Source: Collimonas sp. OK607 (GTDB lineage Bacteria > Pseudomonadota > Gammaproteobacteria > Burkholderiales > Burkholderiaceae_D). From it: a DNA stretch of 64,000 nucleotides. The stretch is from contig NZ_FOKF01000012.1 of NCBI RefSeq assembly GCF_900111995.1, positions 1 through 64,000 on the forward strand. The letters are read 5' to 3'. The notes under the pieces were generated by a model. It had not been told where the DNA came from, did no database searches, and saw only the letters and a list, made by a program, of their open reading frames with translations. The position numbers and the translations under genes were made by a program. Positions 1 through 64,000 of this stretch are shown here, piece by piece. The stretch's first letter is position 1; each line of letters begins with the position of its first letter.

Positions 1-2
1 CA

Positions 3-542
3 TTCGGGCGAGTCGACATCCTCATTAATAATGTGGGCGGAACGATCTGGGCAAAACCCTATCAGGAATATGAAGAAGCGCAAATTGAAGCGGAAATTCG
101 CCGCTCTTTGTTCCCGACATTATGGTGCTGTCGTGCTGCATTGCCTGGCATGATCGCGCAAAGGTGTGGCGTCATCGTCAATATATCCTCCATCGCGACG
201 CGCGGAATTAATCGCATTCCCTATTCAGCAGCGAAAGGTGGTGTCAATGCGCTCACCGCCAGTCTCGCATTTGAACATGCGCAGGATGGCATCCGTGTCA
301 ATGCAGTAGCGACGGGAGGGACAGAAGCCCCACCCAGGAAAATACCTCGTAATTCCGATAAGCAGACTAAAGAAGAGGAAGTTTGGTATCGAGATATTGT
401 CGACCAAACCATCGCGACCAGCTTGATGCATCGTTACGGAACGATTGATGAGCAAGTGAACGCCATCTTGTTTCTCGCGTCGGATGAATCTTCTTACATC
501 ACTGGAACGGTGCTCCCTGTGGGCGGCGGCGATCAGGGTTAG
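3..542 (+). CDS. benD: 1,6-dihydroxycyclohexa-2,4-diene-1-carboxylate dehydrogenase (BenD), 3' part
   Basis: Short-chain dehydrogenase that oxidises the cis-diol made by benzoate 1,2-dioxygenase to catechol with NAD+. The frame is open from base 3 and the 5' end lies outside the window, so the N-terminal Rossmann motif is missing. Visible are the NNVGG segment, the SSIATRG strand with the catalytic serine region, and the YSAAKGG motif carrying the Tyr and Lys of the SDR catalytic centre. The C-terminal region from MHRYGTIDEQ to LPVGGGD closely matches BenD proteins as I remember them. A ben operon probably continues to the left. The next gene, an enol-lactonase, acts later in the same ortho-cleavage route. 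Confidence 0.88.
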   Translation, partial: FGRVDILINNVGGTIWAKPYQEYEEAQIEAEIRRSLFPTLWCCRAALPGMIAQRCGVIVNISSIATRGINRIPYSAAKGGVNALTASLAFEHAQDGIRVNAVATGGTEAPPRKIPRNSDKQTKEEEVWYRDIVDQTIATSLMHRYGTIDEQVNAILFLASDESSYITGTVLPVGGGDQG

Positions 543-586
543 AGCCAGGTCATGCCCATTCTAAAATCAATGACATAAAAGGAACC

Positions 587-1369
587 ATGATGCCTGTTGC
601 CCACATCAATCAAACCGCCATTTTTCACCTCGCCGAAGGCAATCCCGCCAATCCCGGCATAGTGCTTTCGAATTCGTTGGGAACCGATCACGGCATGTGG
701 CAAGCCCAGGCCGACGCACTCGTAAAGGATTTCTTTGTCATTCGCTACGACACGCGTGGACATGGTCAGTCAGCGAGCCCGAAAGGACCATATCAATTGC
801 AACAGCTGGGGCAAGATGTGATAGCCCTTCTTGATTTTCTTCACATGGAAAAAGCGCATTTTTGCGGCATATCGATGGGAGGAATGATCGGACAGTGGCT
901 GGGTATTCATGCGCCTGAGCGTTTGAAAAAATTAGTCGTCGCGAATACCGCAGCGAAAATTGGAACGGCGGCAGCGTGGGTCGACAGGGCGAAAGCAGTT
1001 AGAGCAGAGGGCCTGGATGCGATTGCCGATAGCGCGGCCTCACGCTGGTTCAGCCCATCGTTCGTGACAAGCGGGTCGTCGATTGTCTCGGAACTGGTCG
1101 CGCATTTACGCTCTGAAAACGTAGAAGGTTATGCAAGTTGTTGCGAGGCGTTGGCATATGCCGATTTACGCGGTGAAATTCACGCTATTCCTAACTCCAC
1201 GCTCATTATCGCCGGTCAATACGACCCCGTGACAACCGAATCGGATGCGGTATTGATGCATCAAAAAATCAAAGATTCCAAAATGGTGACGCTACCCGCA
1301 TCACACATCTCCAACTTCGAAGCTGAGAAGTTATTCACTATCGCTTTATCTGATTTCTTGACAGCCTGA
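587..1369 (+). CDS. pcaD: 3-oxoadipate enol-lactonase (alpha/beta hydrolase)
   Basis: Hydrolyses 3-oxoadipate enol-lactone to 3-oxoadipate in the beta-ketoadipate pathway. The 260-residue alpha/beta hydrolase has its nucleophile elbow GISMGG at about residue 96, an acid in the AGQYDPVT loop near 210 and a terminal histidine in ASHISNF. Length and the DTRGHG and VVANTAAKIG segments fit PcaD/CatD. Two adjacent ATGs (587, 590) can start it. It lies 44 bases after benD on the same strand, so it is probably in the ben/cat operon. Which of the symbols pcaD or catD applies cannot be decided from the sequence. Confidence 0.85.
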   Translation: MMPVAHINQTAIFHLAEGNPANPGIVLSNSLGTDHGMWQAQADALVKDFFVIRYDTRGHGQSASPKGPYQLQQLGQDVIALLDFLHMEKAHFCGISMGGMIGQWLGIHAPERLKKLVVANTAAKIGTAAAWVDRAKAVRAEGLDAIADSAASRWFSPSFVTSGSSIVSELVAHLRSENVEGYASCCEALAYADLRGEIHAIPNSTLIIAGQYDPVTTESDAVLMHQKIKDSKMVTLPASHISNFEAEKLFTIALSDFLTA

Positions 1370-1384
1370 GTTTTTCACGACTAC

Positions 1385-2080
1385 CTAATTGTTAGCATCG
1401 ATCTGCTGCGCGATCCAGCTACAAAAATCACGTTGCATGGTTTCGTTCAACTCGTGCACCGCGTCGTATTCGCGATATGTCAGCCGTACTTCTTTTTCTG
1501 TAAGCAGCCGCTGGGCACTGCGCGCAAAATTGATAGTCAACTTGCCGTCATGAACCCCGTGCGACACAAAGCCATGTACTTTCCGCAACGCGACGTTGGT
1601 TCCGATCAGTGGTGCGATTTCGGGCAAGATCCGCCCGCTTAAGATCCCGAACCCGGCGACTTTGTCCGGCCGCGTCAACGCCACACTTGCACTCAATATC
1701 CCGCCCTGACTAAAGCCGGCAATCCATACGCGGTTTGGATCGATATCATAGACGCTTGGCAAGCCGTCGATGAAGTCGACCAAAGTTTGACGGGATTGTT
1801 CTGACTGTGCCACGTTGATCACCGGACCGGTCGACGTGAAATTGACGTTGAACCAGCCGAACTGTCCGGGGCCGAACGCAATCGGCGCGCGCGCCAGAAT
1901 GACAAGTAGTCGCGGATCCTGCCGTTGCGCGAATTCGATCAGATTCGCCTCGTTGGCGCCAACTCCGTGCAGCAAGATCAAGCAGGGTGCGCTGCCTGCA
2001 GTGAGATTGTCGGGGCTGCGCACGCGATGCGCGAGTGGCAGATCCGGACGCTCAACAACGTTATGTAATGAATGTTTCAT
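1385..2080 (-). CDS. phospholipase/carboxylesterase family alpha/beta hydrolase
   Basis: Serine esterase of the small phospholipase/carboxylesterase (Abhydrolase_2) family, 231 residues. It shows the oxyanion segment LILLHGVGANE near residue 35, the nucleophile motif GFSQGG near residue 122, an aspartate in HGVHDGKL and a histidine in the YDAVHELN segment. It converges on the lactonase gene: the two stops are only 15 bases apart. No signal peptide is seen, so a cytoplasmic enzyme on small esters is likely. The substrate cannot be read from the sequence. Confidence 0.75.
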   Translation of the reverse strand: MKHSLHNVVERPDLPLAHRVRSPDNLTAGSAPCLILLHGVGANEANLIEFAQRQDPRLLVILARAPIAFGPGQFGWFNVNFTSTGPVINVAQSEQSRQTLVDFIDGLPSVYDIDPNRVWIAGFSQGGILSASVALTRPDKVAGFGILSGRILPEIAPLIGTNVALRKVHGFVSHGVHDGKLTINFARSAQRLLTEKEVRLTYREYDAVHELNETMQRDFCSWIAQQIDANN

Positions 2081-2153
2081 ATTGACCTGTTCTTGCAGTT
2101 GCCTGCATTATGGGAAAGACCATCGATCGCAAGTATTGTTGTTGCGTTGCTTC

Positions 2154-2939
2154 TTACGAGAAGGCATATACATCCATGGCCAGCACGCTATATTCAACAC
2201 TGGCGTGTATCCGCTCTGCCTGCCAGTTATCGCCCGCTGCGCCCATCGCAACGAAGAGTGGCATCAAATGTTCATCGGTAGGGTGATTACGTGCCGCAAA
2301 CGGCGCTTGCTGCCGATAGTCCCACGACGCTTCCTTCTGGTTGTCGTGCAGTCGCTCCATCATCCATGTACTGAAATCACTGACCCAGGACGGTACCGCG
2401 CTATCGAGTGACCGGCCGCCGAACTCATACAGATTGTGCGTCAGCGAACCTGATCCGATAATGAGCACACCCTGTTCGCGCAGTGCGGCCAACGCACGCC
2501 CCAACCGTTCATGCTCGGCGGCACTGGCGCCGCGCAATACCGACACCTGGAAGGTTGGTATGTTTGCATCTGGATACATCAAGTACATGGGTATCCAGGC
2601 GCCGTGATCCAGTCCCCGGTCGCGACTGCGCCGAACCTCAAAACCGGCTTCCTGCAACAGCGTAGCGGCCTGTTCGGCGATCTCCGGTGCGCCTGGTGCG
2701 GGATACCGGATGTCGCGCAAGACAGGGGAAAAGCCGCCGAAATCATGGATGGTTTCCGGCGCAGATGCCAGGCTTACGGCAGGCCCTCCCATCGATTCCC
2801 AATGGGCGGAAATTATTACAACAGCTTTCGGCCGCGGCAGTGTTTTACTCAATTGCTTCAGGCAACGCTGCGCTGGGCTGTCTGTTATCGCCAACATCGG
2901 CGAGCCATGTGATACGAATAAAACGGGGTGTTTGCTCAT
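2154..2939 (-). CDS. DODA-type extradiol dioxygenase (YgiD-like, class III)
   Basis: Member of the LigB-fold class III extradiol dioxygenases related to 4,5-DOPA dioxygenase YgiD. The 261-residue protein opens with LFVSHGSP, whose His is a metal ligand. It continues with the ISAHWES segment holding the second His, DHGAWIPM near the middle, and GSGSLTHNL. These are the hallmarks of the family. The length is typical. It is followed on the same strand by the esterase and preceded by doxX. The real substrate in bacteria is usually unknown, and a role in aromatic turnover is only suggested by context. Confidence 0.82.
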   Translation of the reverse strand: MSKHPVLFVSHGSPMLAITDSPAQRCLKQLSKTLPRPKAVVIISAHWESMGGPAVSLASAPETIHDFGGFSPVLRDIRYPAPGAPEIAEQAATLLQEAGFEVRRSRDRGLDHGAWIPMYLMYPDANIPTFQVSVLRGASAAEHERLGRALAALREQGVLIIGSGSLTHNLYEFGGRSLDSAVPSWVSDFSTWMMERLHDNQKEASWDYRQQAPFAARNHPTDEHLMPLFVAMGAAGDNWQAERIHASVEYSVLAMDVYAFS

Positions 2940-2965
2940 GCTGCGGACTCCTGGCTCTGATTCAC

Positions 2966-3370
2966 TTAAGCCTGTTTTTGACTACGCAGGGCAAAGGCGC
3001 CATCACCCAGTAAAAATTGCACAAATAAGGCGACAGACCAGAAGGCAGGGTATTCCCAGCCACCGCCCTTATTGCCGAACTGCCAGCCGTTAGCTCCGTG
3101 TACCGTAAAGATGGCGCCAAGCAAAATAGGGATCAAGGCTATGGCCACATAACGCGCGTAGACACCCGCAATCAATGCAATGCCGCCAGCCAGTTCGACA
3201 AATGTGGTCACGTAGGCGAGCCAGCCGGGAAGGCCGAGGGATTGAAAAAAGCCGGCGGCGCCTGGCAATGTAAAGACAAGCCATTTGAGCAGGCTATGCG
3301 CAATAAACAAAACGCCAAGGCTTATTCTCAATACCAGTGCAGCATAGGGGGCGGTCTTTTGATCAATCAT
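2966..3370 (-). CDS. DoxX family inner-membrane protein
   Basis: A 134-residue DoxX-like integral membrane protein with four hydrophobic segments, opening with a membrane helix after MIDQKTAPYAALVLR. DoxX/DoxD-type proteins are membrane subunits whose role is often in redox balance. The specific role here is unknown. The frame is open further upstream, but the start at 3370 is chosen because GGAGAAG sits just before it and the upstream residues are Arg-rich and unlike the family. It lies divergent from the LysR gene that begins at 3502 and upstream of the ygiD-like gene, 27 bases away, with which it may be co-transcribed. Confidence 0.8.
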   Translation of the reverse strand: MIDQKTAPYAALVLRISLGVLFIAHSLLKWLVFTLPGAAGFFQSLGLPGWLAYVTTFVELAGGIALIAGVYARYVAIALIPILLGAIFTVHGANGWQFGNKGGGWEYPAFWSVALFVQFLLGDGAFALRSQKQA

Positions 3371-3501
3371 GGTGCTTCTCCTTCGGTCGGTGTTGGGATG
3401 AGTAACATGCCGGCGACGCCTGACAGTAAATGAACTATATATGTCTTGGTATGTGGGATAAATATGGATTAGCATGACATTTTGTTTCAAAATACGAGAC
3501 A

Positions 3502-4401
3502 ATGGACAAATTTCGCGAGATGCAATCATTCGCCGCAGTCGTCGACGTCGGTAGTTTTGTGGGGGCGGCGCACGTCCTCGATACATCGAAAGCAGCGGTG
3601 TCACGCCACGTTGCCGACCTTGAAGAAAGACTTGGGGTGCGCCTGTTAAACCGCACTACGCGCAAGCTTTCCCTGACCGATGATGGACAGACGTTCTACC
3701 AACACTGCAGCGAGATCCTGGAGGCGCTCAATCAGGCGGAAGGCGAACTGAGTTCACGCAGTGCGGAAGCCAGCGGATTAGTGCGCGTCAGCGCGCCATT
3801 CACGTTCGGCGTTCTCCACCTTGCAACATTATGGGGATTATTCCTGAGCCAGCATCCCAAAGTTACGCTGGACGTGTCGCTATCAGATCGCGCCGTCGAT
3901 CTGGTAGAGGAGGGCTACGACCTTGCCATTCGGATCTCCCGGTTTCCCCACCCGACCCTGATAGGCCGAAAACTCGCATCAACGGGGATGGTCCTCTGCG
4001 CGTCGCCAACGTATCTGCGGAAAAGAGGCACGCCGCAGCACCCGCAAGACCTCGTGAAGCACGATGTGATCTCATACACGTATTGGTCTTCGCGCGACGA
4101 ATGGCAATTCGACGGCCCGGAAGGCGCTGTGAGCGTCAAAACCACTCCCCGCATCCATACCAACAGCGGCGACACATGTCGTGCAGCAGCGTTGCTGCAC
4201 CAAGGCATTATTCTGCAGCCGAGTTTTCTGGTGGGAGACGACCTGCGCTCCGGCAATCTGGTGGAAATAATGCCAGCCTATGCATCGGCCGAACTGGGCA
4301 TCTACGCCGTATATACCTCGAGAAAGCAGCTACCGCTAAAGCTGAGGCACCTGATTGATTTTTTGGGGGAATCGTTCCACAGACCGGCCTGGACACGCTA
4401 G
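3502..4401 (+). CDS. LysR family transcriptional regulator
   Basis: A 299-residue LysR-type regulator. The winged HTH occupies about residues 1-60 (SFVGAAHVLDTSKAAVSRHV, then ERLGVRLLNRTTRKLSLT), followed by a periplasmic-binding-protein-like effector domain with DLAIRISRFP. It is divergent from doxX with a 131-base gap, so it probably controls the doxX / dioxygenase / esterase genes and itself. The effector is unknown. Its stop faces the stop of a second LysR gene. Confidence 0.9.
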   Translation: MDKFREMQSFAAVVDVGSFVGAAHVLDTSKAAVSRHVADLEERLGVRLLNRTTRKLSLTDDGQTFYQHCSEILEALNQAEGELSSRSAEASGLVRVSAPFTFGVLHLATLWGLFLSQHPKVTLDVSLSDRAVDLVEEGYDLAIRISRFPHPTLIGRKLASTGMVLCASPTYLRKRGTPQHPQDLVKHDVISYTYWSSRDEWQFDGPEGAVSVKTTPRIHTNSGDTCRAAALLHQGIILQPSFLVGDDLRSGNLVEIMPAYASAELGIYAVYTSRKQLPLKLRHLIDFLGESFHRPAWTR

Positions 4402-4574
4402 CTTCCACAGCAAAAACCCGAGGCATAGATTAGTGCGTCCGCACTCAAGCGGATGACAATGCCGCCAAAGAAAGGAATGGCGGCTCTGTCGCGGTAGGGA
4501 TGTCGGTTACCCAACGCCTCCTTCCCGATCGGTTGAGAGTAGTCGCTTGAGTCGAAAGACATCCAGCCGGGGTA

Positions 4575-5471
4575 TCAAACGCCGCTGAGCGTTCGCCTAA
4601 TGGTGTCGCAGAACCATTGCTGCGCGGCTGAATCCTCAGTACGAGCTTGCCAGTAAAGATTCACCTCAAAGGACGGTATCGGAAAAGGTAAGGCCAAGGT
4701 TCGCATTCTGCCATCGGCGGCAAAGGCGCGAGCGACACGGGTTGGAAGAGTGAGAAGCAGGTCGGTGGAGGATATTACCGCAACGAGGTTCGTGAAGTGA
4801 GGTACTCGAAGACCTATTTTTCGCGTAAGTCCCATTTCAGTCATGACATCTTCAACAAGGTGGTGTCCCGAAAATGGCGCGACAACTACATGGTTTGCAG
4901 CGACATAGTCCTGCAAAGTCAACGCGTCTCCAATCCATGGATGGGATGCACTCAACAAGCATGAGTAAGTCTCTGTGAACAACGTTCTCTTTCTAGCCTG
5001 TCCGCCTACGAATTGTAAATTCCCGACAGCCGCGTCGACGTTTCCCGTGGACAGCCATTCGGTGATGCTGTCGCTGTCCATCTGAACGATTTCGAGCGCG
5101 ACCGAAGGTGCGATGGCCTGCAGTTCTCGGACAAGGAAGGGCAGGAAATACAGTTCGCCCAGGTCGGACAGAGCGAGGCGAAAGCAGCGACTCGATTGCT
5201 CGGGATCGAATCGGCGAGTGGCGGAAATAGCACTTTCGATGTTGTCCAGCGCACCCCTGAACGCCTTGAAAAGCTGTGTGGCGTTGAATGTCGGCGTCAT
5301 GCCTGCACGGGTTCGCGTGAAAAGCGGGTCATTTAACAGGTCACGGAGGCGGCTCAGCGAATGGCTTACCGAAGGCTGGGTGATGTTCAGGCGCTTGGCT
5401 GCGGCACTCACGCTGCCTGTCTCGTAAATGGCGACAAAGGCTCGAATCAGGTTCAGGTCGGTAGTGAGCAT
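4575..5471 (-). CDS. LysR family regulator, divergent from the mandelate genes
   Basis: A 298-residue LysR-type regulator. The HTH spans about residues 1-62 (GSVSAAAKRLNITQPSVSHSLSRLRD, then LFTRTRAGMTPT), followed by an effector-binding domain. It resembles the NodD/NahR/LinR subgroup in the opening LNLIRAFVAIYETGS. The gene is transcribed away from mdlC with a 105-base shared promoter region that contains a T-N11-A palindrome at 5485-5499. The arrangement makes it the best candidate for the mandelate or benzoylformate sensor of the locus (inference). A second regulator, of AraC type, lies at 14.6 kb in the same locus. Confidence 0.88.
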   Translation of the reverse strand: MLTTDLNLIRAFVAIYETGSVSAAAKRLNITQPSVSHSLSRLRDLLNDPLFTRTRAGMTPTFNATQLFKAFRGALDNIESAISATRRFDPEQSSRCFRLALSDLGELYFLPFLVRELQAIAPSVALEIVQMDSDSITEWLSTGNVDAAVGNLQFVGGQARKRTLFTETYSCLLSASHPWIGDALTLQDYVAANHVVVAPFSGHHLVEDVMTEMGLTRKIGLRVPHFTNLVAVISSTDLLLTLPTRVARAFAADGRMRTLALPFPIPSFEVNLYWQARTEDSAAQQWFCDTIRRTLSGV

Positions 5472-5484
5472 GGCAGCCTGGAAT

Positions 5485-5499
5485 ATAGATGCTATCTAT
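5485..5499. promoter_or_regulatory. probable LysR operator (T-N11-A palindrome)
   Basis: Perfect inverted repeat ATAGAT-GCT-ATCTAT, which contains the LysR consensus T-N11-A. It sits 14 bases before the lysR start and 78 bases before the mdlC start, in the only gap between the divergent genes. The position fits a recognition site controlling both directions. Base composition there is AT-rich, so chance is not excluded. Confidence 0.55.
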
Positions 5500-5504
5500 T
5501 ATAA

Positions 5505-7160
<1,656 letters not shown>

Positions 7161-7175
7161 ACAGAGGACTGTGTA

Positions 7176-8345
7176 ATGAACAAGCCTGTAAATGTAGCCG
7201 ACTTTCGTGCTTTGGCGAGAAAGCGCCTTCCACGAATGGTATTCGACTATTTAGAAGGTGGTGCCGAAGACGAGCGCGGGTTGCAACACAACCGCCAAGT
7301 CTTCGACGATGTTCGGTTTCAACCGCGGCGGCTAGTGGACATCAGCGAAAGAGACATACGGACGACGATATTTGGTAAGCCCTTATCGGCGCCCATCATC
7401 ATCGCTCCAACAGGCCTGAACGGCGTTCTATGGCATGAAGGTGACTTGGCGCTTGCGCGAGCCGCCGCGCGTTTCGGCATTCCGTTCATCTTGTCGACGG
7501 CATCTACCGCGTCAATCGAGGCGGTTGCCGGAGCTGCAAGCGGGGAGCTTTGGTTCCAGCTTTACGTCGTGCATCGCAAATTGGCGGAACAACTCGTGAA
7601 GCGGGCGTTGAGCGCTGGGTATACCACGCTTGTTTTGACGACCGACGTTGGCGTCAACGGCAAGCGCGAGCGTGATATCAGAAACGGTTTTTCCTTGCCA
7701 ATGCGTTACAGCGCAAGGACGGTCATTGACGGAGTGCTCCATCCGCGTTGGTCGTGTGACCTGTTACGGCACGGCGTGCCTCAGCTAGCAAATTTCGCTA
7801 GCAATGAGGCGCAAGACGCGGAGCTCCAAGCCGCCTTGATGAGCCGGCAGATGGATGCCAGCTTCGCTTGGGATGATTTGGCATGGTTACGAGATATGTG
7901 GCCGCACAAGCTTTTCATTAAAGGTATTAGCCGGGCTGACGACGCTGAGCGGTGCATCGCGCTGGGTGCAGATGGCGTAATTCTTTCAAATCACGGCGGG
8001 CGCCAATTGGATAGCGCCATTGCTCCTTTGGAAGCGCTGGAGTCAACTACTGCGCGAATTTCTGCCCCGGTGCTACTGGATAGTGGAGTTCGCCGGGGCT
8101 CCGATGTGGTTAAGGCGGTAGCAATGGGGGCAAAGTCCGTACTACTCGGTAGGGCCACTCTTTATGGCTTAGCTGCAGCTGGGGAGCAAGGTGTGGATGC
8201 TGTGCTAGAGATCATGAAAGACGAAATCGACAGGACGCTCGCACAAATTGGTTGCCCCTCAATTTCAAATTTGTCCAAAGACTATTTGTGGACGGGAGGG
8301 GGCATCTCGCTTGAGCGAGCGTGCCACGCAGAGATATCAACTTGA
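7176..8345 (+). CDS. mdlB: (S)-mandelate dehydrogenase
   Basis: FMN-dependent alpha-hydroxy acid oxidase family enzyme that oxidises (S)-mandelate to benzoylformate and passes electrons to the quinone pool. The 389-residue protein shows LPRMVFDYLEGGAEDE at the N terminus, the FMN/substrate lysine region in LFIKGI, and the SNHGGRQLD motif with the catalytic histidine. It also has the DSGVRRGSD phosphate-binding loop. In Pseudomonas the internal segment around residues 177-215 forms the membrane-binding part. Here that segment is present (ARTVIDGVLHPRW), so membrane association is likely. It lies 15 bases after mdlC and 15 bases before mdlA. Confidence 0.95.
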   Translation: MNKPVNVADFRALARKRLPRMVFDYLEGGAEDERGLQHNRQVFDDVRFQPRRLVDISERDIRTTIFGKPLSAPIIIAPTGLNGVLWHEGDLALARAAARFGIPFILSTASTASIEAVAGAASGELWFQLYVVHRKLAEQLVKRALSAGYTTLVLTTDVGVNGKRERDIRNGFSLPMRYSARTVIDGVLHPRWSCDLLRHGVPQLANFASNEAQDAELQAALMSRQMDASFAWDDLAWLRDMWPHKLFIKGISRADDAERCIALGADGVILSNHGGRQLDSAIAPLEALESTTARISAPVLLDSGVRRGSDVVKAVAMGAKSVLLGRATLYGLAAAGEQGVDAVLEIMKDEIDRTLAQIGCPSISNLSKDYLWTGGGISLERACHAEIST

Positions 8346-8360
8346 ATTGGCAGGTAAATG

Positions 8361-9440
8361 ATGAACGATATTCGTATCACGGGGTTACGGGCGCGCTCGG
8401 TCATCGTGCCGTTGCAATATCCAATTCGAACAGCGGTTGGCATAGTGGCGAGCTCGCCACTTGTACTAATCGACTTGCAAACCGATAGCGGTGTTACCGG
8501 GCACGCTTACGTATTTACCTATACGCCGTTAGCTTTGAAGCCGGTGCAGCGGATGGTGGAAGAATTGGCGACAGTGGTCGAGGGCCAGCCATTGGCACCG
8601 CTTCACATCGACCAGCTAATGCAGTCTCGGTTCAGGCTAATTGGAAATACGGGTCTCGTTCGGATGGCAAGCGCTGGCATTGATATGGCGACATGGGATG
8701 CTAAGGCGAAGGTCCATCGGTTGCCGCTTGTAGAGCTGCTCGGTGGTGTCGCGCGCCCGTTGCCTGCATATGACAGCCATAGCATGGATGATGTGCAGCT
8801 TGCGACAAGTCGGGCGAAGGATGCCGCCGAGGCGGGCTTTTCAGCGGTGAAAACGAAAATCGGCTATCCAACTCTCGAGCACGACATCAAGGTCATCCGA
8901 AGCATCCGGGAGGTCGTGGGCGATGGCGTCCAAATCATGGTCGATTACAACCAGGGGCTCACTGTTCCAGAAGCTATTCGTCGAGGTCGGGCGCTTGAGC
9001 AGGAGGGCGTGGCGTGGGTAGAGGAGCCGACACTGCAGCACGACTATGCTGGCCACGGACAAATTCGCAATGAGTTGCATGTCCCGGTTCAAATGGGTGA
9101 GAACTGGTTCGGCCCAGAAGAAATGGATAAGGCCCTCTCAGCCGGTGCTTGTGACCTCTGCATGCCGGACTTGATGAAGATAGGTGGTGTAAGCGGATGG
9201 CTGCGCGCAAGCACGCTTGCAGAGCAACGAGGAATGCCGATGTCCAGCCACATCTTTCAGGAATTCAGTGCACACCTTCTGGCGATTACTCCTACCGCTC
9301 ACTGGCTTGAGCGAATGGATATCGCGGGGCCGATCATGGAGCCCACACTCAGATTCAAGGACGGGATGGCTCATTTTGGTGAGATGCCGGGAGTCGGGAT
9401 TATCTGGCGAGAACACGAAATAGAGCGCTTTGCCGTTTAA
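8361..9440 (+). CDS. mdlA: mandelate racemase
   Basis: Enolase-superfamily enzyme interconverting (R)- and (S)-mandelate. The start at 8361 gives 359 residues, the same length as the P. putida enzyme and colinear with it as I recall. The ATG at 8358 is equally in frame but sits only 3 bases from the AGG. Visible catalytic elements are VKTKIGYP (Lys164/Lys166), the metal ligands in MVDYN (Asp195), WVEEP (Glu221) and MGENW (Glu247), and SSHIFQE carrying His297. HWLERMD carries Glu317. It is third in the mdlCBA order and is followed by a 111-base gap before the transporter. Confidence 0.95.
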
Positions 9441-9551
9441 ATATTAATTCCAAGGAGTCGCTTTCGACTTCACCTAAATGCAGTAACAAGAAGTGCAAAT
9501 TGATAATCGCCGATTAGAGCGTTAATACTTAGATAAACTCTGGAGACAGCA

Positions 9552-10901
9552 ATGAACATGAACATTGTCGACAATGTAGTCGATGACACGCGCGTAAACT
9601 CGTTTCACTTGATGATTATGTTTTGGTGCTCAATGCTCATGCTGTTTGATGGGTACGACCTCGTGATTTACGGTTCTGTTCTTCCAGAACTCATGGCTGA
9701 CTGGAAGCTTCCTGCCGTTACCGCAGGCGTTATCGGTAGCAGCGCTCTCTTCGGAATGATGATAGGCGCATTGTCGCTTGGAAGCTCATCTGACAGATTT
9801 GGACGGCGTCGTGTCATTCTTACGTGTCTCGTCGTCTTTAGTGTCGCGGCGCTTGCTAATGGATTCTGCGAAAACTCTACGCAATTCGTAGTGTGCCGCT
9901 TCTTCACCGGCGTTGGCTTGGGCGGCATGGTACCTAATATCGTCGCGCTCATGACGGAAATGTCTCCGAAAAGAAAGCGAAACATCATGGTGACCGTAAT
10001 GCTGAGTTGCTTCTCAGTTGGCGGTGTCATAGCGGCGGTGATGGGTAAAGTGGTAACACCGACGTTCGGATGGCGTGCCAATTTCCTCATTGCCGGTTTG
10101 TCGTTGCTTACGTTCCCTCTCCTGTTCCGGTGGCTCCCGGAATCGATTACTTTCCTTCTCTCAAACCAGCGTTACGTCGAGGCCGACCGCATTCTGCGCA
10201 AGCTCGCGCCAAGCTATGCCGGGAGCGCGAACTCCCTGGCTGCGTTGTCGCGGGGTGCTGCTTACGAACACAAGCGCTCGCGAGCGGCCCAGCTTTTCGC
10301 GGAAGGACGCGCGCAAGACACGATCCTAATCTGGATAGCCTTTGGCATGTGCATGTTGATGGTTTATGGTTTGAATACCTGGTTACCCAAGCTCATGACG
10401 GCGAGTGGCTACTCTATCGGTTCGAGCCTGACCTTTCTCATTACCCTAAATGTCGGCGCGGTTCTCGGTGGCCTTGTGAGCGGATGGCTGGCTGACAGGT
10501 GGGGCGGGAAGCGTACACTCATCCTATTCTTTCTCGTTGCCACTGTCTCGATTGATCTTCTTGGCTACAAACAGAATCTCGCGATTCTTAATCTCCTTCT
10601 CATGCTTGCGGGAGCAACAACGATTGGCACGCTGTGCATCGTGCACGCGTTCGCCGCACAATTTTATCCTGCAAACATCCGGTCGACCGGAGTTGGCTGG
10701 GCAGCCGCAGCAGGAAGATTCGGAGCGGTTGCAGGGCCCGCGTTGGGAGGCTATCTCGTCAGTCAGAAATTCCCCGTTACTTTTAATTTTCTGGTTTTTG
10801 CAGTTCCAGGTGTGGTGGCGGCGATCGCTATTGTGCTTACTTCGAGACCTGGGAAGCACGTGCCTGTAAATGCAAAAGTGGCGACGGTATCCGCTGAATG
10901 A
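9552..10901 (+). CDS. MFS aromatic acid:H+ symporter (AAHS family)
   Basis: A 449-residue major facilitator with twelve predicted membrane helices. The loop-2 signature region SLGSSSDRFGRRRV and the FDGYDLVIYG segment in helix 1 are typical of the AAHS family (PcaK/BenK/MhpT). Central loop-8 signature: SGWLADRWGGKR. It probably brings mandelate, benzoylformate or benzoate across the inner membrane. Position between mdlA and the benzaldehyde dehydrogenase favours mandelate, but the exact substrate cannot be read from the sequence. The start at 9552 is preceded by CTGGAGAC. Confidence 0.87.
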   Translation: MNMNIVDNVVDDTRVNSFHLMIMFWCSMLMLFDGYDLVIYGSVLPELMADWKLPAVTAGVIGSSALFGMMIGALSLGSSSDRFGRRRVILTCLVVFSVAALANGFCENSTQFVVCRFFTGVGLGGMVPNIVALMTEMSPKRKRNIMVTVMLSCFSVGGVIAAVMGKVVTPTFGWRANFLIAGLSLLTFPLLFRWLPESITFLLSNQRYVEADRILRKLAPSYAGSANSLAALSRGAAYEHKRSRAAQLFAEGRAQDTILIWIAFGMCMLMVYGLNTWLPKLMTASGYSIGSSLTFLITLNVGAVLGGLVSGWLADRWGGKRTLILFFLVATVSIDLLGYKQNLAILNLLLMLAGATTIGTLCIVHAFAAQFYPANIRSTGVGWAAAAGRFGAVAGPALGGYLVSQKFPVTFNFLVFAVPGVVAAIAIVLTSRPGKHVPVNAKVATVSAE

Positions 10902-10943
10902 GCCACCAGCGAGGAGAATTAACATGTTTTTGACGAGGAGTAT

Positions 10944-12407
10944 ATGAATAACATCAAACAAAATTCCGTCTGGGAAGGCCGTATCTTTTCGGACGGGTGG
11001 GTGGTTTCCGCTGGCGGCGCTTCATCCGTGATCGAACCTTCAACTGGAGAGACCATCGGCAGCATTGGACTAGGATTACCGGAAGATATCGACCGCGCGG
11101 CAAAGTCGGCAGCGAGTGCGCAAGAAGCATGGGTATCGATGCCGTTCGACCAGCGAGCAGCTATTTTACGAGAGGCCGCCAGGTTACTGCGGGAGAGAGC
11201 GCCAGAGATTAACGACTGGAACATCCGTGAGTGCGGCTCTACCCGGGCCAAGGCGGAATGGGAATTACACGCCACTTACGAGCAGTTGTTAATGGCAGCA
11301 GCGATGCCTATGCAACCGGAAGGTGCGCTCTATCCGTCTGCGATGCCTGGTCGTATGAATCTTTCCCGACAATTACCAATCGGCGTCGTCGGCGTTATCG
11401 CGCCGTGGAATTTCCCCATCCTGCTGTCGATGCGCTCTGTAGCACCGGCTCTGGCGGTCGGCAACGCGGTGATACTCAAACCTGACCCTCAGAGCGCGGT
11501 ATCTGGTGGACTGCTTCTCGCCCGAGTTTTCGAAGATGCGGGTCTGCCTTCTGGAGTCTTTCATGTGATTCCTGGTGGCCCTGTGGCCGGTGACGCGCTA
11601 GTACGTCATCCTCAGGTTGGAATGATTTCTTTCACAGGGTCGACCGCGGTAGGCCGCGCTATCGGACAGATCTGTGGGCAGATGCTGAAGAAGGTCGCGC
11701 TTGAGCTCGGGGGTAATAATGCAATTGTTATTCTTGATGACGCCGATGTCGATGCTGCAAGTTCGAATGGTGCATGGGGCTCTTTCCTTCACCAGGGACA
11801 GATATGCATGCAGACGGGGCGCCACCTCGTACATCGCTCGCTTGCGGAAGAGTATGCGGCCAAGCTGGCTGAACGTGCGCGGAAACTGCAGGTAGGTAAC
11901 CCGTATACAGACCAGGTGCATCTGGGACCTTTAATCAATCAGAAGCAGCGAGACAGAATTGACGACATCGTTCGTAAGAGCATAGCTGCTGGTGCGACTT
12001 TACTAGCGGGAGGAGAATACACAAACCTCTTTTATGCTCCAACGGTTCTGACGGGTGTCACCGCTGACATGCCAGTATTCCAAGAGGAAATCTTTGGGCC
12101 AGTGGCACCGATAACAGTTTTTGACAGTGACGATGAGGCCGTTGAGCTCGTTAACGGGTCACCGTATGGACTGGCCGCGGCGGTGCATACAGGTTCGCTG
12201 TCACGAGGGCTTGCACTTTCGTCGCGTATCAGGGCCGGAATGGTGCACGTCAACGACCAAACAGTAAATAATGAGTTTCACGTGCCATTTGGCGGAATGG
12301 GGGCGTCCGGAAATGGTGGCCGATTCGGCGGCCCAGCAAATTTCCACGAATTTACTCAAACGCAATGGGTTAGCCTGATCGAAAAACCAATTATTTACCC
12401 GTTTTAA
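10944..12407 (+). CDS. mdlD: benzaldehyde dehydrogenase (NAD(P)+)
   Basis: Aldehyde dehydrogenase, 487 residues, that oxidises the benzaldehyde made by MdlC to benzoate. The cofactor-binding segment is GVIAPWNFPILLSMRSVAPAL. The general-base glutamate lies in LELGGNNA near residue 255 and the nucleophilic cysteine in GQICMQTGR near residue 289. EIFGPVAPI is also present. Similarity to XylC-type benzaldehyde dehydrogenases supports the call, as does the position after mdlCBA and the carrier. Start at 10944 is preceded by GAGGAG. NAD or NADP preference is not evident. Confidence 0.88.
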   Translation: MNNIKQNSVWEGRIFSDGWVVSAGGASSVIEPSTGETIGSIGLGLPEDIDRAAKSAASAQEAWVSMPFDQRAAILREAARLLRERAPEINDWNIRECGSTRAKAEWELHATYEQLLMAAAMPMQPEGALYPSAMPGRMNLSRQLPIGVVGVIAPWNFPILLSMRSVAPALAVGNAVILKPDPQSAVSGGLLLARVFEDAGLPSGVFHVIPGGPVAGDALVRHPQVGMISFTGSTAVGRAIGQICGQMLKKVALELGGNNAIVILDDADVDAASSNGAWGSFLHQGQICMQTGRHLVHRSLAEEYAAKLAERARKLQVGNPYTDQVHLGPLINQKQRDRIDDIVRKSIAAGATLLAGGEYTNLFYAPTVLTGVTADMPVFQEEIFGPVAPITVFDSDDEAVELVNGSPYGLAAAVHTGSLSRGLALSSRIRAGMVHVNDQTVNNEFHVPFGGMGASGNGGRFGGPANFHEFTQTQWVSLIEKPIIYPF

Positions 12408-12655
12408 GAGAGTGCTTACAGTCGGTGTTGGTCCAGGGTGCAAAGCTAATGCCTTCTCGTTTATATAAATCTGCGACGTTGGAACTGGCTAGGTGTCTGC
12501 TTCCGCCCAAGCCAGGGTAGCTTGTACCGAGCCATGGTTTTCTCATGCTATGTGCATGTTGGCGCTCGTCACTTTTTTTAACCCCAATTAGCGCTTCCTT
12601 GTACGGTCAACGTTTGGCATTCAAGGCGGCTGCTTTTAGCCATTCAGGGAAAAAA

Positions 12656-14227
12656 ATGAAATTTCCAAAAAGCATGAGCAGGCGTAGTTTTGTATCGAGT
12701 CTAGGTGCCTTGGCAGTTGCTCCAGGGGTAAATGTAGAAGTCTATGCGGACGGGGGAAAACGCTCGTCCAAACCACGTACTATCGGAAAAACTCAGCAGT
12801 TGTCGATGACTGCAACACAAGTCGTCGCAGCAATCGCGGCGGGGCAGCTTTCTGCGGAGACGTATGTTCGAACGCTGCTTGATCGTGCAGACGCACTCGG
12901 TAGTCTGAGAGCCTTCATTACCTTGAATCGTGTTGGGGCGATTGCTGCAGCGCGCGCGGTCGATGCGGCTCGTGCAGCCGGGAAGAAGCTGCCGCGATTG
13001 GCTGGACTTCCCATCGTCGTGAAAGACAATATCAACACAAAAGAGCTACCGACTACCGGCGCGACTCCCGCATTGATGAACTTTCGGCCGACCGCTGACG
13101 CGAATGTGCTGAAAACGCTCGTGAATGCCGGAGCAATTATCATCGGCAAGACAAACATGCATGAACTGGTATTCGGTGTAACGACAACAAATTTTGCGCC
13201 GTTTGCTGGAGTGGCACGCAATCCTTACGACACGAGCCGGATGGTTGGTGGCTCTTCCGGGGGTACCGGCGTTGCAATTGCCGCGCGGATGGCAACCGTT
13301 GGTTTGGGAACGGATACCGGGGGCTCGGTGCGCATCCCTGCCGCGTTGAACGGAATTGCAGGTCTTAGGCCATCAGTCGGAAATGGCGGTGGCGAAAGGC
13401 GTTACGACGGGACGGGGGTTCTTCCGCTGAGTCATACGCGAGATACCGTCGGCCCCATGGGGCGTACGGTGGCCGATGTTGCGCTTCTTGACTCGGTGAT
13501 TTCAGGGGCGGCCATTCCGGCCCCAGCGACGCTCAATGGGCTGCGTTTCGGCGTACCTGCCACATACTGGGACGTGGTTGATGATCAGGTTTTGGAAATC
13601 ATGAATGCAGCCAAGTCTAAGCTCACGGCTGCCGGAGTGACTTTCATTTCTGTTGATTTGCCGAGTATCAGAGGCCTGGGGGAAAAGACGGGTTTCCAGC
13701 TCGTTCTTCATGAAGCAACCATCGACATCCCCGCATATCTCAAGGCTAGCGGTGCAAGCGGCATAACTCTGTCTGATATAGCGGAAAAGATCGCTGACCC
13801 CGATGTTCAGAATGGATTCAAATCGGTAACGTCCGACAGTACAGCAGGAGAGTACTCAGACGCACTTAACGTTTATCGTCCGCAAATGCGTGCGATTTTT
13901 GATATCTACTTTATCGAAAACAGGATAGACGCTATCTTCTTTCCGACCACTCCGGTGCCGGCTGTGCCTATCGATTTTGTGTATGGTTCGTCGACTGTCA
14001 GTGTGAATGGCGGACCCGCAGTGGACGAGTTCGCGACATTCATTCGGAACTGCGACCCAGGGAGTATTGTCGGGATTCCAGGGCTTACGCTCCCGGCAGG
14101 ACTGACGTCAAGGGGGCTGCCGGTAGGTATGGCGCTTGACGGGCCTGTCGGAAGTGACAAAAAGCTCCTGTCGATTGGTTTGGCGATGGAAAAGCTGTTC
14201 GGCGTTTTGCCTGCCCCGAACATCTGA
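12656..14227 (+). CDS. mdlY: mandelamide hydrolase (amidase-signature enzyme) with Tat-like leader
   Basis: Amidase-signature hydrolase that would convert mandelamide to mandelate and ammonia. From 12656 it has 523 residues. The Ser-cisSer-Lys triad is visible: Lys123 in VVKDNIN, Ser200 in GGSSGGTG and Ser224 in GTDTGGS. The C terminus DKKLLSIGLAMEKLFGV resembles the mandelamide hydrolase of P. putida. The N terminus contains SRRSFV followed by a short hydrophobic stretch and an Ala-rich region to about residue 31, which looks like a twin-arginine export signal. The frame is open further upstream (12545), but that part lacks family likeness and 12656 follows AGGGA. It sits 248 bases after mdlD. 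Confidence 0.85.
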   Translation: MKFPKSMSRRSFVSSLGALAVAPGVNVEVYADGGKRSSKPRTIGKTQQLSMTATQVVAAIAAGQLSAETYVRTLLDRADALGSLRAFITLNRVGAIAAARAVDAARAAGKKLPRLAGLPIVVKDNINTKELPTTGATPALMNFRPTADANVLKTLVNAGAIIIGKTNMHELVFGVTTTNFAPFAGVARNPYDTSRMVGGSSGGTGVAIAARMATVGLGTDTGGSVRIPAALNGIAGLRPSVGNGGGERRYDGTGVLPLSHTRDTVGPMGRTVADVALLDSVISGAAIPAPATLNGLRFGVPATYWDVVDDQVLEIMNAAKSKLTAAGVTFISVDLPSIRGLGEKTGFQLVLHEATIDIPAYLKASGASGITLSDIAEKIADPDVQNGFKSVTSDSTAGEYSDALNVYRPQMRAIFDIYFIENRIDAIFFPTTPVPAVPIDFVYGSSTVSVNGGPAVDEFATFIRNCDPGSIVGIPGLTLPAGLTSRGLPVGMALDGPVGSDKKLLSIGLAMEKLFGVLPAPNI

Positions 14228-14606
14228 TCGGAAATTCGAGGCATCGTCTCAGCGAATGCCTTGGATCCGGAGGAGTTCGCAAATCCGTCGTAGTTAGCGG
14301 CATGGCATCCAATATAGATTTCTCCAGTTCCTCTGGTTCCACGCCAAATTTACCTCTTGCGATAAACATACCGCATCCCGGTACGCTCCTCATCTCAGTA
14401 GATAACAGAACTTAAGGAGAGCGTTGTAGGCACCAGACGCACCAACTAGGGGGGATTTAAGTCTAATTAAATGCGAAAACTGACTGAGAGTCGCAAAATA
14501 ATTGACCACAAGACCCAACGGCTATTTGTATATGCCAGGCAGGCGCTGGAACGTAAATTGCATTCATAGAGAATCACGATTCGTGAATAATTTGGAGCTA
14601 TTTGCT
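14228..14606. other. intergenic region before the AraC gene
   Basis: 379 bases with no convincing gene. A weak inverted repeat AGGCAT...ATGCCT lies about 15 bases after the amidase stop and could be part of a terminator, but no T-run follows. The part from 14430 on is AT-rich and probably holds the araC-type promoter. GGAG at 14594-14597 is the ribosome binding site for the start at 14607. Confidence 0.5.
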
Positions 14607-15578
14607 ATGAAGAATCATATTTCGACGGCTTCGCTTCCCGAAGCACAGCGTTACGGATACTGGAGTGAGGTTGTGAATCAGTATTTTGTGAAATTGAACT
14701 GTCGTCTTGAACCATTCACCCCCCTTCGCCCATCCTCAGGGCTTGAAGCGCAGCTGAAACATTCCCCAATGGGGGCTCTCGATTTACTTGAGGTGAAAGC
14801 GCACCCTCAGACCGTTACTCGCTTAGCTCCCCGGCGTAATGACCACGACTATTTTCTTTTCAGCCTCCAGCTCGAAGGCGATTGTGAAATCATCCAGGAC
14901 GATAGAAAAATTACGATCAAGCCTGGTGAAATGGCTCTGTATGACACTCGTAGACCTTATCAGGTGTCGCTACGCGATGAATTTCACATGTGCTCACTTC
15001 GTATCCCCACCGAAATCATGCGCCTGCACTTGCCCAACCCCGAGCGGTTAGTTGCACGCCCTCTGGCGCCTGATACTTTCATTGGAAGAGTATTGGGGAA
15101 TTTAGTGCGTAGTCTATTCGATGATCAGAATAACTTGTCGGCAGATCAGGAGAGCGTCATGGCAAGGTCCGTGATAGAAGTGCTGTCTTTAGGGCTGCAG
15201 TCGCTCAATGCGCACGAGGGATTAGTGCAAACATCCCGTCTTTGTCAATTCCATCTGGATCGAATCAAACACGCAATTGAATGCAACCTGGGTGATCCGG
15301 ATCTTGGTGTGGAGCAGCTCTCGCGAGATCTCAAAATGTCGCAGAGTTCCATTCACAGGGCATTCGAAAGCGAGCCATTTACAGTTACTGAATATATTTG
15401 GATCCAACGACTTGAGATCTGTAAGAAGGCACTAGCCAATCCTCGACTTAACGGCCGCAGCATAAGTGAAATTGCTTACAACTGGGGTTTCGCCAGTAAT
15501 GCTCACTTCAGCCGAGCATTCAAGCGCTATACAGGCCAAAACCCTAGAGATTTCAAAGCCAGTTCACCTAGAGTATAA
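14607..15578 (+). CDS. AraC family transcriptional regulator
   Basis: A 323-residue regulator with an N-terminal AraC-type ligand-binding domain (about 1-190, including the cupin-like segment KITIKPGEMALYDTRRPY). Two C-terminal HTH motifs follow (LSRDLKMSQSSIHRAF and ISEIAYNWGFASNAHFSRAFKRYTG). The class includes FeaR-like activators of aromatic aldehyde and nitrile metabolism. An earlier start at 14502 is possible but has no ribosome site. It lies between the amidase and the outer-membrane/nitrilase genes, so it likely activates part of this locus (inference). Confidence 0.87.
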   Translation: MKNHISTASLPEAQRYGYWSEVVNQYFVKLNCRLEPFTPLRPSSGLEAQLKHSPMGALDLLEVKAHPQTVTRLAPRRNDHDYFLFSLQLEGDCEIIQDDRKITIKPGEMALYDTRRPYQVSLRDEFHMCSLRIPTEIMRLHLPNPERLVARPLAPDTFIGRVLGNLVRSLFDDQNNLSADQESVMARSVIEVLSLGLQSLNAHEGLVQTSRLCQFHLDRIKHAIECNLGDPDLGVEQLSRDLKMSQSSIHRAFESEPFTVTEYIWIQRLEICKKALANPRLNGRSISEIAYNWGFASNAHFSRAFKRYTGQNPRDFKASSPRV

Positions 15579-16189
15579 AATCTTGATGTCATATTCGTTG
15601 AGGTAGCACAACCAAAGACCGGACATTTCCACAATTTCATGTCAGGAAACGACTCATATATTGCTTATCGAAAGGTGATTCACCGATGCGTGGATGGTCC
15701 GCTCCGAGAAAGCAAATTTAACGTTCGTCAAATATAATTTCACACTGCGGATCAAGAGACCTATAACGGTTTGCGCGCTCGACGTGCGCATTGCGTCTTG
15801 TTATTGCGCTCGGCTTTTACGCTTATTTAGTCTTCATCAGCTTCCAGATCGTCCAGCAATTCCAATTGCACGGGTTGGTTGTCAGGCTTCGCGGAAGTAA
15901 CACCATGCCGTGGACGTCCATCAGTAGCCATTCGCGCGAAAGACTAAATTGCGGAACTCCCTATTCAATGATTTTTTCGGCGGATTTTTCTAGCCCGGTA
16001 GTGGGTTACGAGATATTCGAATATTCGATTCTTGAACAATTTGTATGGGAGTTCAGGTCAATTTCCCCGGGTGCCGGCGGTTTAGAATTTATTCGTAATG
16101 GGACTCACTGAATATCAACGAGTTCATTATTTTTTTGAATTTATCCGCTAAATATATCAACACGTATAAAAGATCATTGGGAGTGAATC
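15579..16189. other. AT-rich intergenic region without a supported gene
   Basis: 611 bases, clearly lower in GC than the mdl genes before it. A 106-codon frame at 15791-16111 with a hydrophobic N terminus is open, but it starts at a non-ATG codon without a ribosome site, resembles no family I know, and uses rare codons. I do not call it. The last 100 bases are AT-rich and probably contain the promoter of the gene at 16190. Confidence 0.45.
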
Positions 16190-17098
16190 ATGCGTACTTT
16201 ATGTTCTTTGAATTTCCGAACGGATAGCCTAAGTCTGGTCAAAAAATTATGCGTAACGGTTACGGTCGCTTGTAGCACCGCGGCACAGGCCGGCGTTGTA
16301 AGCACGGCTCCCGGAGATAACGAGCCATTGCCAGCTGGTACTGAGTTGGGATTGCTGTATTACCAGCATGCCGAGCGCGATAGGGTGAATGTGAATGGCC
16401 ATACCGTAACTCAGAATTTTGGGTTGGATAGCGATATCGGCATTGCCCGTTTTGTACATTGGACCACTCTGGGTGGCTTTACAGTAACCCCTCAAATAAT
16501 TTTGCCGTTTGGCCATTTGAAGCTCAGCGCTACCGGTGACCAGACATCCACCGGGTTCGGCGATCCAATGATTGGTAGCGCTGTGTGGTTGCTGAATGAT
16601 ACGGATAAAGAACGCTATTTCAGTATTGTAGGATTCATAGGCGTGCCCGCTGGCAGTTATGACGCGGCCAAAGCTGGCATGAACCTCGGCGAGAATCGGT
16701 GGAAAGGCGTAGTCGAAGTGAATTGGGTTCAGGCGCTGGTCAGCAAGCGGCTTTACGGTGAAATTACGTTTGAATATGATACTTTTGGTAAGAATAATAA
16801 CTACGCAGGAGCGGCATTACGTCAGGATAATATTTACGAGCTTCAGACGCACTTACGCTACGTGATGGATCCTGCCAATCAGGTCGGATTGAGTTACTAC
16901 CATACCATCGGTGGCGAAAACCATTTGAATGGTATCGCTCAGCAAGACACCTTGAAAACCGATCGGTATATGGTGACATGGACCCACTTTCTTACACCTC
17001 GACTTCAATTCCAAGCGCAAGCCGGTCAGGACCTATACGTTCGAAATGGTACGCAAGAGAAGTTTCGACTGAACTTACGTTTGGCCCGAGCATTTTGA
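16190..17098 (+). CDS. outer-membrane protein of the phenol-degradation MetA type
   Basis: A 302-residue exported protein with a signal peptide (about 1-34, ending ACSTAAQA) and an alternating-residue beta-strand pattern that ends in the aromatic C terminus LARAF, typical of outer-membrane barrels. The pattern GTELGLLYYQH, then a series of strands ending near FLTPRLQFQAQAGQD, fits the transporter family PF13557 found in many aromatic and hydrocarbon operons. It could let the nitrile or mandelate cross the outer membrane. It lies 98 bases before the nitrilase on the same strand. Confidence 0.8.
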   Translation: MRTLCSLNFRTDSLSLVKKLCVTVTVACSTAAQAGVVSTAPGDNEPLPAGTELGLLYYQHAERDRVNVNGHTVTQNFGLDSDIGIARFVHWTTLGGFTVTPQIILPFGHLKLSATGDQTSTGFGDPMIGSAVWLLNDTDKERYFSIVGFIGVPAGSYDAAKAGMNLGENRWKGVVEVNWVQALVSKRLYGEITFEYDTFGKNNNYAGAALRQDNIYELQTHLRYVMDPANQVGLSYYHTIGGENHLNGIAQQDTLKTDRYMVTWTHFLTPRLQFQAQAGQDLYVRNGTQEKFRLNLRLARAF

Positions 17099-17195
17099 AC
17101 GATGTGTATGAGTTTATGGCGAAGTCAAATCTGTAAAGCCGGAAATTGCTGCGTCAAATTAACAATCAATGTGTCACAAATTATTTTTTGGAGTC

Positions 17196-18233
17196 ATGAT
17201 GCCAACCATTGCAAAAACGAAATATAAAGTGGCTGCCGTTCAAGCGGCACCCGAATTCCTAGATCTTGAAAAAGGGGTATTGAAAGCAATCAAGTTGATT
17301 GAAGATGCCGCCCGAGAGGGAGCTTCGTTGATCGCTTTCCCTGAAGTATGGTTGCCTGGCTACCCTTGGTGGATTTGGCTGGACTCACCGGCTTGGGGCA
17401 TGCAGTTCGTACAGCGATATTTCGAAAACGCGTTGGTCGTTGGCAGCGAGCCTTTCGAGCGCCTGTGTGCTGCTGCTGCACGCTGCAAAATTCATGTGGT
17501 TCTGGGTTTCTGCGAGCGTGACGGCGGAACTTTATACTTGGCCCAAGCAATAATTGACGATGCAGGCAAGGTCATCGCAACTCGACGCAAGCTCAAGCCA
17601 ACACACGTTGAACGGGCGGTTTTTGGCGAAGGTGACGGCAGTGATTTGGCGGTCCACGATTCCGCATTGGGCCGCATCGGCGCTCTGTGTTGCGCCGAGC
17701 ACATACAGCCCCTGTCGAAATACGCCATGTACTCTCAACACGAACAGATACATGTTGCGGCTTGGCCAAGCTTCTCTGTATATCGCGGTGCTGCGTTCCA
17801 GCTGAGCGCTGCCGCTAACAATGCAGCTAGTCAGGTTTATGCGTTGGAAGGCCAGTGTTTTGTGCTAGCCCCCTGCGCCACTGTGTCAAAAGAAATGCTC
17901 GATATGTTGATCGACAATCCTGCCAAAGCGCCGCTCCTCTTGGAAGGTGGAGGTTACGCGATGATCTACGGCCCGGATGGTTCACCGCTATGTGAGCCAA
18001 TTCCGGAGAAGGAGGAGGGATTGCTTTATGCGGATGTGGATCTTGGAGTGATAGGTGTGGCTAAGGCCGCATATGATCCGGTCGGGCATTATTCAAGACC
18101 TGATGTCGTTCGTCTGCTCTTGAACCGTAAGCCATCGTCTTGCGTACAGGGCTTTGAGCAGGAGTCGTTGCCGGAGGTACTCGGACCGTCGAATATTGAC
18201 GCTGACGATGAGAGCGTCTTTGATGTCAAATGA
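17196..18233 (+). CDS. arylacetonitrilase (mandelonitrile hydrolase)
   Basis: Carbon-nitrogen hydrolase converting arylacetonitriles such as mandelonitrile to the acid and ammonia; some members also release amide. From 17196 (GGAG directly upstream) it has 345 residues. The catalytic triad is visible: Glu50 in [12 protein letters not shown], Lys132 in [11 protein letters not shown] and Cys166 in CCAEHIQPL. The whole chain resembles the Pseudomonas fluorescens EBC191 arylacetonitrilase. An alanine follows the catalytic Cys, as in that enzyme, which is known to make both mandelate and mandelamide. This gives a reason for the amidase at 12.7 kb. The last about 30 residues are variable. Confidence 0.93.
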
Positions 18234-18239
18234 TCATTG

Positions 18240-18650
18240 GCATTGACACTATCAATCCTCTGATACACCGCTGGACGTGCGCCAGGACACGGCATTTACC
18301 ATCATCGCCAGAACCGATGCCGCCTGAGCCAGCGGCCAAGTGGAAGATGCGATGATCCGCCTGGAGGCGTTTTCCCGGGCAGGTTGGTGATGTGACGGCC
18401 GGCTTCAGTGCTGCTCAACTTGCTGCAGTGCGGGCAAGGATTCCCGGCAAGGTGGTGTTGCTGAATGAGTCGCCAGAGACAATTGTGCGGGAGCATGCAG
18501 CGGCGCCGGTCTGGAGATTTGTTGCAGCCTTTGTCTGTATGCCGGGACTGCAATGCAGGTAGTCGACGAGGTCGAGGCTCTGCTCGATTATCAGGATTTT
18601 AACCGGTGCGGCCAGCAGTACGGCATGGTGGGATAGTGTTGCCAGAGCAT
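18240..18650 (+). pseudogene. decayed isocitrate-lyase/PEP-mutase superfamily gene
   Basis: No intact frame is present, but pieces in different plus-strand frames resemble one family in order. The stretch DTAFTIIARTDAA, which ends at a stop, is followed by ASGQVEDAMIRLEAFSRAGW with another stop. Next come ARIPGKVVLLNE near 18450 and an AMQVVDEVEALLDYQDFN segment near 18550. IARTDA followed by a helix with AGAD-like residues is typical of the phosphoenolpyruvate mutase / isocitrate lyase family. At least two stops and one frame change make it non-functional. It marks the junction between the nitrilase locus and the cio genes. Confidence 0.5.
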
Positions 18651-18696
18651 ACCGCGACGGTTGGCCGTCAGGCATCGGGCCATGCCGTCGCGCAAG

Positions 18697-18831
18697 CAAT
18701 CTGATCTGCTTTTTATTCTCTGTACTGAATCTGTTCTTTCTGCGTAGGCTGCCTACACTGTCTAGACTATCTGCAATCCCATATCGGGAGAAACGAAAAT
18801 GTTTGGATTTAACGCACTTGAACTGGCCCGT
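18697..18831 (+). repeat. cio leader repeat, copy A
   Basis: Direct repeat shared with 21467-21602. The core (CAATCTGATC, then ATTCTCTGTACTGAATCTG) and the stretch around the start codon (GGGAGAAAC, ATG, TGGATTT) match. The middle has diverged, and the core-to-ATG distance is almost equal (102 versus 103 bases). This copy carries the cioA promoter and the first codons. It contains a direct repeat TCTGT-N6-TCTGT (11-base period) and the palindrome GTAGGCTGCCTAC at 18744-18756. Confidence 0.75.
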
Positions 18832-20235
18832 ATCCAGTTCGGATTTACGATTTCATTTCATATTATCTTCCCCGCAATTACCATCGGCCTGGCCAGCTAC
18901 CTGACCGTTCTCGAGGGCTGCTGGCTGAAAACCAATAGAGAGGTCTATCGCGACCTGTATCATTTCTGGTCAAAGATTTTCGCTGTCAATTTCGGCATGG
19001 GAGTGGTGTCTGGCCTGGTGATGGCATACCAGTTTGGCACCAACTGGAGTTTTTTTTCACAGTTCGCCGGCAGTGTCACAGGGCCGTTGCTGACCTATGA
19101 AGTCTTGACGGCGTTCTTCCTGGAAGCGGGATTTCTCGGCGTGATGCTGTTCGGCTGGAATAAAGTCGGCCCCACTTTGCACTTTGTCTCGACCGCCATG
19201 GTTGCCCTGGGCACGCTGATTTCCGCAACCTGGATCACCGCCTCCAACAGCTGGATGCAAACTCCTCAAGGTTACGAAATCGTTGATGGACGGGTGATCC
19301 CGACCGATTGGTTGCAGGTTATCTTTAACCCGTCCTTTCCTTACCGGCTGGCGCATATGAGTGTTGCGGCGTTTCTTGCCACGGCGTTGCTGGTGTGCGG
19401 CTCGGCTGCCTGGCATTTGTTGCGCGGCAACGATAATCCGGCTATCCGGAAGATGATGGCGATGGGGCTGTGGATGATACTGCTGGTGGCGCCTATCCAG
19501 GCCTCGATCGGTGATTTTCATGGGCTGAATACGTTGAAGCATCAACCCGCAAAGATCGCTGCAATCGAAGGCCACTGGGAAAACCGTGGCGACGACGGGA
19601 CACCATTGATTTTGTTCGGCTGGCCGGACATGAGGCGCGAAGAAACGCGTTTCAAGATTGAAATTCCGCGTCTGGGAGGCTTGATTCTGACCCACTCCTG
19701 GGAAGGAAAAATTCCCGGCTTGAAAGAATTTTCGCCGCAAGATCGACCCAACTCGACGATAGTATTCTGGTCCTTCCGCATCATGGTAGGGCTGGGAATG
19801 TTGATGATCTGGCTAGGGCTATGGGGCGCATGGCTGCGTTGGCGCGGCAAGCTGTGGCAGAGTAAATTATTCTTGCGCTTCGCCTTGCTGATGGCCCCCT
19901 CCGGCCTGATCGCAATGCTCGCGGGCTGGTATACCACCGAGATCGGCCGCCAGCCGTGGATTATTTACGGCTTGCTGAGGACTGCTGATGCGGTATCGCC
20001 GCATGGCGCCGCCGAACTCGGCACCACGCTGATCATGTTCGTACTGGTCTATTTTCTGGTGTTCGGTACCGGTATCGGCTATCTGTTTCGACTGATCCGC
20101 GGCGGCCCACTGACTCACGAAGGGCAACATCCGGAGACGGGGGGGCCGGGGCAGGAGCGGCAACCGATGCGGCCAATGTCGGCTGCGAGCGAGTCGGTCC
20201 CGGCAGACACTGCTGTTGCAGAGATAAGGAACTGA
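18799..20235 (+). CDS. cioA: cyanide-insensitive cytochrome bd-type oxidase subunit I
   Basis: Quinol oxidase subunit I, 478 residues, in the inner membrane with multiple helices. Haem ligands are at the expected places: His21 (FHIIFPA) and His186 (RLAHMSV). Glu101 and Glu109 lie in YEVLTAFFLEAGFLG. The quinol loop is short, and the helix spacing resembles CioA rather than E. coli CydA, so cyanide-insensitive oxygen reduction is expected. The C-terminal 45 residues are Pro/Glu/Gly-rich and cytoplasmic. cioB starts one base after the stop. This is the respiratory shield one would expect beside an enzyme set that handles mandelonitrile. Confidence 0.9.
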   Translation: MFGFNALELARIQFGFTISFHIIFPAITIGLASYLTVLEGCWLKTNREVYRDLYHFWSKIFAVNFGMGVVSGLVMAYQFGTNWSFFSQFAGSVTGPLLTYEVLTAFFLEAGFLGVMLFGWNKVGPTLHFVSTAMVALGTLISATWITASNSWMQTPQGYEIVDGRVIPTDWLQVIFNPSFPYRLAHMSVAAFLATALLVCGSAAWHLLRGNDNPAIRKMMAMGLWMILLVAPIQASIGDFHGLNTLKHQPAKIAAIEGHWENRGDDGTPLILFGWPDMRREETRFKIEIPRLGGLILTHSWEGKIPGLKEFSPQDRPNSTIVFWSFRIMVGLGMLMIWLGLWGAWLRWRGKLWQSKLFLRFALLMAPSGLIAMLAGWYTTEIGRQPWIIYGLLRTADAVSPHGAAELGTTLIMFVLVYFLVFGTGIGYLFRLIRGGPLTHEGQHPETGGPGQERQPMRPMSAASESVPADTAVAEIRN

Positions 20236-20236
20236 T

Positions 20237-21244
20237 ATGGGTATCGATCTAGCGCTGATCTGGGCAGTGATTATTCTGTTCAGCATCATGATGTATGTGG
20301 TGATGGACGGCTTCGATCTTGGCATCGGCATCCTGTATCCGTTTTTCAGGGACAAGGAGGATCGCGACGTCATGATGAACACGGTCGCGCCGGTATGGGA
20401 TGGCAACGAAACCTGGCTGGTGCTGGGCGGAGCAGGGCTGCTGGCGGCTTTTCCGCTCGCCTATGCAGTGGTGCTGAGCGCATTTTACCTGCCGTTGATC
20501 TTCATGCTGACAGGGCTGATCTTTCGTGGCGTGGCATTTGAATTCCGTTTCAAAGCGCGCGAACGCGAACGGCATTACTGGGACAAGGCATTTATCGGCG
20601 GATCGATCACGGCCACTTTTTTCCAGGGCGTGACGCTGGGCGCCTATCTGCAGGGAATACCGATTGCCAACCGCGCTTATGCTGGCGGTCCGCTGGACTG
20701 GATATCCGCGTTTTCGATTTTTACCGGGCTGGGCCTGGTGGTGGCGTACGCCTTGCTCGGCAGCACCTGGCTCATCATGAAAACCGAGGGAGGTTTGCAG
20801 CGCCATGCTTACGTCATCACGCGGCGACTGGTCTGGGCTTTGCTGCTGGTGATTGCCGCCATCAGTGTCTGGACTCCGCTGCTTGACGAACGGATTGGGC
20901 AACGCTGGTTTAGTCTGCCGAACCTGTTCTGGTTTGCACCGGTACCCCTGTTGGTGGTAGCGAGTAGTTATTTCCTGCTGCGGTCGCTCAAAAGCAGGTG
21001 GCAGGCAGCGCCGTTTGTCTTCACGCTGATGTTGATTTTTCTCGGTTATAGCGGACTGGGCATCAGCCTGTGGCCAAACATCATTCCACCCGACGTATCG
21101 ATATGGGATGCTGCGTCGCCGCCGCAAAGCCTGGGCTTTACGTTGGTGGGTGCGCTACTCATCATTCCGGTCATCTTGATGTACACAGTATGGGCGTACT
21201 ACGTTTTCAGAGGCAAGGTGAAGCACGGCGAGGGTTATCACTGA
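20237..21244 (+). CDS. cioB: cytochrome bd-type oxidase subunit II
   Basis: Partner subunit of CioA, 335 residues, with about eight membrane helices. MMYVVMDGFDLGIGILYPF near the N terminus and WDGNETWLVLGGAGLLAAFP are CydB/CioB signatures. The start codon is one base after the cioA stop and its own stop overlaps the next start (TGATG), so translation is coupled through cioA, cioB and the small protein. Confidence 0.92.
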   Translation: MGIDLALIWAVIILFSIMMYVVMDGFDLGIGILYPFFRDKEDRDVMMNTVAPVWDGNETWLVLGGAGLLAAFPLAYAVVLSAFYLPLIFMLTGLIFRGVAFEFRFKARERERHYWDKAFIGGSITATFFQGVTLGAYLQGIPIANRAYAGGPLDWISAFSIFTGLGLVVAYALLGSTWLIMKTEGGLQRHAYVITRRLVWALLLVIAAISVWTPLLDERIGQRWFSLPNLFWFAPVPLLVVASSYFLLRSLKSRWQAAPFVFTLMLIFLGYSGLGISLWPNIIPPDVSIWDAASPPQSLGFTLVGALLIIPVILMYTVWAYYVFRGKVKHGEGYH

Positions 21245-21387
21245 TGCGCGCATATCCTGGACAAGACGGTTCGCGCTGGAAACGGTTCGGCTGGCTGGTA
21301 TTGTTGTGGGCCTTGAGCGTCGGCACGCTTGGCGCGGTTGCCTATCTGCTGCGCTTGTTCATGCATGCCGCCGGCCTGAGTCGCTGA
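21244..21387 (+). CDS. small cyd/cio operon membrane protein (DUF2474)
   Basis: A 47-residue protein with a charged N terminus (MRAYPGQDGSRWKRFGW) and a single hydrophobic helix from about 17 to 41. It begins at the overlapping TGATG of the cioB stop. Position, size and the conserved W-K-R-F-GWL segment fit the DUF2474 family that occurs after cioB, and it probably acts like CydX, stabilising the oxidase. The start is fixed by the overlap with cioB. Confidence 0.8.
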   Translation: MRAYPGQDGSRWKRFGWLVLLWALSVGTLGAVAYLLRLFMHAAGLSR

Positions 21388-21466
21388 CACGACTTGCATG
21401 CGCGCTCCCGGGTGGCGCGATGCGCCGGACCGGGGTTGAGCAACCAGAACAGTGCGGCGAGCCAGA

Positions 21467-21602
21467 CAATCTGATCCGATTTTTATTCTCTGTACTGAAT
21501 CTGTTTTTTATTGCCAGACTTGGTTACTCTGCGGGAATCGCCACCAGTCCCGCAGTGGGAGAAACACGAATGTCTGGATTTCACGTCACTGAATTTGCCC
21601 GC
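21467..21602 (+). repeat. cio leader repeat, copy B, in front of the cytochrome c gene
   Basis: Second copy of the leader described at 18697-18831. The core ATTCTCTGTACTGAATCTG is identical, and the start region reads GGGAGAAACACGA-ATG-TCTGGATTT. The first codons of the cytochrome gene (MSGFHVTEFAR) are therefore a diverged copy of the first codons of cioA (MFGFNALELAR). A hairpin-capable inverted repeat CTGCGGGA...TCCCGCAG occupies 21529-21555 in place of the GTAGGC palindrome of copy A. Confidence 0.75.
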
Positions 21603-22385
21603 GCTCCGTCCGGTGTGTCCGGTATGCAATCTGAAGAAGCGCGTTTCAAATTTGGAATTCCATGCCTGCACAAGCTGATTCGACGCTCAAGGTTCCTGGT
21701 CTTTCTGGCCGTGGCCTTGTTTGCCGGCACTGCCCATACGGCAGAGGTCGACGCCGGCACGGTTCCCGATACCATCAAGCAGCGCCTCACCGCATGTACC
21801 GCCTGCCATGGCGAACAAGGGCGCGCCACCAACGATGGCTACTACCCGCGCATCGCCGGCAAACCGGCAGGCTATCTCTACAACCAGTTGCATAATTTTC
21901 GCGAAGGACGCCGTCGGTATCCGATGATGACCTATCTGGTCGATCACCTGTCCGACACCTATCTGCAGGAAATCGCCCAGTATTTCGCAGATCAGCATCC
22001 GCCTTACCCGGCACCGCAACCGTTCGATCAGTCGAGCGCAACCCGCGAGCGTGGTGAAATCCTGGTCAACAAGGGTGATCCTGGCAAGAAGATTCTAGCC
22101 TGTATCGCCTGCCATGGCAGCGCCATGACAGGCGTCATGCCGGCGACCCCGGGTTTGCTTGGCCTGCCGCGCGATTACCTGGTCGGACAGATAGGCGCAT
22201 GGAAAAACGGCGCACGGCACGCCAAGGCGCCCGATTGCATGGCGCAGGTTGTGCAACGCTTGAGTGCAGAGGATATCGGTGCGGTGTCGGCATGGCTGGC
22301 TGCGCAGCCGGTCCCAGCCGACGCCGTCGCAGTTGCTCCAACCTCGGTCAAATTGCCGCTCGCTTGCGGCAGTGTCCCCAACTGA
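21570..22385 (+). CDS. di-haem cytochrome c (c4-like)
   Basis: Exported di-haem cytochrome of 271 residues. Haem motifs are CTACH (Cys76-His80) and CIACH (Cys178-His182). A hydrophobic stretch at about 41-57 ends in AHTA, typical of a signal peptide, so the first about 35 residues form an unusual extension that was contributed by the duplicated cioA leader. A shorter start at 21624 (MQSEEARF) would be in frame too. It lies 182 bases after the small cio protein and 16 bases before a tri-haem cytochrome, making a set in which periplasmic cytochromes sit beside a quinol oxidase. Confidence 0.82.
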   Translation: MSGFHVTEFARAPSGVSGMQSEEARFKFGIPCLHKLIRRSRFLVFLAVALFAGTAHTAEVDAGTVPDTIKQRLTACTACHGEQGRATNDGYYPRIAGKPAGYLYNQLHNFREGRRRYPMMTYLVDHLSDTYLQEIAQYFADQHPPYPAPQPFDQSSATRERGEILVNKGDPGKKILACIACHGSAMTGVMPATPGLLGLPRDYLVGQIGAWKNGARHAKAPDCMAQVVQRLSAEDIGAVSAWLAAQPVPADAVAVAPTSVKLPLACGSVPN

Positions 22386-22401
22386 TGAAGCGGAGCCAAG
22401 A

Positions 22402-23700
22402 ATGAAACGGATATTCATGTGGGCAGCCGGCGCTCTTGTGTTGCTGATCGCGGCGGCAGTCGGGGTAGTGGCAATGCTCAACGTCGACGATCGCGGCGAG
22501 CAGCCGCCGGCGGCTTCTGCTGCAGCAGTTGCAACTGCGGAGCAGATTGCGCACGGCGCCTATCTGGTGCGTACGGGTGATTGCATGGCTTGCCATACAG
22601 CGCGCGGCGGCAAGGAACTGGCGGGAGGGCGCGCGATACAGACGCCGTTCGGCGCCGTCTATTCGCCGAATGTCACACCGGACAAGGAAACCGGTATAGG
22701 CACCTGGTCGGCCGATGATTTCTGGCGCGCGCTGCATAACGGTAAATCGAAAGACGGCAGCTTGCTGTACCCGGCTTTCCCGTACACGAACTACACCAAG
22801 GTCACGCGTGCCGATGCCGATGCGATGTTTGCCTATTTGCAGAGCGTGCCGCCGGTACAGCAAAAGAATCTGGAACACGGTTTGCGTTTTCCCTATAACA
22901 ACCGGTTCCTGCTCTATGGCTGGCGCGCCCTGTATTTCCGGCCTGGCGTGTATCAGCCTGAGACGCAGCAATCGGTCGAGTGGAATCGTGGCGCTTACCT
23001 GGTGCAAGGGCTGGGCCACTGCAGTGCTTGCCACACCACTCGCAATGCACTCGGCGGCAGCGATCTGAAAGCGGAGCTGGGAGGGGGCTTGATCCCGGTG
23101 GTGAACTGGTATGCGCCGTCGCTGACATCGGATGAAGAAATCGGTCTTGGCGACTGGGATATCCAGCACATCAGCGCATTGCTGAAAGACGGCGTCTCGC
23201 CGCGCGGCACAGTGTTGGGGCCGATGGCGGAGGTGGTGGGCGCCAGCTTGCAGCATCTGAGCGATGCGGATGTCCGCGCGATGGCGGTTTACCTGAAATC
23301 GTTGCCGCGCCAGAAGGAAGCGCCGGCAGAAAAAGAGCGCGCCAGTCCTGACCAGGTGGCAAGCGCGCTGGATCTGGGCCAGAAGATCTACAAGAACCAT
23401 TGCGTGGATTGCCACCAGGCTTCCGGCAAAGGCGTATGGCCGGCTTACCCGCCGCTGGCAAGCAATCACGCGATCACCATGTCGGCGCCGGTGAATGCGA
23501 TCAGGGTGGTGTTGAACGGCGGCTTTGCACCGAGTACGGCTGCCAATCCGCGCCCTTACGGCATGCCGCCATACGGTCCGACGCTGACCGATAGCGAAGT
23601 GGCTGCGGTCGTCTCGTATATCCGCAACAGCTGGGGTAACAAGGCGCCGATTGTGAGCGCATCAGAAGTTAGCCGCTATCGCTCGGTGCCGTTGGATTAG
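22402..23700 (+). CDS. tri-haem cytochrome c (alcohol/gluconate dehydrogenase cytochrome subunit type)
   Basis: A 432-residue protein with an N-terminal membrane helix (about 5-25). Three haem motifs are present: CMACH (61-65), CSACH (207-211) and CVDCH (334-338). Size and spacing fit the cytochrome subunit that carries electrons from periplasmic membrane-bound dehydrogenases (gluconate 2-dehydrogenase, PQQ alcohol dehydrogenase) to ubiquinone. No dehydrogenase subunit is found next to it, so its partner is unknown. The start at 22402 has a matching ribosome site (GGAGCC) and gives a clean anchor. An earlier in-frame start would add Arg-rich residues. Confidence 0.85.
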   Translation: MKRIFMWAAGALVLLIAAAVGVVAMLNVDDRGEQPPAASAAAVATAEQIAHGAYLVRTGDCMACHTARGGKELAGGRAIQTPFGAVYSPNVTPDKETGIGTWSADDFWRALHNGKSKDGSLLYPAFPYTNYTKVTRADADAMFAYLQSVPPVQQKNLEHGLRFPYNNRFLLYGWRALYFRPGVYQPETQQSVEWNRGAYLVQGLGHCSACHTTRNALGGSDLKAELGGGLIPVVNWYAPSLTSDEEIGLGDWDIQHISALLKDGVSPRGTVLGPMAEVVGASLQHLSDADVRAMAVYLKSLPRQKEAPAEKERASPDQVASALDLGQKIYKNHCVDCHQASGKGVWPAYPPLASNHAITMSAPVNAIRVVLNGGFAPSTAANPRPYGMPPYGPTLTDSEVAAVVSYIRNSWGNKAPIVSASEVSRYRSVPLD

Positions 23701-23739
23701 CTCCGAGGTTTTCGAGTCGGCGGAGTGGCATCAGGTAGA

Positions 23740-23753
23740 GTAGGCATGCCTAC
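23740..23753. promoter_or_regulatory. perfect palindrome GTAGGCATGCCTAC
   Basis: A 14-base perfect palindrome 42 bases before the DUF2970 start. A near-identical palindrome, GTAGGCTGCCTAC, lies at 18744-18756 in the cioA leader. The shared half-site GTAGGC suggests a common regulator of the two genes, but only two copies exist and the sites are short. Confidence 0.4.
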
Positions 23754-23794
23754 TGGGTGCAGTGCCGCATTATTCGTGTTTTGAAAGGTCGATC

Positions 23795-24013
23795 ATGCGT
23801 AAATCAAATCTGGACGAATCAGGGAAGCGCTCCTTCTTTGCCACCTTGGGTGCAGTATTCTGGTCCTTCGTCGGTCTGCGCCGCAGGGCGGACTATGAAA
23901 AAGACGCTACATCGTTCAATCCCGCGTACGTGATCGGCGCAGCCCTGGTCGGTGTGGCATTGCTTATTGCGGCCTTGCTTGTCATCGTCAAGATGGTGGT
24001 TGCGGGCGGATAG
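23795..24013 (+). CDS. DUF2970 domain protein
   Basis: A 72-residue protein with a soluble N-terminal half (MRKSNLDESGKRSFFATLGAVFWSFVGLRRR) and one C-terminal membrane helix (about 47-68). The layout and the AVFWSFVGLRRR segment fit DUF2970, a betaproteobacterial family of unknown role often near oxidase genes. The start at 23795 follows AAAGG. It stands between the cytochromes and the MocR gene. Confidence 0.75.
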   Translation: MRKSNLDESGKRSFFATLGAVFWSFVGLRRRADYEKDATSFNPAYVIGAALVGVALLIAALLVIVKMVVAGG

Positions 24014-24106
24014 GCGCCTGGAGAGCTCAGGCTTGATCTTTTGAATTAATATGCACGTAAGAAAGATACGGCAATGCGGCATGGGCCGCCCGTACTCTTC
24101 ACCACT

Positions 24107-25543
24107 ATGAAACGTTACGAAGCTCTGGCGCACGAAATATCGCAATCGATACTGGATGGAGTGTTGCTACCCGGCGACCGGTTGCCGTCGGTGCGCCAGG
24201 CCAGCAGCAGTCGAGAGGTCAGCCCCTCAACCGTGTTCCAGGCGTATTACCTGCTGGAAGCGCAAGGCTTGATTGTGGCCCGGGAGCGGTCGGGCTATTA
24301 CGTGGCGGCTAGCGCAAGGCAATTGCCGCCGGAGCCGGAAACCATGTCGTTGCCGGATCAGGACTCGGTACAGCCCGATACCAGCGAGCGCGTGTTTGAA
24401 GTGCTCGAAACCACGATGACCAGAGATGTGGTGCCGCTCGGCTCGGCTTTCCCGAGCCCCTTGCTGTTTCCGATGAAACGGCTGGCGCGCATGATGTCGG
24501 TCAGCGTGCAAAATCTCGATCCGTGGAGCTCGGTGGACGATCTCACGCCCGGTAACGCCCGGCTGCGCAGGCAAATCGCGTTGCGTTATCTGATTGATGG
24601 CCTGCATATCCACACCGACGATATCGTGGTCACCAACGGCGCACTGGAGGCGCTTAATCTGTGTCTGATGGCGGTGACGCGTCCCGGCGACGCAGTATTG
24701 GTGGAATCGCCTACTTTCTATGCTGCCTTGCAGTCGATCGAGCGCAATGGCTTGCGGGCGATCGAAGTGCCGACGCATCCGCGCGAAGGCATCGATCTGG
24801 CGGCGATGGAACGAGCGCTGGAGCGCTACCAGCCTGCTGCATGCTGGCTGATGACTAATTTCCAGAATCCGCTGGGTAGCCTGATGTCCGATGAAAAGAA
24901 ACAAGCGCTGGTCAAATTGCTGGCGCGTTACCAGGTGCCGCTGATTGAGGACGACGTATATGGCGAGCTGTACTTTGGCGATAGGCGGCCGACACCGGCC
25001 AAGGCTTTCGATACCGAAGGCTTGGTGATGCACTGTTCATCGTTTTCCAAATGCTTGGCGCCAGGTTATCGCGTCGGCTGGACCGCTCCCGGTCGCTTTG
25101 CGCGCGCCGTGGCACGCCATAAGCTGACCACCACGCTGACTACGTCGGCCCCGGTTCAAGGGGCGCTGGCGCTCTATCTGGAGAAAGGCGGCTACGATCG
25201 CCATCTGCGTCAGTTGCGGCAAGCGCTGGCTGCGCAACAAGTGGTGTTCATGGAAGCAGTGGCGCGCCATTTTCCGCAAGGGACTCGGGTGACCCGTCCC
25301 AAGGGCGGTTATTTCCTGTGGCTGGAGTTGCCGGACGGCGTGGACGCGCTACGTGTACACAAGCATGCGCTGTCGCAGGGCATCAGCGTCGCGCCCGGGC
25401 CGATCTTTTCCGCGCAGCCGGCCTTCGGCAACTGCCTGCGCCTGAATTACGGCCACCTTTGGGATGCCCGCGTCGAGGCTGCGCTGGCGACACTGGGACG
25501 TATCGTTGCCGGCGAGATGACGCGCCAGACAATGCAGCCGTAA
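24107..25543 (+). CDS. MocR-type (GntR HTH + aminotransferase) regulator
   Basis: A 478-residue fusion. Residues about 1-75 form a GntR winged HTH (LPGDRLPSVRQASSSREVSPSTVFQAYYLLEAQGL). The rest is a fold-type I aminotransferase domain, with the PLP lysine in SSFSKCLAPGYRVGW and NFQNPLG. Proteins of this class (PdxR, GabR, TauR) use PLP or an amine/amino acid as effector and bind direct repeats. An open extension upstream to 24074 exists, but 24107 gives the normal N terminus. It could control the cio/cytochrome genes, in whose leaders a direct repeat TCTGT-N6-TCTGT occurs, or other genes. A rho-independent terminator follows. Confidence 0.87.
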   Translation: MKRYEALAHEISQSILDGVLLPGDRLPSVRQASSSREVSPSTVFQAYYLLEAQGLIVARERSGYYVAASARQLPPEPETMSLPDQDSVQPDTSERVFEVLETTMTRDVVPLGSAFPSPLLFPMKRLARMMSVSVQNLDPWSSVDDLTPGNARLRRQIALRYLIDGLHIHTDDIVVTNGALEALNLCLMAVTRPGDAVLVESPTFYAALQSIERNGLRAIEVPTHPREGIDLAAMERALERYQPAACWLMTNFQNPLGSLMSDEKKQALVKLLARYQVPLIEDDVYGELYFGDRRPTPAKAFDTEGLVMHCSSFSKCLAPGYRVGWTAPGRFARAVARHKLTTTLTTSAPVQGALALYLEKGGYDRHLRQLRQALAAQQVVFMEAVARHFPQGTRVTRPKGGYFLWLELPDGVDALRVHKHALSQGISVAPGPIFSAQPAFGNCLRLNYGHLWDARVEAALATLGRIVAGEMTRQTMQP

Positions 25544-25553
25544 AATTCTGCAG

Positions 25554-25578
25554 CCGTATCGCTGATACGGTTTTTTTT
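25554..25578 (+). terminator. rho-independent terminator after the MocR gene
   Basis: Perfect 7-base stem CCGTATC / GATACGG with loop GCT, followed by eight T residues, 10 bases after the mocR stop. It separates the gene from the siroheme reductase. Confidence 0.9.
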
Positions 25579-25680
25579 GCATGCCCTGATGCTGTTCTGG
25601 CGGCCTGGTCTGGTGTACCTTGAGCATACTTCTCAATGCGCTTGCGGCTTGCTGCAAGGCTTCATCAAAAAGGATGCTCC

Positions 25681-27414
25681 ATGTACATTTATGACGAGGT
25701 CGATCAGACTCTGGTTGAACAGCGGGTGACCCAGTTCAAGGATCAGACCAGGCGTTTTCTGGCAGGGCAACTGAGTGAGGATGAGTTTCGCGTCCTGCGC
25801 CTGCAAAATGGCTTGTACATCCAGCGCCATGCGCCGATGCTGCGGGTGGCGATTCCTTACGGCATGCTGGTATCGACGCAGTTGCGCATGCTGGCCCACG
25901 TTGCGCGGCGTTGGGATAAGGGCTACGGCCATTTCAGCACGCGCCAGAATATGCAGTTCAACTGGCCGCGCCTGGAAGATGTGCCGCAGATATTGGCTGA
26001 ACTGGCGACGGTACAGATGCATGCGATCCAGACCAGCGGAAATTGTATTCGTAATACGACAACGGACCATTTCGCCGGCGTCGCACCGGATGAGCTGGTG
26101 AATCCGTTGATCTGGTGCGAAATCATCCGGCAATGGTCGATGTTGCATCCCGAGTTCGCATTCTTGCCGCGCAAATTCAAGATTGCCGTCAGCGGCGCCC
26201 GCACCGACCGGGCGGCGGTCGGCGTGCACGATATCGGTTTGCAGGCGGCGGTGCAGGATAATGTGATCGGTTTTCGCGTATGGGTGGGCGGCGGCATGGG
26301 GCGTACGCCGATTGCCGGCAAGTTAATCAATTCTTTCGTGGCCTGGCCTGATCTGCTGACCTATCTGCAAGCGATACTGCGGGTCTACAACTTGCACGGC
26401 CGGCGCGACAACAAATACAAGGCACGGATTAAGATACTGGTGAAAGATCTGAGCCCGGAAGTGTTTGCACAGCAGGTAGATGAGCAATGGCAAGTGATCC
26501 GCGGCGGTCCGGATACGGTCGGAGAGGCCTTCGTCGCTGGCGTCGCGGGACGCTTCACCTGGCCGCGCTATGAGGACAGCGCTGTCGGTGAGGTTGACGT
26601 CAGCGCCGGCTATGCAGCGACCAACCAAGCCTTCGCGCGTTGGCTAAAAACCAACGTCCATCCGCATAAAATGGCAGGCTACGCCGCGGTAACCGTTTCG
26701 CTGAAAGCAACCGGCGTGCCACCGGGCGATATCACGGCAGATCAAATGGATGCTGTGGCCGATCTGGCCGAATCCTATAGTTTCAGCGAACTACGGGTGT
26801 CGCACGAACAAAACCTGATTCTGACCGATGTGCGCCGGCGAGACTTGTTTGCGCTTTGGCAGCAACTCAATATTCTCAATCTGGCGACGCCGAATATCGG
26901 TTTGATAACTAATATCATCGCTTGCCCCGGTGGCGATTTCTGCGCTCTCGCCAATGCCGTTTCGATACCGGTCGCGGCGGCCATACAGCGTCGTTTCGAC
27001 GATCTTGACTATGTGCATGACATCGGTGAACTGGATCTCAATTTATCCGGCTGCATCAATGCCTGCGGCCATCACCATATAGGGCACATCGGCATCCTCG
27101 GCGTCGACAAGGCGGGCGAGGAATGGTATCAGATCACGATAGGCGGCCGTCAGAACGGCGGCGCGCGACTGGCGACCGACGTTGAATCCGGGCGCGATGG
27201 CGGCGTAGCAATAGGGCGCATCATCGGCCCGTCGTTCGCCCGCGATCAGGTTCCCGACGTCGTGCATCGTCTGATAGAAACTTATCTACAATTGCGTCAC
27301 GGCGAAGCGGAGCGCTTCATCGACGTCGTTGACCGTGTCGGGATAGAGCCGTTCAAGCAGGACGTTTACGGCGATCCTCGCTTTGCCAAGACGGTAATGC
27401 TCGCTGGGGGGTAA
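25681..27414 (+). CDS. nitrite/sulfite reductase hemoprotein (siroheme and 4Fe-4S)
   Basis: A 577-residue ferredoxin-type sulfite/nitrite reductase haemoprotein. It has the usual two repeats, each with a ferredoxin-like half (residues about 50-130 and 330-410). The siroheme-[4Fe-4S] cysteines are CPGGDFC and CINAC, with HHIGHIG after the latter. This is the CysI class of Betaproteobacteria. The usual neighbours (DUF934 gene, cysH, cysD/cysN) are absent, so it stands alone and nitrite as substrate is possible. The start at 25681 gives MYIYDEVDQTL, which fits homologues. A longer frame begins at 25636. Confidence 0.82.
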   Translation: MYIYDEVDQTLVEQRVTQFKDQTRRFLAGQLSEDEFRVLRLQNGLYIQRHAPMLRVAIPYGMLVSTQLRMLAHVARRWDKGYGHFSTRQNMQFNWPRLEDVPQILAELATVQMHAIQTSGNCIRNTTTDHFAGVAPDELVNPLIWCEIIRQWSMLHPEFAFLPRKFKIAVSGARTDRAAVGVHDIGLQAAVQDNVIGFRVWVGGGMGRTPIAGKLINSFVAWPDLLTYLQAILRVYNLHGRRDNKYKARIKILVKDLSPEVFAQQVDEQWQVIRGGPDTVGEAFVAGVAGRFTWPRYEDSAVGEVDVSAGYAATNQAFARWLKTNVHPHKMAGYAAVTVSLKATGVPPGDITADQMDAVADLAESYSFSELRVSHEQNLILTDVRRRDLFALWQQLNILNLATPNIGLITNIIACPGGDFCALANAVSIPVAAAIQRRFDDLDYVHDIGELDLNLSGCINACGHHHIGHIGILGVDKAGEEWYQITIGGRQNGGARLATDVESGRDGGVAIGRIIGPSFARDQVPDVVHRLIETYLQLRHGEAERFIDVVDRVGIEPFKQDVYGDPRFAKTVMLAGG

Positions 27415-27589
27415 CTGAAAAAGGCCGTGTCGCAGGAGGGAAACGGAGCCCCAATGGGACAGGTCCTGTATCCGAAGCGCTTTTTGCAGGATTGCCGCTC
27501 TGCTCACTGATGGCGAAAGTGCCGTCCAGATATAGCCAACCAAGGCAATACAAATCGCAGGCGGCATCCATGAGCTGCGGCACACTGGA

Positions 27590-28732
27590 TCAGTGGACGA
27601 GATAACCGGATTTATTGATGAGAGTCATATCGACCAGAGTGCTGCCGTGTTTGCCGTTTGCGCTGTAATTCACTTCAAAATCGCCAATGTCGAACTTGCC
27701 GAGCGAATTGAGGCTGGCGAGGAGAGACGTACGGGTCAGGTTGGAACTCGCCCTCTTAATGCCTTCGTAAAGAATGCGCGCGCCGAGATAGCCCTCCAGT
27801 GTCAGATGGGATACCTGTTCCTTCGGTGCGTACCTCTTCATGTCGGCTAGATATTGTCGTACGCTACGGTTGCCGGCGTCAGTCGGCAGCGGCAAGGCCT
27901 GCGAAATGATGACACCATTGGCATTTTGGACACCCGACATCCGGATGATATCGTCCGCGCTGCTGCTCGACATCAAGTAAATCGTCACGCGCTGGCCGAT
28001 CTTCTCACGCATGGCATCGATAACGGCCGGTCCGATGCTACCGGGGCCGAATACGACGCACATGTCGGGTGAACTGATGAGTGCCTTGCCTACAGCCTTG
28101 AGTACGTTTTGTTTCATTTGCCCGGTGTCGGACACCGGAGCGATGGCGATACTGTCGAGTAGTTGCCTGCCGTCTTCCTCCATGCCGATCGCCAGCTCTT
28201 TGGTGAGGTCCGCGGCAAGCGGCGTATCAAGGTGCAGAAAGACCGCTCGTTTGCGAAGGATGGTGCGCGAGTGCTTGACGATCTGCCGCAACTCGTCGAT
28301 GTAGCTGGCACGCACCGGGAACACATTGGGCGCTCCCAGCAACACCGGCAAGCCGCTGATCGGCCCGACCAGGGCCATGTCGTTGGCGGTCAGCGTACCG
28401 CTTTTGATCAGCTCCGCGAGGTTGGCGGTACCGACAGTCGCGAACAGTGCCAACGATTTCGATCCGCTGATCGTCTCTTTAACCAGACTGACGGTTTGCG
28501 GAGGAATGAAGTGGTCGTCGCGGACATCCAAGACAACCTTGCGTCCATTGACGCCGCCACTGGCATTGATCCTGGCGAAGAAAGCTTCAAATCCGACGGC
28601 CGCACCCTTGGCATTTTCTCGTGAGACAGGATGGGTCGCAGATGCGACCTGCGTAATAACAATGTCATCCGCGCCTGCCGCGACACTGGCGGAGAGGCTG
28701 AACAACGCGATAAAGAATGCTTTTGAAAACAT
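27590..28732 (-). CDS. periplasmic substrate-binding protein of a Liv-type ABC transporter (second copy)
   Basis: Leucine/isoleucine/valine-binding-protein-like receptor, 380 residues, with a signal peptide MFSKAFFIALFSLSASVAAG (1-20). The mature part shows the type I periplasmic-binding fold, e.g. GAAVGFEAFFARINASGGVNGRKV and VVFGPGSIGPAVIDAMREK. It lies on the same strand as the porin and livFGMHK, but about 600 bases downstream of the porin, so it may have its own promoter. It is only distantly like the LivK at 34.0 kb. The ligand may be an aromatic acid (inference). Its stop faces the reductase stop. Confidence 0.8.
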   Translation of the reverse strand: MFSKAFFIALFSLSASVAAGADDIVITQVASATHPVSRENAKGAAVGFEAFFARINASGGVNGRKVVLDVRDDHFIPPQTVSLVKETISGSKSLALFATVGTANLAELIKSGTLTANDMALVGPISGLPVLLGAPNVFPVRASYIDELRQIVKHSRTILRKRAVFLHLDTPLAADLTKELAIGMEEDGRQLLDSIAIAPVSDTGQMKQNVLKAVGKALISSPDMCVVFGPGSIGPAVIDAMREKIGQRVTIYLMSSSSADDIIRMSGVQNANGVIISQALPLPTDAGNRSVRQYLADMKRYAPKEQVSHLTLEGYLGARILYEGIKRASSNLTRTSLLASLNSLGKFDIGDFEVNYSANGKHGSTLVDMTLINKSGYLVH

Positions 28733-29339
28733 GACGCTCCTCTTGTCTTGATAGATTACGGCTCGCTGGCGCTGCCGCGATACAGCATTGAAACGGTATT
28801 GAAATTCGGCCGGACAACGTTACCCGCATTTTTCAAAATCGAAAGCATGATAAATCCCACTCAGAGCTGTTTTGAGATTACCCGGCAAGGTATTGATTCA
28901 ACGAAGTTCTGGCGCTTTGGCGGTCCGGTACCCCACCCCGGTGACGATGCGTTGATGCATCTGCGTAGTGGTGGCCACTGCTTGGAAACACCAAAGACCA
29001 TCCGATGTGACCGTGGCTGATTGGCATCCTTCAGACTCGCTTTGCCCTGGTGGACGAAGAACTGAAAGTCGGGCGACGCTCGATTGCTGTACACGGTAAG
29101 CGGTGCATCCGACACGGTATTGGCCGCACCGAGAATATAGGCGAACAAGCCAGCCGCGTTACCAGCCTCCAGATGGAAAAAGAGTTTTTACCGGTCATGC
29201 TGAAAAGCTCGCAGGGATCGCCGGTGCTGCGACTTTGACTAACTGCATGCCACCGCGGGTAGATCTTTTGATTCGTCTCTCCGGATTCAAATATCCGGAG
29301 AGACAGGCCCAGACCAAAACGCTCTGACCTTATGCGTTC
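28733..29339. other. intergenic region, promoter of the binding-protein gene and an unrecognised remnant
   Basis: 607 bases without a supported gene. On the minus strand a short open frame (28861-29148) contains an orderly stretch (FAYILGAANTVSDAP, then LTVYSNRASPDFQFF) that reads like real protein but has no start, no complete domain and no family I recognise. It may be the tail of a lost gene. A 12-bp stem hairpin lies at 29275-29304. Confidence 0.4.
29275..29304 (-). terminator. strong hairpin after the porin gene
   Basis: Perfect 12-base stem GTCTCTCCGGAT / ATCCGGAGAGAC with a 6-base loop, starting 35 bases past the porin stop in the direction of transcription. No T-run follows, so it may stabilise the mRNA end or terminate weakly rather than act as a classic terminator. 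Confidence 0.5.
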
Positions 29340-30428
29340 TTAGAACGCGTGGCGAACGCCGGTCATGACGCCAACCTGATTCAATCCGACGCCAACGGTA
29401 CCGCCTGCATCTAGCGGGATCGCGGCCGAACCTGCATTCCGAATATAGCCAAACGAGGTATACAACGCTGTGCGTTTCGACAGGCTATAAGTTACGCGTG
29501 CCACCGCCAGGGTTGAGACTTTGTTAGTATCTTTGACACTCAGGCGCGAAATCTGGGCATCCAGCACCAAACTAGCGGAAAACGGATAGCTGGCACCGAG
29601 GAAATACAGATCGGAATGCGTGTCGCTTGCAGTTTTTATCTTGCGATCAACCAGGCCGGCGCCGATCTTTGTCTGGCCCAGCATGAAATACCCATTCAGC
29701 GAAATACGCTGATCGCTGAAGCTGCTGCTGGTCAGACCTGCAGCGGCACCAGGGCCGCCATAAAGAATATCGTAGGCGGTTGTTATACCGAACGATGTGG
29801 TGTCATACGCAAGCAGGCCGGTCATCTGACGACAAGCTTTCGAATTTCCAGCGATTTCGCCAGGGCAGCCCGTGGCTGACGGGCCGCCGGCAGCAGAGGC
29901 GTCGCGTCCAAAGCTATAGGTTGCGCCAACCGTAAAATTCGAGAATGTGCCGAGGTAACCGATTGCATTGTCGCTACGGGCATTAGGCAAATAAAGATCC
30001 AAGCTGTTAATGGAAAAAATATTTGGCCCCACCACGTCTGCTTTAAGCACCGAGAGATAAGTCATGTTGAGAATACGTCCCAACGTGAAGGTGCCATAAG
30101 AACTCTTCAGCCCTACATACGATTGGCGTCCGAACAGGCGATTACCTTGCCCCATGCCGCCAGCGTCCGGTGTGAAACCGCTTTCCAAAACGAACAATGC
30201 CTGCAAACCGCCGCCCAGATCCTCGCTGCCTTTGAAGCCGATTCGAGATGGCAGCGATCCGGTCAGCGACGGCATCTTGACTACCGAGTCGCCAGCCGCG
30301 TTGGCGTGGGTTACGTATGCAACGCCGGTATCGATGATCCCATATACTGTTACTTGCGATTGCGCTAGCACTGCCGTCGAGCAAAGCATTGTTGAAACTG
30401 CTGCTGCACCACATATTAATTTTTTCAT
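29340..30428 (-). CDS. Gram-negative porin (beta-proteobacterial OmpC-like)
   Basis: Outer-membrane general porin, 362 residues from 30428, with signal peptide MKKLICGAAAVSTMLCSTAVLAQ (cleavage after AQ, at about residue 23). The mature N terminus is SQVTVYGIIDTGVAYV, followed by SRIGFKGSEDLGGGLQALF and the FGRQSYVGLKSSYGTFTLGR segment of the constriction loop. The C terminus GVRHAF ends in Phe as expected. An optimal GGAGGAG lies before 30428. It belongs to the uptake arm of the box regulon and likely allows benzoate and related acids into the periplasm. Confidence 0.92.
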   Translation of the reverse strand: MKKLICGAAAVSTMLCSTAVLAQSQVTVYGIIDTGVAYVTHANAAGDSVVKMPSLTGSLPSRIGFKGSEDLGGGLQALFVLESGFTPDAGGMGQGNRLFGRQSYVGLKSSYGTFTLGRILNMTYLSVLKADVVGPNIFSINSLDLYLPNARSDNAIGYLGTFSNFTVGATYSFGRDASAAGGPSATGCPGEIAGNSKACRQMTGLLAYDTTSFGITTAYDILYGGPGAAAGLTSSSFSDQRISLNGYFMLGQTKIGAGLVDRKIKTASDTHSDLYFLGASYPFSASLVLDAQISRLSVKDTNKVSTLAVARVTYSLSKRTALYTSFGYIRNAGSAAIPLDAGGTVGVGLNQVGVMTGVRHAF

Positions 30429-30517
30429 GAACTTGTCTCCTCCATGTTTCAAAACGATTTTTTTATTTCCTGCTTTTTACAAAATTCAATGATTCAAACT
30501 CTGCCTCCTTATTTTTA

Positions 30518-31219
30518 TTAAACTCCCAGAAATCTTTTGAGTGCGTCAGATGAATGTGCTAACTCGGACGATTCACCAGCCATCACTATTCGCCCTTTTT
30601 CCATGACTACCGCCGAATCGGTGTTGTTTAATACAGCTTTGTAATTTCTGTCCACTATCAGCGTACTGATTCCGGTTCTACGAATTTCACCAATGACACG
30701 CCATATTTCCTGGACTATCAAAGGTGCTAGACCTTCGGTCGCTTCATCAAGAATCATTAGTTCTGGGTTTGTCATCAAAGCGCGACCGATAGCCACCATC
30801 TGTTGCTCGCCACCTGACAATTGTTGCCCACCGTGCTCAAGCCGTTCCTTCAGACGCGGGAAGGTTGACAGTACACGGTCGTAAGTCCAGTCTTGCCGAC
30901 CGTTGACGCCAGGACGGGCACTCATGATCAGGTTTTCACGCACCGAAAGATTCGGAAATATGCCGCGCCCTTCGGGTACATAGCCGATGCCTAAACGCGC
31001 CATTCGCTCTGGTGTCGATCCGGTCACATTACGCCGATGCCAATCCACTTGACCGGATGCTGTAGGCACGTAACCCATCAGCGTGCGGATCAAGGTGGTT
31101 TTACCCATGCCGTTGCGGCCTAGCAAACCTACTGCCTTGCCGACCGGTATATGTAAATCGACACCTTGCAAAATATGGCTGTCACCGTAGTAGGTGTTAA
31201 TTGATTTGATCTGGAGCAT
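30518..31219 (-). CDS. livF: ABC transporter ATP-binding protein LivF-type
   Basis: ATPase, 233 residues, of a branched-chain-amino-acid-type importer adapted here to aromatic acids. Walker A is GRNGMGKTT, the signature motif LSGGEQQ and Walker B LMILDEATEGLAP, where the second residue before the E is Asp. The start at 31219 (MLQIKSINTYYGDSHILQGV) is preferred over the longer open frame to 31501, because it matches LivF proteins and a GAG(A/C) site lies before it. livG ends 8 bases upstream. Confidence 0.88.
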   Translation of the reverse strand: MLQIKSINTYYGDSHILQGVDLHIPVGKAVGLLGRNGMGKTTLIRTLMGYVPTASGQVDWHRRNVTGSTPERMARLGIGYVPEGRGIFPNLSVRENLIMSARPGVNGRQDWTYDRVLSTFPRLKERLEHGGQQLSGGEQQMVAIGRALMTNPELMILDEATEGLAPLIVQEIWRVIGEIRRTGISTLIVDRNYKAVLNNTDSAVVMEKGRIVMAGESSELAHSSDALKRFLGV

Positions 31220-31227
31220 AGGTCGTC

Positions 31228-32001
31228 TCAGGTTATAGGGGATTCGCCTAGGTAGGCCACCTGCACATCGTGATTGTTGCGGATCCTCTCCGGCAAATCG
31301 CTGGCGATGACTTGACCATTGACCATCACGGTAATTTTGTCGGCGACGCGGAACACGGCATCCATATCGTGCTCGACGAGCAATACCGCGTGCGTTTGTT
31401 TGACCCGTTCCAGCATCGATAGCATGCGTTCGCTTTCCTCGGCACCCATGCCGGCCAACGGCTCGTCCAGCAGCAATACACGTGGCCGTGTTGCGAGACA
31501 CATGGCGATCTCAAGTTGGCGCTTTTGGCCGTGGCTCATGCTGCCAGCGATTTTTTCGGCGGCGCTGCTCAAACCAGCAACCTCCAGTACCTCGCGCGCG
31601 GCGCTCATGCTGTGCGTGCATGCACCTGCCGCTTGCCACAATCGCCACGGATATTGTGCTGCGGCCTGTGCGGTCAAACGGCAGTTTTCAAGTACGGTAA
31701 AGGTTGGAAATATCGTGGTACGTTGATAGCTGCGGCCGATACCGGCGCGGGCGCGCCGGGCTTGCGGCCACCTGGTCGTGTCGATACCGTCAAGCCGGAT
31801 CGTGCCGCCTGATACGCCTGTTTCACCAGACAACATGTTGATCAGCGTAGACTTACCGGCGCCATTAGTGCCGATTACGGCATGCAATTGGCCGATATGT
31901 AGATCGATCGATACGTTATTGACCGCCACGAGACCGCCAAAACGACGCGACAGTGATTCTGCTTGTAACAGCGGACGCGAGATAGGTGGATTATTGTCCA
32001 T
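31228..32001 (-). CDS. livG: ABC transporter ATP-binding protein LivG-type
   Basis: 257-residue ATPase. Walker A GTNGAGKST, signature MSHGQKRQLEIA and Walker B VLLLDEPLAGMG, followed by the H-loop VEHDMDAVF. It begins 11 bases inside the end of livM, so translation is coupled. With LivF it powers the importer. Confidence 0.9.
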   Translation of the reverse strand: MDNNPPISRPLLQAESLSRRFGGLVAVNNVSIDLHIGQLHAVIGTNGAGKSTLINMLSGETGVSGGTIRLDGIDTTRWPQARRARAGIGRSYQRTTIFPTFTVLENCRLTAQAAAQYPWRLWQAAGACTHSMSAAREVLEVAGLSSAAEKIAGSMSHGQKRQLEIAMCLATRPRVLLLDEPLAGMGAEESERMLSMLERVKQTHAVLLVEHDMDAVFRVADKITVMVNGQVIASDLPERIRNNHDVQVAYLGESPIT

Positions 32002-33052
32002 TACCAGACTCCAGTTTAGGGGCGGCGGTGGAAGAATGCCCGATCGAGGAGGGTAAATTTCTGCGCCGGCTCAAACCGATCAAACCGTTTGGTAAGGTGG
32101 CGACAAAAAATATCATCGTCAATCCCAGCGTCATCTGCCAGCTATGCGCCATTTGGCCAAAGATTGCTTCGGATGAATAAAATTCCTTCAGCAAGATAAA
32201 TGCCGCGGCACCAAGGATCGCGCCGCGCAAGCTGCCTAAGCCACCCAGAATAATCATCAGAAGTACCGCGCCGGATTCATGCCACGACAACAGCTCAGGA
32301 TTGACAGCGCCATTTTTTGCGGCGATCAAAAATCCGGCCAGACCTGCCAGCATCGCGGCGATGACAAATGCGGCCAGTTTGTAGCCATATGTAGCGTAAC
32401 CGGCCGCACGCATGCGCTGCTCATTGGTTCGGATGCCAGCGAGTGCGTGACCGAAACGGGAGCGCTGTATCATCACTAGCAACGCATAGGTTGCCGCCAG
32501 GCCGCCGACGGCGAGAAAATACATATGACGCGGCTTTTCAAGATCAAGCAGAGTGAAATCGCCAACGCTTAAAGTTGGCCGGAAATTCAGGAATATGCCA
32601 TCGCTACCGCCGCCGATGGCGGTGTCGTGAAATATGAAATAAGCCATTTGCGCAAACGCCAGCGTCACCATGATGAAGTACACGCCCTTGGTACGCAGAC
32701 TGAGTACGCCGACGAAGAGTGCATAACATCCGGCACCGAGCATCGTCAGTGGTAACAACCAGGCGATCGAGGATGCCGAAGAATCGGACGATGCCAGTAC
32801 GGTGATGTAAGCGGCAGTGCCAAAGAACGCGGCATGCCCAAGGCTGATCAGGCCGGTGGTGCCGACCAACAATTCCAAGCTTAGCGCGAAAATTGCGTAA
32901 ATCACGATCTTCAGCACCAGGTCTTGCAGATAAGACGACAAAAACATCGGCAGTGCGGCGAGTACGACCGCCGTAATTACCGGTAACAACCAGTGACTAG
33001 TGATTCTGTGAGGACCCAGGATGACTGGTTTTGGTAGAGGTGATATGGTCAT
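31991..33052 (-). CDS. livM: ABC transporter permease LivM-type
   Basis: 353-residue inner-membrane permease with about nine helices. SLGHAAFFGTAAY and the EAA-like loop ALAGIRTNEQRMRAAGYATYGYKLAAF are typical of LivM. It overlaps livG and begins 3 bases after the livH stop. Confidence 0.88.
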   Translation of the reverse strand: MTISPLPKPVILGPHRITSHWLLPVITAVVLAALPMFLSSYLQDLVLKIVIYAIFALSLELLVGTTGLISLGHAAFFGTAAYITVLASSDSSASSIAWLLPLTMLGAGCYALFVGVLSLRTKGVYFIMVTLAFAQMAYFIFHDTAIGGGSDGIFLNFRPTLSVGDFTLLDLEKPRHMYFLAVGGLAATYALLVMIQRSRFGHALAGIRTNEQRMRAAGYATYGYKLAAFVIAAMLAGLAGFLIAAKNGAVNPELLSWHESGAVLLMIILGGLGSLRGAILGAAAFILLKEFYSSEAIFGQMAHSWQMTLGLTMIFFVATLPNGLIGLSRRRNLPSSIGHSSTAAPKLESGNGQ

Positions 33053-33055
33053 GAT

Positions 33056-33928
33056 TCAATATCCTTTGCTTTTCAGTCCTTCTGGACGCCATATCAGAAT
33101 CAATGCCATCAGCACGTACACGCTGAGACCGCTGAGCTGAGCAAAAAATACTTTGCCGAATGTGTCGACAAAGCCCACCAGCAATGACGCAATCAAGGCC
33201 CCCGAAATAGAGCCGATGCCGCCGATCACGACAACGACGAAACAGATAATCAGGACTTGCCCTCCCATACCGGGATAAACGGAAGACATGGGAGCGGCAA
33301 TCATGCCGGCCAACGCAGCGAGCGCTACGCCGGCCGCAAACACAATGCGGTATAACAACTTGATATTGATCCCGAGACCGCGCACCATGTCACGGTTACT
33401 GGCGCCGGCCCGTACCATCATGCCTAGCCGTGTGCGGTTGACGACAAAATACAGGCCGATCGCAACCATCAGGCAGGCGGCTGAAGCGAACAGGCTGTAT
33501 ACCGGGTAGCTCATCAAGTCGCCAAGCTGGACGCTGCCGGATAACCACTCTGGTGCTTTGACGCCATGCACTTCGTTGCCGACCAGCAGGCTGCGCGCCT
33601 CCTCGAATACCAGAATCAGCGAATAGGTCATCAACACCTGCTGCAGGTGATTGCGCTGATACAGGTAACTGAAAAACAGCCATTCCAGAATGAACCCGAA
33701 CACGGCGGCCAGCAGAATCCCCGCCAGCAGTTGCAGTAAAAACTGATCACCAAAAAAAGGCGCCAATCCAAACGCCAGGTACGCGCCAATCATGTAGAAG
33801 CTGCCATGCGCCAGATTGATTACACCCATGATGCCGAAAATCAGGGTCAGGCCACTTGCCACCAGAAAAAGCAGCAAGCCATATTGCACAGCGTTCAAAC
33901 ACTGCGCCAGAAACGTAGAGATATCCAT
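33056..33928 (-). CDS. livH: ABC transporter permease LivH-type
   Basis: 290-residue permease with eight helices and the sequence GIMGVINLAHGSFYMIGAYLAF characteristic of LivH. The start at 33928 (MDISTFLAQCLNAVQYG) is chosen over 33946 because it fits the family. The gap to livK carries an inverted repeat (33982-34023). Confidence 0.87.
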   Translation of the reverse strand: MDISTFLAQCLNAVQYGLLLFLVASGLTLIFGIMGVINLAHGSFYMIGAYLAFGLAPFFGDQFLLQLLAGILLAAVFGFILEWLFFSYLYQRNHLQQVLMTYSLILVFEEARSLLVGNEVHGVKAPEWLSGSVQLGDLMSYPVYSLFASAACLMVAIGLYFVVNRTRLGMMVRAGASNRDMVRGLGINIKLLYRIVFAAGVALAALAGMIAAPMSSVYPGMGGQVLIICFVVVVIGGIGSISGALIASLLVGFVDTFGKVFFAQLSGLSVYVLMALILIWRPEGLKSKGY

Positions 33929-33981
33929 GGTGGTTCCAGGTAGCAAAAGGAGCGATGCGAACGCCAGTACGCGAGTGCGCT

Positions 33982-34023
33982 ATGGGCATGAGCGGCAACT
34001 GCTAGGCTGCCACCCATGCCCAT
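33982..34023 (-). other. intercistronic hairpin between livK and livH
   Basis: Inverted repeat ATGGGCATG / CATGCCCAT with GGCA/TGCC pairs inside the loop. No T-run follows. Such a structure after the binding-protein gene often protects the upstream mRNA and lowers expression of permease genes relative to the receptor. That use here is inference. Confidence 0.5.
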
Positions 34024-34035
34024 GCTGCCAAAACA

Positions 34036-35211
34036 CTACAATCGGCAGCCCTTGGCCGGATCGGCCAGTGCTTTGATGGCAACACCCCTGAGCTCGTTGT
34101 TATTGGCTTTTACCTGACGCAGATAAATGTCCTGAACCGGATTATGCGCGGCTGACAAAGTAAATTTTCCGCGCGGGCTATCGATCTGCGCTGCCTCCAT
34201 GCCGGCGATGACTTTGTCCTTATTCTTGATGTCACCGCTCGCCGCTTTCAGACCTGCCGCCAGCATTTGCGCGGCGTCGTAGCCCTGTACTGCATACACA
34301 TCGGCATTCACCTTATAGGCTTTGGCAAAGCTGAGACGAAATGCGTTGTCGCGCGGCGTATTCAAATTGTCGGCGTAGTGCAGGGTGGTAAACATTCCCT
34401 GGGCTGCGTCGCCTTGCGCCTCCAGTGTACCGTCCGTCAGGAAGCCGGGGCCGTACAACGGAATAGTTTTGTTCAAGCCGGCTGCCGCATAGTCCTTGAC
34501 GAACTTCACTGCACCTCCACCGGCAAAAAAGGCATAGACTGCATCCGGCTTCTGCGCTGCAATTTGTGTCAGCAATGCCTGGAATTCGACATTCGGAAAC
34601 GGTAGCGTCATGTTTTGCGTCACTTTGCCGCCTGCCTTCTCGAATCCCTCGACGAAGGCTTGTACCGACTCATTGCCGAAGGCGTAGTTCCAAGTAATCG
34701 TCACTATCTTTTTGTGCCCGCGCTCCGCGGCAACCTTGCCCATTGCAAAACCGGACTGCCAGCTGGAAAACGAACTACGGAAAATGTTTTTCGCGCACAT
34801 TGCACCGGTGATCGCATTTGCGCCAGCATTGGGAACAATCAACAACGTACCGGTTTCCTTGGCAACTTTGGCCATGCCAAGTGCAACACCTGAATGGACT
34901 GTGCCGACCAGCACATCGACCTGGTCCCGCTTGATTAACTTGTTAACATTATCGCTCGCTTTTGATGGGTCGGATTCATCATCGACCTTGAAATATTGTA
35001 TTTCCCGTCCAGCTAGCTTGCCGCCCTGTTCCGAGACATACAGCTTAAAACCGTTTTCGATCATCGTGCCGAGACTGGCATAGGTGCCTGTCGCTGGCAG
35101 CATCAGGCCGACCTTGACTGGCGCCGTTTGCGCATTAACGTGGCCGGCAAGAAATACTGTTGCCGCGGTGACGGCGACAGCGAGTCGGGTGAGGGGGAAA
35201 TTGGTTTGCAT
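34036..35211 (-). CDS. livK: periplasmic aromatic-acid-binding protein, LivK-like
   Basis: 391-residue receptor with a signal peptide ending about residue 27 (FLAGHVNAQ) and type I periplasmic-binding domain: KVGLMLPATGTYASLGTMIENGF, DVLVGTVHSGVALGM and ITWNYAFGNESVQAFVEGFEKAGGKV. The clustering with benzoate-CoA ligase and box genes suggests benzoate as ligand (inference). It is the first gene of the transporter block after the hydrolase, with a 24-base gap. Confidence 0.85.
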   Translation of the reverse strand: MQTNFPLTRLAVAVTAATVFLAGHVNAQTAPVKVGLMLPATGTYASLGTMIENGFKLYVSEQGGKLAGREIQYFKVDDESDPSKASDNVNKLIKRDQVDVLVGTVHSGVALGMAKVAKETGTLLIVPNAGANAITGAMCAKNIFRSSFSSWQSGFAMGKVAAERGHKKIVTITWNYAFGNESVQAFVEGFEKAGGKVTQNMTLPFPNVEFQALLTQIAAQKPDAVYAFFAGGGAVKFVKDYAAAGLNKTIPLYGPGFLTDGTLEAQGDAAQGMFTTLHYADNLNTPRDNAFRLSFAKAYKVNADVYAVQGYDAAQMLAAGLKAASGDIKNKDKVIAGMEAAQIDSPRGKFTLSAAHNPVQDIYLRQVKANNNELRGVAIKALADPAKGCRL

Positions 35212-35235
35212 TTTGTCTCCTGCTGTTGTGGTTTT

Positions 35236-36042
35236 TTAAATTCTGCGGGTAATGAAATGAGCAACTTCTTGAGTGAGCGCTTCTGATTGATCACGATGCG
35301 GTGAGTGGCCGCATTGCGACAGTACGACGATCTGTGCGGCAGGAATTTTTCGTTGAATTCCGTAGATTTGTTCGAGGGTGCCGTATTCGTCATCTTCGCC
35401 CTGAATCGCCAGAATCGGACAGTTGATGGTTGTCAGTTCCTGCTCGATATTCCATGCACGGAATGCGGGGTCGAGCCAGATATCGTTCCAGCCCCAGAAC
35501 GCAGAATCGACATCGGCATGATAGCGACCAAGCTTGCTGCGTAAATCCTGCTTCAGATAAATTTCACGCGCGGCACGTATGCTGTCGATGGTGATGTCTT
35601 CGACAAAGATATGGGGGGCGGCGACGACAATTCCGCTGAGTTTTTGCGAAAAACGCGATGCATGCAGCAGGGCGATCGAAGCGCCATCGCTGTGACCGAA
35701 CAGCCAGGGACGCGTGATTCCAAGGTGCGAGAAAAGGGCAGGCAGAACTTGATGTGCTTGCTCATGCATGAAGCTGACCGGCCAGCGTTCTTCTGCCGGC
35801 CTTGGCGTGGAGTGGCCGTAGCCGTAGCGTGAGAACACCAGTCCCGTAAAGCCGTAAGTCTGGCAAAAGGTCTCGGGAAAATCTTTCCAAAGCGCGATCG
35901 AACCGAGACCCTCATGCAGAAACACGATCACCGGGTGCTCGGAACGTTTTGCACCGACCCATTGATACTCCAGTCTGAGCTGGCTGTTTCGCCATTGAAT
36001 ATCGGCAAATTGGACGCTGCTATTGTGGATATCTGAACGCAT
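35236..36042 (-). CDS. alpha/beta hydrolase of the box cluster
   Basis: 268-residue hydrolase with oxyanion segment VFLHEGLGSIALW, nucleophile GHSDGAS (Ser near residue 118), an aspartate in QGEDDEYG and a terminal histidine in SQCGHSPHR. It resembles the putative hydrolases seen next to benzoate-CoA ligase in other box clusters. It might remove CoA from, or hydrolyse, a side product of the pathway. No substrate can be stated. It lies between bclA (105 bases downstream of the bclA stop) and livK. Confidence 0.7.
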   Translation of the reverse strand: MRSDIHNSSVQFADIQWRNSQLRLEYQWVGAKRSEHPVIVFLHEGLGSIALWKDFPETFCQTYGFTGLVFSRYGYGHSTPRPAEERWPVSFMHEQAHQVLPALFSHLGITRPWLFGHSDGASIALLHASRFSQKLSGIVVAAPHIFVEDITIDSIRAAREIYLKQDLRSKLGRYHADVDSAFWGWNDIWLDPAFRAWNIEQELTTINCPILAIQGEDDEYGTLEQIYGIQRKIPAAQIVVLSQCGHSPHRDQSEALTQEVAHFITRRI

Positions 36043-36147
36043 TACCGATAGTTCCTTTCTACGCTCTATGCATTACTGCCAGGCACTCTCGCGATTTGCG
36101 GCGAAGGCGGTATTGATGATTTTTCTATTTCATCGGTCGTGCGTTTT

Positions 36148-37737
36148 TCAACCGTCGGTTCGGGTGCGCAACTTGAAACGCTGTATCTTGCCGGTCGCAG
36201 TCTTTGGAAGTTCGTCGACGAATTTCATCCAGCGCGGGTATTTATAGGGTGCCAGGCAACTCTTTACATGCGCTTTTAGTTCAGACTCCAGTTCAGGCGA
36301 AGGATGAATGCCCGGCTTTAGCACGATATAGGCGATCGGCTTGATGAGTTTGTCGTCGTCTTCCTTGCCTACTACGGCCGCTTCGAGAACGGCGGGGTGA
36401 TTAATCAGCGCTGATTCGACTTCAATCGGCGAGACGTAAATGCCGCTGACCTTGAGCATGTCATCGCTGCGACCGGCATAGATGAAGTACCCATTCTCGT
36501 CTTCATGGTATTTGTCGCCGCTGCGAGTCCAGCCGCCGAGAAAGGTGCCGCGAGACTTCTCACGATTGTTCCAGTAAAGGGTGGCGCTGGTAGGGCCGGA
36601 AATATGCAGTTCACCCGTTTGGCCGCGCAACACCGGTTTGTCTTCGTCATCGACCAATCGTACGAGATAGCCGGGAACCGGCTTGCCAGTGGTACCGTAA
36701 TGGACTTCTCCTACGCAGTTGGAAAGAAAGATATGGAGCATTTCGGTGGAGCCGATACCGTCGAGGATATCAACACCGAAGTGTCGGGACCAGCGTTTGC
36801 CTATTTCTTCGGGAAGTGCTTCGCCGGCCGAGATGCAACGGCGCAGCTTGAATTCATCACGCGCAGGCAGATCCGGATTGGCTAGTATGGAGGCATAGAG
36901 GGTAGGCACGCCGCAGAAGATGCTAGTTTGATGCTTGAGCAGTCGCGCCAGGACTGATGTGGGTGTCGGGCGTTCGGCCATGAGTATCGCCGTGGCGCCA
37001 ACCGCCATTGGAAATGTCAGGCCGTTACCGAGACCGTAGGCAAAGAATAGCTTGGCGGCTGAGAAGATGACGTCATTTTCGTTTATGCCGAGGATCGGAC
37101 GTGCATACAGTTCTGCAGTCTGGATCAGGCTGGAATGGACGTGCACCGTGCCTTTGGGTGCACCAGTCGAGCCTGACGAATACAACCAGAAGCAGGGCGC
37201 GTCGCGCGATGTGGATACGACTTCAAAGTCGCCGCTGGCCTGGTTCAACAAGGAGGTGAGTCCATCCGGGGCCTCGCTGCTGCCGGCTACGAGGATATGC
37301 TCCAGGGTCGGCACCTTGCCAAGCAGTGGCTGAAACAGGGGCTCCAATGCAGCCGAAATTACAGCAATTTTTGCCGCACTGTCGGTCAGCATATATTCAT
37401 AGTCACTCTGGGTTAGCAGGGTATTGACCGCAATTGGCACGACGCCAGCCTTGATTGCACCAAGAAATGCCGTCGGAAAATCGATCGTGTCGTGGATGCA
37501 CAGAAGAATGCGATGCTCGGCCACAACCCCCAATTGACTCAGAACATTCGCGAACGCAGAGGTTCTATGCGCAACTTCAGCGTAGGTGTATACGCCAGTG
37601 TCGTCAATGAACGCAGGCTTGTCTTTCCGGCCTGCCTGCAGATTGCGCTCGATCAGGTCATGTGCTGCGTTGTAGCAACGCGGAATATCGATGACTGGCG
37701 GGCTGACACTATGGTCAGCAGTGGATAAATCCGGCAC
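36148..37737 (-). CDS. bclA: benzoate-CoA ligase
   Basis: Activates benzoate with ATP and CoA to benzoyl-CoA, the first step of the box pathway. AMP-forming acyl-CoA synthetase, 529 residues from the GTG at 37737, which has AGGAG six bases upstream; the frame itself is open to 37836. Motifs: YSSGSTGAPKG (P-loop), GIGSTEMLHIF (adenine/aromatic pocket), WTRSGDKY (ribose Asp), RSDDMLKVSG and the C-terminal catalytic Lys in PKTATGKIQR. The benzoate-ligase identity rests on overall likeness to BclA/BadA and on the box neighbours. Confidence 0.9.
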   Translation of the reverse strand: MPDLSTADHSVSPPVIDIPRCYNAAHDLIERNLQAGRKDKPAFIDDTGVYTYAEVAHRTSAFANVLSQLGVVAEHRILLCIHDTIDFPTAFLGAIKAGVVPIAVNTLLTQSDYEYMLTDSAAKIAVISAALEPLFQPLLGKVPTLEHILVAGSSEAPDGLTSLLNQASGDFEVVSTSRDAPCFWLYSSGSTGAPKGTVHVHSSLIQTAELYARPILGINENDVIFSAAKLFFAYGLGNGLTFPMAVGATAILMAERPTPTSVLARLLKHQTSIFCGVPTLYASILANPDLPARDEFKLRRCISAGEALPEEIGKRWSRHFGVDILDGIGSTEMLHIFLSNCVGEVHYGTTGKPVPGYLVRLVDDEDKPVLRGQTGELHISGPTSATLYWNNREKSRGTFLGGWTRSGDKYHEDENGYFIYAGRSDDMLKVSGIYVSPIEVESALINHPAVLEAAVVGKEDDDKLIKPIAYIVLKPGIHPSPELESELKAHVKSCLAPYKYPRWMKFVDELPKTATGKIQRFKLRTRTDG

Positions 37738-37863
37738 GTTATCTCCTAATGTTGCGCATCTTAACGGGCGCTCAAATGTCATCATTGATGCAGATCGTCT
37801 GCATTCGTTAATGTCTCGAAAATTCGATCTCAACACTGTCGAATATGTTGCGAGTGTTGTTCC

Positions 37864-39435
37864 TCAAATGTTCCAGTCTGCTGCCGTAGGCGCCAGGTGT
37901 TGTAACGTGACAGACGATCCCTGTAGCGCTGTGCGACGGTGGTAAAAGCCAAGTGCGCGCAAACCGCCTAGTTCCTCGCCGCCACCGGCGCGACCTGGTC
38001 CGCCGTGGATCGATGCGGGCATCACATTGCCGTGACCGGTCTGGGTTTTTCCGACATCGGGACTCACCATGTGAACGCGACCATGTGTGCCAGCCAGTTC
38101 ACGTCCCACCTGGGCCATCCATGCGCTATCCGCACTGAACACGGAGGCGACCAGCGATCCCAGGCCGCGATGGGCCAGCGACAGCGCATGCTCGGTATCG
38201 CGGTAGCTCAGCAAGGTCGACACAGGTCCGAATACTTCATGGTCATGTACCAGCGCGGCATGATCCGCATCGCGCACACCTAGCAAAGTGGGTGTAGCAC
38301 ATGCGGCGATCGCGGGGTCGGCATCGATCAGCGCTTGCGTACTGCCGTCGTATAGAACGGTGGCTTCGCTTGCCAGCCTGGCGATGCCCGCCTGCACGCT
38401 ATCAAACTGCTCGCGGCTGACCAGCGATCCCATGCGCACGTCGGCATTACGCGGATTGCCCACGCTGACGGCTGCCAGCTTGGCGGCAACCGCTTCGGCC
38501 ACCGCATCAAAATAGTTGGCAGGAACCAGCGCGCGGCGAATGGCGGTGCAGCGCTGGCCGCTCTTGGTAGTCATTTCGCGCACCAGTTCATTGACGTACA
38601 AATCAAATGCGGCGGTGCCAGGCGCGGAATCGACGCCGAGCATGGACGAATTCAGGCTGTCTGCCTCGATGTTGGCGCGGACTGAATGGCGGGCGATCGC
38701 CGGATGCGAGCGGATGATGGCGGCGGTATCAGCCGAACCGGTAAATGACACGACATCAAATGGCTGCAATGCGTCGAGCAGGCCGGCCGAACTGCCGCAC
38801 ACGATCGATAGCGCGCCGGCCGGCAGAATGCCGGATGCGATCACGTCGGCCACCATGCGATGCGTCAACCATGCGGTTGCCGTGGCCGGCTTGATGATGA
38901 CCGGCACGCCCGAAAGGAGGGCAGGGGCAGCTTTCTCCCACAGGCCCCAGGCTGGAAAATTGAAGGCATTGATAAACAGCGCAACGCCACGTATCGGGGA
39001 CAGGATGTGTTGCGACTGGAACAGCAGGTCTTTCGACAGGACCGCTGCGCTACCGTCGAGCAGCGTCTTCGCATCACCCAATGCGGCACCGATCTTTGCG
39101 TAATAGCCAAGTGTAAACGTGGCACCTTCGATATCAACGGCCGAATCAGCTTTGGTCGTGCCCGAGTTAGTCAGCGAAATATCGTAATAGGCGTCACGGT
39201 TGCTTTGCAGCACCTTCGATATGTCGCCCAGCATGGCGGCGCGCTGGCCGTAGGTCATCGCCTGTAATGCGGACGCGCCGCGCGTGCGGGCGAAAGTAAA
39301 GCCGACGTCCAGATTGTCGGCAGGGCCGCCGACGCGGGCAATCGACTCACCGGTGATCGGGTCCAGCAGATTAGTGACACGGCCTGACTCGGGCTGCCAG
39401 TCGTTGGCTAGGAAATTGCGGAGATAATCACTCAT
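37864..39435 (-). CDS. boxD: 3,4-dehydroadipyl-CoA semialdehyde dehydrogenase
   Basis: NADP-dependent aldehyde dehydrogenase, 523 residues, oxidising 3,4-dehydroadipyl-CoA semialdehyde to 3,4-dehydroadipyl-CoA after ring cleavage by BoxC. It has the cofactor region FINAFNFPAWGLWEKAAPALLSG, general base Glu in ANIEADSLNSS, and the nucleophilic Cys in KSGQRCTAIRRALV. The long insertion-rich chain fits BoxD (PaaN-related). It is preceded by a DUF4863 gene with a 51-base gap and precedes bclA by 126 bases, all reading left in the box operon. Confidence 0.9.
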   Translation of the reverse strand: MSDYLRNFLANDWQPESGRVTNLLDPITGESIARVGGPADNLDVGFTFARTRGASALQAMTYGQRAAMLGDISKVLQSNRDAYYDISLTNSGTTKADSAVDIEGATFTLGYYAKIGAALGDAKTLLDGSAAVLSKDLLFQSQHILSPIRGVALFINAFNFPAWGLWEKAAPALLSGVPVIIKPATATAWLTHRMVADVIASGILPAGALSIVCGSSAGLLDALQPFDVVSFTGSADTAAIIRSHPAIARHSVRANIEADSLNSSMLGVDSAPGTAAFDLYVNELVREMTTKSGQRCTAIRRALVPANYFDAVAEAVAAKLAAVSVGNPRNADVRMGSLVSREQFDSVQAGIARLASEATVLYDGSTQALIDADPAIAACATPTLLGVRDADHAALVHDHEVFGPVSTLLSYRDTEHALSLAHRGLGSLVASVFSADSAWMAQVGRELAGTHGRVHMVSPDVGKTQTGHGNVMPASIHGGPGRAGGGEELGGLRALGFYHRRTALQGSSVTLQHLAPTAADWNI

Positions 39436-39486
39436 ATGAAGTCCGTTAAATATGATGAAGTCGGAACCGTGAGGCGGGCATGGGTG

Positions 39487-39960
39487 TTACGGTACGGCCG
39501 AGGTGAATTCGATTGCCCCTTGCGGTAATAGATACAGCACCAGTGCCCGCCCCTCGGTAACTGTCGGTCGATGAGCGCTGCCTGGTTCGTACACACACCA
39601 GCCTGCCGGATTGGCGTCAAAGCGCGCCCCTCCTGTCAACGGCATGATCAAATCGATTTCGCCGTTCGGATGAATATGGTGAGGGCCGGCCACATTTTTC
39701 ATGTCGACAACATCTACGCTGAATCCGTGCGTAGCTTCCGTGGCTTTCAATACGCGGCCATAGCGAATGCCGCCGCCTTCCCGATTGCACATCAAGCCTT
39801 CCTTGATGCCAATTTGGCATGCATTGAAAATAGCTTCAAACATGTCACTGCCCGGCCCATGGTCTGCGTTGAGATGGGCTTCAAGGGAGGAGTCGAGTGG
39901 TACACCGGCAATTTCGCCGGTCAAGCGACTGATGAGGGACTGAAAAGTGTTTGCATCCAA
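39487..39960 (-). CDS. DUF4863 (PnbB-like) protein of the box operon
   Basis: 157-residue protein whose C-terminal half is cupin-like: AGPHHIHPNGEIDLIMPL with histidines and glutamate that could bind a metal, then YEPGSAHRPTVTEGRALVLYLLPQG. The family includes PnbB, a hydroxylaminobenzoate lyase, and genes of this type recur in box clusters. It is the first gene of the leftward operon, next to the operators at 40019-40064. The in-vivo substrate in benzoate metabolism is unknown. A lyase acting on an activated or amino-substituted benzoate derivative is one option. Confidence 0.75.
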   Translation of the reverse strand: MDANTFQSLISRLTGEIAGVPLDSSLEAHLNADHGPGSDMFEAIFNACQIGIKEGLMCNREGGGIRYGRVLKATEATHGFSVDVVDMKNVAGPHHIHPNGEIDLIMPLTGGARFDANPAGWCVYEPGSAHRPTVTEGRALVLYLLPQGAIEFTSAVP

Positions 39961-40018
39961 TTTTAGTTCTCCAAATACGAGCGTTTATCGCTTATAGTTC
40001 CAAAAATAGCAGGGGGTG

Positions 40019-40064
40019 GAATTTATAGTGCATCTTGTTTTTAGTGTAGATGCATTATATTGCT
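40019..40064. promoter_or_regulatory. BoxR-type operators at the boxR / leftward operon promoter
   Basis: Two copies of the motif TGCA-TTATAG-TGCA, 32 bases apart. The first (40019-40032) keeps TTATAGTGCA but has lost the left TGCA. The second (40051-40064) reads TGCATTATATTGCT. They sit between the divergent DUF4863 gene and boxR. BzdR/BoxR regulators are known to bind TGCA-N6-TGCA palindromes, and to release DNA when benzoyl-CoA binds. Confidence 0.7.
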
Positions 40065-40189
40065 CGTGTCAAGTGAGTATGCGAAACTATATTTCATCTG
40101 TCGCTGTATACTGTTGCCTGTGGTTAAATGGGTATATCAGTACACAATCAAGCCACAATCAGCGCATAATTTTTTTGACTACTTTATTT

Positions 40190-41083
40190 ATGGCAAACCA
40201 AACCGAATTACCCAAAGATCCATTTTTGATTGCGCTTGGCGAGCGCATGAAGATGCTACGTTCACGGCGCGGATTGACACGTAAGGCTTTAGCGCGCATG
40301 GCTGATGTGTCTGAGCGTCACCTGGCGAACGTTGAAACGGGCGTGGGGAATGCGTCGATTCAGTTCCTACGTCAATTAATACTGGTGCTCAATTGCACGT
40401 TGGCAGAAATGATCGGCGATGAAACCACGTCCTCGCCGGAGTGGCTAATGATTCGCGAAATACTGCGAGGCCGTTCGGATGCGGAAATGGTGCAGGCACG
40501 CGCTGCGCTATCGAATGTGTTCGAAACACCTACCAGTGCCTCGGCGCGGCGGCAACGTGTGGCGTTGATCGGCTTGCGCGGCGCGGGCAAGTCAACCTTG
40601 GGGCAGATGTTGGCGGATAACTGGATGGTGCCGTTCGTTGAGCTTAATCGTGAGATTGAGACGCTGGCCGGTTGCAGTGTTGCCGAGATTCATGCCCTAT
40701 ATGGCCCGAACGCTTACCGCCGCTACGAATTCCGGGCGCTGGAAGATGTGATCCGACGCTTCCCGAATGCGGTCATCGCAACACCGGGGGGCATCGTTTC
40801 GGATCCGGCCACCTTCAATTTATTACTGTCGCACTGCTATACCGTATGGCTGAAGGCAACGCCTGAAGAACATATGGGCCGGGTATTGGCGCAAGGTGAC
40901 GCACGACCGATGTCCGGCAATCGTGAAGCAATGGATGATTTGAAGCAAATTCTAGAAAGCCGTGCGCCCTTCTATTCCAAGGCCGATGAAATCTTCAGTA
41001 CCAGTGACATCGCGCTGGAAGCCGCCTTCCTGACCCTGGCCGACCGCTTGCGCGGCACGGTCCGAGACAGATCTTTTGCCTGA
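40190..41083 (+). CDS. boxR: benzoyl-CoA-responsive regulator (Xre HTH + shikimate-kinase-like domain)
   Basis: Repressor of the box genes, 297 residues. Residues about 10-75 form an Xre-type HTH (LGERMKMLRSRRGLTRKALARMADVSERHLANVETG). The rest is a shikimate-kinase-like domain with a P-loop GLRGAGKST near residue 131, which in BoxR/BzdR senses benzoyl-CoA rather than phosphorylating shikimate. The start at 40190 fits the family; the frame is open to 40016 but runs through the operators. It is divergent from the leftward box operon and precedes boxC by 324 bases. Confidence 0.92.
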   Translation: MANQTELPKDPFLIALGERMKMLRSRRGLTRKALARMADVSERHLANVETGVGNASIQFLRQLILVLNCTLAEMIGDETTSSPEWLMIREILRGRSDAEMVQARAALSNVFETPTSASARRQRVALIGLRGAGKSTLGQMLADNWMVPFVELNREIETLAGCSVAEIHALYGPNAYRRYEFRALEDVIRRFPNAVIATPGGIVSDPATFNLLLSHCYTVWLKATPEEHMGRVLAQGDARPMSGNREAMDDLKQILESRAPFYSKADEIFSTSDIALEAAFLTLADRLRGTVRDRSFA

Positions 41084-41406
41084 CGCATAGTCGGCTATCG
41101 CTTGCCGCCTGCCGATGTGCTGTGTGGCAAGCCTGATAACTTCGAACTACCCTCGCTGGCAATACCTGCACGAAATGCTTCTTGCCAATGACGATGGCAC
41201 GGGCGGGGCGTTCTCGCGCCTGTCCGTTACGCCGCTGCCATCGGGGCAGAAACGCCTCTTCTTATTGCCCGCTTGATTGCCTTCTGTTTGAAAATTAGCC
41301 ATTCCAGTTGAAAATAAATGCAATTTAGTGCTTTACTAGTACGGTAACATGCAATATAGTGCTCTTATACATTCTCAGATGTACTATCTTGCTACCAAGG
41401 AGCGTC
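41084..41406. promoter_or_regulatory. boxC promoter with three BoxR-type motifs
   Basis: 323 bases. After the boxR stop an inverted repeat GCTTGCC / GGCAAGC (41100-41132) could form a long-loop hairpin. Farther on lie three motif copies: TGCAATTTAGTGCT (41319-41332), TGCAATATAGTGCT (41350-41363) and a weak TGTACTATCTTGCT (41380-41393). They are spaced 31 and 30 bases, so they face the same side of the helix. They overlap the region where the boxC promoter should lie, which fits repression by BoxR. Confidence 0.7.
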
Positions 41407-43065
41407 ATGAATACCTCGCCGCAAATTAATTACGAAACCAATCCTGCATCCTATAAACACTGGACCCTTGCATGTGACGGCCCAATTGCCACTTTGACCA
41501 TGAATGTCAATGAAGACGGTGGGCTGAAAGAAGGTTACAAGCTGAAGCTGAATTCATATGACCTTGGTGTCGATATTGAGCTAAATGATGCCGTCCAGCG
41601 TATCCGGTTCGAACATCCGGAAGTGCGCACGGTAGTACTAACCAGCAGTCGTGATCGCATTTTTTGTTCCGGCGCGAATATTTTCATGCTCGGAAAATCG
41701 ACGCATGCCTGGAAAGTGAACTTCTGTAAGTTTACCAATGAAACCCGTAACGGCCTGGAAGATTCCAGTCGCTACTCCGGCTTGAAATTCATCGCGGCAG
41801 TCAATGGGGCTTGCGCTGGCGGTGGTTATGAGTTGGCTGCTGCCTGTGATGAAATCATCCTGGTGGATGATCGCTCTTCTGCCGTGAGCTTGCCGGAAGT
41901 GCCGTTATTGGGCGTTTTGCCTGGCACTGGCGGACTGACGCGTCTGACTGATAAACGCAAAGTGCGGCATGACCACGCAGACATTTTCTGCACCACATCA
42001 GAAGGTGTGCGCGGTCAGAAGGCCAAAGACTGGAAATTGGTCGATGAAGTGGCAAAGCCCCAGCAATTTCAACAGGTTGTGCATGAACGCGCGTTGGCGC
42101 TGGCAGCAAAAAGCGACCGGCCAGTTGATGGTAAAGGCGTCAAGCTAACACCGCTCAACCGCAAGCAAACGGACACGAGCATTGACTACGAGTTTGTCAG
42201 CATCGCGATCGATCGTTCTGCGCGCAACGCCGTGTTGACCGTCAAGGCTCCAAGCGTTTCGCAGCCAACTGATATTGCCGGCATCGAAGCCGCAGGTGTG
42301 CAGTGGTGGCCTTTGCAGATGGCGCGGGAACTTGACGATGCCATTCTGCACATGCGCACCAATGAGCTTGAGATCGGCACCTGGATCTTGAAGGCACATG
42401 GCAATCCTCAAGCCGTGCTGGATGTCGATGCCACACTGCTGGCACACCAGTCGCACTGGCTGGTGCGCGAGACGATCGGTTTCATGCGCCGCACGTTTGC
42501 GCGGCTCGACGTATCGTCGCGCTCGCTGTTTGCACTGATCGAAGAGGGTTCTTGTTTTGTCGGCTCGCTACTGGAAATAGCGTTGGCGGCAGACCGCAGC
42601 TACATGCTGGCGCTACCCGATGCTCCGGAGCGGGCACCGCGGATCGCGGTATCCGAACTCAATTTCGGCATCTTGCCGATGGTTACCGCGCAATCGCGTA
42701 TCGCGCGCCGTTTCTATGAAGACGAGACTGAAATTGCCGCAGTACACAACACGGTGGGGCAATTACTCGATGCTGGCCAGGCCCTTGCGCTGGGGATGAT
42801 CACTGCGGATCCGGATGAACTGGACTGGGCCGATGAAACACGTATGGCCCTCGAGGAGCGTGCCAGCATGTCGCCAGATGCGTTGACGGGCCTGGAAGCC
42901 AATTTGCGCTTCAATGGCAAAGAGACGATGGAAACGCGTATTTTCGGCCGCCTGACTGCGTGGCAGAACTGGATTTTCGTTCGCCCCAACGCAGTAGGTG
43001 AACTCGGTGCGCTGAAGGTTTACGGCAGCGGCAACAAGGCGCAATTCGATATGAACCGCGTTTAA
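41407..43065 (+). CDS. boxC: benzoyl-CoA-dihydrodiol lyase (2,3-epoxybenzoyl-CoA dihydrolase)
   Basis: Ring-cleaving crotonase-superfamily enzyme, 552 residues, converting 2,3-epoxybenzoyl-CoA to 3,4-dehydroadipyl-CoA semialdehyde and formate. It carries two crotonase-like halves: one with SGANIFMLG, AAVNGACAGGGYELAAACDEIILVDD (first half), and a second with ALIEEGSCFVGSLLEIALAADR. Length and the conserved LPEVPLLGVLPGTGGLTRL segment fit BoxC. It heads the right box operon, directly after the operators. The start at 41407 follows AAGGAG. Confidence 0.93.
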   Translation: MNTSPQINYETNPASYKHWTLACDGPIATLTMNVNEDGGLKEGYKLKLNSYDLGVDIELNDAVQRIRFEHPEVRTVVLTSSRDRIFCSGANIFMLGKSTHAWKVNFCKFTNETRNGLEDSSRYSGLKFIAAVNGACAGGGYELAAACDEIILVDDRSSAVSLPEVPLLGVLPGTGGLTRLTDKRKVRHDHADIFCTTSEGVRGQKAKDWKLVDEVAKPQQFQQVVHERALALAAKSDRPVDGKGVKLTPLNRKQTDTSIDYEFVSIAIDRSARNAVLTVKAPSVSQPTDIAGIEAAGVQWWPLQMARELDDAILHMRTNELEIGTWILKAHGNPQAVLDVDATLLAHQSHWLVRETIGFMRRTFARLDVSSRSLFALIEEGSCFVGSLLEIALAADRSYMLALPDAPERAPRIAVSELNFGILPMVTAQSRIARRFYEDETEIAAVHNTVGQLLDAGQALALGMITADPDELDWADETRMALEERASMSPDALTGLEANLRFNGKETMETRIFGRLTAWQNWIFVRPNAVGELGALKVYGSGNKAQFDMNRV

Positions 43066-43143
43066 AGATTGATTGGCAAGTTTGATCAACGAGTTTCATC
43101 AACGATACCCACTCTTGCATTAACCCTGTTAAAGGAATTTACC

Positions 43144-44571
43144 GTGAGCACAATTGATTATAGTGAAAAGATTCCAAACAACGTCAATCTGTCGGAAGAC
43201 AAGACGCTGCAGCGCGCGCTGGAACACTGGCAGCCGAATTACCTGAACTGGTGGCGCGACATGGGCCCGGACGGCTCAAGCAACCACGACGTTTATCTGC
43301 GTACCGCGATTAATGTTACTCCCGAAGGCTGGGCCAATTTTGGTCACGTGAAAATGCCGGACTATCGTTGGGGTATCTTCCTGGCGCAGGCCGAAGAGGG
43401 CCGCAAGGTCAATTTCGGCGAGAGCAAGGGACAGGACGCGTGGCAGGAAGTGCCGGGCGAACATCGCGCCAACCTGCGCCGCATGATCGTCACCCAAGGC
43501 GATACCGAACCGGCATCAGTAGAACAGCAGCGTCACCTGGGCCTGACGGCACCGTCGAACTACGATTTGCGCAATCTGTTTCAGATCAACGTAGAGGAAG
43601 GCCGGCATCTGTGGGCAATGGTTTATCTGCTGCACAAGCATTTCGGCCGTGACGGCCGCGAAGAAGCCGAAGCACTATTGCAACGCAATTCGGGTGACGC
43701 AGACAAGCCGCGCATTCTCGAAGCGTTCAATGAAGAGACGCCGGACTGGCTCGCGTTTTATATGTTTACGTACTTTACCGACCGCGATGGCAAATTCCAG
43801 TTGAATGCGTTGGCTGAATCCGGTTTTGATCCGCTGTCACGCACTTGTCGTTTCATGCTAACCGAAGAAGCCCATCACATGTTCGTCGGTGAATCGGGCA
43901 TTTCGCGGATCATCAATCGTACTTGCCAAATAATGAAAGAGTTTGGCATCGAGGATCCGGAGCAGGTGCGTGCGAAAGGCGTCATTGATCTGCCTACCAT
44001 CCAGCGATACCTGAATTTTCACTTCAGCGTCACCATCGATCTTTTCGGTGCGGATCAATCGTCCAATGCTGCCGCGTTCTACAGTGCCGGCTTGAAGGGC
44101 CGTTACGAAGAAATGAAGCGCGATGATGATCATTCACTGAAGAACAGCCAGTACCGCATCCTTGAAGTAGCGAACGGCAAGTTGGTCGAACGCGAGGTGC
44201 CGATGTTGAACTCACTCAACGAATTGCTGCGCGACGACTATATCCGCGACTCGGTGGCCGGTGTGGGACGCTGGAATCGTGTAATTGAAAAAGCAGGACT
44301 CAGTTTCCGTCTTGTCACGCCACACAAGGCGTTCAATCGGCATATCGGTCCGATGGCTGCATTTAAGATCTCGCCGGATGGCATGCTGATTTCGGAAACC
44401 GAATGGGCAGCAAATGTGCGCAACTGGTTGCCAAGTGAAGAAGACCGTGCATACGTTGCGTCGCTGATGGGGCGCGTTATCGAGCCCGGAAAAATGGCCA
44501 ACTGGATTGCGCCGCCGCCAGTCGGCATCAATCGCCAGCCGATCGACTACGAGTACGTTCGGTTTAACTAA
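43144..44571 (+). CDS. boxB: benzoyl-CoA 2,3-epoxidase, oxygenase subunit
   Basis: Di-iron epoxidase, 475 residues, using O2 to form 2,3-epoxybenzoyl-CoA. Iron-ligand helices: [16 protein letters not shown] (Glu, His) and [14 protein letters not shown] (Glu, His). The start codon is GTG at 43144 with AAAGGAA upstream; the frame reads through further left without family likeness. It lies 78 bases after boxC. Confidence 0.93.
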
Positions 44572-44580
44572 GCAGCAAAT

Positions 44581-44612
44581 GAAATGGGTCGGTCAGAAAA
44601 CCATCCCATTTC
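44581..44612 (+). other. hairpin between boxB and boxA
   Basis: Perfect 8-base inverted repeat GAAATGGG / CCCATTTC with a 16-base loop, followed by TTTATTTA, in the 73-base gap after boxB. It may act as a partial terminator that lowers boxA relative to boxB, or as an mRNA stabiliser. Confidence 0.5.
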
Positions 44613-44644
44613 TTTATTTACCGCTTTTTTTGAAGAGATCCGCC

Positions 44645-45886
44645 ATGAATGCTCCCGAACCGATCGTATTTATCCGGCAACATCTGATTGATCCAGAGGT
44701 GTGTATTCGTTGCAATACCTGCGAAGAAACCTGTCCAGTCGATGCGATTACCCACGACAGCCGCAATTATGTGGTGGATGTCGATATCTGCAACGGCTGC
44801 ATGGCCTGTATTTCGCCTTGTCCGACAGGGTCGATCGATCACTGGAGAACAGTGCCGAAAAATACCGCCTATTCGCTCGAAGAACAATTCGGGTGGGATG
44901 AGTTGCCTGTCCAACAGGAGATGCCGGACGATGCGGAGATAACTATCGCACAGCAGGAGGTGGTCGAAGGAATGGTGGGCATGCAGATAAATGCGGCGAT
45001 GTCCTCATCCTCAGCAATCGCGCCATGGTCGGCCGCGCACCCATATGTCAATCTGTACTTGCTGAAAAATCCGGTAATGGCGACTGTGGCGGGTAATTAC
45101 CGGCTTACCGCGCCGGATACGCAAAGCGACATTCATCATATCGTGCTTGATCTCGGCACCCAGTTTTTTCCGATTCTCGAAGGACAGTCGATCGGCGTCA
45201 TTCCGCCCGGTACCGATGCCAGCGGCAAGCCGCATTATCTGCGCATGTACTCCGTCGCCAGCCCGCGTGACGGCGAGCGCGACGGTTACAACAATTTGTC
45301 GCTCACCGTGAAGCGTGTAGTAGAAGACCATGAGGGTCGGCCGGTGCGCGGCGTCGGTTCCAACTATCTATGCGATCTGCAAAAAGGCGACAGCGTGCAG
45401 GTAACCGGCCCGTTTGGCGCCAACTATCTGATGCCCAACCATCCTGCGGCCAATTTGCTGATGATCTGTACCGGCACCGGATCCGCGCCGATGCGTGCGA
45501 TGACCGAACACCGCCGACGCCTGGCGGCCAAAGGGCGGTCTGGGGATGGCAAGCTGATGCTGTTTTTCGGCGCGCGCAAACCGGAAGAATTACCCTATTT
45601 CGGCCCGCTCCTAAGGCTGCCGCCGGCATTTATCGACATGCATCTGGCGTTCTCCCGCGTCGAGAACCAGCCGCGCGCCTACGTCCAGGACAAGATTCGA
45701 GAGGCTGGCAAGGCGGTCACGGCACTCCTGAAAGGCGACACCTTTATATATATCTGTGGCCTTAAGGGAATGGAAGCCGGTGTGATGGAGGCAATGCGCG
45801 ACATCTGCGTTGCTGCGGGTATGGATTGGCCGTCGCTGCACGCAAGCATGGTCAAGGAAGGCCGGTTCCACGTCGAGACCTATTGA
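44645..45886 (+). CDS. boxA: benzoyl-CoA 2,3-epoxidase, reductase subunit
   Basis: Electron-transfer partner of BoxB, 413 residues. Two [4Fe-4S] motifs open it: Cys20/23/26/30 and Cys49/52/55/59. A ferredoxin-NADP reductase part follows: the FAD-binding [25 protein letters not shown] (NADP) and the terminal FHVETY. The start at 44645 is chosen because the ferredoxin domain begins there; the frame extends left into boxB. Confidence 0.92.
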
Positions 45887-45975
45887 GTCTGCCGATTGGG
45901 GCTGATTTGGTGGCAAAACTCCGCTATTGACTGCCATTGCCGTAATTTTGATGTGTCGTTTTTTACAGGAATCAA

Positions 45976-46782
45976 ATGTCCAATACCAATACCCATTTCA
46001 AGACGCTCAAACTGGCCATCGACGAACGTGGTGTTGCACGCGTGACGCTGGCGCGGCAGGAAACACTGAATGCGTTCGACGAAACAATGATCGCCGAGTT
46101 GACCGAGGTATTCGGTGCGCTGGACAATGCGCAGGAAACGCGCATTGTCGTGCTGGCTGCCGAAGGCCGGGCTTTCAGCGCCGGGGCCGATCTGCGCTGG
46201 ATGGAACGCGCCAGTCATAATTCGCAGGAAGACAATCTGGCAGATGCGCGCCGCTTCGCACACATGATGCAAATCATTCAGTCGTGCAGCAAACCTGTCA
46301 TCGCGCGGGTTCAGGGTGCCGCGTATGGCGGCGGTGTTGGCCTGTGCTGTGCTTGCGACATCGTCGTTGCCGTACCGCAGGCACGTTTTGCTGTCAGTGA
46401 AGCCAAATTTGGTATTTTGCCTGCCGTGATCGGTCCGTATTTGAACAATGCTGTCGGCAAGCGCCATGCGTTGCGCATGGCATTGACGGCGGAACTGATC
46501 GACGCTGTGCGTGCGGCCCACATCGGCCTGGTGCACGAAGTAGTGGAAGCCGATCAGCTAGATATCGCCATTGAAAAGCTGATTGTGCAATTGCTGGCCA
46601 ACGGCCCCGCTGCGCTGGGAGAAATCAAACATCTGTTCAGTCGACTCGCGATCGGCGCGATCGACGAAGATGTACGCGAGTTAACTGCACAAACGATTGC
46701 ACGGGTGCGTTCGACACCGGAGGCGCGCGAAGGATTTTCCGCCTTTCTGGCCAAGCGTCCTGCAATATGGGTGAAACAATGA
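45976..46782 (+). CDS. enoyl-CoA hydratase, crotonase family
   Basis: 268-residue crotonase likely hydrating the 2,3-dehydroadipyl-CoA intermediate in the lower box pathway. RAFSAGADLRWMERA and GAAYGGGVGLCCACDIVVAV contain the oxyanion-hole glycines. SEAKFGILPAVIGPYL carries the catalytic Glu region. It resembles LiuC/methylglutaconyl-CoA hydratase in the segment GADLRWM. Its stop overlaps the next start (ATGA). Exact substrate is inferred from the operon. Confidence 0.8.
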   Translation: MSNTNTHFKTLKLAIDERGVARVTLARQETLNAFDETMIAELTEVFGALDNAQETRIVVLAAEGRAFSAGADLRWMERASHNSQEDNLADARRFAHMMQIIQSCSKPVIARVQGAAYGGGVGLCCACDIVVAVPQARFAVSEAKFGILPAVIGPYLNNAVGKRHALRMALTAELIDAVRAAHIGLVHEVVEADQLDIAIEKLIVQLLANGPAALGEIKHLFSRLAIGAIDEDVRELTAQTIARVRSTPEAREGFSAFLAKRPAIWVKQ

Positions 46783-48323
46783 GTGAGTACCCGACGATGA
46801 AGCAGGAGTGGTTACTAAGTCTGCAAACTGCATCGAGGCAAGCTGTCGGTGTGATCGGTGCAGGCACCATGGGCGCCGGGATTGCGCAAGTCGCGGCAGC
46901 AGCCGGCCATCCGGTACGACTGTTGGATTTGCGGCCGAATGCGGCGCGCGCGGCTCATGACAATATTGGTGCGGCGCTGTCTGGACTGGTCGGCAAGGGA
47001 CGCATGTCCGAACAAGAGCGCGAGGCGATTCTGGCACGCATCGTGCCGGTGGACGCACTTGCCAATCTGGCCGATGCTGCGCTGGTGGTTGAAGTCATTG
47101 TCGAGAAACTGGAAGCCAAACAGAGTTTGCTGCGCGAACTGGAAACACATGTGAATCGCCACACGATTCTCGCATCGAATACGTCGTCGATATCGATTAC
47201 GGCATTGGCTAACGGCATGCAGTATCCGGATCGCGTGGTCGGCATGCATTTTTTTAATCCGGTGCCGTTGATGAAGCTGGTAGAAGTGGTTTCCGGCATG
47301 GAGACGGCAATCAGCGTGGCCGAGGCGATAGCCGATCTGGCGCGGCGCTGGGGCAAGGAACCAGTGCATGCAAAATCGACGCCAGGATTTATCGTCAACC
47401 GGATTGCGCGCCCGTTTTATGCGGAGGCGTTGGCATTGTTGCAGGAGCAGGCAGCTACGCCGCAGCAACTGGACCGGGCTGCCCGCAGTGCGGGATTCCG
47501 CATGGGGCCGTGTGAGTTAATGGATTTGATCGGTCATGACATAAACTATTCAGTCACGGTTTCGGTGTTCGATGCTAATTATGCGGACCGGCGTTATGTG
47601 CCTTCGCTGGTGCAAAAGGCCTTGCTCGATGGCGGCCGGCTCGGGCGCAAAAGTGGCAAGGGGTTTTATGAAGGTGTGGCGCCGGTAATGCCGGAGTTGC
47701 TGCTCGCCAGTCCGGCCGTCGCGATCGAGATTGTCGGCAATAGCGCGATAGCGGTACGGCTGGCGGATTGGCTAGCCGGCAGGCAGGTGGTATTTTCACG
47801 TTGTGTTGAAAGCAACTGGCATGGTTTGCGTATCGGTGATACACAATTGCACATCACCGATGGCCGGTGCGCTGCGCAAGTTTCGGCAGAACGTGGGACC
47901 AGAGCACTTGGCGTGATCGATCTGCCGCTGGTGTCAGAGCGCAGCGATGCAATCGCTATCGCGTTTGCGCCTGGTCTCGTTGCTGAAGAGCGGGCAGCGA
48001 TATCGGCCACGTTGGCCGCTTGCGGTTTGCAAGCCATCGAAATGCGCGATGTACCAGGTCTTCTGGTTGCGCGCACCATCGCCATGCTCATTAACGAAGG
48101 TGCCGACGCCGTTCATCAAGGCGTATGCGATGAACCCGGGGCGGATCTGGCGATGAAGCTGGGTACGAATTATCCTGCGGGTCCGTTTGAATGGCTGCAG
48201 CAGATTGGCGTTGATTACACTGTCGATCTGCTCAACAATTTATTTTCCGCGTATCGTAGCGAACGCTACCGTGTCAGCCCATTGTTGCAGCAACGCTTCT
48301 GGAACAAAAGGATGCCGACATGA
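46779..48323 (+). CDS. 3-hydroxyacyl-CoA dehydrogenase (PaaH-like)
   Basis: NAD-dependent dehydrogenase oxidising 3-hydroxyadipyl-CoA to 3-oxoadipyl-CoA. 514 residues: Rossmann motif GVIGAGTMGAGIAQVAA (about 23-38), catalytic His in GMHFFNPVPLMKLVEVV, and TPGFIVNRIARPFYAEA. A second C-terminal dehydrogenase domain ends near LNNLFSAYR. The PaaH/PaaC branch has this longer C terminus. The start at 46779 overlaps the hydratase stop; another ATG at 46767 is also in frame. Confidence 0.85.
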   Translation: MSEYPTMKQEWLLSLQTASRQAVGVIGAGTMGAGIAQVAAAAGHPVRLLDLRPNAARAAHDNIGAALSGLVGKGRMSEQEREAILARIVPVDALANLADAALVVEVIVEKLEAKQSLLRELETHVNRHTILASNTSSISITALANGMQYPDRVVGMHFFNPVPLMKLVEVVSGMETAISVAEAIADLARRWGKEPVHAKSTPGFIVNRIARPFYAEALALLQEQAATPQQLDRAARSAGFRMGPCELMDLIGHDINYSVTVSVFDANYADRRYVPSLVQKALLDGGRLGRKSGKGFYEGVAPVMPELLLASPAVAIEIVGNSAIAVRLADWLAGRQVVFSRCVESNWHGLRIGDTQLHITDGRCAAQVSAERGTRALGVIDLPLVSERSDAIAIAFAPGLVAEERAAISATLAACGLQAIEMRDVPGLLVARTIAMLINEGADAVHQGVCDEPGADLAMKLGTNYPAGPFEWLQQIGVDYTVDLLNNLFSAYRSERYRVSPLLQQRFWNKRMPT

Positions 48324-49129
48324 GCAGCGCCATTTCCGTAAACACCACCAATTTCCGGGTTGAACTCGACGCCGGCGGCATTGCTCACTTGATATTCCAA
48401 GCGGAAAATGGCATGCCTGTCACCGATGCGCAGGGACATGCGGCACTGGCCACCATCTGGCGCACGTTGGCTGCGCATCCACAGGTAAAAGCCATTCTGG
48501 TGCGCAGCGAGGGGAAGGCGTTTTGTGCCGGGGGCGAGCTGGGCATGGTGGAGGATATGCTCAACTCGGCGTCTGTTCGCAGCCGTGTGTTGCAAGAAGC
48601 GCGGGAACTGGTGCAAGGCATGATCGACTGTGACAAGCCGATCGTGTCCGCCATCAATGGCGCTGCCGTTGGCGCCGGACTGGCAGTGGCCTTGTTAGCC
48701 GATATTTCGATTGCTGCGCGCAGCGCCAAATTAATCGATGGGCATACCAAATTGGGCGTGGCCGCAGGAGATCATGCCGCCATTATCTGGCCGCTGTTAT
48801 GCGGCATGGCCAAAGCAAAATATTATTTGCTGTTATGTGAAACGGTCAGCGGCGAGGAAGCCGAACGTATCGGTCTGGTGAGTCGCGTGGTAGATCTGGA
48901 GCAACTGCATACCGAGGCGCTGCAGATTGCACAAAAATTGGCCACTGGCAGCCAGTCGGCACTCGCCCATACCAAGCGTTCGCTGAATCACTGGTTGCGG
49001 GCGGCGTGGCCAGCCTTTGAAGCCTCGCTTAATGCCGAGATCATGGGCTTCGGACAGGCTGATGCACAGGAGGGACTTGCTGCGATCAAAGAGAGGCGTG
49101 CACCTAGGTTCTATGGAGATGCCGCATGA
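48320..49129 (+). CDS. enoyl-CoA hydratase/isomerase family protein (second copy)
   Basis: 269-residue crotonase-fold protein, with EGKAFCAGGELGMVEDML and INGAAVGAGLAVALLADISIAARSAKL. The usual first catalytic glutamate position is replaced (DGHTKLGVAAGDHAAIIWPLL), so it may be an isomerase rather than a hydratase. A delta3-delta2 shift of 3,4-dehydroadipyl-CoA before hydration would fit. It starts 4 bases inside the 3-hydroxyacyl-CoA dehydrogenase gene and ends 4 bases inside maoC. Confidence 0.8.
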   Translation: MSSAISVNTTNFRVELDAGGIAHLIFQAENGMPVTDAQGHAALATIWRTLAAHPQVKAILVRSEGKAFCAGGELGMVEDMLNSASVRSRVLQEARELVQGMIDCDKPIVSAINGAAVGAGLAVALLADISIAARSAKLIDGHTKLGVAAGDHAAIIWPLLCGMAKAKYYLLLCETVSGEEAERIGLVSRVVDLEQLHTEALQIAQKLATGSQSALAHTKRSLNHWLRAAWPAFEASLNAEIMGFGQADAQEGLAAIKERRAPRFYGDAA

Positions 49130-49605
49130 AATTCGCTGATCTGAGCGCAGGTAAACGCATTATTCTGGGCCCGGCGCAGGTGGACGACGAGGAGATCATT
49201 GCCTTTGCAGAAAAATACGATGCGCAGTGGTTTCATACCGATCCGGTTCGGGCCGCTGCGGATCCATGGAATGGACTGATTGCCAGTGGCTGGCATACCT
49301 GTTGCATCGCGATGGGCTTGCTCAGCAAAGGGATTTTGGTCGATTCCGAATCGTATGCATCTCCGGGACTTAACTATGTAAAGTGGCCCAATCCGGTACG
49401 CGCCGCTGACGTTTTGACGCTGGAAGTGATTGTGATCGAGTCCCGCATCTCTTCGACAAAATCATGGCTTGGAATCGTGCGCTGGCAATGGGTCATGCGC
49501 AACCAGACGGGCGCCACGGTACTAGATCTGGAGGCGATCAGCTTGTTCAGGCTGCCGAATACATCAATACCGGAAATTGGTAAAGCTGTCCCAGCTCCCA
49601 CATAA
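49126..49605 (+). CDS. MaoC-like (hotdog) hydratase
   Basis: 159-residue MaoC/hydratase-2-type protein. The active-site region FAEKYDAQWFHTDP contains the Asp/His pair, followed by the hotdog helix NGLIASGWHTCCIAMGLL and strand segment SPGLNYVKWPNPVRAADVL. It could hydrate an unsaturated acyl-CoA or act on a side product. It overlaps the previous gene (ATGA), so it is coupled. Two hydratase-type genes plus MaoC in one operon is redundant. Confidence 0.78.
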   Translation: MKFADLSAGKRIILGPAQVDDEEIIAFAEKYDAQWFHTDPVRAAADPWNGLIASGWHTCCIAMGLLSKGILVDSESYASPGLNYVKWPNPVRAADVLTLEVIVIESRISSTKSWLGIVRWQWVMRNQTGATVLDLEAISLFRLPNTSIPEIGKAVPAPT

Positions 49606-49649
49606 CGTCGCGACATATTTTTTATCAACCAATTCTGGATTTTTCATTT

Positions 49650-50855
49650 ATGAACCAAGCCTATATCTGTGATGCCGTTCGTACTCCTTTCGGCCGATAT
49701 GGCGGCGCGTTCAAGGATATTCGTGCCGATGACCTCGGCGCGATACCGTTGCGTGCACTGATCGCACGCAATCCCAAGATGGATTGGGCGGCAGTGCAAG
49801 ATGTGATTTACGGCTGTGCCAACCAGGCCGGAGAAGACAATCGCAATGTGGCGCGCATGTCCGCGCTGCTCGCCGGTCTGCCGCTGGAAGTTCCTGGTGC
49901 CACAATTAACCGTCTTTGCGGCTCCGGCATGGATGCGGTGGGCTCTGCCGCACGTGCGATCCGGTCAGGTGATGCCGATCTCATGATTGCCGGTGGCGTC
50001 GAGTCAATGACACGCGCCCCGTTCGTGATGGGCAAGGCGGAGAGCCCATTTTCGCGCGCTGCGAAAATCGAAGATACAACTATCGGCTGGCGCTTCATCA
50101 ATGCATTGATGAAGGCAAATTACGGGGTCGACTCGATGCCTGAGACTGCCGAAAACGTAGCAGCCGAATTCAGCATCGACCGAGCCGACCAGGATCTATT
50201 CGCGCTTCGCAGCCAGCAGCGTTGTGCCAGAGCGCAAAGCTTGGGATTGTTTGAACAGGAAATCGTGCCAGTGATGATTCCCGTAAAAAAAGGTGACCCG
50301 AAAGTTATCGATAGAGATGAACATCCGCGTGCTGAAACCAGTTTGGAGTCGCTCTCCAAACTGAAGGGTGTAGTCAGGCCAGATGGCACCGTGACAGCGG
50401 GCAATGCGTCCGGCGTGAATGATGGTGCGTGCGCGCTGTTATTAGCCAATCAGCAAGCCGCGAACAAATATGGACTGACTCCACGGGCGCGCATTGTTGG
50501 CATGGCAAGTGCGGGCGTGGCGCCACGCATCATGGGTATGGGCCCGGCGCCGGCGACCCGCAAAGTGCTGGCGTTAACAGGCCTGACACTCGGCCAGATG
50601 GATGTGATTGAACTAAATGAAGCGTTTGCTGCGCAAGGCCTGGCAGTCATGCGCGATCTTGAATTAGCTGACGACGATCCGCGCGTCAATCCTTACGGTG
50701 GCGCCATCGCCCTAGGTCATCCATTGGGCGCATCCGGTGCGCGCCTGATTACCACCGCGGTATATCAACTTCATCAACATGGCGGGCGCTATGCTTTGTG
50801 CACGATGTGCATAGGGGTGGGGCAAGGACTCGCCATTATCATTGAACGTGTCTGA
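49650..50855 (+). CDS. pcaF: 3-oxoadipyl-CoA thiolase
   Basis: 401-residue thiolase that cleaves 3-oxoadipyl-CoA to acetyl-CoA and succinyl-CoA, the end of both the box and the beta-ketoadipate route. Motifs: NRLCGSGMDAV (active-site Cys), NEAFAAQ, GGAIALGHPLGASGARL (His) and CTMCIGVGQG (second Cys). AYICDAVRTPFGRYGGAF at the N terminus and the length fit PcaF/PaaJ. It is the last gene of the right box operon. Confidence 0.9.
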   Translation: MNQAYICDAVRTPFGRYGGAFKDIRADDLGAIPLRALIARNPKMDWAAVQDVIYGCANQAGEDNRNVARMSALLAGLPLEVPGATINRLCGSGMDAVGSAARAIRSGDADLMIAGGVESMTRAPFVMGKAESPFSRAAKIEDTTIGWRFINALMKANYGVDSMPETAENVAAEFSIDRADQDLFALRSQQRCARAQSLGLFEQEIVPVMIPVKKGDPKVIDRDEHPRAETSLESLSKLKGVVRPDGTVTAGNASGVNDGACALLLANQQAANKYGLTPRARIVGMASAGVAPRIMGMGPAPATRKVLALTGLTLGQMDVIELNEAFAAQGLAVMRDLELADDDPRVNPYGGAIALGHPLGASGARLITTAVYQLHQHGGRYALCTMCIGVGQGLAIIIERV

Positions 50856-51185
50856 TTCATTCAAAGGGGCGGTAATCGAAGTAATTCTGCAACCAGTCAA
50901 AATCCGTAAGGTATTGAATTCATAGCGCTCAGCCTTCTTTTGTGTACTCCACTGCGTTGCAGTTTAGAGTGTGGTCCCTGTCTGTGGGTGCTCTAGGAGT
51001 TGAAAATGAGGTAAATATTTTTACATGGTACAAATACAGATTGTGTGATGTAGCAATATGTGAGCGTTGATGCCATCTCTATGGAATCATGTTTTGTGAT
51101 GGCATATGTAGTTCGAAACGCCGGCGAACTACTATGGACTGCGAGATTCGGTGAGCTATTTTTAATTTTAAATTGGAAACTAATC
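50856..51185. other. intergenic region after the box operon
   Basis: 330 bases without a gene. An inverted repeat ATGCCATC / GATGGCAT lies at 51070-51105, and an AT-rich stretch from 51000 to 51180 probably carries the promoter of the alpha/beta hydrolase gene. No clear terminator for the box operon was found. Confidence 0.4.
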
Positions 51186-51884
51186 ATGAGCAACAAGCCT
51201 ACGATTGTTTTGGTACATGGTTTTTGGGGTGGCGCGGCGCATTGGAGCAAGGTTATCGTCGAACTCTCACGCAAGGGCTATACATCCATTTTCGCCGTTG
51301 AATTACCACTGACATCGCTTGCAGAAGATGCGGAGCGCACCCGCAAGATGATCGCCCAACAGAAAGGCCCGGTTTTGCTGGTGGGCCATTCATATGGTGG
51401 CGCTGTCATTACAGAAGCGGGAGATCAGCCAAATGTGGTTGGCCTGGTATATATCGCCGCATTTGCTCCGGACTCAGGTGAGAGTCCAGGTGGCATCACC
51501 CAGGAACATCTCCCAGTGGCGGCTCCCAATCTTGCACCCGATAGCGACGGTTATTTATGGCTCAAGCGTGAGAAATTTCACGAAAGCCTCTGTCAGGATC
51601 TGACTACGGATGAAGGGCTAGTAATGGCTGTGACCCAAAAGGCTCCTCTTGCAAGTACTTTCGGTGACACAATTACGAGTCCCGCGTGGAAAAAAAAGCC
51701 TTCGTGGTATCAAATATCCAGTGAAGACAGGATGATTTCGCCCGAAAATCAAGAGCGGATGTCAGCACGACTCGGCGCCAGAAAGATAATTACGTTGAAG
51801 GCAAGCCATGCTTCGTTGGCGTCCAAACCGGTGGAAGTGTCTGCATTTATCGATGAGGCGGCAACGGAGGCGATGAACAGCTAA
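51186..51884 (+). CDS. alpha/beta hydrolase (EstC/SalR-like)
   Basis: 232-residue alpha/beta hydrolase with LVHGFWGGAAHW (oxyanion), nucleophile GHSYGGAV near residue 72, Asp in SSEDRMISP and His in KASHASLASKP. It fits the EstC-like family that is related to hydroxynitrile lyases and plant methylesterases. The start at 51186 follows GGAAACTA; the frame extends left without family likeness. It is convergent with the Nit1C flavoprotein. Given the neighbours, a hydroxynitrile-lyase-like or esterase role is possible but not shown. Confidence 0.7.
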   Translation: MSNKPTIVLVHGFWGGAAHWSKVIVELSRKGYTSIFAVELPLTSLAEDAERTRKMIAQQKGPVLLVGHSYGGAVITEAGDQPNVVGLVYIAAFAPDSGESPGGITQEHLPVAAPNLAPDSDGYLWLKREKFHESLCQDLTTDEGLVMAVTQKAPLASTFGDTITSPAWKKKPSWYQISSEDRMISPENQERMSARLGARKIITLKASHASLASKPVEVSAFIDEAATEAMNS

Positions 51885-51965
51885 CAGGCGCGCATCTTTT
51901 CGTCCCTGATCAACATCGCTCGGGGACGGATTAAGTTAACCTGGTGTAAATCCGCCATGCGAATT

Positions 51966-53261
51966 TTAACGCCGCCGGCTTATCAAGATGGTTGCAGGCT
52001 GATTGTGCTCGCGCAGAGAAACAATGTGTTCGGCGACATAAGCGGCATCGCGCGCAATCCCGGAAAAACGTCCGGAACCCCAGGTGTATTGCCATGGCAG
52101 ACCCAGGAAGTACAGGCCCGGCGAACGGGTGATTCCGCGATCATGGCCGGGGTACCCGCGACCATCGAAGATCGGTTCTTCTATCCAGCTGAAATCGGTG
52201 CGGAATCCGACGCACCAGATGACGGCGACGATATTGTTTTGCTTCAGGTCGATGCTGTCCGGAATATCGGTGGGTGGCTGCCAGACCGGCACGTAGCGCT
52301 CTTCTTCTGGAGCATCGATCTGATTGGTGGCGATGAACTTGTCGATGCTGTCCTTGATGCTTTCCGAGACTGCATCGGCATCATCGAGATACTTGGCCAG
52401 TCCCGGGCCAAAATTTGCGATTCCATCGGTGATGTTTTCAAAGCGCCCGTATAACTGCATCCCTTCCAGCGCAAATTTCCGTAGATCGATATCGCGCCCG
52501 CCGTCGCGCCCGGTCACATAGTGGTTGGTTTTTTCGCGTACACCCGTTCCCAGCGGATGGCGGTCAACCGGAAGATCGTAGTATTTCATTTTGTCCAGCC
52601 ATTCCACGACATCCTTGCCGCGATACGTACGTGCAACACGCGGCGCGTCGCCGACGCACAAATGTACGCGTCGCCCGGCCAGATGCAGGTCTTCCGCTAT
52701 TTGACAGCCGGATTGGCCGGTGCCTACGACCAACACTTCTCCCACAGGAAGGGAGTCCGAATTCAGGTACTCGCAGGAATGTATCTGCACAATATCCGAA
52801 GACAGTCTTTCCGCCACGCGCGGCACCACCGGAATGTGATAGCCGCCGACGGCGACGACCACCTGGTCTGCGGTATATACTTCTTTTGTCGTATTGATAA
52901 TAAATGTATCGTCCGTATCCCGATATAAGCGTGTAACAGCAACGCCTTCCAGCGTCGGCGGGTTGAAGCTGGCGACGTATTGCTCAATGTATTCGACGAT
53001 CTGATCTTTCTTCATGAAGCCATAGGGATCGTCTCCACTGTAGGGGGAACCGGGCAGCGTACATTGCCAGTTCGGGGTAACCAGGCAGAACGTGTCCCAA
53101 CGTTCGCTGCGCCAGGAATGGCCGATGCGGTTTTTTTCCAGAATCAGGTGGTCGATACCTTCTTGCTTGAGGTGATAACTGAGTGACAAGCCGGCTTGTC
53201 CGCCACCGACGACGAGAACGGAGAAATGGTTTTGGCCGGAATGCTTGGGGGCGATGTTCAT
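51966..53261 (-). CDS. Nit1C flavoprotein monooxygenase-like (MSMEG_0569 family)
   Basis: 431-residue FAD/NAD(P)-dependent oxidoreductase of the flavin-containing monooxygenase fold. FAD motif VLVVGGGQAGLSLSYHL at the N terminus, NADP motif VLVVGTGQSGCQIAEDL near residue 177, and WCVGFRTDFSWIE near the C terminus. It belongs to the MSMEG_0569-type family that always accompanies Nit1C nitrilase clusters. It is the last gene of the leftward operon. Oxidation of cyanide- or nitrile-derived intermediates has been suggested for the cluster, but its substrate is unknown. Confidence 0.82.
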   Translation of the reverse strand: MNIAPKHSGQNHFSVLVVGGGQAGLSLSYHLKQEGIDHLILEKNRIGHSWRSERWDTFCLVTPNWQCTLPGSPYSGDDPYGFMKKDQIVEYIEQYVASFNPPTLEGVAVTRLYRDTDDTFIINTTKEVYTADQVVVAVGGYHIPVVPRVAERLSSDIVQIHSCEYLNSDSLPVGEVLVVGTGQSGCQIAEDLHLAGRRVHLCVGDAPRVARTYRGKDVVEWLDKMKYYDLPVDRHPLGTGVREKTNHYVTGRDGGRDIDLRKFALEGMQLYGRFENITDGIANFGPGLAKYLDDADAVSESIKDSIDKFIATNQIDAPEEERYVPVWQPPTDIPDSIDLKQNNIVAVIWCVGFRTDFSWIEEPIFDGRGYPGHDRGITRSPGLYFLGLPWQYTWGSGRFSGIARDAAYVAEHIVSLREHNQPATILISRRR

Positions 53262-53325
53262 GAGACAGCCTTTTTAAAAAATGGATTAGGGCTAATGACC
53301 TTGGAGGCGAGTTATAACGCTATGC

Positions 53326-53613
53326 TCAGGGGCGGAATGCCTCGATCACGACGCGTGCGTTATCAATGTCAGCGAAACCGTTTGCGATAGTTTCGATCCG
53401 ATGCAATTGATCCATCGCTGAAGAACAGCTATAACCAAATTTCTGTCGCACCCGTTCGCTACCGATATTCAGCGCGGTCCTGCTGCGATCGATAAAATCT
53501 GCAAGCGGATAGGCGCAGCCGACTTCCAGATACTCCTTGACCACCAGGGAAGGGGAGTAGCATTCGCGGATGGAGTCGTCGGGCCAGCGTACTGTGAAAT
53601 GCATTTCAGGCAT
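53326..53613 (-). CDS. MSMEG_0570-type small Nit1C protein
   Basis: 95-residue protein (MPEMHFTVRWPDDSIREC...) of unknown biochemical role, typical of the Nit1C cluster (nitrogen-starvation response family). The start at 53613 overlaps the end of the glycosyltransferase gene by 8 bases, so translation is coupled. It contains conserved WPDD, CYSPS and CAYPLADFI segments. No membrane segment. A longer open frame to 53673 has no likeness. Confidence 0.75.
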   Translation of the reverse strand: MPEMHFTVRWPDDSIRECYSPSLVVKEYLEVGCAYPLADFIDRSRTALNIGSERVRQKFGYSCSSAMDQLHRIETIANGFADIDNARVVIEAFRP

Positions 53614-54805
53614 GGGAAATCTCCAAAGGATGTGCAAGGTATGCACGATAGATATCAAGATGAATGTTTGCAATTTTCGACCAGGAAAAATTTCGGCTGA
53701 TAGCGAGACCGGCTGCCCGCAGCGACAGCTGTGACTGGGGAGTGCAGGCGTGCGCCATGCCTGCGGCGATCGATGCCGGATCTTCGGGATCGGCCCAGAC
53801 GCAACTGTCGCCCTGTAAATATTCAGTAAACGGTGCGATTCGGGATACCACAGCCGGCGTGCCGCACGCCATGGCTTCCAGCACTGCCAGGCCGAAACCT
53901 TCTTTTAGTGAAGGAAATACCAGGGCATAGGCGCAGCGGAATAGCGCTGGCATATCGCCATCGGCGACCTGGCCCAGGATCATGAGGGATTTTCCCGGGC
54001 CGACAGCGATGCCGCTTTCTTGCAGCACGCGGTTGAATTCCTGACGATAAGCTTCGTGATCAAGCAGGCTGGCGCCGCCGGCGATGACCAGTTGCGCTTG
54101 CGGATAGACGCGTTGCAGGCACAGGAACGCTTGCAGTATGCCAAGGGTGTTTTTGCGCGGTTCAATCCCACCTACCGCAAGGAAAACATGGGAGGTGTGC
54201 AATCCTAGTTCTATTCGCAAGGCGACATCGCGCGGCATCGCTTGCGGCTGGTAACGTTCGATGTTGACGCCATTGCCGGCGAGATCGGCGGCAATGCCAT
54301 ATTGGTCCAATAGCTTGTCACGCCACAATTTGCTGACGCACAATACGCGGGCCGCGCTTTTGAATCCCTCGTTCTGCCAGGCAGTGTGCTGGGAATCGTC
54401 GAACTGATCCAAATGGTGCACCGTGCGCAGAAAGCCGGATATGACGCCGCGTTCGGTCAGCGTTGCCAGCGCATTGGCGCTGATCGTATCTTGCGCATGA
54501 TAGATGTCATAGCGTGGCGTATCCGCAAGTTCGAACCAGTTGATGTAGTCGTTGATGCGTTGCCGGACCATGTTGGTCAGGCCAGCATCGTGGGCGCCAC
54601 CCGGTACAGCGGCGAAAGCACAGCGCGTTTCGCGGAATAGGCCGCGACGGCTGGGATCGGGGGCATGCAGGGTGACCTGGTGGCCGGCCGCCTGCAAAGC
54701 GTCGCCCAGCTCCATGGCATGCACCACGCCGCCGCGGGGATTGACCGAATGGGTGAGCATGGCGATGCGCAAAGCTGGGCGCAGCAGATTCCGATCAGGC
54801 TGCAT
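53606..54805 (-). CDS. Nit1C glycosyltransferase (MSMEG_0565 family)
   Basis: 399-residue GT-B-fold (GT4-like) glycosyltransferase. N-terminal MLTHSVNPRGGVVHAMELGDALQAAGHQV; C-terminal nucleotide-sugar site FPSLKEGFGLAVLEAMACGTPAVVS with the E-x7-E motif. It is a regular member of Nit1C clusters with unknown sugar acceptor. It overlaps the AIR-synthase-like gene by 11 bases and the small gene by 8. Confidence 0.82.
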   Translation of the reverse strand: MQPDRNLLRPALRIAMLTHSVNPRGGVVHAMELGDALQAAGHQVTLHAPDPSRRGLFRETRCAFAAVPGGAHDAGLTNMVRQRINDYINWFELADTPRYDIYHAQDTISANALATLTERGVISGFLRTVHHLDQFDDSQHTAWQNEGFKSAARVLCVSKLWRDKLLDQYGIAADLAGNGVNIERYQPQAMPRDVALRIELGLHTSHVFLAVGGIEPRKNTLGILQAFLCLQRVYPQAQLVIAGGASLLDHEAYRQEFNRVLQESGIAVGPGKSLMILGQVADGDMPALFRCAYALVFPSLKEGFGLAVLEAMACGTPAVVSRIAPFTEYLQGDSCVWADPEDPASIAAGMAHACTPQSQLSLRAAGLAISRNFSWSKIANIHLDIYRAYLAHPLEISHA

Positions 54806-55823
54806 GTGATGCTCCTTGAGCTGCAGGGCCGCAACCGATCAGTGCTTCCTGTTGAAAGTCCCAGAACGCAACGCTGGCACCGCCGCTTTGCAGGCATACC
54901 GTCCTTGATGCATCAGTACGTCCAATCGCGGCGCAGGCGATGCCGCGTTCGCTAAACCGGCGCAATACTTCCGGTAAGGCTGCATCGCCGACGCTGAGCA
55001 AAAAGCCGTAACTTGGAAAAGCGGTCAGCCAGCGCAGCAGCTCAACGTCCGGCGGTTTGGGGATGGCGTCGATATCAAGCACAGCACCCAGGCCCGAGCA
55101 TTCCAGCAACATGAGCGCGGTGCCGACGATGCCGGCCATGCTGATATCTTTACCCGCAGCCGACAGGCCGTCCTCGGCGATTGCGGGCAATATTTCAAGA
55201 TCGGCCCGCAGCCGTGGTGCAGGCGATCCGGTGCTGGCATTCCAGTAAGAATACGGATCTTCAAAGCGGCCGCGCAGGTCGATCGCGGCGACCAGGTTCT
55301 GGCCAGCTCGGGCATCGAAACTGGTCAGCAGGCGTTTTGCTCGTCCCAGGATTGCAACCGACAGCTGCTCTTGATCGTTGCGGCGGTTGCTGTGGCCGCC
55401 GACGATCGGTACGTTGTAGACGCGTGCAGCCTCGGCAAGCCCTTCCAGTATCGGTTTGGCGGCATCGCCGTCGCGGCTCCACAGGGCATCGACGACGGCC
55501 ATTGGACGGCCGCCCATTGCATAGATATCACTGACGTTAACCATGACACCGCAATAGCCGGCGAACCAAGGCTGCTTTTCGACAAATTCGTTGATGAAAC
55601 CCTCGATGGCGAATAACAGATAGCCGCCGCTGCCGTCCGGTATCGCGGCGCAGTCGTCGCCGATGGCGACCCTGTTCGCGATGTCCAGTTCCGGCGCGGC
55701 TCCATGCAATACCTGCATGACCGTTTCAATGTCGCGCTTGTGGGCGATGCCGCGCGCCTGGCGCAACGCCGTGGCTAGTTCGGCGAGCGCAGGATGGGAC
55801 AGACCTTGGCTGGAGCTGTTCAT
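54795..55823 (-). CDS. Nit1C AIR-synthase-like protein (Sll0787 family)
   Basis: 342-residue PurM/AIR-synthase-like protein. NRVAIGDDCAAIPDGSGGYLLFAIEGF (ATP/Mg region with GDD) and WFAGYCGVMVNVSDIYAMGGRPMAVVDALW are typical of the family with ThiL, HypE and SelD. It presumably activates a small acid with ATP as part of cyanide/nitrile conversion. Starts 4 bases before the GNAT gene ends. Confidence 0.82.
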   Translation of the reverse strand: MNSSSQGLSHPALAELATALRQARGIAHKRDIETVMQVLHGAAPELDIANRVAIGDDCAAIPDGSGGYLLFAIEGFINEFVEKQPWFAGYCGVMVNVSDIYAMGGRPMAVVDALWSRDGDAAKPILEGLAEAARVYNVPIVGGHSNRRNDQEQLSVAILGRAKRLLTSFDARAGQNLVAAIDLRGRFEDPYSYWNASTGSPAPRLRADLEILPAIAEDGLSAAGKDISMAGIVGTALMLLECSGLGAVLDIDAIPKPPDVELLRWLTAFPSYGFLLSVGDAALPEVLRRFSERGIACAAIGRTDASRTVCLQSGGASVAFWDFQQEALIGCGPAAQGASHAA

Positions 55824-56383
55824 GTGCGAGTGTGCGCCATTACAAAACCGATATCGCCGTCGCTAATCGGAGGATAGAAGCTCAAGTCGGCCTGCATCAG
55901 GTGATGCGGGCGGCCATGCAACTCCTGTTGCGACAAGGCGTGCCAGTGCAGCCGCTCAAACATCGGCACGTTCTGGCTTTGCACCTGCGCCAGAAAGGTG
56001 TGGCAACCATGTGCATGGGCAGTGCCGACCGCCAGTTTGATCAATCCGCTGCCTACCGAGGCCATGCGGCGCGCGTGACGTGCGACAGCAAGGCGCGAGC
56101 CATACCAGACGCCTGGCCCGGATTCGTGGATGCGTACGGTGCCGACGATTTCAAGGGTGCCGTCCGTGGATGTGAGGAGGGCAGCGATCGGCATCGCCAA
56201 TGCATCAATCTCGTCTACGTCGTCGTCTTGAAAGATACCTTGCTCCAGGCAAAACACGTCGCGTCGCAAACGTCGGGTTTCTTCTCGCTCCCAAAGACTG
56301 GTAGCTAGCTTGATGCGCACGTCTTGTGCCATCAATCGTGTTTTTGCGACTTCCTTCGTTGCCGATTCACAGACGCTGTTCAT
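55820..56383 (-). CDS. Nit1C GNAT N-acetyltransferase (MSMEG_0567/Sll0786 family)
   Basis: 187-residue GNAT-fold acetyltransferase: RRLRRDVFCLEQGIF, EIVGTVRIHESGPGVWYGSRLAVARHAR and the acetyl-CoA region GSGLIKLAVGTAHAHGC. It may acetylate an amine intermediate in the cluster's pathway. It overlaps neighbours by 4 bases on both sides (ATGA-type coupling). Confidence 0.8.
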   Translation of the reverse strand: MNSVCESATKEVAKTRLMAQDVRIKLATSLWEREETRRLRRDVFCLEQGIFQDDDVDEIDALAMPIAALLTSTDGTLEIVGTVRIHESGPGVWYGSRLAVARHARRMASVGSGLIKLAVGTAHAHGCHTFLAQVQSQNVPMFERLHWHALSQQELHGRPHHLMQADLSFYPPISDGDIGFVMAHTRT

Positions 56384-57492
56384 GATGATTTCCTCTCATA
56401 AGTGGACAGAGAAGAGCAGGCGCCGCATTTGCCGCAGCCGGCCTTGATCTCGGACGAGTGCAAGCCGCCGGCCGCCAGCATGTCGGACAAAGGTGCAAGC
56501 AGATCGCGCATGTAAGTAGACGAGGGCGCAGGATGGTCTTCCAGTGGGGTGCCTGAAATAGGCACGAACGGCACAACGAACGGGTACACGCCAAGCGCGA
56601 TCAGTTTTTCACTGGTACTCAGGATTGCCTCTTGCGTATCGCCCAGACCCGCCAAAATGTAAGTGCTGACCTGGCCATGACCGAAGACGCGCACAGCCGC
56701 TTCAAATGCTGAAAAATAACGTTCGACTGGCACCGAAGCCTTGCCGGGCATGATGCGTGCGCGTACTTCTGGCGTGACTGCTTCAAGATGCATGCCGAGC
56801 GTATCGATGCCGGCATCGTGCATGCGTTGAAACCAGGCGTCGTCATCCGGAGGTTCACATTGGCCCTGAATCGGCAGGTTGACGGCTGATTTCACGGCAA
56901 ATGCGCTCTCGCACAAAATTTGCGCGCCACGGTCGGTCGCATTCGGGGTGCCGGTAGTCATTACCATGTGCTTGACGTCGTCTAGCAGCACCGCCGCACG
57001 GGCGACCTCCGCTAGTTGTTCCGGGGTCTTGCGCAAGATGGTGCGGCCAGCCGCCAGCGACTGGCCAATGGCGCAGAACTGGCAGGATTTGCGCCGGCTT
57101 TCATAACGGATGCAACTTTGCAGGATGGTAGTAGCCAGCACGTCAGAGCCATGCAGGGTCGCAATTTTTGAATAGGGAATGCCATCGAATGTTTGCATCT
57201 TGTAGAACCGAGGCTGGCGTGGGAACGAGATGATGCCGACCTTTACGCCGTCGCGCATAATTGTGCTTGTGCCATCGATCCCCATCGGTGCAGCCACATA
57301 TGGCGACGACCATGAACTCGCGGTATGTACTGGAATCATCACCGTGTGGCCATCGACCGTGACCGCTTTATGATCGGATGGACCGGCGCCGCCGCGCCGA
57401 CTGGCTACGCCCGCGCCCGGGTCGCTAAGACGCAGCCCTGATGATTGCAGCTCCGTGATCAGTTGTTGATTCAGTGTTGTCGCTGTTTGCAT
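56380..57492 (-). CDS. Nit1C radical SAM protein (MSMEG_0568 family)
   Basis: 370-residue radical SAM enzyme from the start at 57492 (GAGG upstream). The cluster-binding cysteines are Cys127, Cys137 and Cys140, giving C-X9-C-X2-C instead of the canonical C-X3-C-X2-C. A C-terminal CGKCGAC could hold an extra cluster. The middle contains [31 protein letters not shown], similar to biotin synthase/elongator-like enzymes. It overlaps the nitrilase 3' end by 68 bases. Reaction unknown. Confidence 0.85.
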
Positions 57493-58489
57493 GATGCGGC
57501 CTCGTGAGTGTTGATGTTGCATTTGAAGAAAGATGTGCATTGTCCTGGGATGGAAACAATGACGACATCGGCGCCGATTGACGATCATCAACTATCAGGT
57601 GCAGCAATTCCGGGCGCGCATAGTGTCCGACCGAATCCATCATGCGTTTGCGCTTGGTGATCAGATCCATGTCAAGATCGGCGATCAGGATGCCTTCGCC
57701 GCTGCGCAAAGGTTCTGCCAGCAACTTACCTTCAGGAGAAACAATTGCGGTGCAACACCCGCCGCGCAAGGCTTTCTGTATTTCGCTATCTGGAGTGATG
57801 GCAGCGATTTGCTGGTCAGTCAGCCAGCCCGTGGCGTTGACCACAAAACAGCCTGATTCCAAGGCATGGTGACGTATCGTTACTTCCATCTGATCAGCAA
57901 AAATTTGTCCGACCATGGAGCCGGGGAATTGCGCACAATGAATTTCTTCGTGCTGGGCCATCAGCGCATAGCGCGCCAACGGGTTGTAGTGTTCCCAGCA
58001 AGCCAGCGCCCCGAGTCTGCCGACGGCGGTATCGACCACCTTGAGGCCACTGCCGTCACCCTGGCCCCAGATCATGCGTTCGTGATAAGTCGGCGTGATT
58101 TTGCGACGCTTCAGGATCAGTTCGCCGTTCGCGTCGAATACCAGTTGTGTGTTGTACAGGGTGCCGTGATCGCGCTCATTGACACCTAGCACTACAACCA
58201 CGCCAAAGCTGCGCGCGGCGGCGGCTACCGCTTGGGTAACCGGCCCGGGAACCACCACTGCACGTTCATACAAAAGCAAGTGCTCCGGACCGGATGCGAA
58301 GGGCGGCCTGACAAACGAAAAATAGGGATAGTAAGGAACAAAAGTTTCCGGAAAGACGACCAGATCGGCTCCTTTCGCCGCAGCATCGGCAATGGCCTGG
58401 CATACCTTGTCCAGCGTGCCGGTCGCACTGTCTAGGTCGGGCGCGATCTGTACCGCTGCTGCCCGTACCGTTTTTTTCTTCGTTGTCAT
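57425..58489 (-). CDS. Nit1C nitrilase
   Basis: 354-residue nitrilase-superfamily enzyme, likely hydrolysing cyanide or a nitrile. Triad: Glu48 in [12 protein letters not shown], Lys130 in [13 protein letters not shown], Cys164 in [12 protein letters not shown]. It is clearly different from the arylacetonitrilase at 17.2 kb and belongs to the Nit1 branch always found with this gene set. Such clusters have been linked to use of cyanide as nitrogen source. The C-terminal about 40 residues (from SSLFPSQDN on) are low-complexity and variable. Confidence 0.9.
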
Positions 58490-58507
58490 GATCCGCTCTT
58501 TCGTTGC

Positions 58508-58990
58508 TTATAGGGTCCAGGTATCGAGGATGAAAGCGTTGTCGCGACGATGCAGCAATACCAGGTCCAGAACATCGAGCGGATTGATCGGGCGAATGCC
58601 TTCGATCAGGGATGGTTCGCCGTGGCCGTACAACGCTTGCAGAGCGAAACGGCAGGCGTAAACCTTGCCGCCTTCTTCCATGAACTTGGTGATCTGCTTG
58701 TTGAAATTGAGATGTCCTGGAAATGCTTCGTCGCCCAGGGTGGGGAATCCACGCTGGACGCCCAGAGTGACGCCGGGGCCATACAGCAGGATCGATGTTT
58801 CGAAGCCCTTGCGCTGCAGACGTGTGGCTTGCAGTAAATTGACGAAGCCGATCGAGCCTTCGAATGCCACTGTATGGAATGTCACAAGCGCTTTTTCGCC
58901 CGGCTGCGCTTTGACATCTTCAAATACTTTCTCTTCGTAATCGACAAAAAAATCACCCTTCGCGTGAGCGGATTTGGATACTGCTGGCAT
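58508..58990 (-). CDS. Nit1C leader gene (MSMEG_0572/Sll0783 family)
   Basis: 160-residue protein, a DsrE/YchN-like small protein family of nitrogen-starvation response genes that opens Nit1C operons. [29 protein letters not shown] at the start, then [32 protein letters not shown]. The start at 58990 follows AGGAG; the frame is open to 59071 without likeness. It is 18 bases before the nitrilase and first in the operon. Role unknown. Confidence 0.82.
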
Positions 58991-59405
58991 GGTAGAACTC
59001 CTGGTAGAAATTGAAAATCGAGACTGCGCCATTCCGGCGAATCGGTCCGGCAAGATGCCGCGACACCACAATTGAATGCATGCGCTGTGCCATCCAATCG
59101 GGTCGACTGATGAAATTGAATGGAATATTTTCCGGTCAATTCAGATGTCGAAAGTCGGTCTGCATGCCACTGTTGATTTTGCGCCGAGGCGCTTGCAGTA
59201 AGACTTTCCATCGAAAAATGGAGATCCATACAATGTCTGCATTCAATTTGAAAAAATTCCATGCACTCACTTGTGGCAAGGTGTTTTCTGTTGGTGCGAG
59301 AATGGCGTCCGTTAGCGCTGCATTGGTGCGTATGTACGCTGATTGTATGGAACGCGAATTGCATGCAATTACAGGTATCAATCCGGTCAATAAGGAAATA
59401 TCGTC
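58991..59405. promoter_or_regulatory. divergent promoter region of Nit1C and its MocR gene
   Basis: 415 bases between the Sll0783-like gene (leftward) and the MocR gene (rightward). Several GAATGCATGC- and AATTGCATGCAA-like words occur (59070-59090, 59355-59370), which may be regulator sites. An open frame through it (59011-59673) continues out of frame into the MocR gene and resembles nothing. No other gene is supported. Confidence 0.5.
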
Positions 59406-60800
59406 ATGCCGAAATCACATCAGATGTGGGTGCCGAAACTCAAAAAGGGTTCGGGCCCGGTCTATCTTTCGATTGCCAAGGCGATCGCAGAAGATGTCGC
59501 GACCGGGCAGTTGGCGGCTGAGCAACGCTTGCCCGCCCAGCGCAAGCTGGCTGAAGCGTTGGGTCTGGACTTCACTACCGTCGCACGGGCATACAATGAG
59601 GCGCACAGACGTGGCCTGGTTGATTCTGTGGTCGGACGCGGCACATTTATCTGCGGTCGTCGACGCCCCATAATTCCGCGCGTGGTCGAAGGCCGGCCCA
59701 ACGTCGATATGTCGATGAACATGCCGCCGGAACCAGAGTCCGCAGAATTGCTTATATTGATGCAAGCAGGGTGGTCGCATGTCAACGATAGAATGCGCGA
59801 TCTGATGCGCTATCAGGATTTTGGCGGGTCGCAGGATGATCGTGAAACTGGCAGCCTGTGGATGAGGCGCCGCGGTTTATCGGTGGAGACTGATCGCTTG
59901 CTGGTGGTGCCAGGAGCGCAATGTGCCTTGTTGTCCATACTGACTATGCTGGTAGGTCACGGGGCGGTAATTTGCTGCGAAGAACTGACCTATCCCGGTT
60001 TGCGGGCGCTGGCAGGGCAACTTGGTATCAAGCTGGTCGGTTTGCCGATGGATGCGGAGGGCATTGACGCGGTGGCGTTTGCCGGCGCATGTGCGCAATA
60101 TGCGCCCAAAGCCTTGTACTGCAATCCGACCATACTCAATCCCACCACCCACACGATTTCATTGGCGCGTCGCCAGGCGCTGGTTGAAATCGCCCGGCAT
60201 TACGGCGTGGCGATCATAGAAGACGATGCTTACGGCTTTTTGCCGCGTTCGGCACCGCCGGCAATAGCCAGCATCGGTCCGGATTTGACATTCTATATTG
60301 CAGGTCTGGCCAAAAGCGTGGGCGCCGGTTTGCGTGTTGCCTATATGGTCGCGCCGGATGCGTATTATGCAGGGCGGCTGGCGTCTTCGCTGCGAGCGAC
60401 TACGGTCATGGCGTCACCCATTACTTCGGCGCTCGCCACGCGCTGGATACGGGACGGGGCGGCTGATCTTGCATTGACCGGGATTCGTAAGGAATCCATG
60501 TTGCGGCAAAAGATGGCGGCGCGCATTTTACCCGTCGGCAGTTATATCTCGCAACCGGAAGCTTTCCATCTGTGGATCAACCTGCCGGCATCGTGGAACC
60601 GCAATGACTTCTCCGCGCAAATGAAATCTTCGGGCATCGGCGTGGTCGCCAGCGATGCGTTCGCGGTATCGAGCCAGCCACCGGAAGCCGTTCGCGTGTG
60701 CATAGGCGGCGTCGCTAGCCGCGACGAGATACAGCACGCTCTGGAGATGATCCGCGACACCTTACGGGTGCGGCCGCTTGCCATGCCTGCGGTGGTGTAA
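59406..60800 (+). CDS. MocR-type regulator (GntR HTH + aminotransferase) beside Nit1C
   Basis: 464-residue MocR protein. GntR HTH in residues about 10-75 (IAEDVATGQLAAEQRLPAQRKLAEALGLDFTTVARAYNEA), then the aminotransferase domain: YCNPTILNPTT, IIEDDAYGFLP and the PLP Lys in YIAGLAKSVGAGLRVAY. Divergent from the Nit1C operon, it is the likely regulator of that cluster, with PLP and an amino compound as effectors (inference). Start chosen at MPKSHQMW; AAGGAAA lies just upstream. Confidence 0.87.
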   Translation: MPKSHQMWVPKLKKGSGPVYLSIAKAIAEDVATGQLAAEQRLPAQRKLAEALGLDFTTVARAYNEAHRRGLVDSVVGRGTFICGRRRPIIPRVVEGRPNVDMSMNMPPEPESAELLILMQAGWSHVNDRMRDLMRYQDFGGSQDDRETGSLWMRRRGLSVETDRLLVVPGAQCALLSILTMLVGHGAVICCEELTYPGLRALAGQLGIKLVGLPMDAEGIDAVAFAGACAQYAPKALYCNPTILNPTTHTISLARRQALVEIARHYGVAIIEDDAYGFLPRSAPPAIASIGPDLTFYIAGLAKSVGAGLRVAYMVAPDAYYAGRLASSLRATTVMASPITSALATRWIRDGAADLALTGIRKESMLRQKMAARILPVGSYISQPEAFHLWINLPASWNRNDFSAQMKSSGIGVVASDAFAVSSQPPEAVRVCIGGVASRDEIQHALEMIRDTLRVRPLAMPAVV

Positions 60801-60862
60801 GAAGCAAAAATGTTCTATCGCGTTAAGCAAAGTGATCGAGTCGCTCATGTAGACTGCTGCCT

Positions 60863-61265
60863 TTGAAAAAAGGGCGAACCGACATGCTCAATACCAAAGG
60901 GATGCGATTTCCCATCGACGTGATTCTGGTCTGCATCCGAGGGCGTACAGCCTACACATTGAGTTACCGCCACCTGGAAGAAATGATGGAAGAACGCGGC
61001 GCGGTTGTCGATAACTCATCGATCAATCGTTGGCGATCAGATTTATACTGCTGCCGGAAAAAGTAATCCGCAAATACAAGCTGGATAAGAGCAGCGCTAA
61101 CAAGGCGGCGATCGATGATATAAATTCCGACAGAGAAATTCAAATCGTGGTTCGGCAGGTCAAATACCTCAATAATGTCGTCGGGCAAGGCCATCGTGCG
61201 GTCAAGCGCGTGATCAAACCGATGCTCAACTTCAAATCATTTCAGCCCGCCAAAAAAACCTGGCT
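60863..61265 (+). pseudogene. inactivated IS6-family transposase
   Basis: Start (MRFPIDVILVCIR, then LSYRHLEEMMEERGAVVDNSSINRW) matches IS6/IS26-type transposases. Then a frame change follows, and the central catalytic part is lost: LPEKVIRKYK jumps to LDKSSANKAAIDDINSDREI, deleting the first Asp (DETY). The segment NNVVGQGHRAVKRVIKPMLNFKSF replaces the catalytic Glu by Gly. Non-functional remnant, no inverted repeats recognised. Confidence 0.85.
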
Positions 61266-61494
61266 TGGACACGCGCGCAGAAGATCGCCGTACCGTCTGC
61301 TAGCCGGATTAGTCAGATCGATAGCATCGCCGCCTGAGCGATTCAAGTTGGACCGAGGAGACAGTGTTCGCCAGGAAAATAGATCGCTGTTTCCTCATGC
61401 CGATGAGCACCAAACCGCTCTCGATCGCTCAGCGGTAACCACAGTCATTGTCTTATAGTCCTTGGCATATTTATTCGACATATTTATTTTAAAT

Positions 61495-61565
61495 TGCATT
61501 ATAGTGCTTGGTGTGTCCATTCTTTGAATTCATCAATATGCATTATAGTGCATATTGATGAATTC
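61495..61565. promoter_or_regulatory. remote BoxR-type operators within a 40-bp perfect palindrome
   Basis: Two copies of TGCA-N6-TGCA: TGCATTATAGTGC at 61495-61507 (right TGCA ends in T) and TGCATTATAGTGCA at 61539-61552. The second is embedded in a 40-base inverted repeat (61526-61565) with 17-base arms GAATTCATCAATATGCA and its exact complement around TTATAG. The motif is the same as at both box promoters, 20 kb away. The sites lie 172 bases before the start of the LuxR gene and behind the dead IS6 element. Confidence 0.75.
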
Positions 61566-61598
61566 TACGGATATGTTTTTTTGTGCGCATGAGCGCAT

Positions 61599-61623
61599 GA
61601 TAAGCGGGCACAACCCGCTTATC
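61599..61623. other. hairpin upstream of the LuxR gene
   Basis: Perfect 10-base stem GATAAGCGGG / CCCGCTTATC, loop CACAA. No T-run follows. It lies in the leader of the LuxR gene (or ends a transcript running from the left) and could regulate its expression. Confidence 0.5.
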
Positions 61624-61736
61624 CTTGAATGTGTCACATTGCGTGCGACTGACGAGTGATCCCAGTCTGACGGCGTCGTTGCGCTGCGTCACCGCGGATA
61701 TATGGGGCAATGACAGCATCATTCTGGAGACAAAAA

Positions 61737-62633
61737 ATGGCAGACATGCGTGTCGCTTCACCGGGGGCAAAGAACCGAACAGCTTCTGTCGACTCGGAGA
61801 GAATCCTCGCAGCGCAAAGGCGACTCAGGCGCACTTTGTTGGATTCGCGGTCCTTGACTTGGCGGGCATCACGCGAGCTGGCCGCGCGAATGATGCTTTG
61901 TCTAGACGATCCACAGTCCTGCTGGATGGTTGCATTGGAGTGGTTGATTGACGAACTCGGAGTCGAGCGGGTCGACGGCGGTTGGGCGCACCCTGGCGAC
62001 AATGTATACCGCGCCGGTCAATTCGAAAAGGTCCGTGACACGGCTATGCCCACGATGGCAGGTCTCACAGTAAACAGTCAGAGTCGGACGATCCGCCTCC
62101 TCTGGGATTCCTCTCGGCCGTTGGTTCAAGAAGACATGGATTCGACATGCCTTTTCGATGACGACCTTCGACACTACTTTTTGAAGCAAGGCGTCTACAC
62201 AAAGATGACATCATCCATTATTCACGAGGGACGCTCCCTCGGCTTAATCTGCGTCGACCGAGTGACTCGCCAGCGACGGTGGAATCAGTGGCAATACGAA
62301 TGCTTCGCCAGTGTCGTCATCGAAGTCTTGGCACCGATTCTAGATGAGGTTGACCGGATTCGGAGACCGTGCTCATCCAACGTATCTACGGTCGGCTTGG
62401 ATGCCGAACCAAATCGGGTTCTTAGCCCTGCAGAATCTAGAATCTGCGAACTGGTGGTTCAGGGATGGAGCTACAAGGAGATCGCTCGACATATTAATCG
62501 ATCGGTTTTCACCGTTGATCACCACTTGCGCAATGTGCGCGAGAAGATGGGCGTTTCCTCCACCGCAAGACTAATAATCGCGCTTGCTGGCAGGCATCCA
62601 TCGCCGAACGATGACGCAATGGATGCGACCTGA
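61737..62633 (+). CDS. GAF/LuxR-type transcriptional regulator
   Basis: 298-residue regulator from 61737 (GGAGA upstream; the frame opens at 61710). A GAF-like sensor occupies about residues 55-210 (SIIHEGRSLGLICVDRVTRQRRW), followed by a LuxR HTH: LSPAESRICELVVQGWSYKEIARHINRSVFTVDHHLRNVREKMGVSS. The BoxR-type operator palindrome precedes it, so it may belong to a benzoyl-CoA-controlled regulon. Target genes unknown; the cupin gene lies about 900 bases further on. Confidence 0.8.
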   Translation: MADMRVASPGAKNRTASVDSERILAAQRRLRRTLLDSRSLTWRASRELAARMMLCLDDPQSCWMVALEWLIDELGVERVDGGWAHPGDNVYRAGQFEKVRDTAMPTMAGLTVNSQSRTIRLLWDSSRPLVQEDMDSTCLFDDDLRHYFLKQGVYTKMTSSIIHEGRSLGLICVDRVTRQRRWNQWQYECFASVVIEVLAPILDEVDRIRRPCSSNVSTVGLDAEPNRVLSPAESRICELVVQGWSYKEIARHINRSVFTVDHHLRNVREKMGVSSTARLIIALAGRHPSPNDDAMDAT

Positions 62634-62859
62634 CTAGCAAAGCGGCATCAGGGAACTTCTTGGACGCGCTGAACTATTGACGTTTCTGCGCGACGAGACG
62701 CGCTTTAAAACTTGGTTGCGAGTTCGACCACGCATTGGAGAATTTTTGACCTAGTCATGAGCGGTTTTATGTCACAACTAGCTACTTGTCGCATCATTTC
62801 GTCCATTAGGATGCACCTTGGGCAGCGTGAAACGCGGGCGGGCGAACATCAGATTTCCA

Positions 62860-63400
62860 AAGGCAAACGGGTAAATAACTGCGCGGTGTTCTTTGCCAGA
62901 CTCCGTTCACGCGTTTTGCGATGAGGACATAGATTCTTCAACACATGGAACGGATGCTAGACTGTCGTCCGCATGTTCTCCTTGAAGTGTTCCAGCTATT
63001 CACGCCACTGGTCAAGTTTGCACTGCGGCAATTGCTTGCGATTGTTCAGACTCGTCGCCATACGCCAAGTGACTTCAGGGTGGCAGTTTTCTTTCCTTCT
63101 TTCGACACACTGATAGTCGGCGGCGCCGATCGCCACGCACTGGCAGCTTTGCCGCAGCGTATGCTCCTGTGCGATATTGGCGACGTTGCTTGCCGTACCA
63201 ACGAGTGTGTGAACCAGTCCCGACGTTGCATCAACGCCGATGTGTGACTATATCCAGAAGTGCTTGACCTCGCCGTTCTTCGACTGATGCTTTTCCGGCT
63301 CGCGCTTGCCGTCTTGGTTCTTAGCCGAGGGTGGTGCTGCGGACAGCGTGGCGTCGACAAGCAAGGGAAATTGACGTCGGTTATATCGGTACCCCCCTAG
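62860..63400 (-). pseudogene. inactivated IS5-family transposase
   Basis: Minus-strand pieces in several frames match IS5-type transposases in order: VDATLSAAPPSAKNQDGKREP, HIGVDATSGLVHTLVGTASN, QEHTLRQSCQCV, VERRKENCHPEVTWRMATSL and RKTRERSLAKNTAQLFTRLP. Frame changes and stops separate them. No intact ends or target duplication could be seen. The non-coding rest of 62634-63503 carries nothing else recognisable. Confidence 0.8.
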
Positions 63401-63503
63401 TCTGAGGTATGAAGAACCTACGATTCTTCGCAATAGCGCGGGCAGTTGAATCGCCGTAGAGTTCTTCTTCAGGGTCAATCCGATCCTGAAACGAGGAGAC
63501 AAC

Positions 63504-63968
63504 ATGAATGATTCAACCCCCCAGGATTCCTATGCCACCTACATCCGCTGCGACGACGACCCTTGGCTCCTGCTAGATTCCACCAGCGGCGCAGAGATCA
63601 AGCTGTGCCGCCTCACGCCATCCACCGGCGAAATCGTTTGTCTCATCCGTGTGCCTGCCGGTCAAACGCTCGCCAAGCACTATCACGCCGGTACTGTCGT
63701 GGTGTACACGATTGATGGGACCTGGTCCTATAACGAAGGTTGGAACGCAAGTCCCGGGGATGTGGTGTATGAACCTGCTGGTTCCACGCACGCTCCAACG
63801 ATGACTGGCACTGGGCCGACGACCATCTTTGCAATTATCCAGGGCGGATTCGAGTTCGTTGACGAACAAGACCAAATCACCGCTCGCTGTACTTGGAAAA
63901 ATCTTAACGACATCTACGTCGACCACTGCCAGAAGAACGATTTGAAGATGCGAGACCTAACGGCCTGA
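63504..63968 (+). CDS. cupin protein, 2,4'-dihydroxyacetophenone dioxygenase family-like
   Basis: 154-residue single-domain cupin. LAKHYHAGTVVVYTIDGTW contributes two His and likely the acid of the metal site; VVYEPAGSTHAPTM contributes the third His. It resembles cupin dioxygenases that cleave dihydroxyacetophenone and related phenolics, and also anti-sigma ChrR cupins. The start at 63504 follows GAGGAG. Its operon partners lie beyond the right edge. Substrate is not certain. Confidence 0.75.
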   Translation: MNDSTPQDSYATYIRCDDDPWLLLDSTSGAEIKLCRLTPSTGEIVCLIRVPAGQTLAKHYHAGTVVVYTIDGTWSYNEGWNASPGDVVYEPAGSTHAPTMTGTGPTTIFAIIQGGFEFVDEQDQITARCTWKNLNDIYVDHCQKNDLKMRDLTA

Positions 63969-64000
63969 TATCCGCTTTAGATTCGATCTATTTCAACACG

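Follow-up and report, generated by a model that had tools for sequence, protein, structure and literature searches.

Gene content of the cio locus

The window analyzed here is a stretch of 64,000 nucleotides from Collimonas sp. OK607 (contig NZ_FOKF01000012.1, positions 1 to 64,000), and the genes and features discussed all lie on its forward strand. The gene cioA (18799 to 20235; PF01654, 568.9 bits) encodes subunit I of a cytochrome bd of the cyanide-insensitive oxidase type, with a product 75% identical to the corresponding subunit I of Pseudomonas aeruginosa PA7. It is followed by cioB for subunit II (20237 to 21244; PF02322, 341.8 bits) and, 3' of cioB, by a small DUF2474 open reading frame (21244 to 21387; PF10617, 59.4 bits). 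Together these three have the composition of a Cio-type cytochrome bd, and resistance to cyanide is predicted for it. Downstream lie a di-haem cytochrome c gene with an N terminus derived from cioA (21570 to 22385; PF00034), a tri-haem cytochrome c gene as the second member of the pair (22402 to 23700; PF00034), a gene for an MpaR-like MocR/GntR regulator with an aminotransferase-like domain (24107 to 25543; PF00392 and PF00155), and a gene for a NirA-like sirohaem nitrite/sulfite reductase (25681 to 27414; PF01077 and PF03460). The regulator is 61% identical to a PA7 protein encoded beside nirA- and ccoG-like genes, with which it shares an SFSK stretch, and the NirA-like protein shares 60% identity with the equivalent protein of the PA7 mpaR cluster.

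Several known systems resemble this arrangement. The cyanide-inducible MpaR cluster of P. aeruginosa (mpaR, ccoG, ccoN4, and nirA) likewise combines a MocR-type regulator with a NirA-like reductase, whereas the targets at the present locus add cioAB and the di-/tri-haem cytochrome pair to the NirA-like gene. In the cio cluster of P. pseudoalcaligenes CECT5344, as presented in parts of PMC11049912 and PMC8567248, mocR, a sulfite-reductase-like gene, cioAB, and a nitrilase gene occur together; it differs in having amino acid metabolism genes and in that MocR is a putative repressor, and those parts mention neither the cytochrome pair nor a duplicated leader. Within the same family as Collimonas, the genome G031 has the order cioA, cioB, di-haem and tri-haem cytochrome with an MpaR-like gene adjoining. 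There, however, the regulator gene is divergent from cioA, and the cytochrome has another N terminus and an operator of its own, with no pieces of cioA seen 5' of it. The DNA between the nitrilase gene and cioA (18230 to 18690) matched only its own genome among 60 relatives and is therefore uninformative on origin. When plasmids were searched with the locus, 62 records matched but none reached 80% cover; the 20 matches listed were all weak, and 18 of these were confined to genes annotated as cydB.

Copied cioA sequence in front of the cytochrome pair

Two stretches of nearly identical DNA stand at the same distance from a start codon, one 5' of cioA (18697 to 18739) and one 5' of the cytochrome pair (21467 to 21509). 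They agree at 40 of 43 positions. Their distances to ATG are 102 and 103 bases (18799 − 18697 and 21570 − 21467), the values given in the initial annotation. The likeness resumes at the start of the genes. Both N-terminal starts are preceded by GGGAGAAAC, and the first residues, MFGFNALELAR and MSGFHVTEFAR, are identical at 6 of 11 positions and thus related as had been claimed. The copied segment (21557 to 21601) comprises the ribosome site (GGGAG, 21557 to 21561), ATG 21570, and cioA codons 1 to 11. The ribosome site with the first 32 coding bases scores 50, compared with 21 for the best other start among 331 mechanically called open reading frames, and for the 32 coding bases alone none of 20,000 shuffles was as good.

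A further piece was overlooked in the initial annotation, which correctly named the cioA leader and first codons as the donor. A stretch from codon 281 of cioA (19639 to 19691) recurs with its frame kept at 21633 to 21684, and it includes a 36-nucleotide block at 81% identity. It scores 47, with 34 as the best of 2,000 shuffles and 35 as the best other open reading frame, taken from the same pool with the query's own gene left out. In a direct-repeat search the three blocks are the first three families (57, 43, and 36 nucleotides), and their order is equal in both copies. Among 87 cioA loci (including the window's own two, with G031 counted twice), the best fit to both coding pieces is the window's own cioA. 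Compared as protein, the extension resembles cioA only thinly (score 46, best of 1,000 shuffles 45); the best homologue protein score for the extension is 29. A DNA match of the start codons in G146 lay among unrelated genes and was dropped as chance. As judged from these alignments, the donor is more than a leader, namely a copy of part of cioA from which a large segment has been lost in frame.

Likeness is uneven between these blocks. A gapped match puts the two leaders at about 73% identity. The 45 bases between core and ribosome site show marginal likeness, equalled by 151 of 5,000 shuffles, and for the 67 bases 5' of the core, where 3,022 of 5,000 shuffles did as well, there is none. Outside the core, likeness beyond chance is present at two places, the ribosome site with the start codons and the internal piece, so that the refuting condition set in the initial annotation does not hold. 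As the stretch from operator to ribosome site is barely alike, either the copy is old or this stretch has been replaced.

What follows the copied pieces is native to the genus. The two-gene block from 21692 to 23702 is 95.0% identical to G011, 93.6% to G007, and 92.4% to a second copy of the pair in the same genome (C39), and it has 24 sites in common solely with G011 and 3 solely with the second copy. A direct origin from the C39 pair by within-genome duplication was rejected on the grounds that G011 and G007 are closer to the block. Values of dN/dS between 0.04 and 0.14 (two genes, four comparisons each; 0.09 for the tri-haem gene against G011) point to purifying selection. Native likeness starts at 21684 to 21692 in four of six genus relatives, at 21705 in G014, at 21731 in G002, and at 21730 against the genome's own second copy. 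Measured to this start, the extension has about 38 to 40 residues, not the 35 given in the initial annotation. It is absent from all 26 homologues parsed from 30 loci (L024, L026, L027, and L031 were not parsed), so that an old family trait was rejected as its source, and no cioA-cytochrome chimera was seen in any other genome examined. By this comparison the gene at 21570 to 22385 is a chimera of a cioA fragment and a cytochrome gene, with the pair native from 21692 onward.

Whether the extension would be made can be considered from the same sequence. The copied cioA start might serve as an untranslated leader, with translation starting inside, for example at Met-19 (21624). Native homologues do have shorter N termini and the extension has no visible function, but the ribosome site of cioA was copied together with ATG 21570, the frame is open into the signal peptide, and no ribosome site is visible by eye before 21624. 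We regard internal initiation as unlikely, and translation of the extension is what we infer.

It is also conceivable that a second, whole cio operon has decayed, leaving the chimera as all that survives of it, and that its cytochrome pair was later replaced by the native one through recombination. Two separate parts of cioA are represented in the copy, with order and frame right, and divergence is unequal, about 73% identity for the leader against 95% for the cytochrome block; yet no cioB repeat is listed within 21467 to 21690, and simple partial copying takes fewer steps. We hold this decay to be a possibility of clearly lesser weight than partial copying. With the cytochrome block just 5% from G011, copying and fusion may have been separate events.

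The putative operator and the MpaR-like regulator

The duplicated core looks like the operator of a regulator rather than a mere promoter. Operator 1, before cioA, contains ATCTGAT (18699 to 18705), with CTGAT at 18701 and CTGTT at 18731, spaced by 30 bp; it was found with a position matrix and with a model, R1, built from 22 sites, none in the window. In the whole-genome R1 scan three sites have E < 0.001, namely operator 1 (4.4e-7), operator 2 before the cytochromes (8.5e-7; exact ATCTGAT at 21469 to 21475), and a weaker operator 3 before the NirA-like gene (25558 to 25600; 1.1e-4 at 25562 to 25598), which reads CGCTGAT in place of ATCTGAT; these scores are not independent, because the training sites were first found by their likeness to the window core, partly via a matrix holding both window leaders. 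The next match has E of about 1, and all three sites lie near the MocR-type regulator gene. No operator was found at the genome's own second cytochrome pair in either matrix or R1 scans.

The half-site pattern extends beyond the window. Across 28 operator sites compared, CTG is repeated at 30 bp in every one, with CTGAT in 23, CTGTT in 24, both in 22, and exact ATCTGAT in 17. With a cutoff of E = 1, R1 has only three matches in PA7 (4.8e-4, 8.3e-4, and 0.49), each with ATCTGAT and CTGTT 30 bp further on and all in the mpaR/nirA/ccoG cluster, in which nirA and ccoG were named by similarity and ccoN4 at the third match was presumed from the published order. According to the part of PMC10790758 consulted, ccoN4 expression in P. 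aeruginosa requires ATCTGAT and is MpaR dependent; the CTGTT half-site, seen both here and in PA7, is not described there as a binding site. The same part gives 61 to 62 bp from ATCTGAT to the transcription start of MpaR targets, and at the present locus the start predicted for cioA, from a promoter assigned by eye, lies about 62 bp past ATCTGAT. This putative promoter (18731 to 18759) has a −35 box CTGTTC (18731 to 18736), a 17-bp spacer, and a −10 box TACACT (18754 to 18759); its counterpart before the cytochrome pair (21501 to 21530), also by eye, has CTGTTT (21501 to 21506), an 18-bp spacer, and TACTCT (21525 to 21530).

Occurrence across the family links the site to the regulator. Among 195 family genomes, an operator match is found in 43 of 56 with an MpaR-like protein versus 4 of 139 without, and once the window's genome and the 14 genomes used for training are removed, in 28 of 41 versus 4 of 139; these counts ignore kinship and take protein and operator counts as referring to the same 195 genomes. 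The match is absent from 13 of the 56 regulator-bearing genomes, and 12 of 30 regulator loci have no site within 1.5 kb. At 29 family operator loci, the next same-strand gene is a di-haem cytochrome gene in 8, mpaR in 7, cioA in 5 (one genus), ccoG in 3, and nirA in 3, with no gene found in the remaining 3. A matrix scan found no good operator 5' of cioA in G031, G032, or L063, and G059 has only a weak one (16.9, about 420 bp away); none of the three PA7 matches is at cioA. A by-eye CTGAT...CTGTT before cioA of G031 was not among the L041 matrix-scan sites (second-best score 0.4) and was not used. Among the entries listed in our literature search, none gave an account of this operator before cioA or the di-/tri-haem pair. 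According to the portion of PMC5320631 covered, MocR targets include cytochromes and cytochrome oxidases, and the regulon may already be listed in its supplementary tables.

A common operator could by itself make two leaders alike, each having been inherited with its own gene. The cytochrome pair does adjoin an operator in four further genera of this family (the 8 of 29 loci above), including G031 with its order of cioA, cioB, and cytochromes. Against such independent inheritance, operators 1 and 2 share 40 of 43 positions, whereas the median for the 377 other pairs is 25 and none exceeds 36. The poorly conserved operator middle matches at 15 of 16 positions, although one other pair reaches 14. 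Copying also took in the start codons and a piece from inside cioA, and the second, native cytochrome pair of this genome lacks an operator. We consider inheritance without duplication highly improbable. Duplication is preferred, and the pair's place beside this operator in other genera means that the capture gave the native pair a link present elsewhere.

Probable promoter capture and a proposed local regulon

Promoter capture by duplication is a general process in which the copied 5' end of one gene comes to stand before another. The present case departs from it in that codons and an internal piece were donated too and a recognizable operator was carried along. The capture proposed by the initial annotation is the best reading and is supported by the fit of the coding pieces, the near-identical operators, the 26 homologues lacking the extension, and the operator-free second copy. 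In the mechanism we propose, operator, promoter, ribosome site, codons 1 to 11, and a later piece of cioA, beginning at about codon 275 to 281, would have been copied with an in-frame deletion in between, and this partial copy would have been fused to the native cytochrome pair, making its first gene chimeric and placing the pair in the charge of the cioA promoter. We judge it likely, with good though not full confidence, that this fusion took place and that cioAB, the cytochrome pair, and the NirA-like reductase gene form one local regulon of three operators of the MpaR-like regulator encoded downstream. The duplication, the chimera, the common site, and the co-occurrence of site and regulator can be read from the sequences themselves.

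The regulator would bind at a pair of CTG half-sites with a 30-bp spacing. As the second of these overlaps the −35 box, contact there would alter transcription of all three units. We infer this binding and the resulting expression, including transcription of the cytochrome pair from the copied, putative promoter. As the copy carries the likely site of a cyanide-type switch, cioAB and the pair are probably under common control, and by analogy with P. aeruginosa MpaR the common regulator is most likely MpaR-like and cyanide responsive, so that cyanide would switch it. A cyanide-pyridoxal phosphate adduct as the possible signal is a hypothesis put forward in the consulted part of PMC10790758. The sign of regulation may differ from that of MpaR: cio proteins are reported to be constitutive when MocR is mutated in P. 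pseudoalcaligenes CECT5344 (authors' unpublished data cited in the part of PMC8567248 covered), which implies repression, the reverse of the role of MpaR. At the present locus, too, the regulator might be a repressor from which cyanide or a nitrile gives relief, and not an activator, although we rate this as the less likely option.

The regulon is a variation on the already known MpaR type. Its broader interpretation, to which we give about even chances, is that the native pair was moved in one step into an MpaR-like cyanide regulon, restoring a link found in other genera, and that MpaR-type operators are built from a direct repeat of a CTG half-site, mostly as CTGAT and then CTGTT, with a spacing of exactly 30 bp and with the second on the −35 box. 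If true, the 30-bp spacing would explain reading by a head-to-tail MocR dimer, and such operators would control cytochromes, cioAB, ccoG, and nirA in beta- and gammaproteobacteria alike. The locus makes a regulatory rewiring legible in one genome, where the donor promoter, the copied codons, the likely regulator, and a native sister of the pair that has stayed unregulated can all be pointed out. For the Janthinobacterium family, the sequences predict a regulon of the cyanide type whose operator has two parts and to which cioAB and the di-/tri-haem cytochrome pair would be tied.

The copied cioA start before the cytochrome gene

The genes considered here all lie on the forward strand and comprise a nitrilase gene (17190-18233), cioA (18799-20235), cioB (20237-21244), a small DUF2474 ORF (21244-21387), the di-haem (21570-22385) and tri-haem (22402-23700) cytochrome genes, a DUF2970 ORF (23795-24013), and the genes for a MocR-type regulator (24107-25543) and a NirA-like sirohaem reductase (25681-27414). 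As the initial annotation had claimed, the leaders of cioA and the di-haem cytochrome gene share a core at 102 and 103 bases from the respective ATG; it spans 43 bp (18697-18739 versus 21467-21509, 40 of 43 bases identical). Likeness beyond this core is borne out for the ribosome site, the first 32 coding bases, and an internal piece of cioA; it is marginal for the spacer that leads from the core to the ribosome site (151 of 5,000 shuffles as good) and fails upstream, where the flanks of the two copies show no likeness (3,022 of 5,000 shuffles as good).

Together, the ribosome site and the 32 coding bases after it score 50, far beyond chance, as the best other start among 331 mechanical ORFs reaches 21, and the 32 coding bases alone were matched by none of 20,000 shuffles. 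A second coding piece (21633-21684) aligns in the same frame to cioA from codon 281 (score 47; best of 2,000 shuffles, 34), with 12 of 24 residues identical between GVSGMQSEEARFKFGIPCLHKLIR and GWPDMRREETRFKIEIPRLGGLIL. The same three blocks (core, start, and internal piece) rank first in a repeat search of the window. Compared as protein only, the extension and cioA give a score of 46, and the best of 1,000 shuffles gives 45. In a set of 87 cioA loci that includes the window's own twice, the window's cioA is the best match for both pieces (50 and 47), the best others reaching 32 and 44 in different genomes. The finding stands and is richer than first reported: cioA' and the cytochrome form an in-frame chimera, behind a copied, probable operator that belongs to an MpaR-like regulon. 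About a fifth of the bases differ between the copied coding pieces and cioA, close to the synonymous divergence of the window pair from its relatives (dS 0.13-0.29), and consequently, copying and fusion may be similar in age; the weak spacer likeness points instead to an older copy.

The cytochrome pair and the origin of the locus

At the DNA level, 21692-23700 is 95.0%, 93.6%, and 92.5% identical to the pair in the relatives G011, G007, and G002 and 92.4% identical to the second copy that this genome carries on contig 39, whose N-terminus reads MSILSVRPATGRAG... In the proposed comparison with relatives, a cioA-like extension occurs in 0 of 26 parsed homologues (from 30 loci, 4 of which could not be parsed). 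A dN/dS of 0.04-0.14 between the window pair and four relatives indicates that the pair has been kept under selection. In the cio locus of G031, another relative, cioAB is followed by a different pair of its own, 61-64% identical. A genus-native pair thus stands in the window behind the copied cioA start, at the position of the cio-type pair of G031. The native di-/tri-haem pair retained on contig 39 (locus L033, 7320-9342) has no operator and offers a natural control to set against the captured pair. In G031 (locus L041, 7557-14046), the regulator is divergent from cioA and the cytochrome pair has its own operator; the window regulator lies downstream, so the locus has been rearranged in one of the two.

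A close cioA is absent from the 14 other genus genomes searched (matches of 33-35% identity only), and a regulator search of 11 of these (E up to 1e-100) gave only matches of 46-49% identity in 10 and none in 1. On these grounds, the cio locus of the window looks acquired. The stretch up to cioA (9552-18233) encodes an MFS transporter, an aldehyde dehydrogenase, an amidase, an AraC-type regulator, a phenol-degradation-type (PF13557) protein, and the nitrilase, which falls below the cut-off for the Nit6803 type; together these may form a cluster for nitrile or amide degradation, next to the cyanide-type one. The 460-base gap between nitrilase gene and cioA (18234-18690) has no evident gene and no match among 60 relatives, and may be debris from insertion of the locus.

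The core as a probable operator and its distribution

A leader DNA search of 294 family genomes found the core in three others (G161, G166, and G202), where it lies near same-type regulators or their presumed targets; a match to the start codons in G146 was judged to be chance. More operator sites were found by a position matrix and then by a sequence model, R1, whose 22 training sites all lie outside the window. As these were first found via likeness to the window core, partly by a matrix built with both window leaders, the scores of the window sites are not independent. In the 5.37-Mb genome, R1 finds three sites: the leaders of cioA and the cytochrome pair at E values of 4.4e-7 and 8.5e-7, and a site ahead of the NirA-like gene at 1.1e-4; the next match is at E ~1. 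The third, weaker operator lies at 25558-25600, after the stop codon of the regulator gene and ahead of the NirA-like gene. In 12 of 30 regulator loci, no matrix site lies within 1.5 kb.

CTG recurs at the same two positions, 30 bp apart, in 28 of 28 operators compared, a spacing partly built in for sites from ungapped scanning; those of P. aeruginosa PA7 came from the model search. The first half-site is CTGAT in 23, the second CTGTT in 24, and the full ATCTGAT is present in 17. Spaced direct repeats are expected to be a frequent target of MocR proteins (PMC5320631). We give an even chance to the reading that MpaR-type operators are two CTG half-sites 30 bp apart and that the cytochrome pair moved into a cyanide regulon in one step. 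Our confidence here, and in the reading of the whole locus, is slightly lowered because not all half-sites are CTGAT/CTGTT and because it was the window core that led to the training sites.

Across 195 family genomes, assumed to be covered by both searches, an operator match (E of 0.01 or less) occurs in 47 and an MpaR-like protein in 56 (in 55 of them at 65% identity or more; in G035 as a partial match of 74%). Both are found in 43, the protein only in 13, the match only in 4, and neither in 135; without the 14 training genomes and the window's own, the counts are 28, 13, 4, and 135, and as related genomes are included, the counts are not independent and a Fisher value is no true probability. 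The next same-strand gene at 29 non-window operator loci is that of a di-haem cytochrome in 8 (four genera), mpaR in 7, cioA in 5 (one genus), ccoG in 3, and nirA in 3, with none within 700 bp in 3. The same operator precedes ccoG-like genes at family loci L149 (6130), L150 (6016), L192, L194, and L196, and in L150 and L196 the regulator is divergent from that gene. The matrix scan placed sites before cioA in Janthinobacterium (Janthinobacterium sp. LM6 and the window genome belong to one family), Achromobacter, Cupriavidus, and Variovorax, found a weak one in G059, and found no good one before cioA in G031, G032, and L063. As R1 also has no match at the PA7 cioA, cioA is not always a target.

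Relation to MpaR and proposed working

The best PA7 relative of the regulator (61%) adjoins nirA-like and ccoG-like genes. On PA7, R1 gives only three matches at E up to 1 (4.8e-4, 8.3e-4, and 0.49, the last of which would not stand alone), all within that cluster and each with ATCTGAT followed 30 bp on by CTGTT. From published gene order, the third presumably serves ccoN4. In P. aeruginosa, according to PMC10790758, ATCTGAT is required for ccoN4 expression and lies 61-62 bp before the start in three promoters, and full expression depends on MpaR and cyanide. The window ATCTGAT (18699-18705) lies ~62 bp before the cioA start predicted from TACACT (18754-18759).

The regulator may act with either sign: MpaR activates, but in P. 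pseudoalcaligenes CECT5344 the MocR protein is reported as probably repressing the cio cluster (PMC8567248). The regulon type is already known; the literature searched gave no account of the chimera, of cioAB and the cytochrome pair as targets, or of the two-part operator. It can be hypothesized that cyanide, or a product of it, is the signal for the regulator, which would bind both half-sites (the second overlaps the -35 box) and jointly set transcription of three units: cioAB, the cytochrome pair, and the gene for the NirA-like reductase. Taken as a whole, a partial cioA copy fused to a genus-native cytochrome pair, its copied operator placing both gene sets under MpaR-like, cyanide-responsive control, is in our judgment quite probable.
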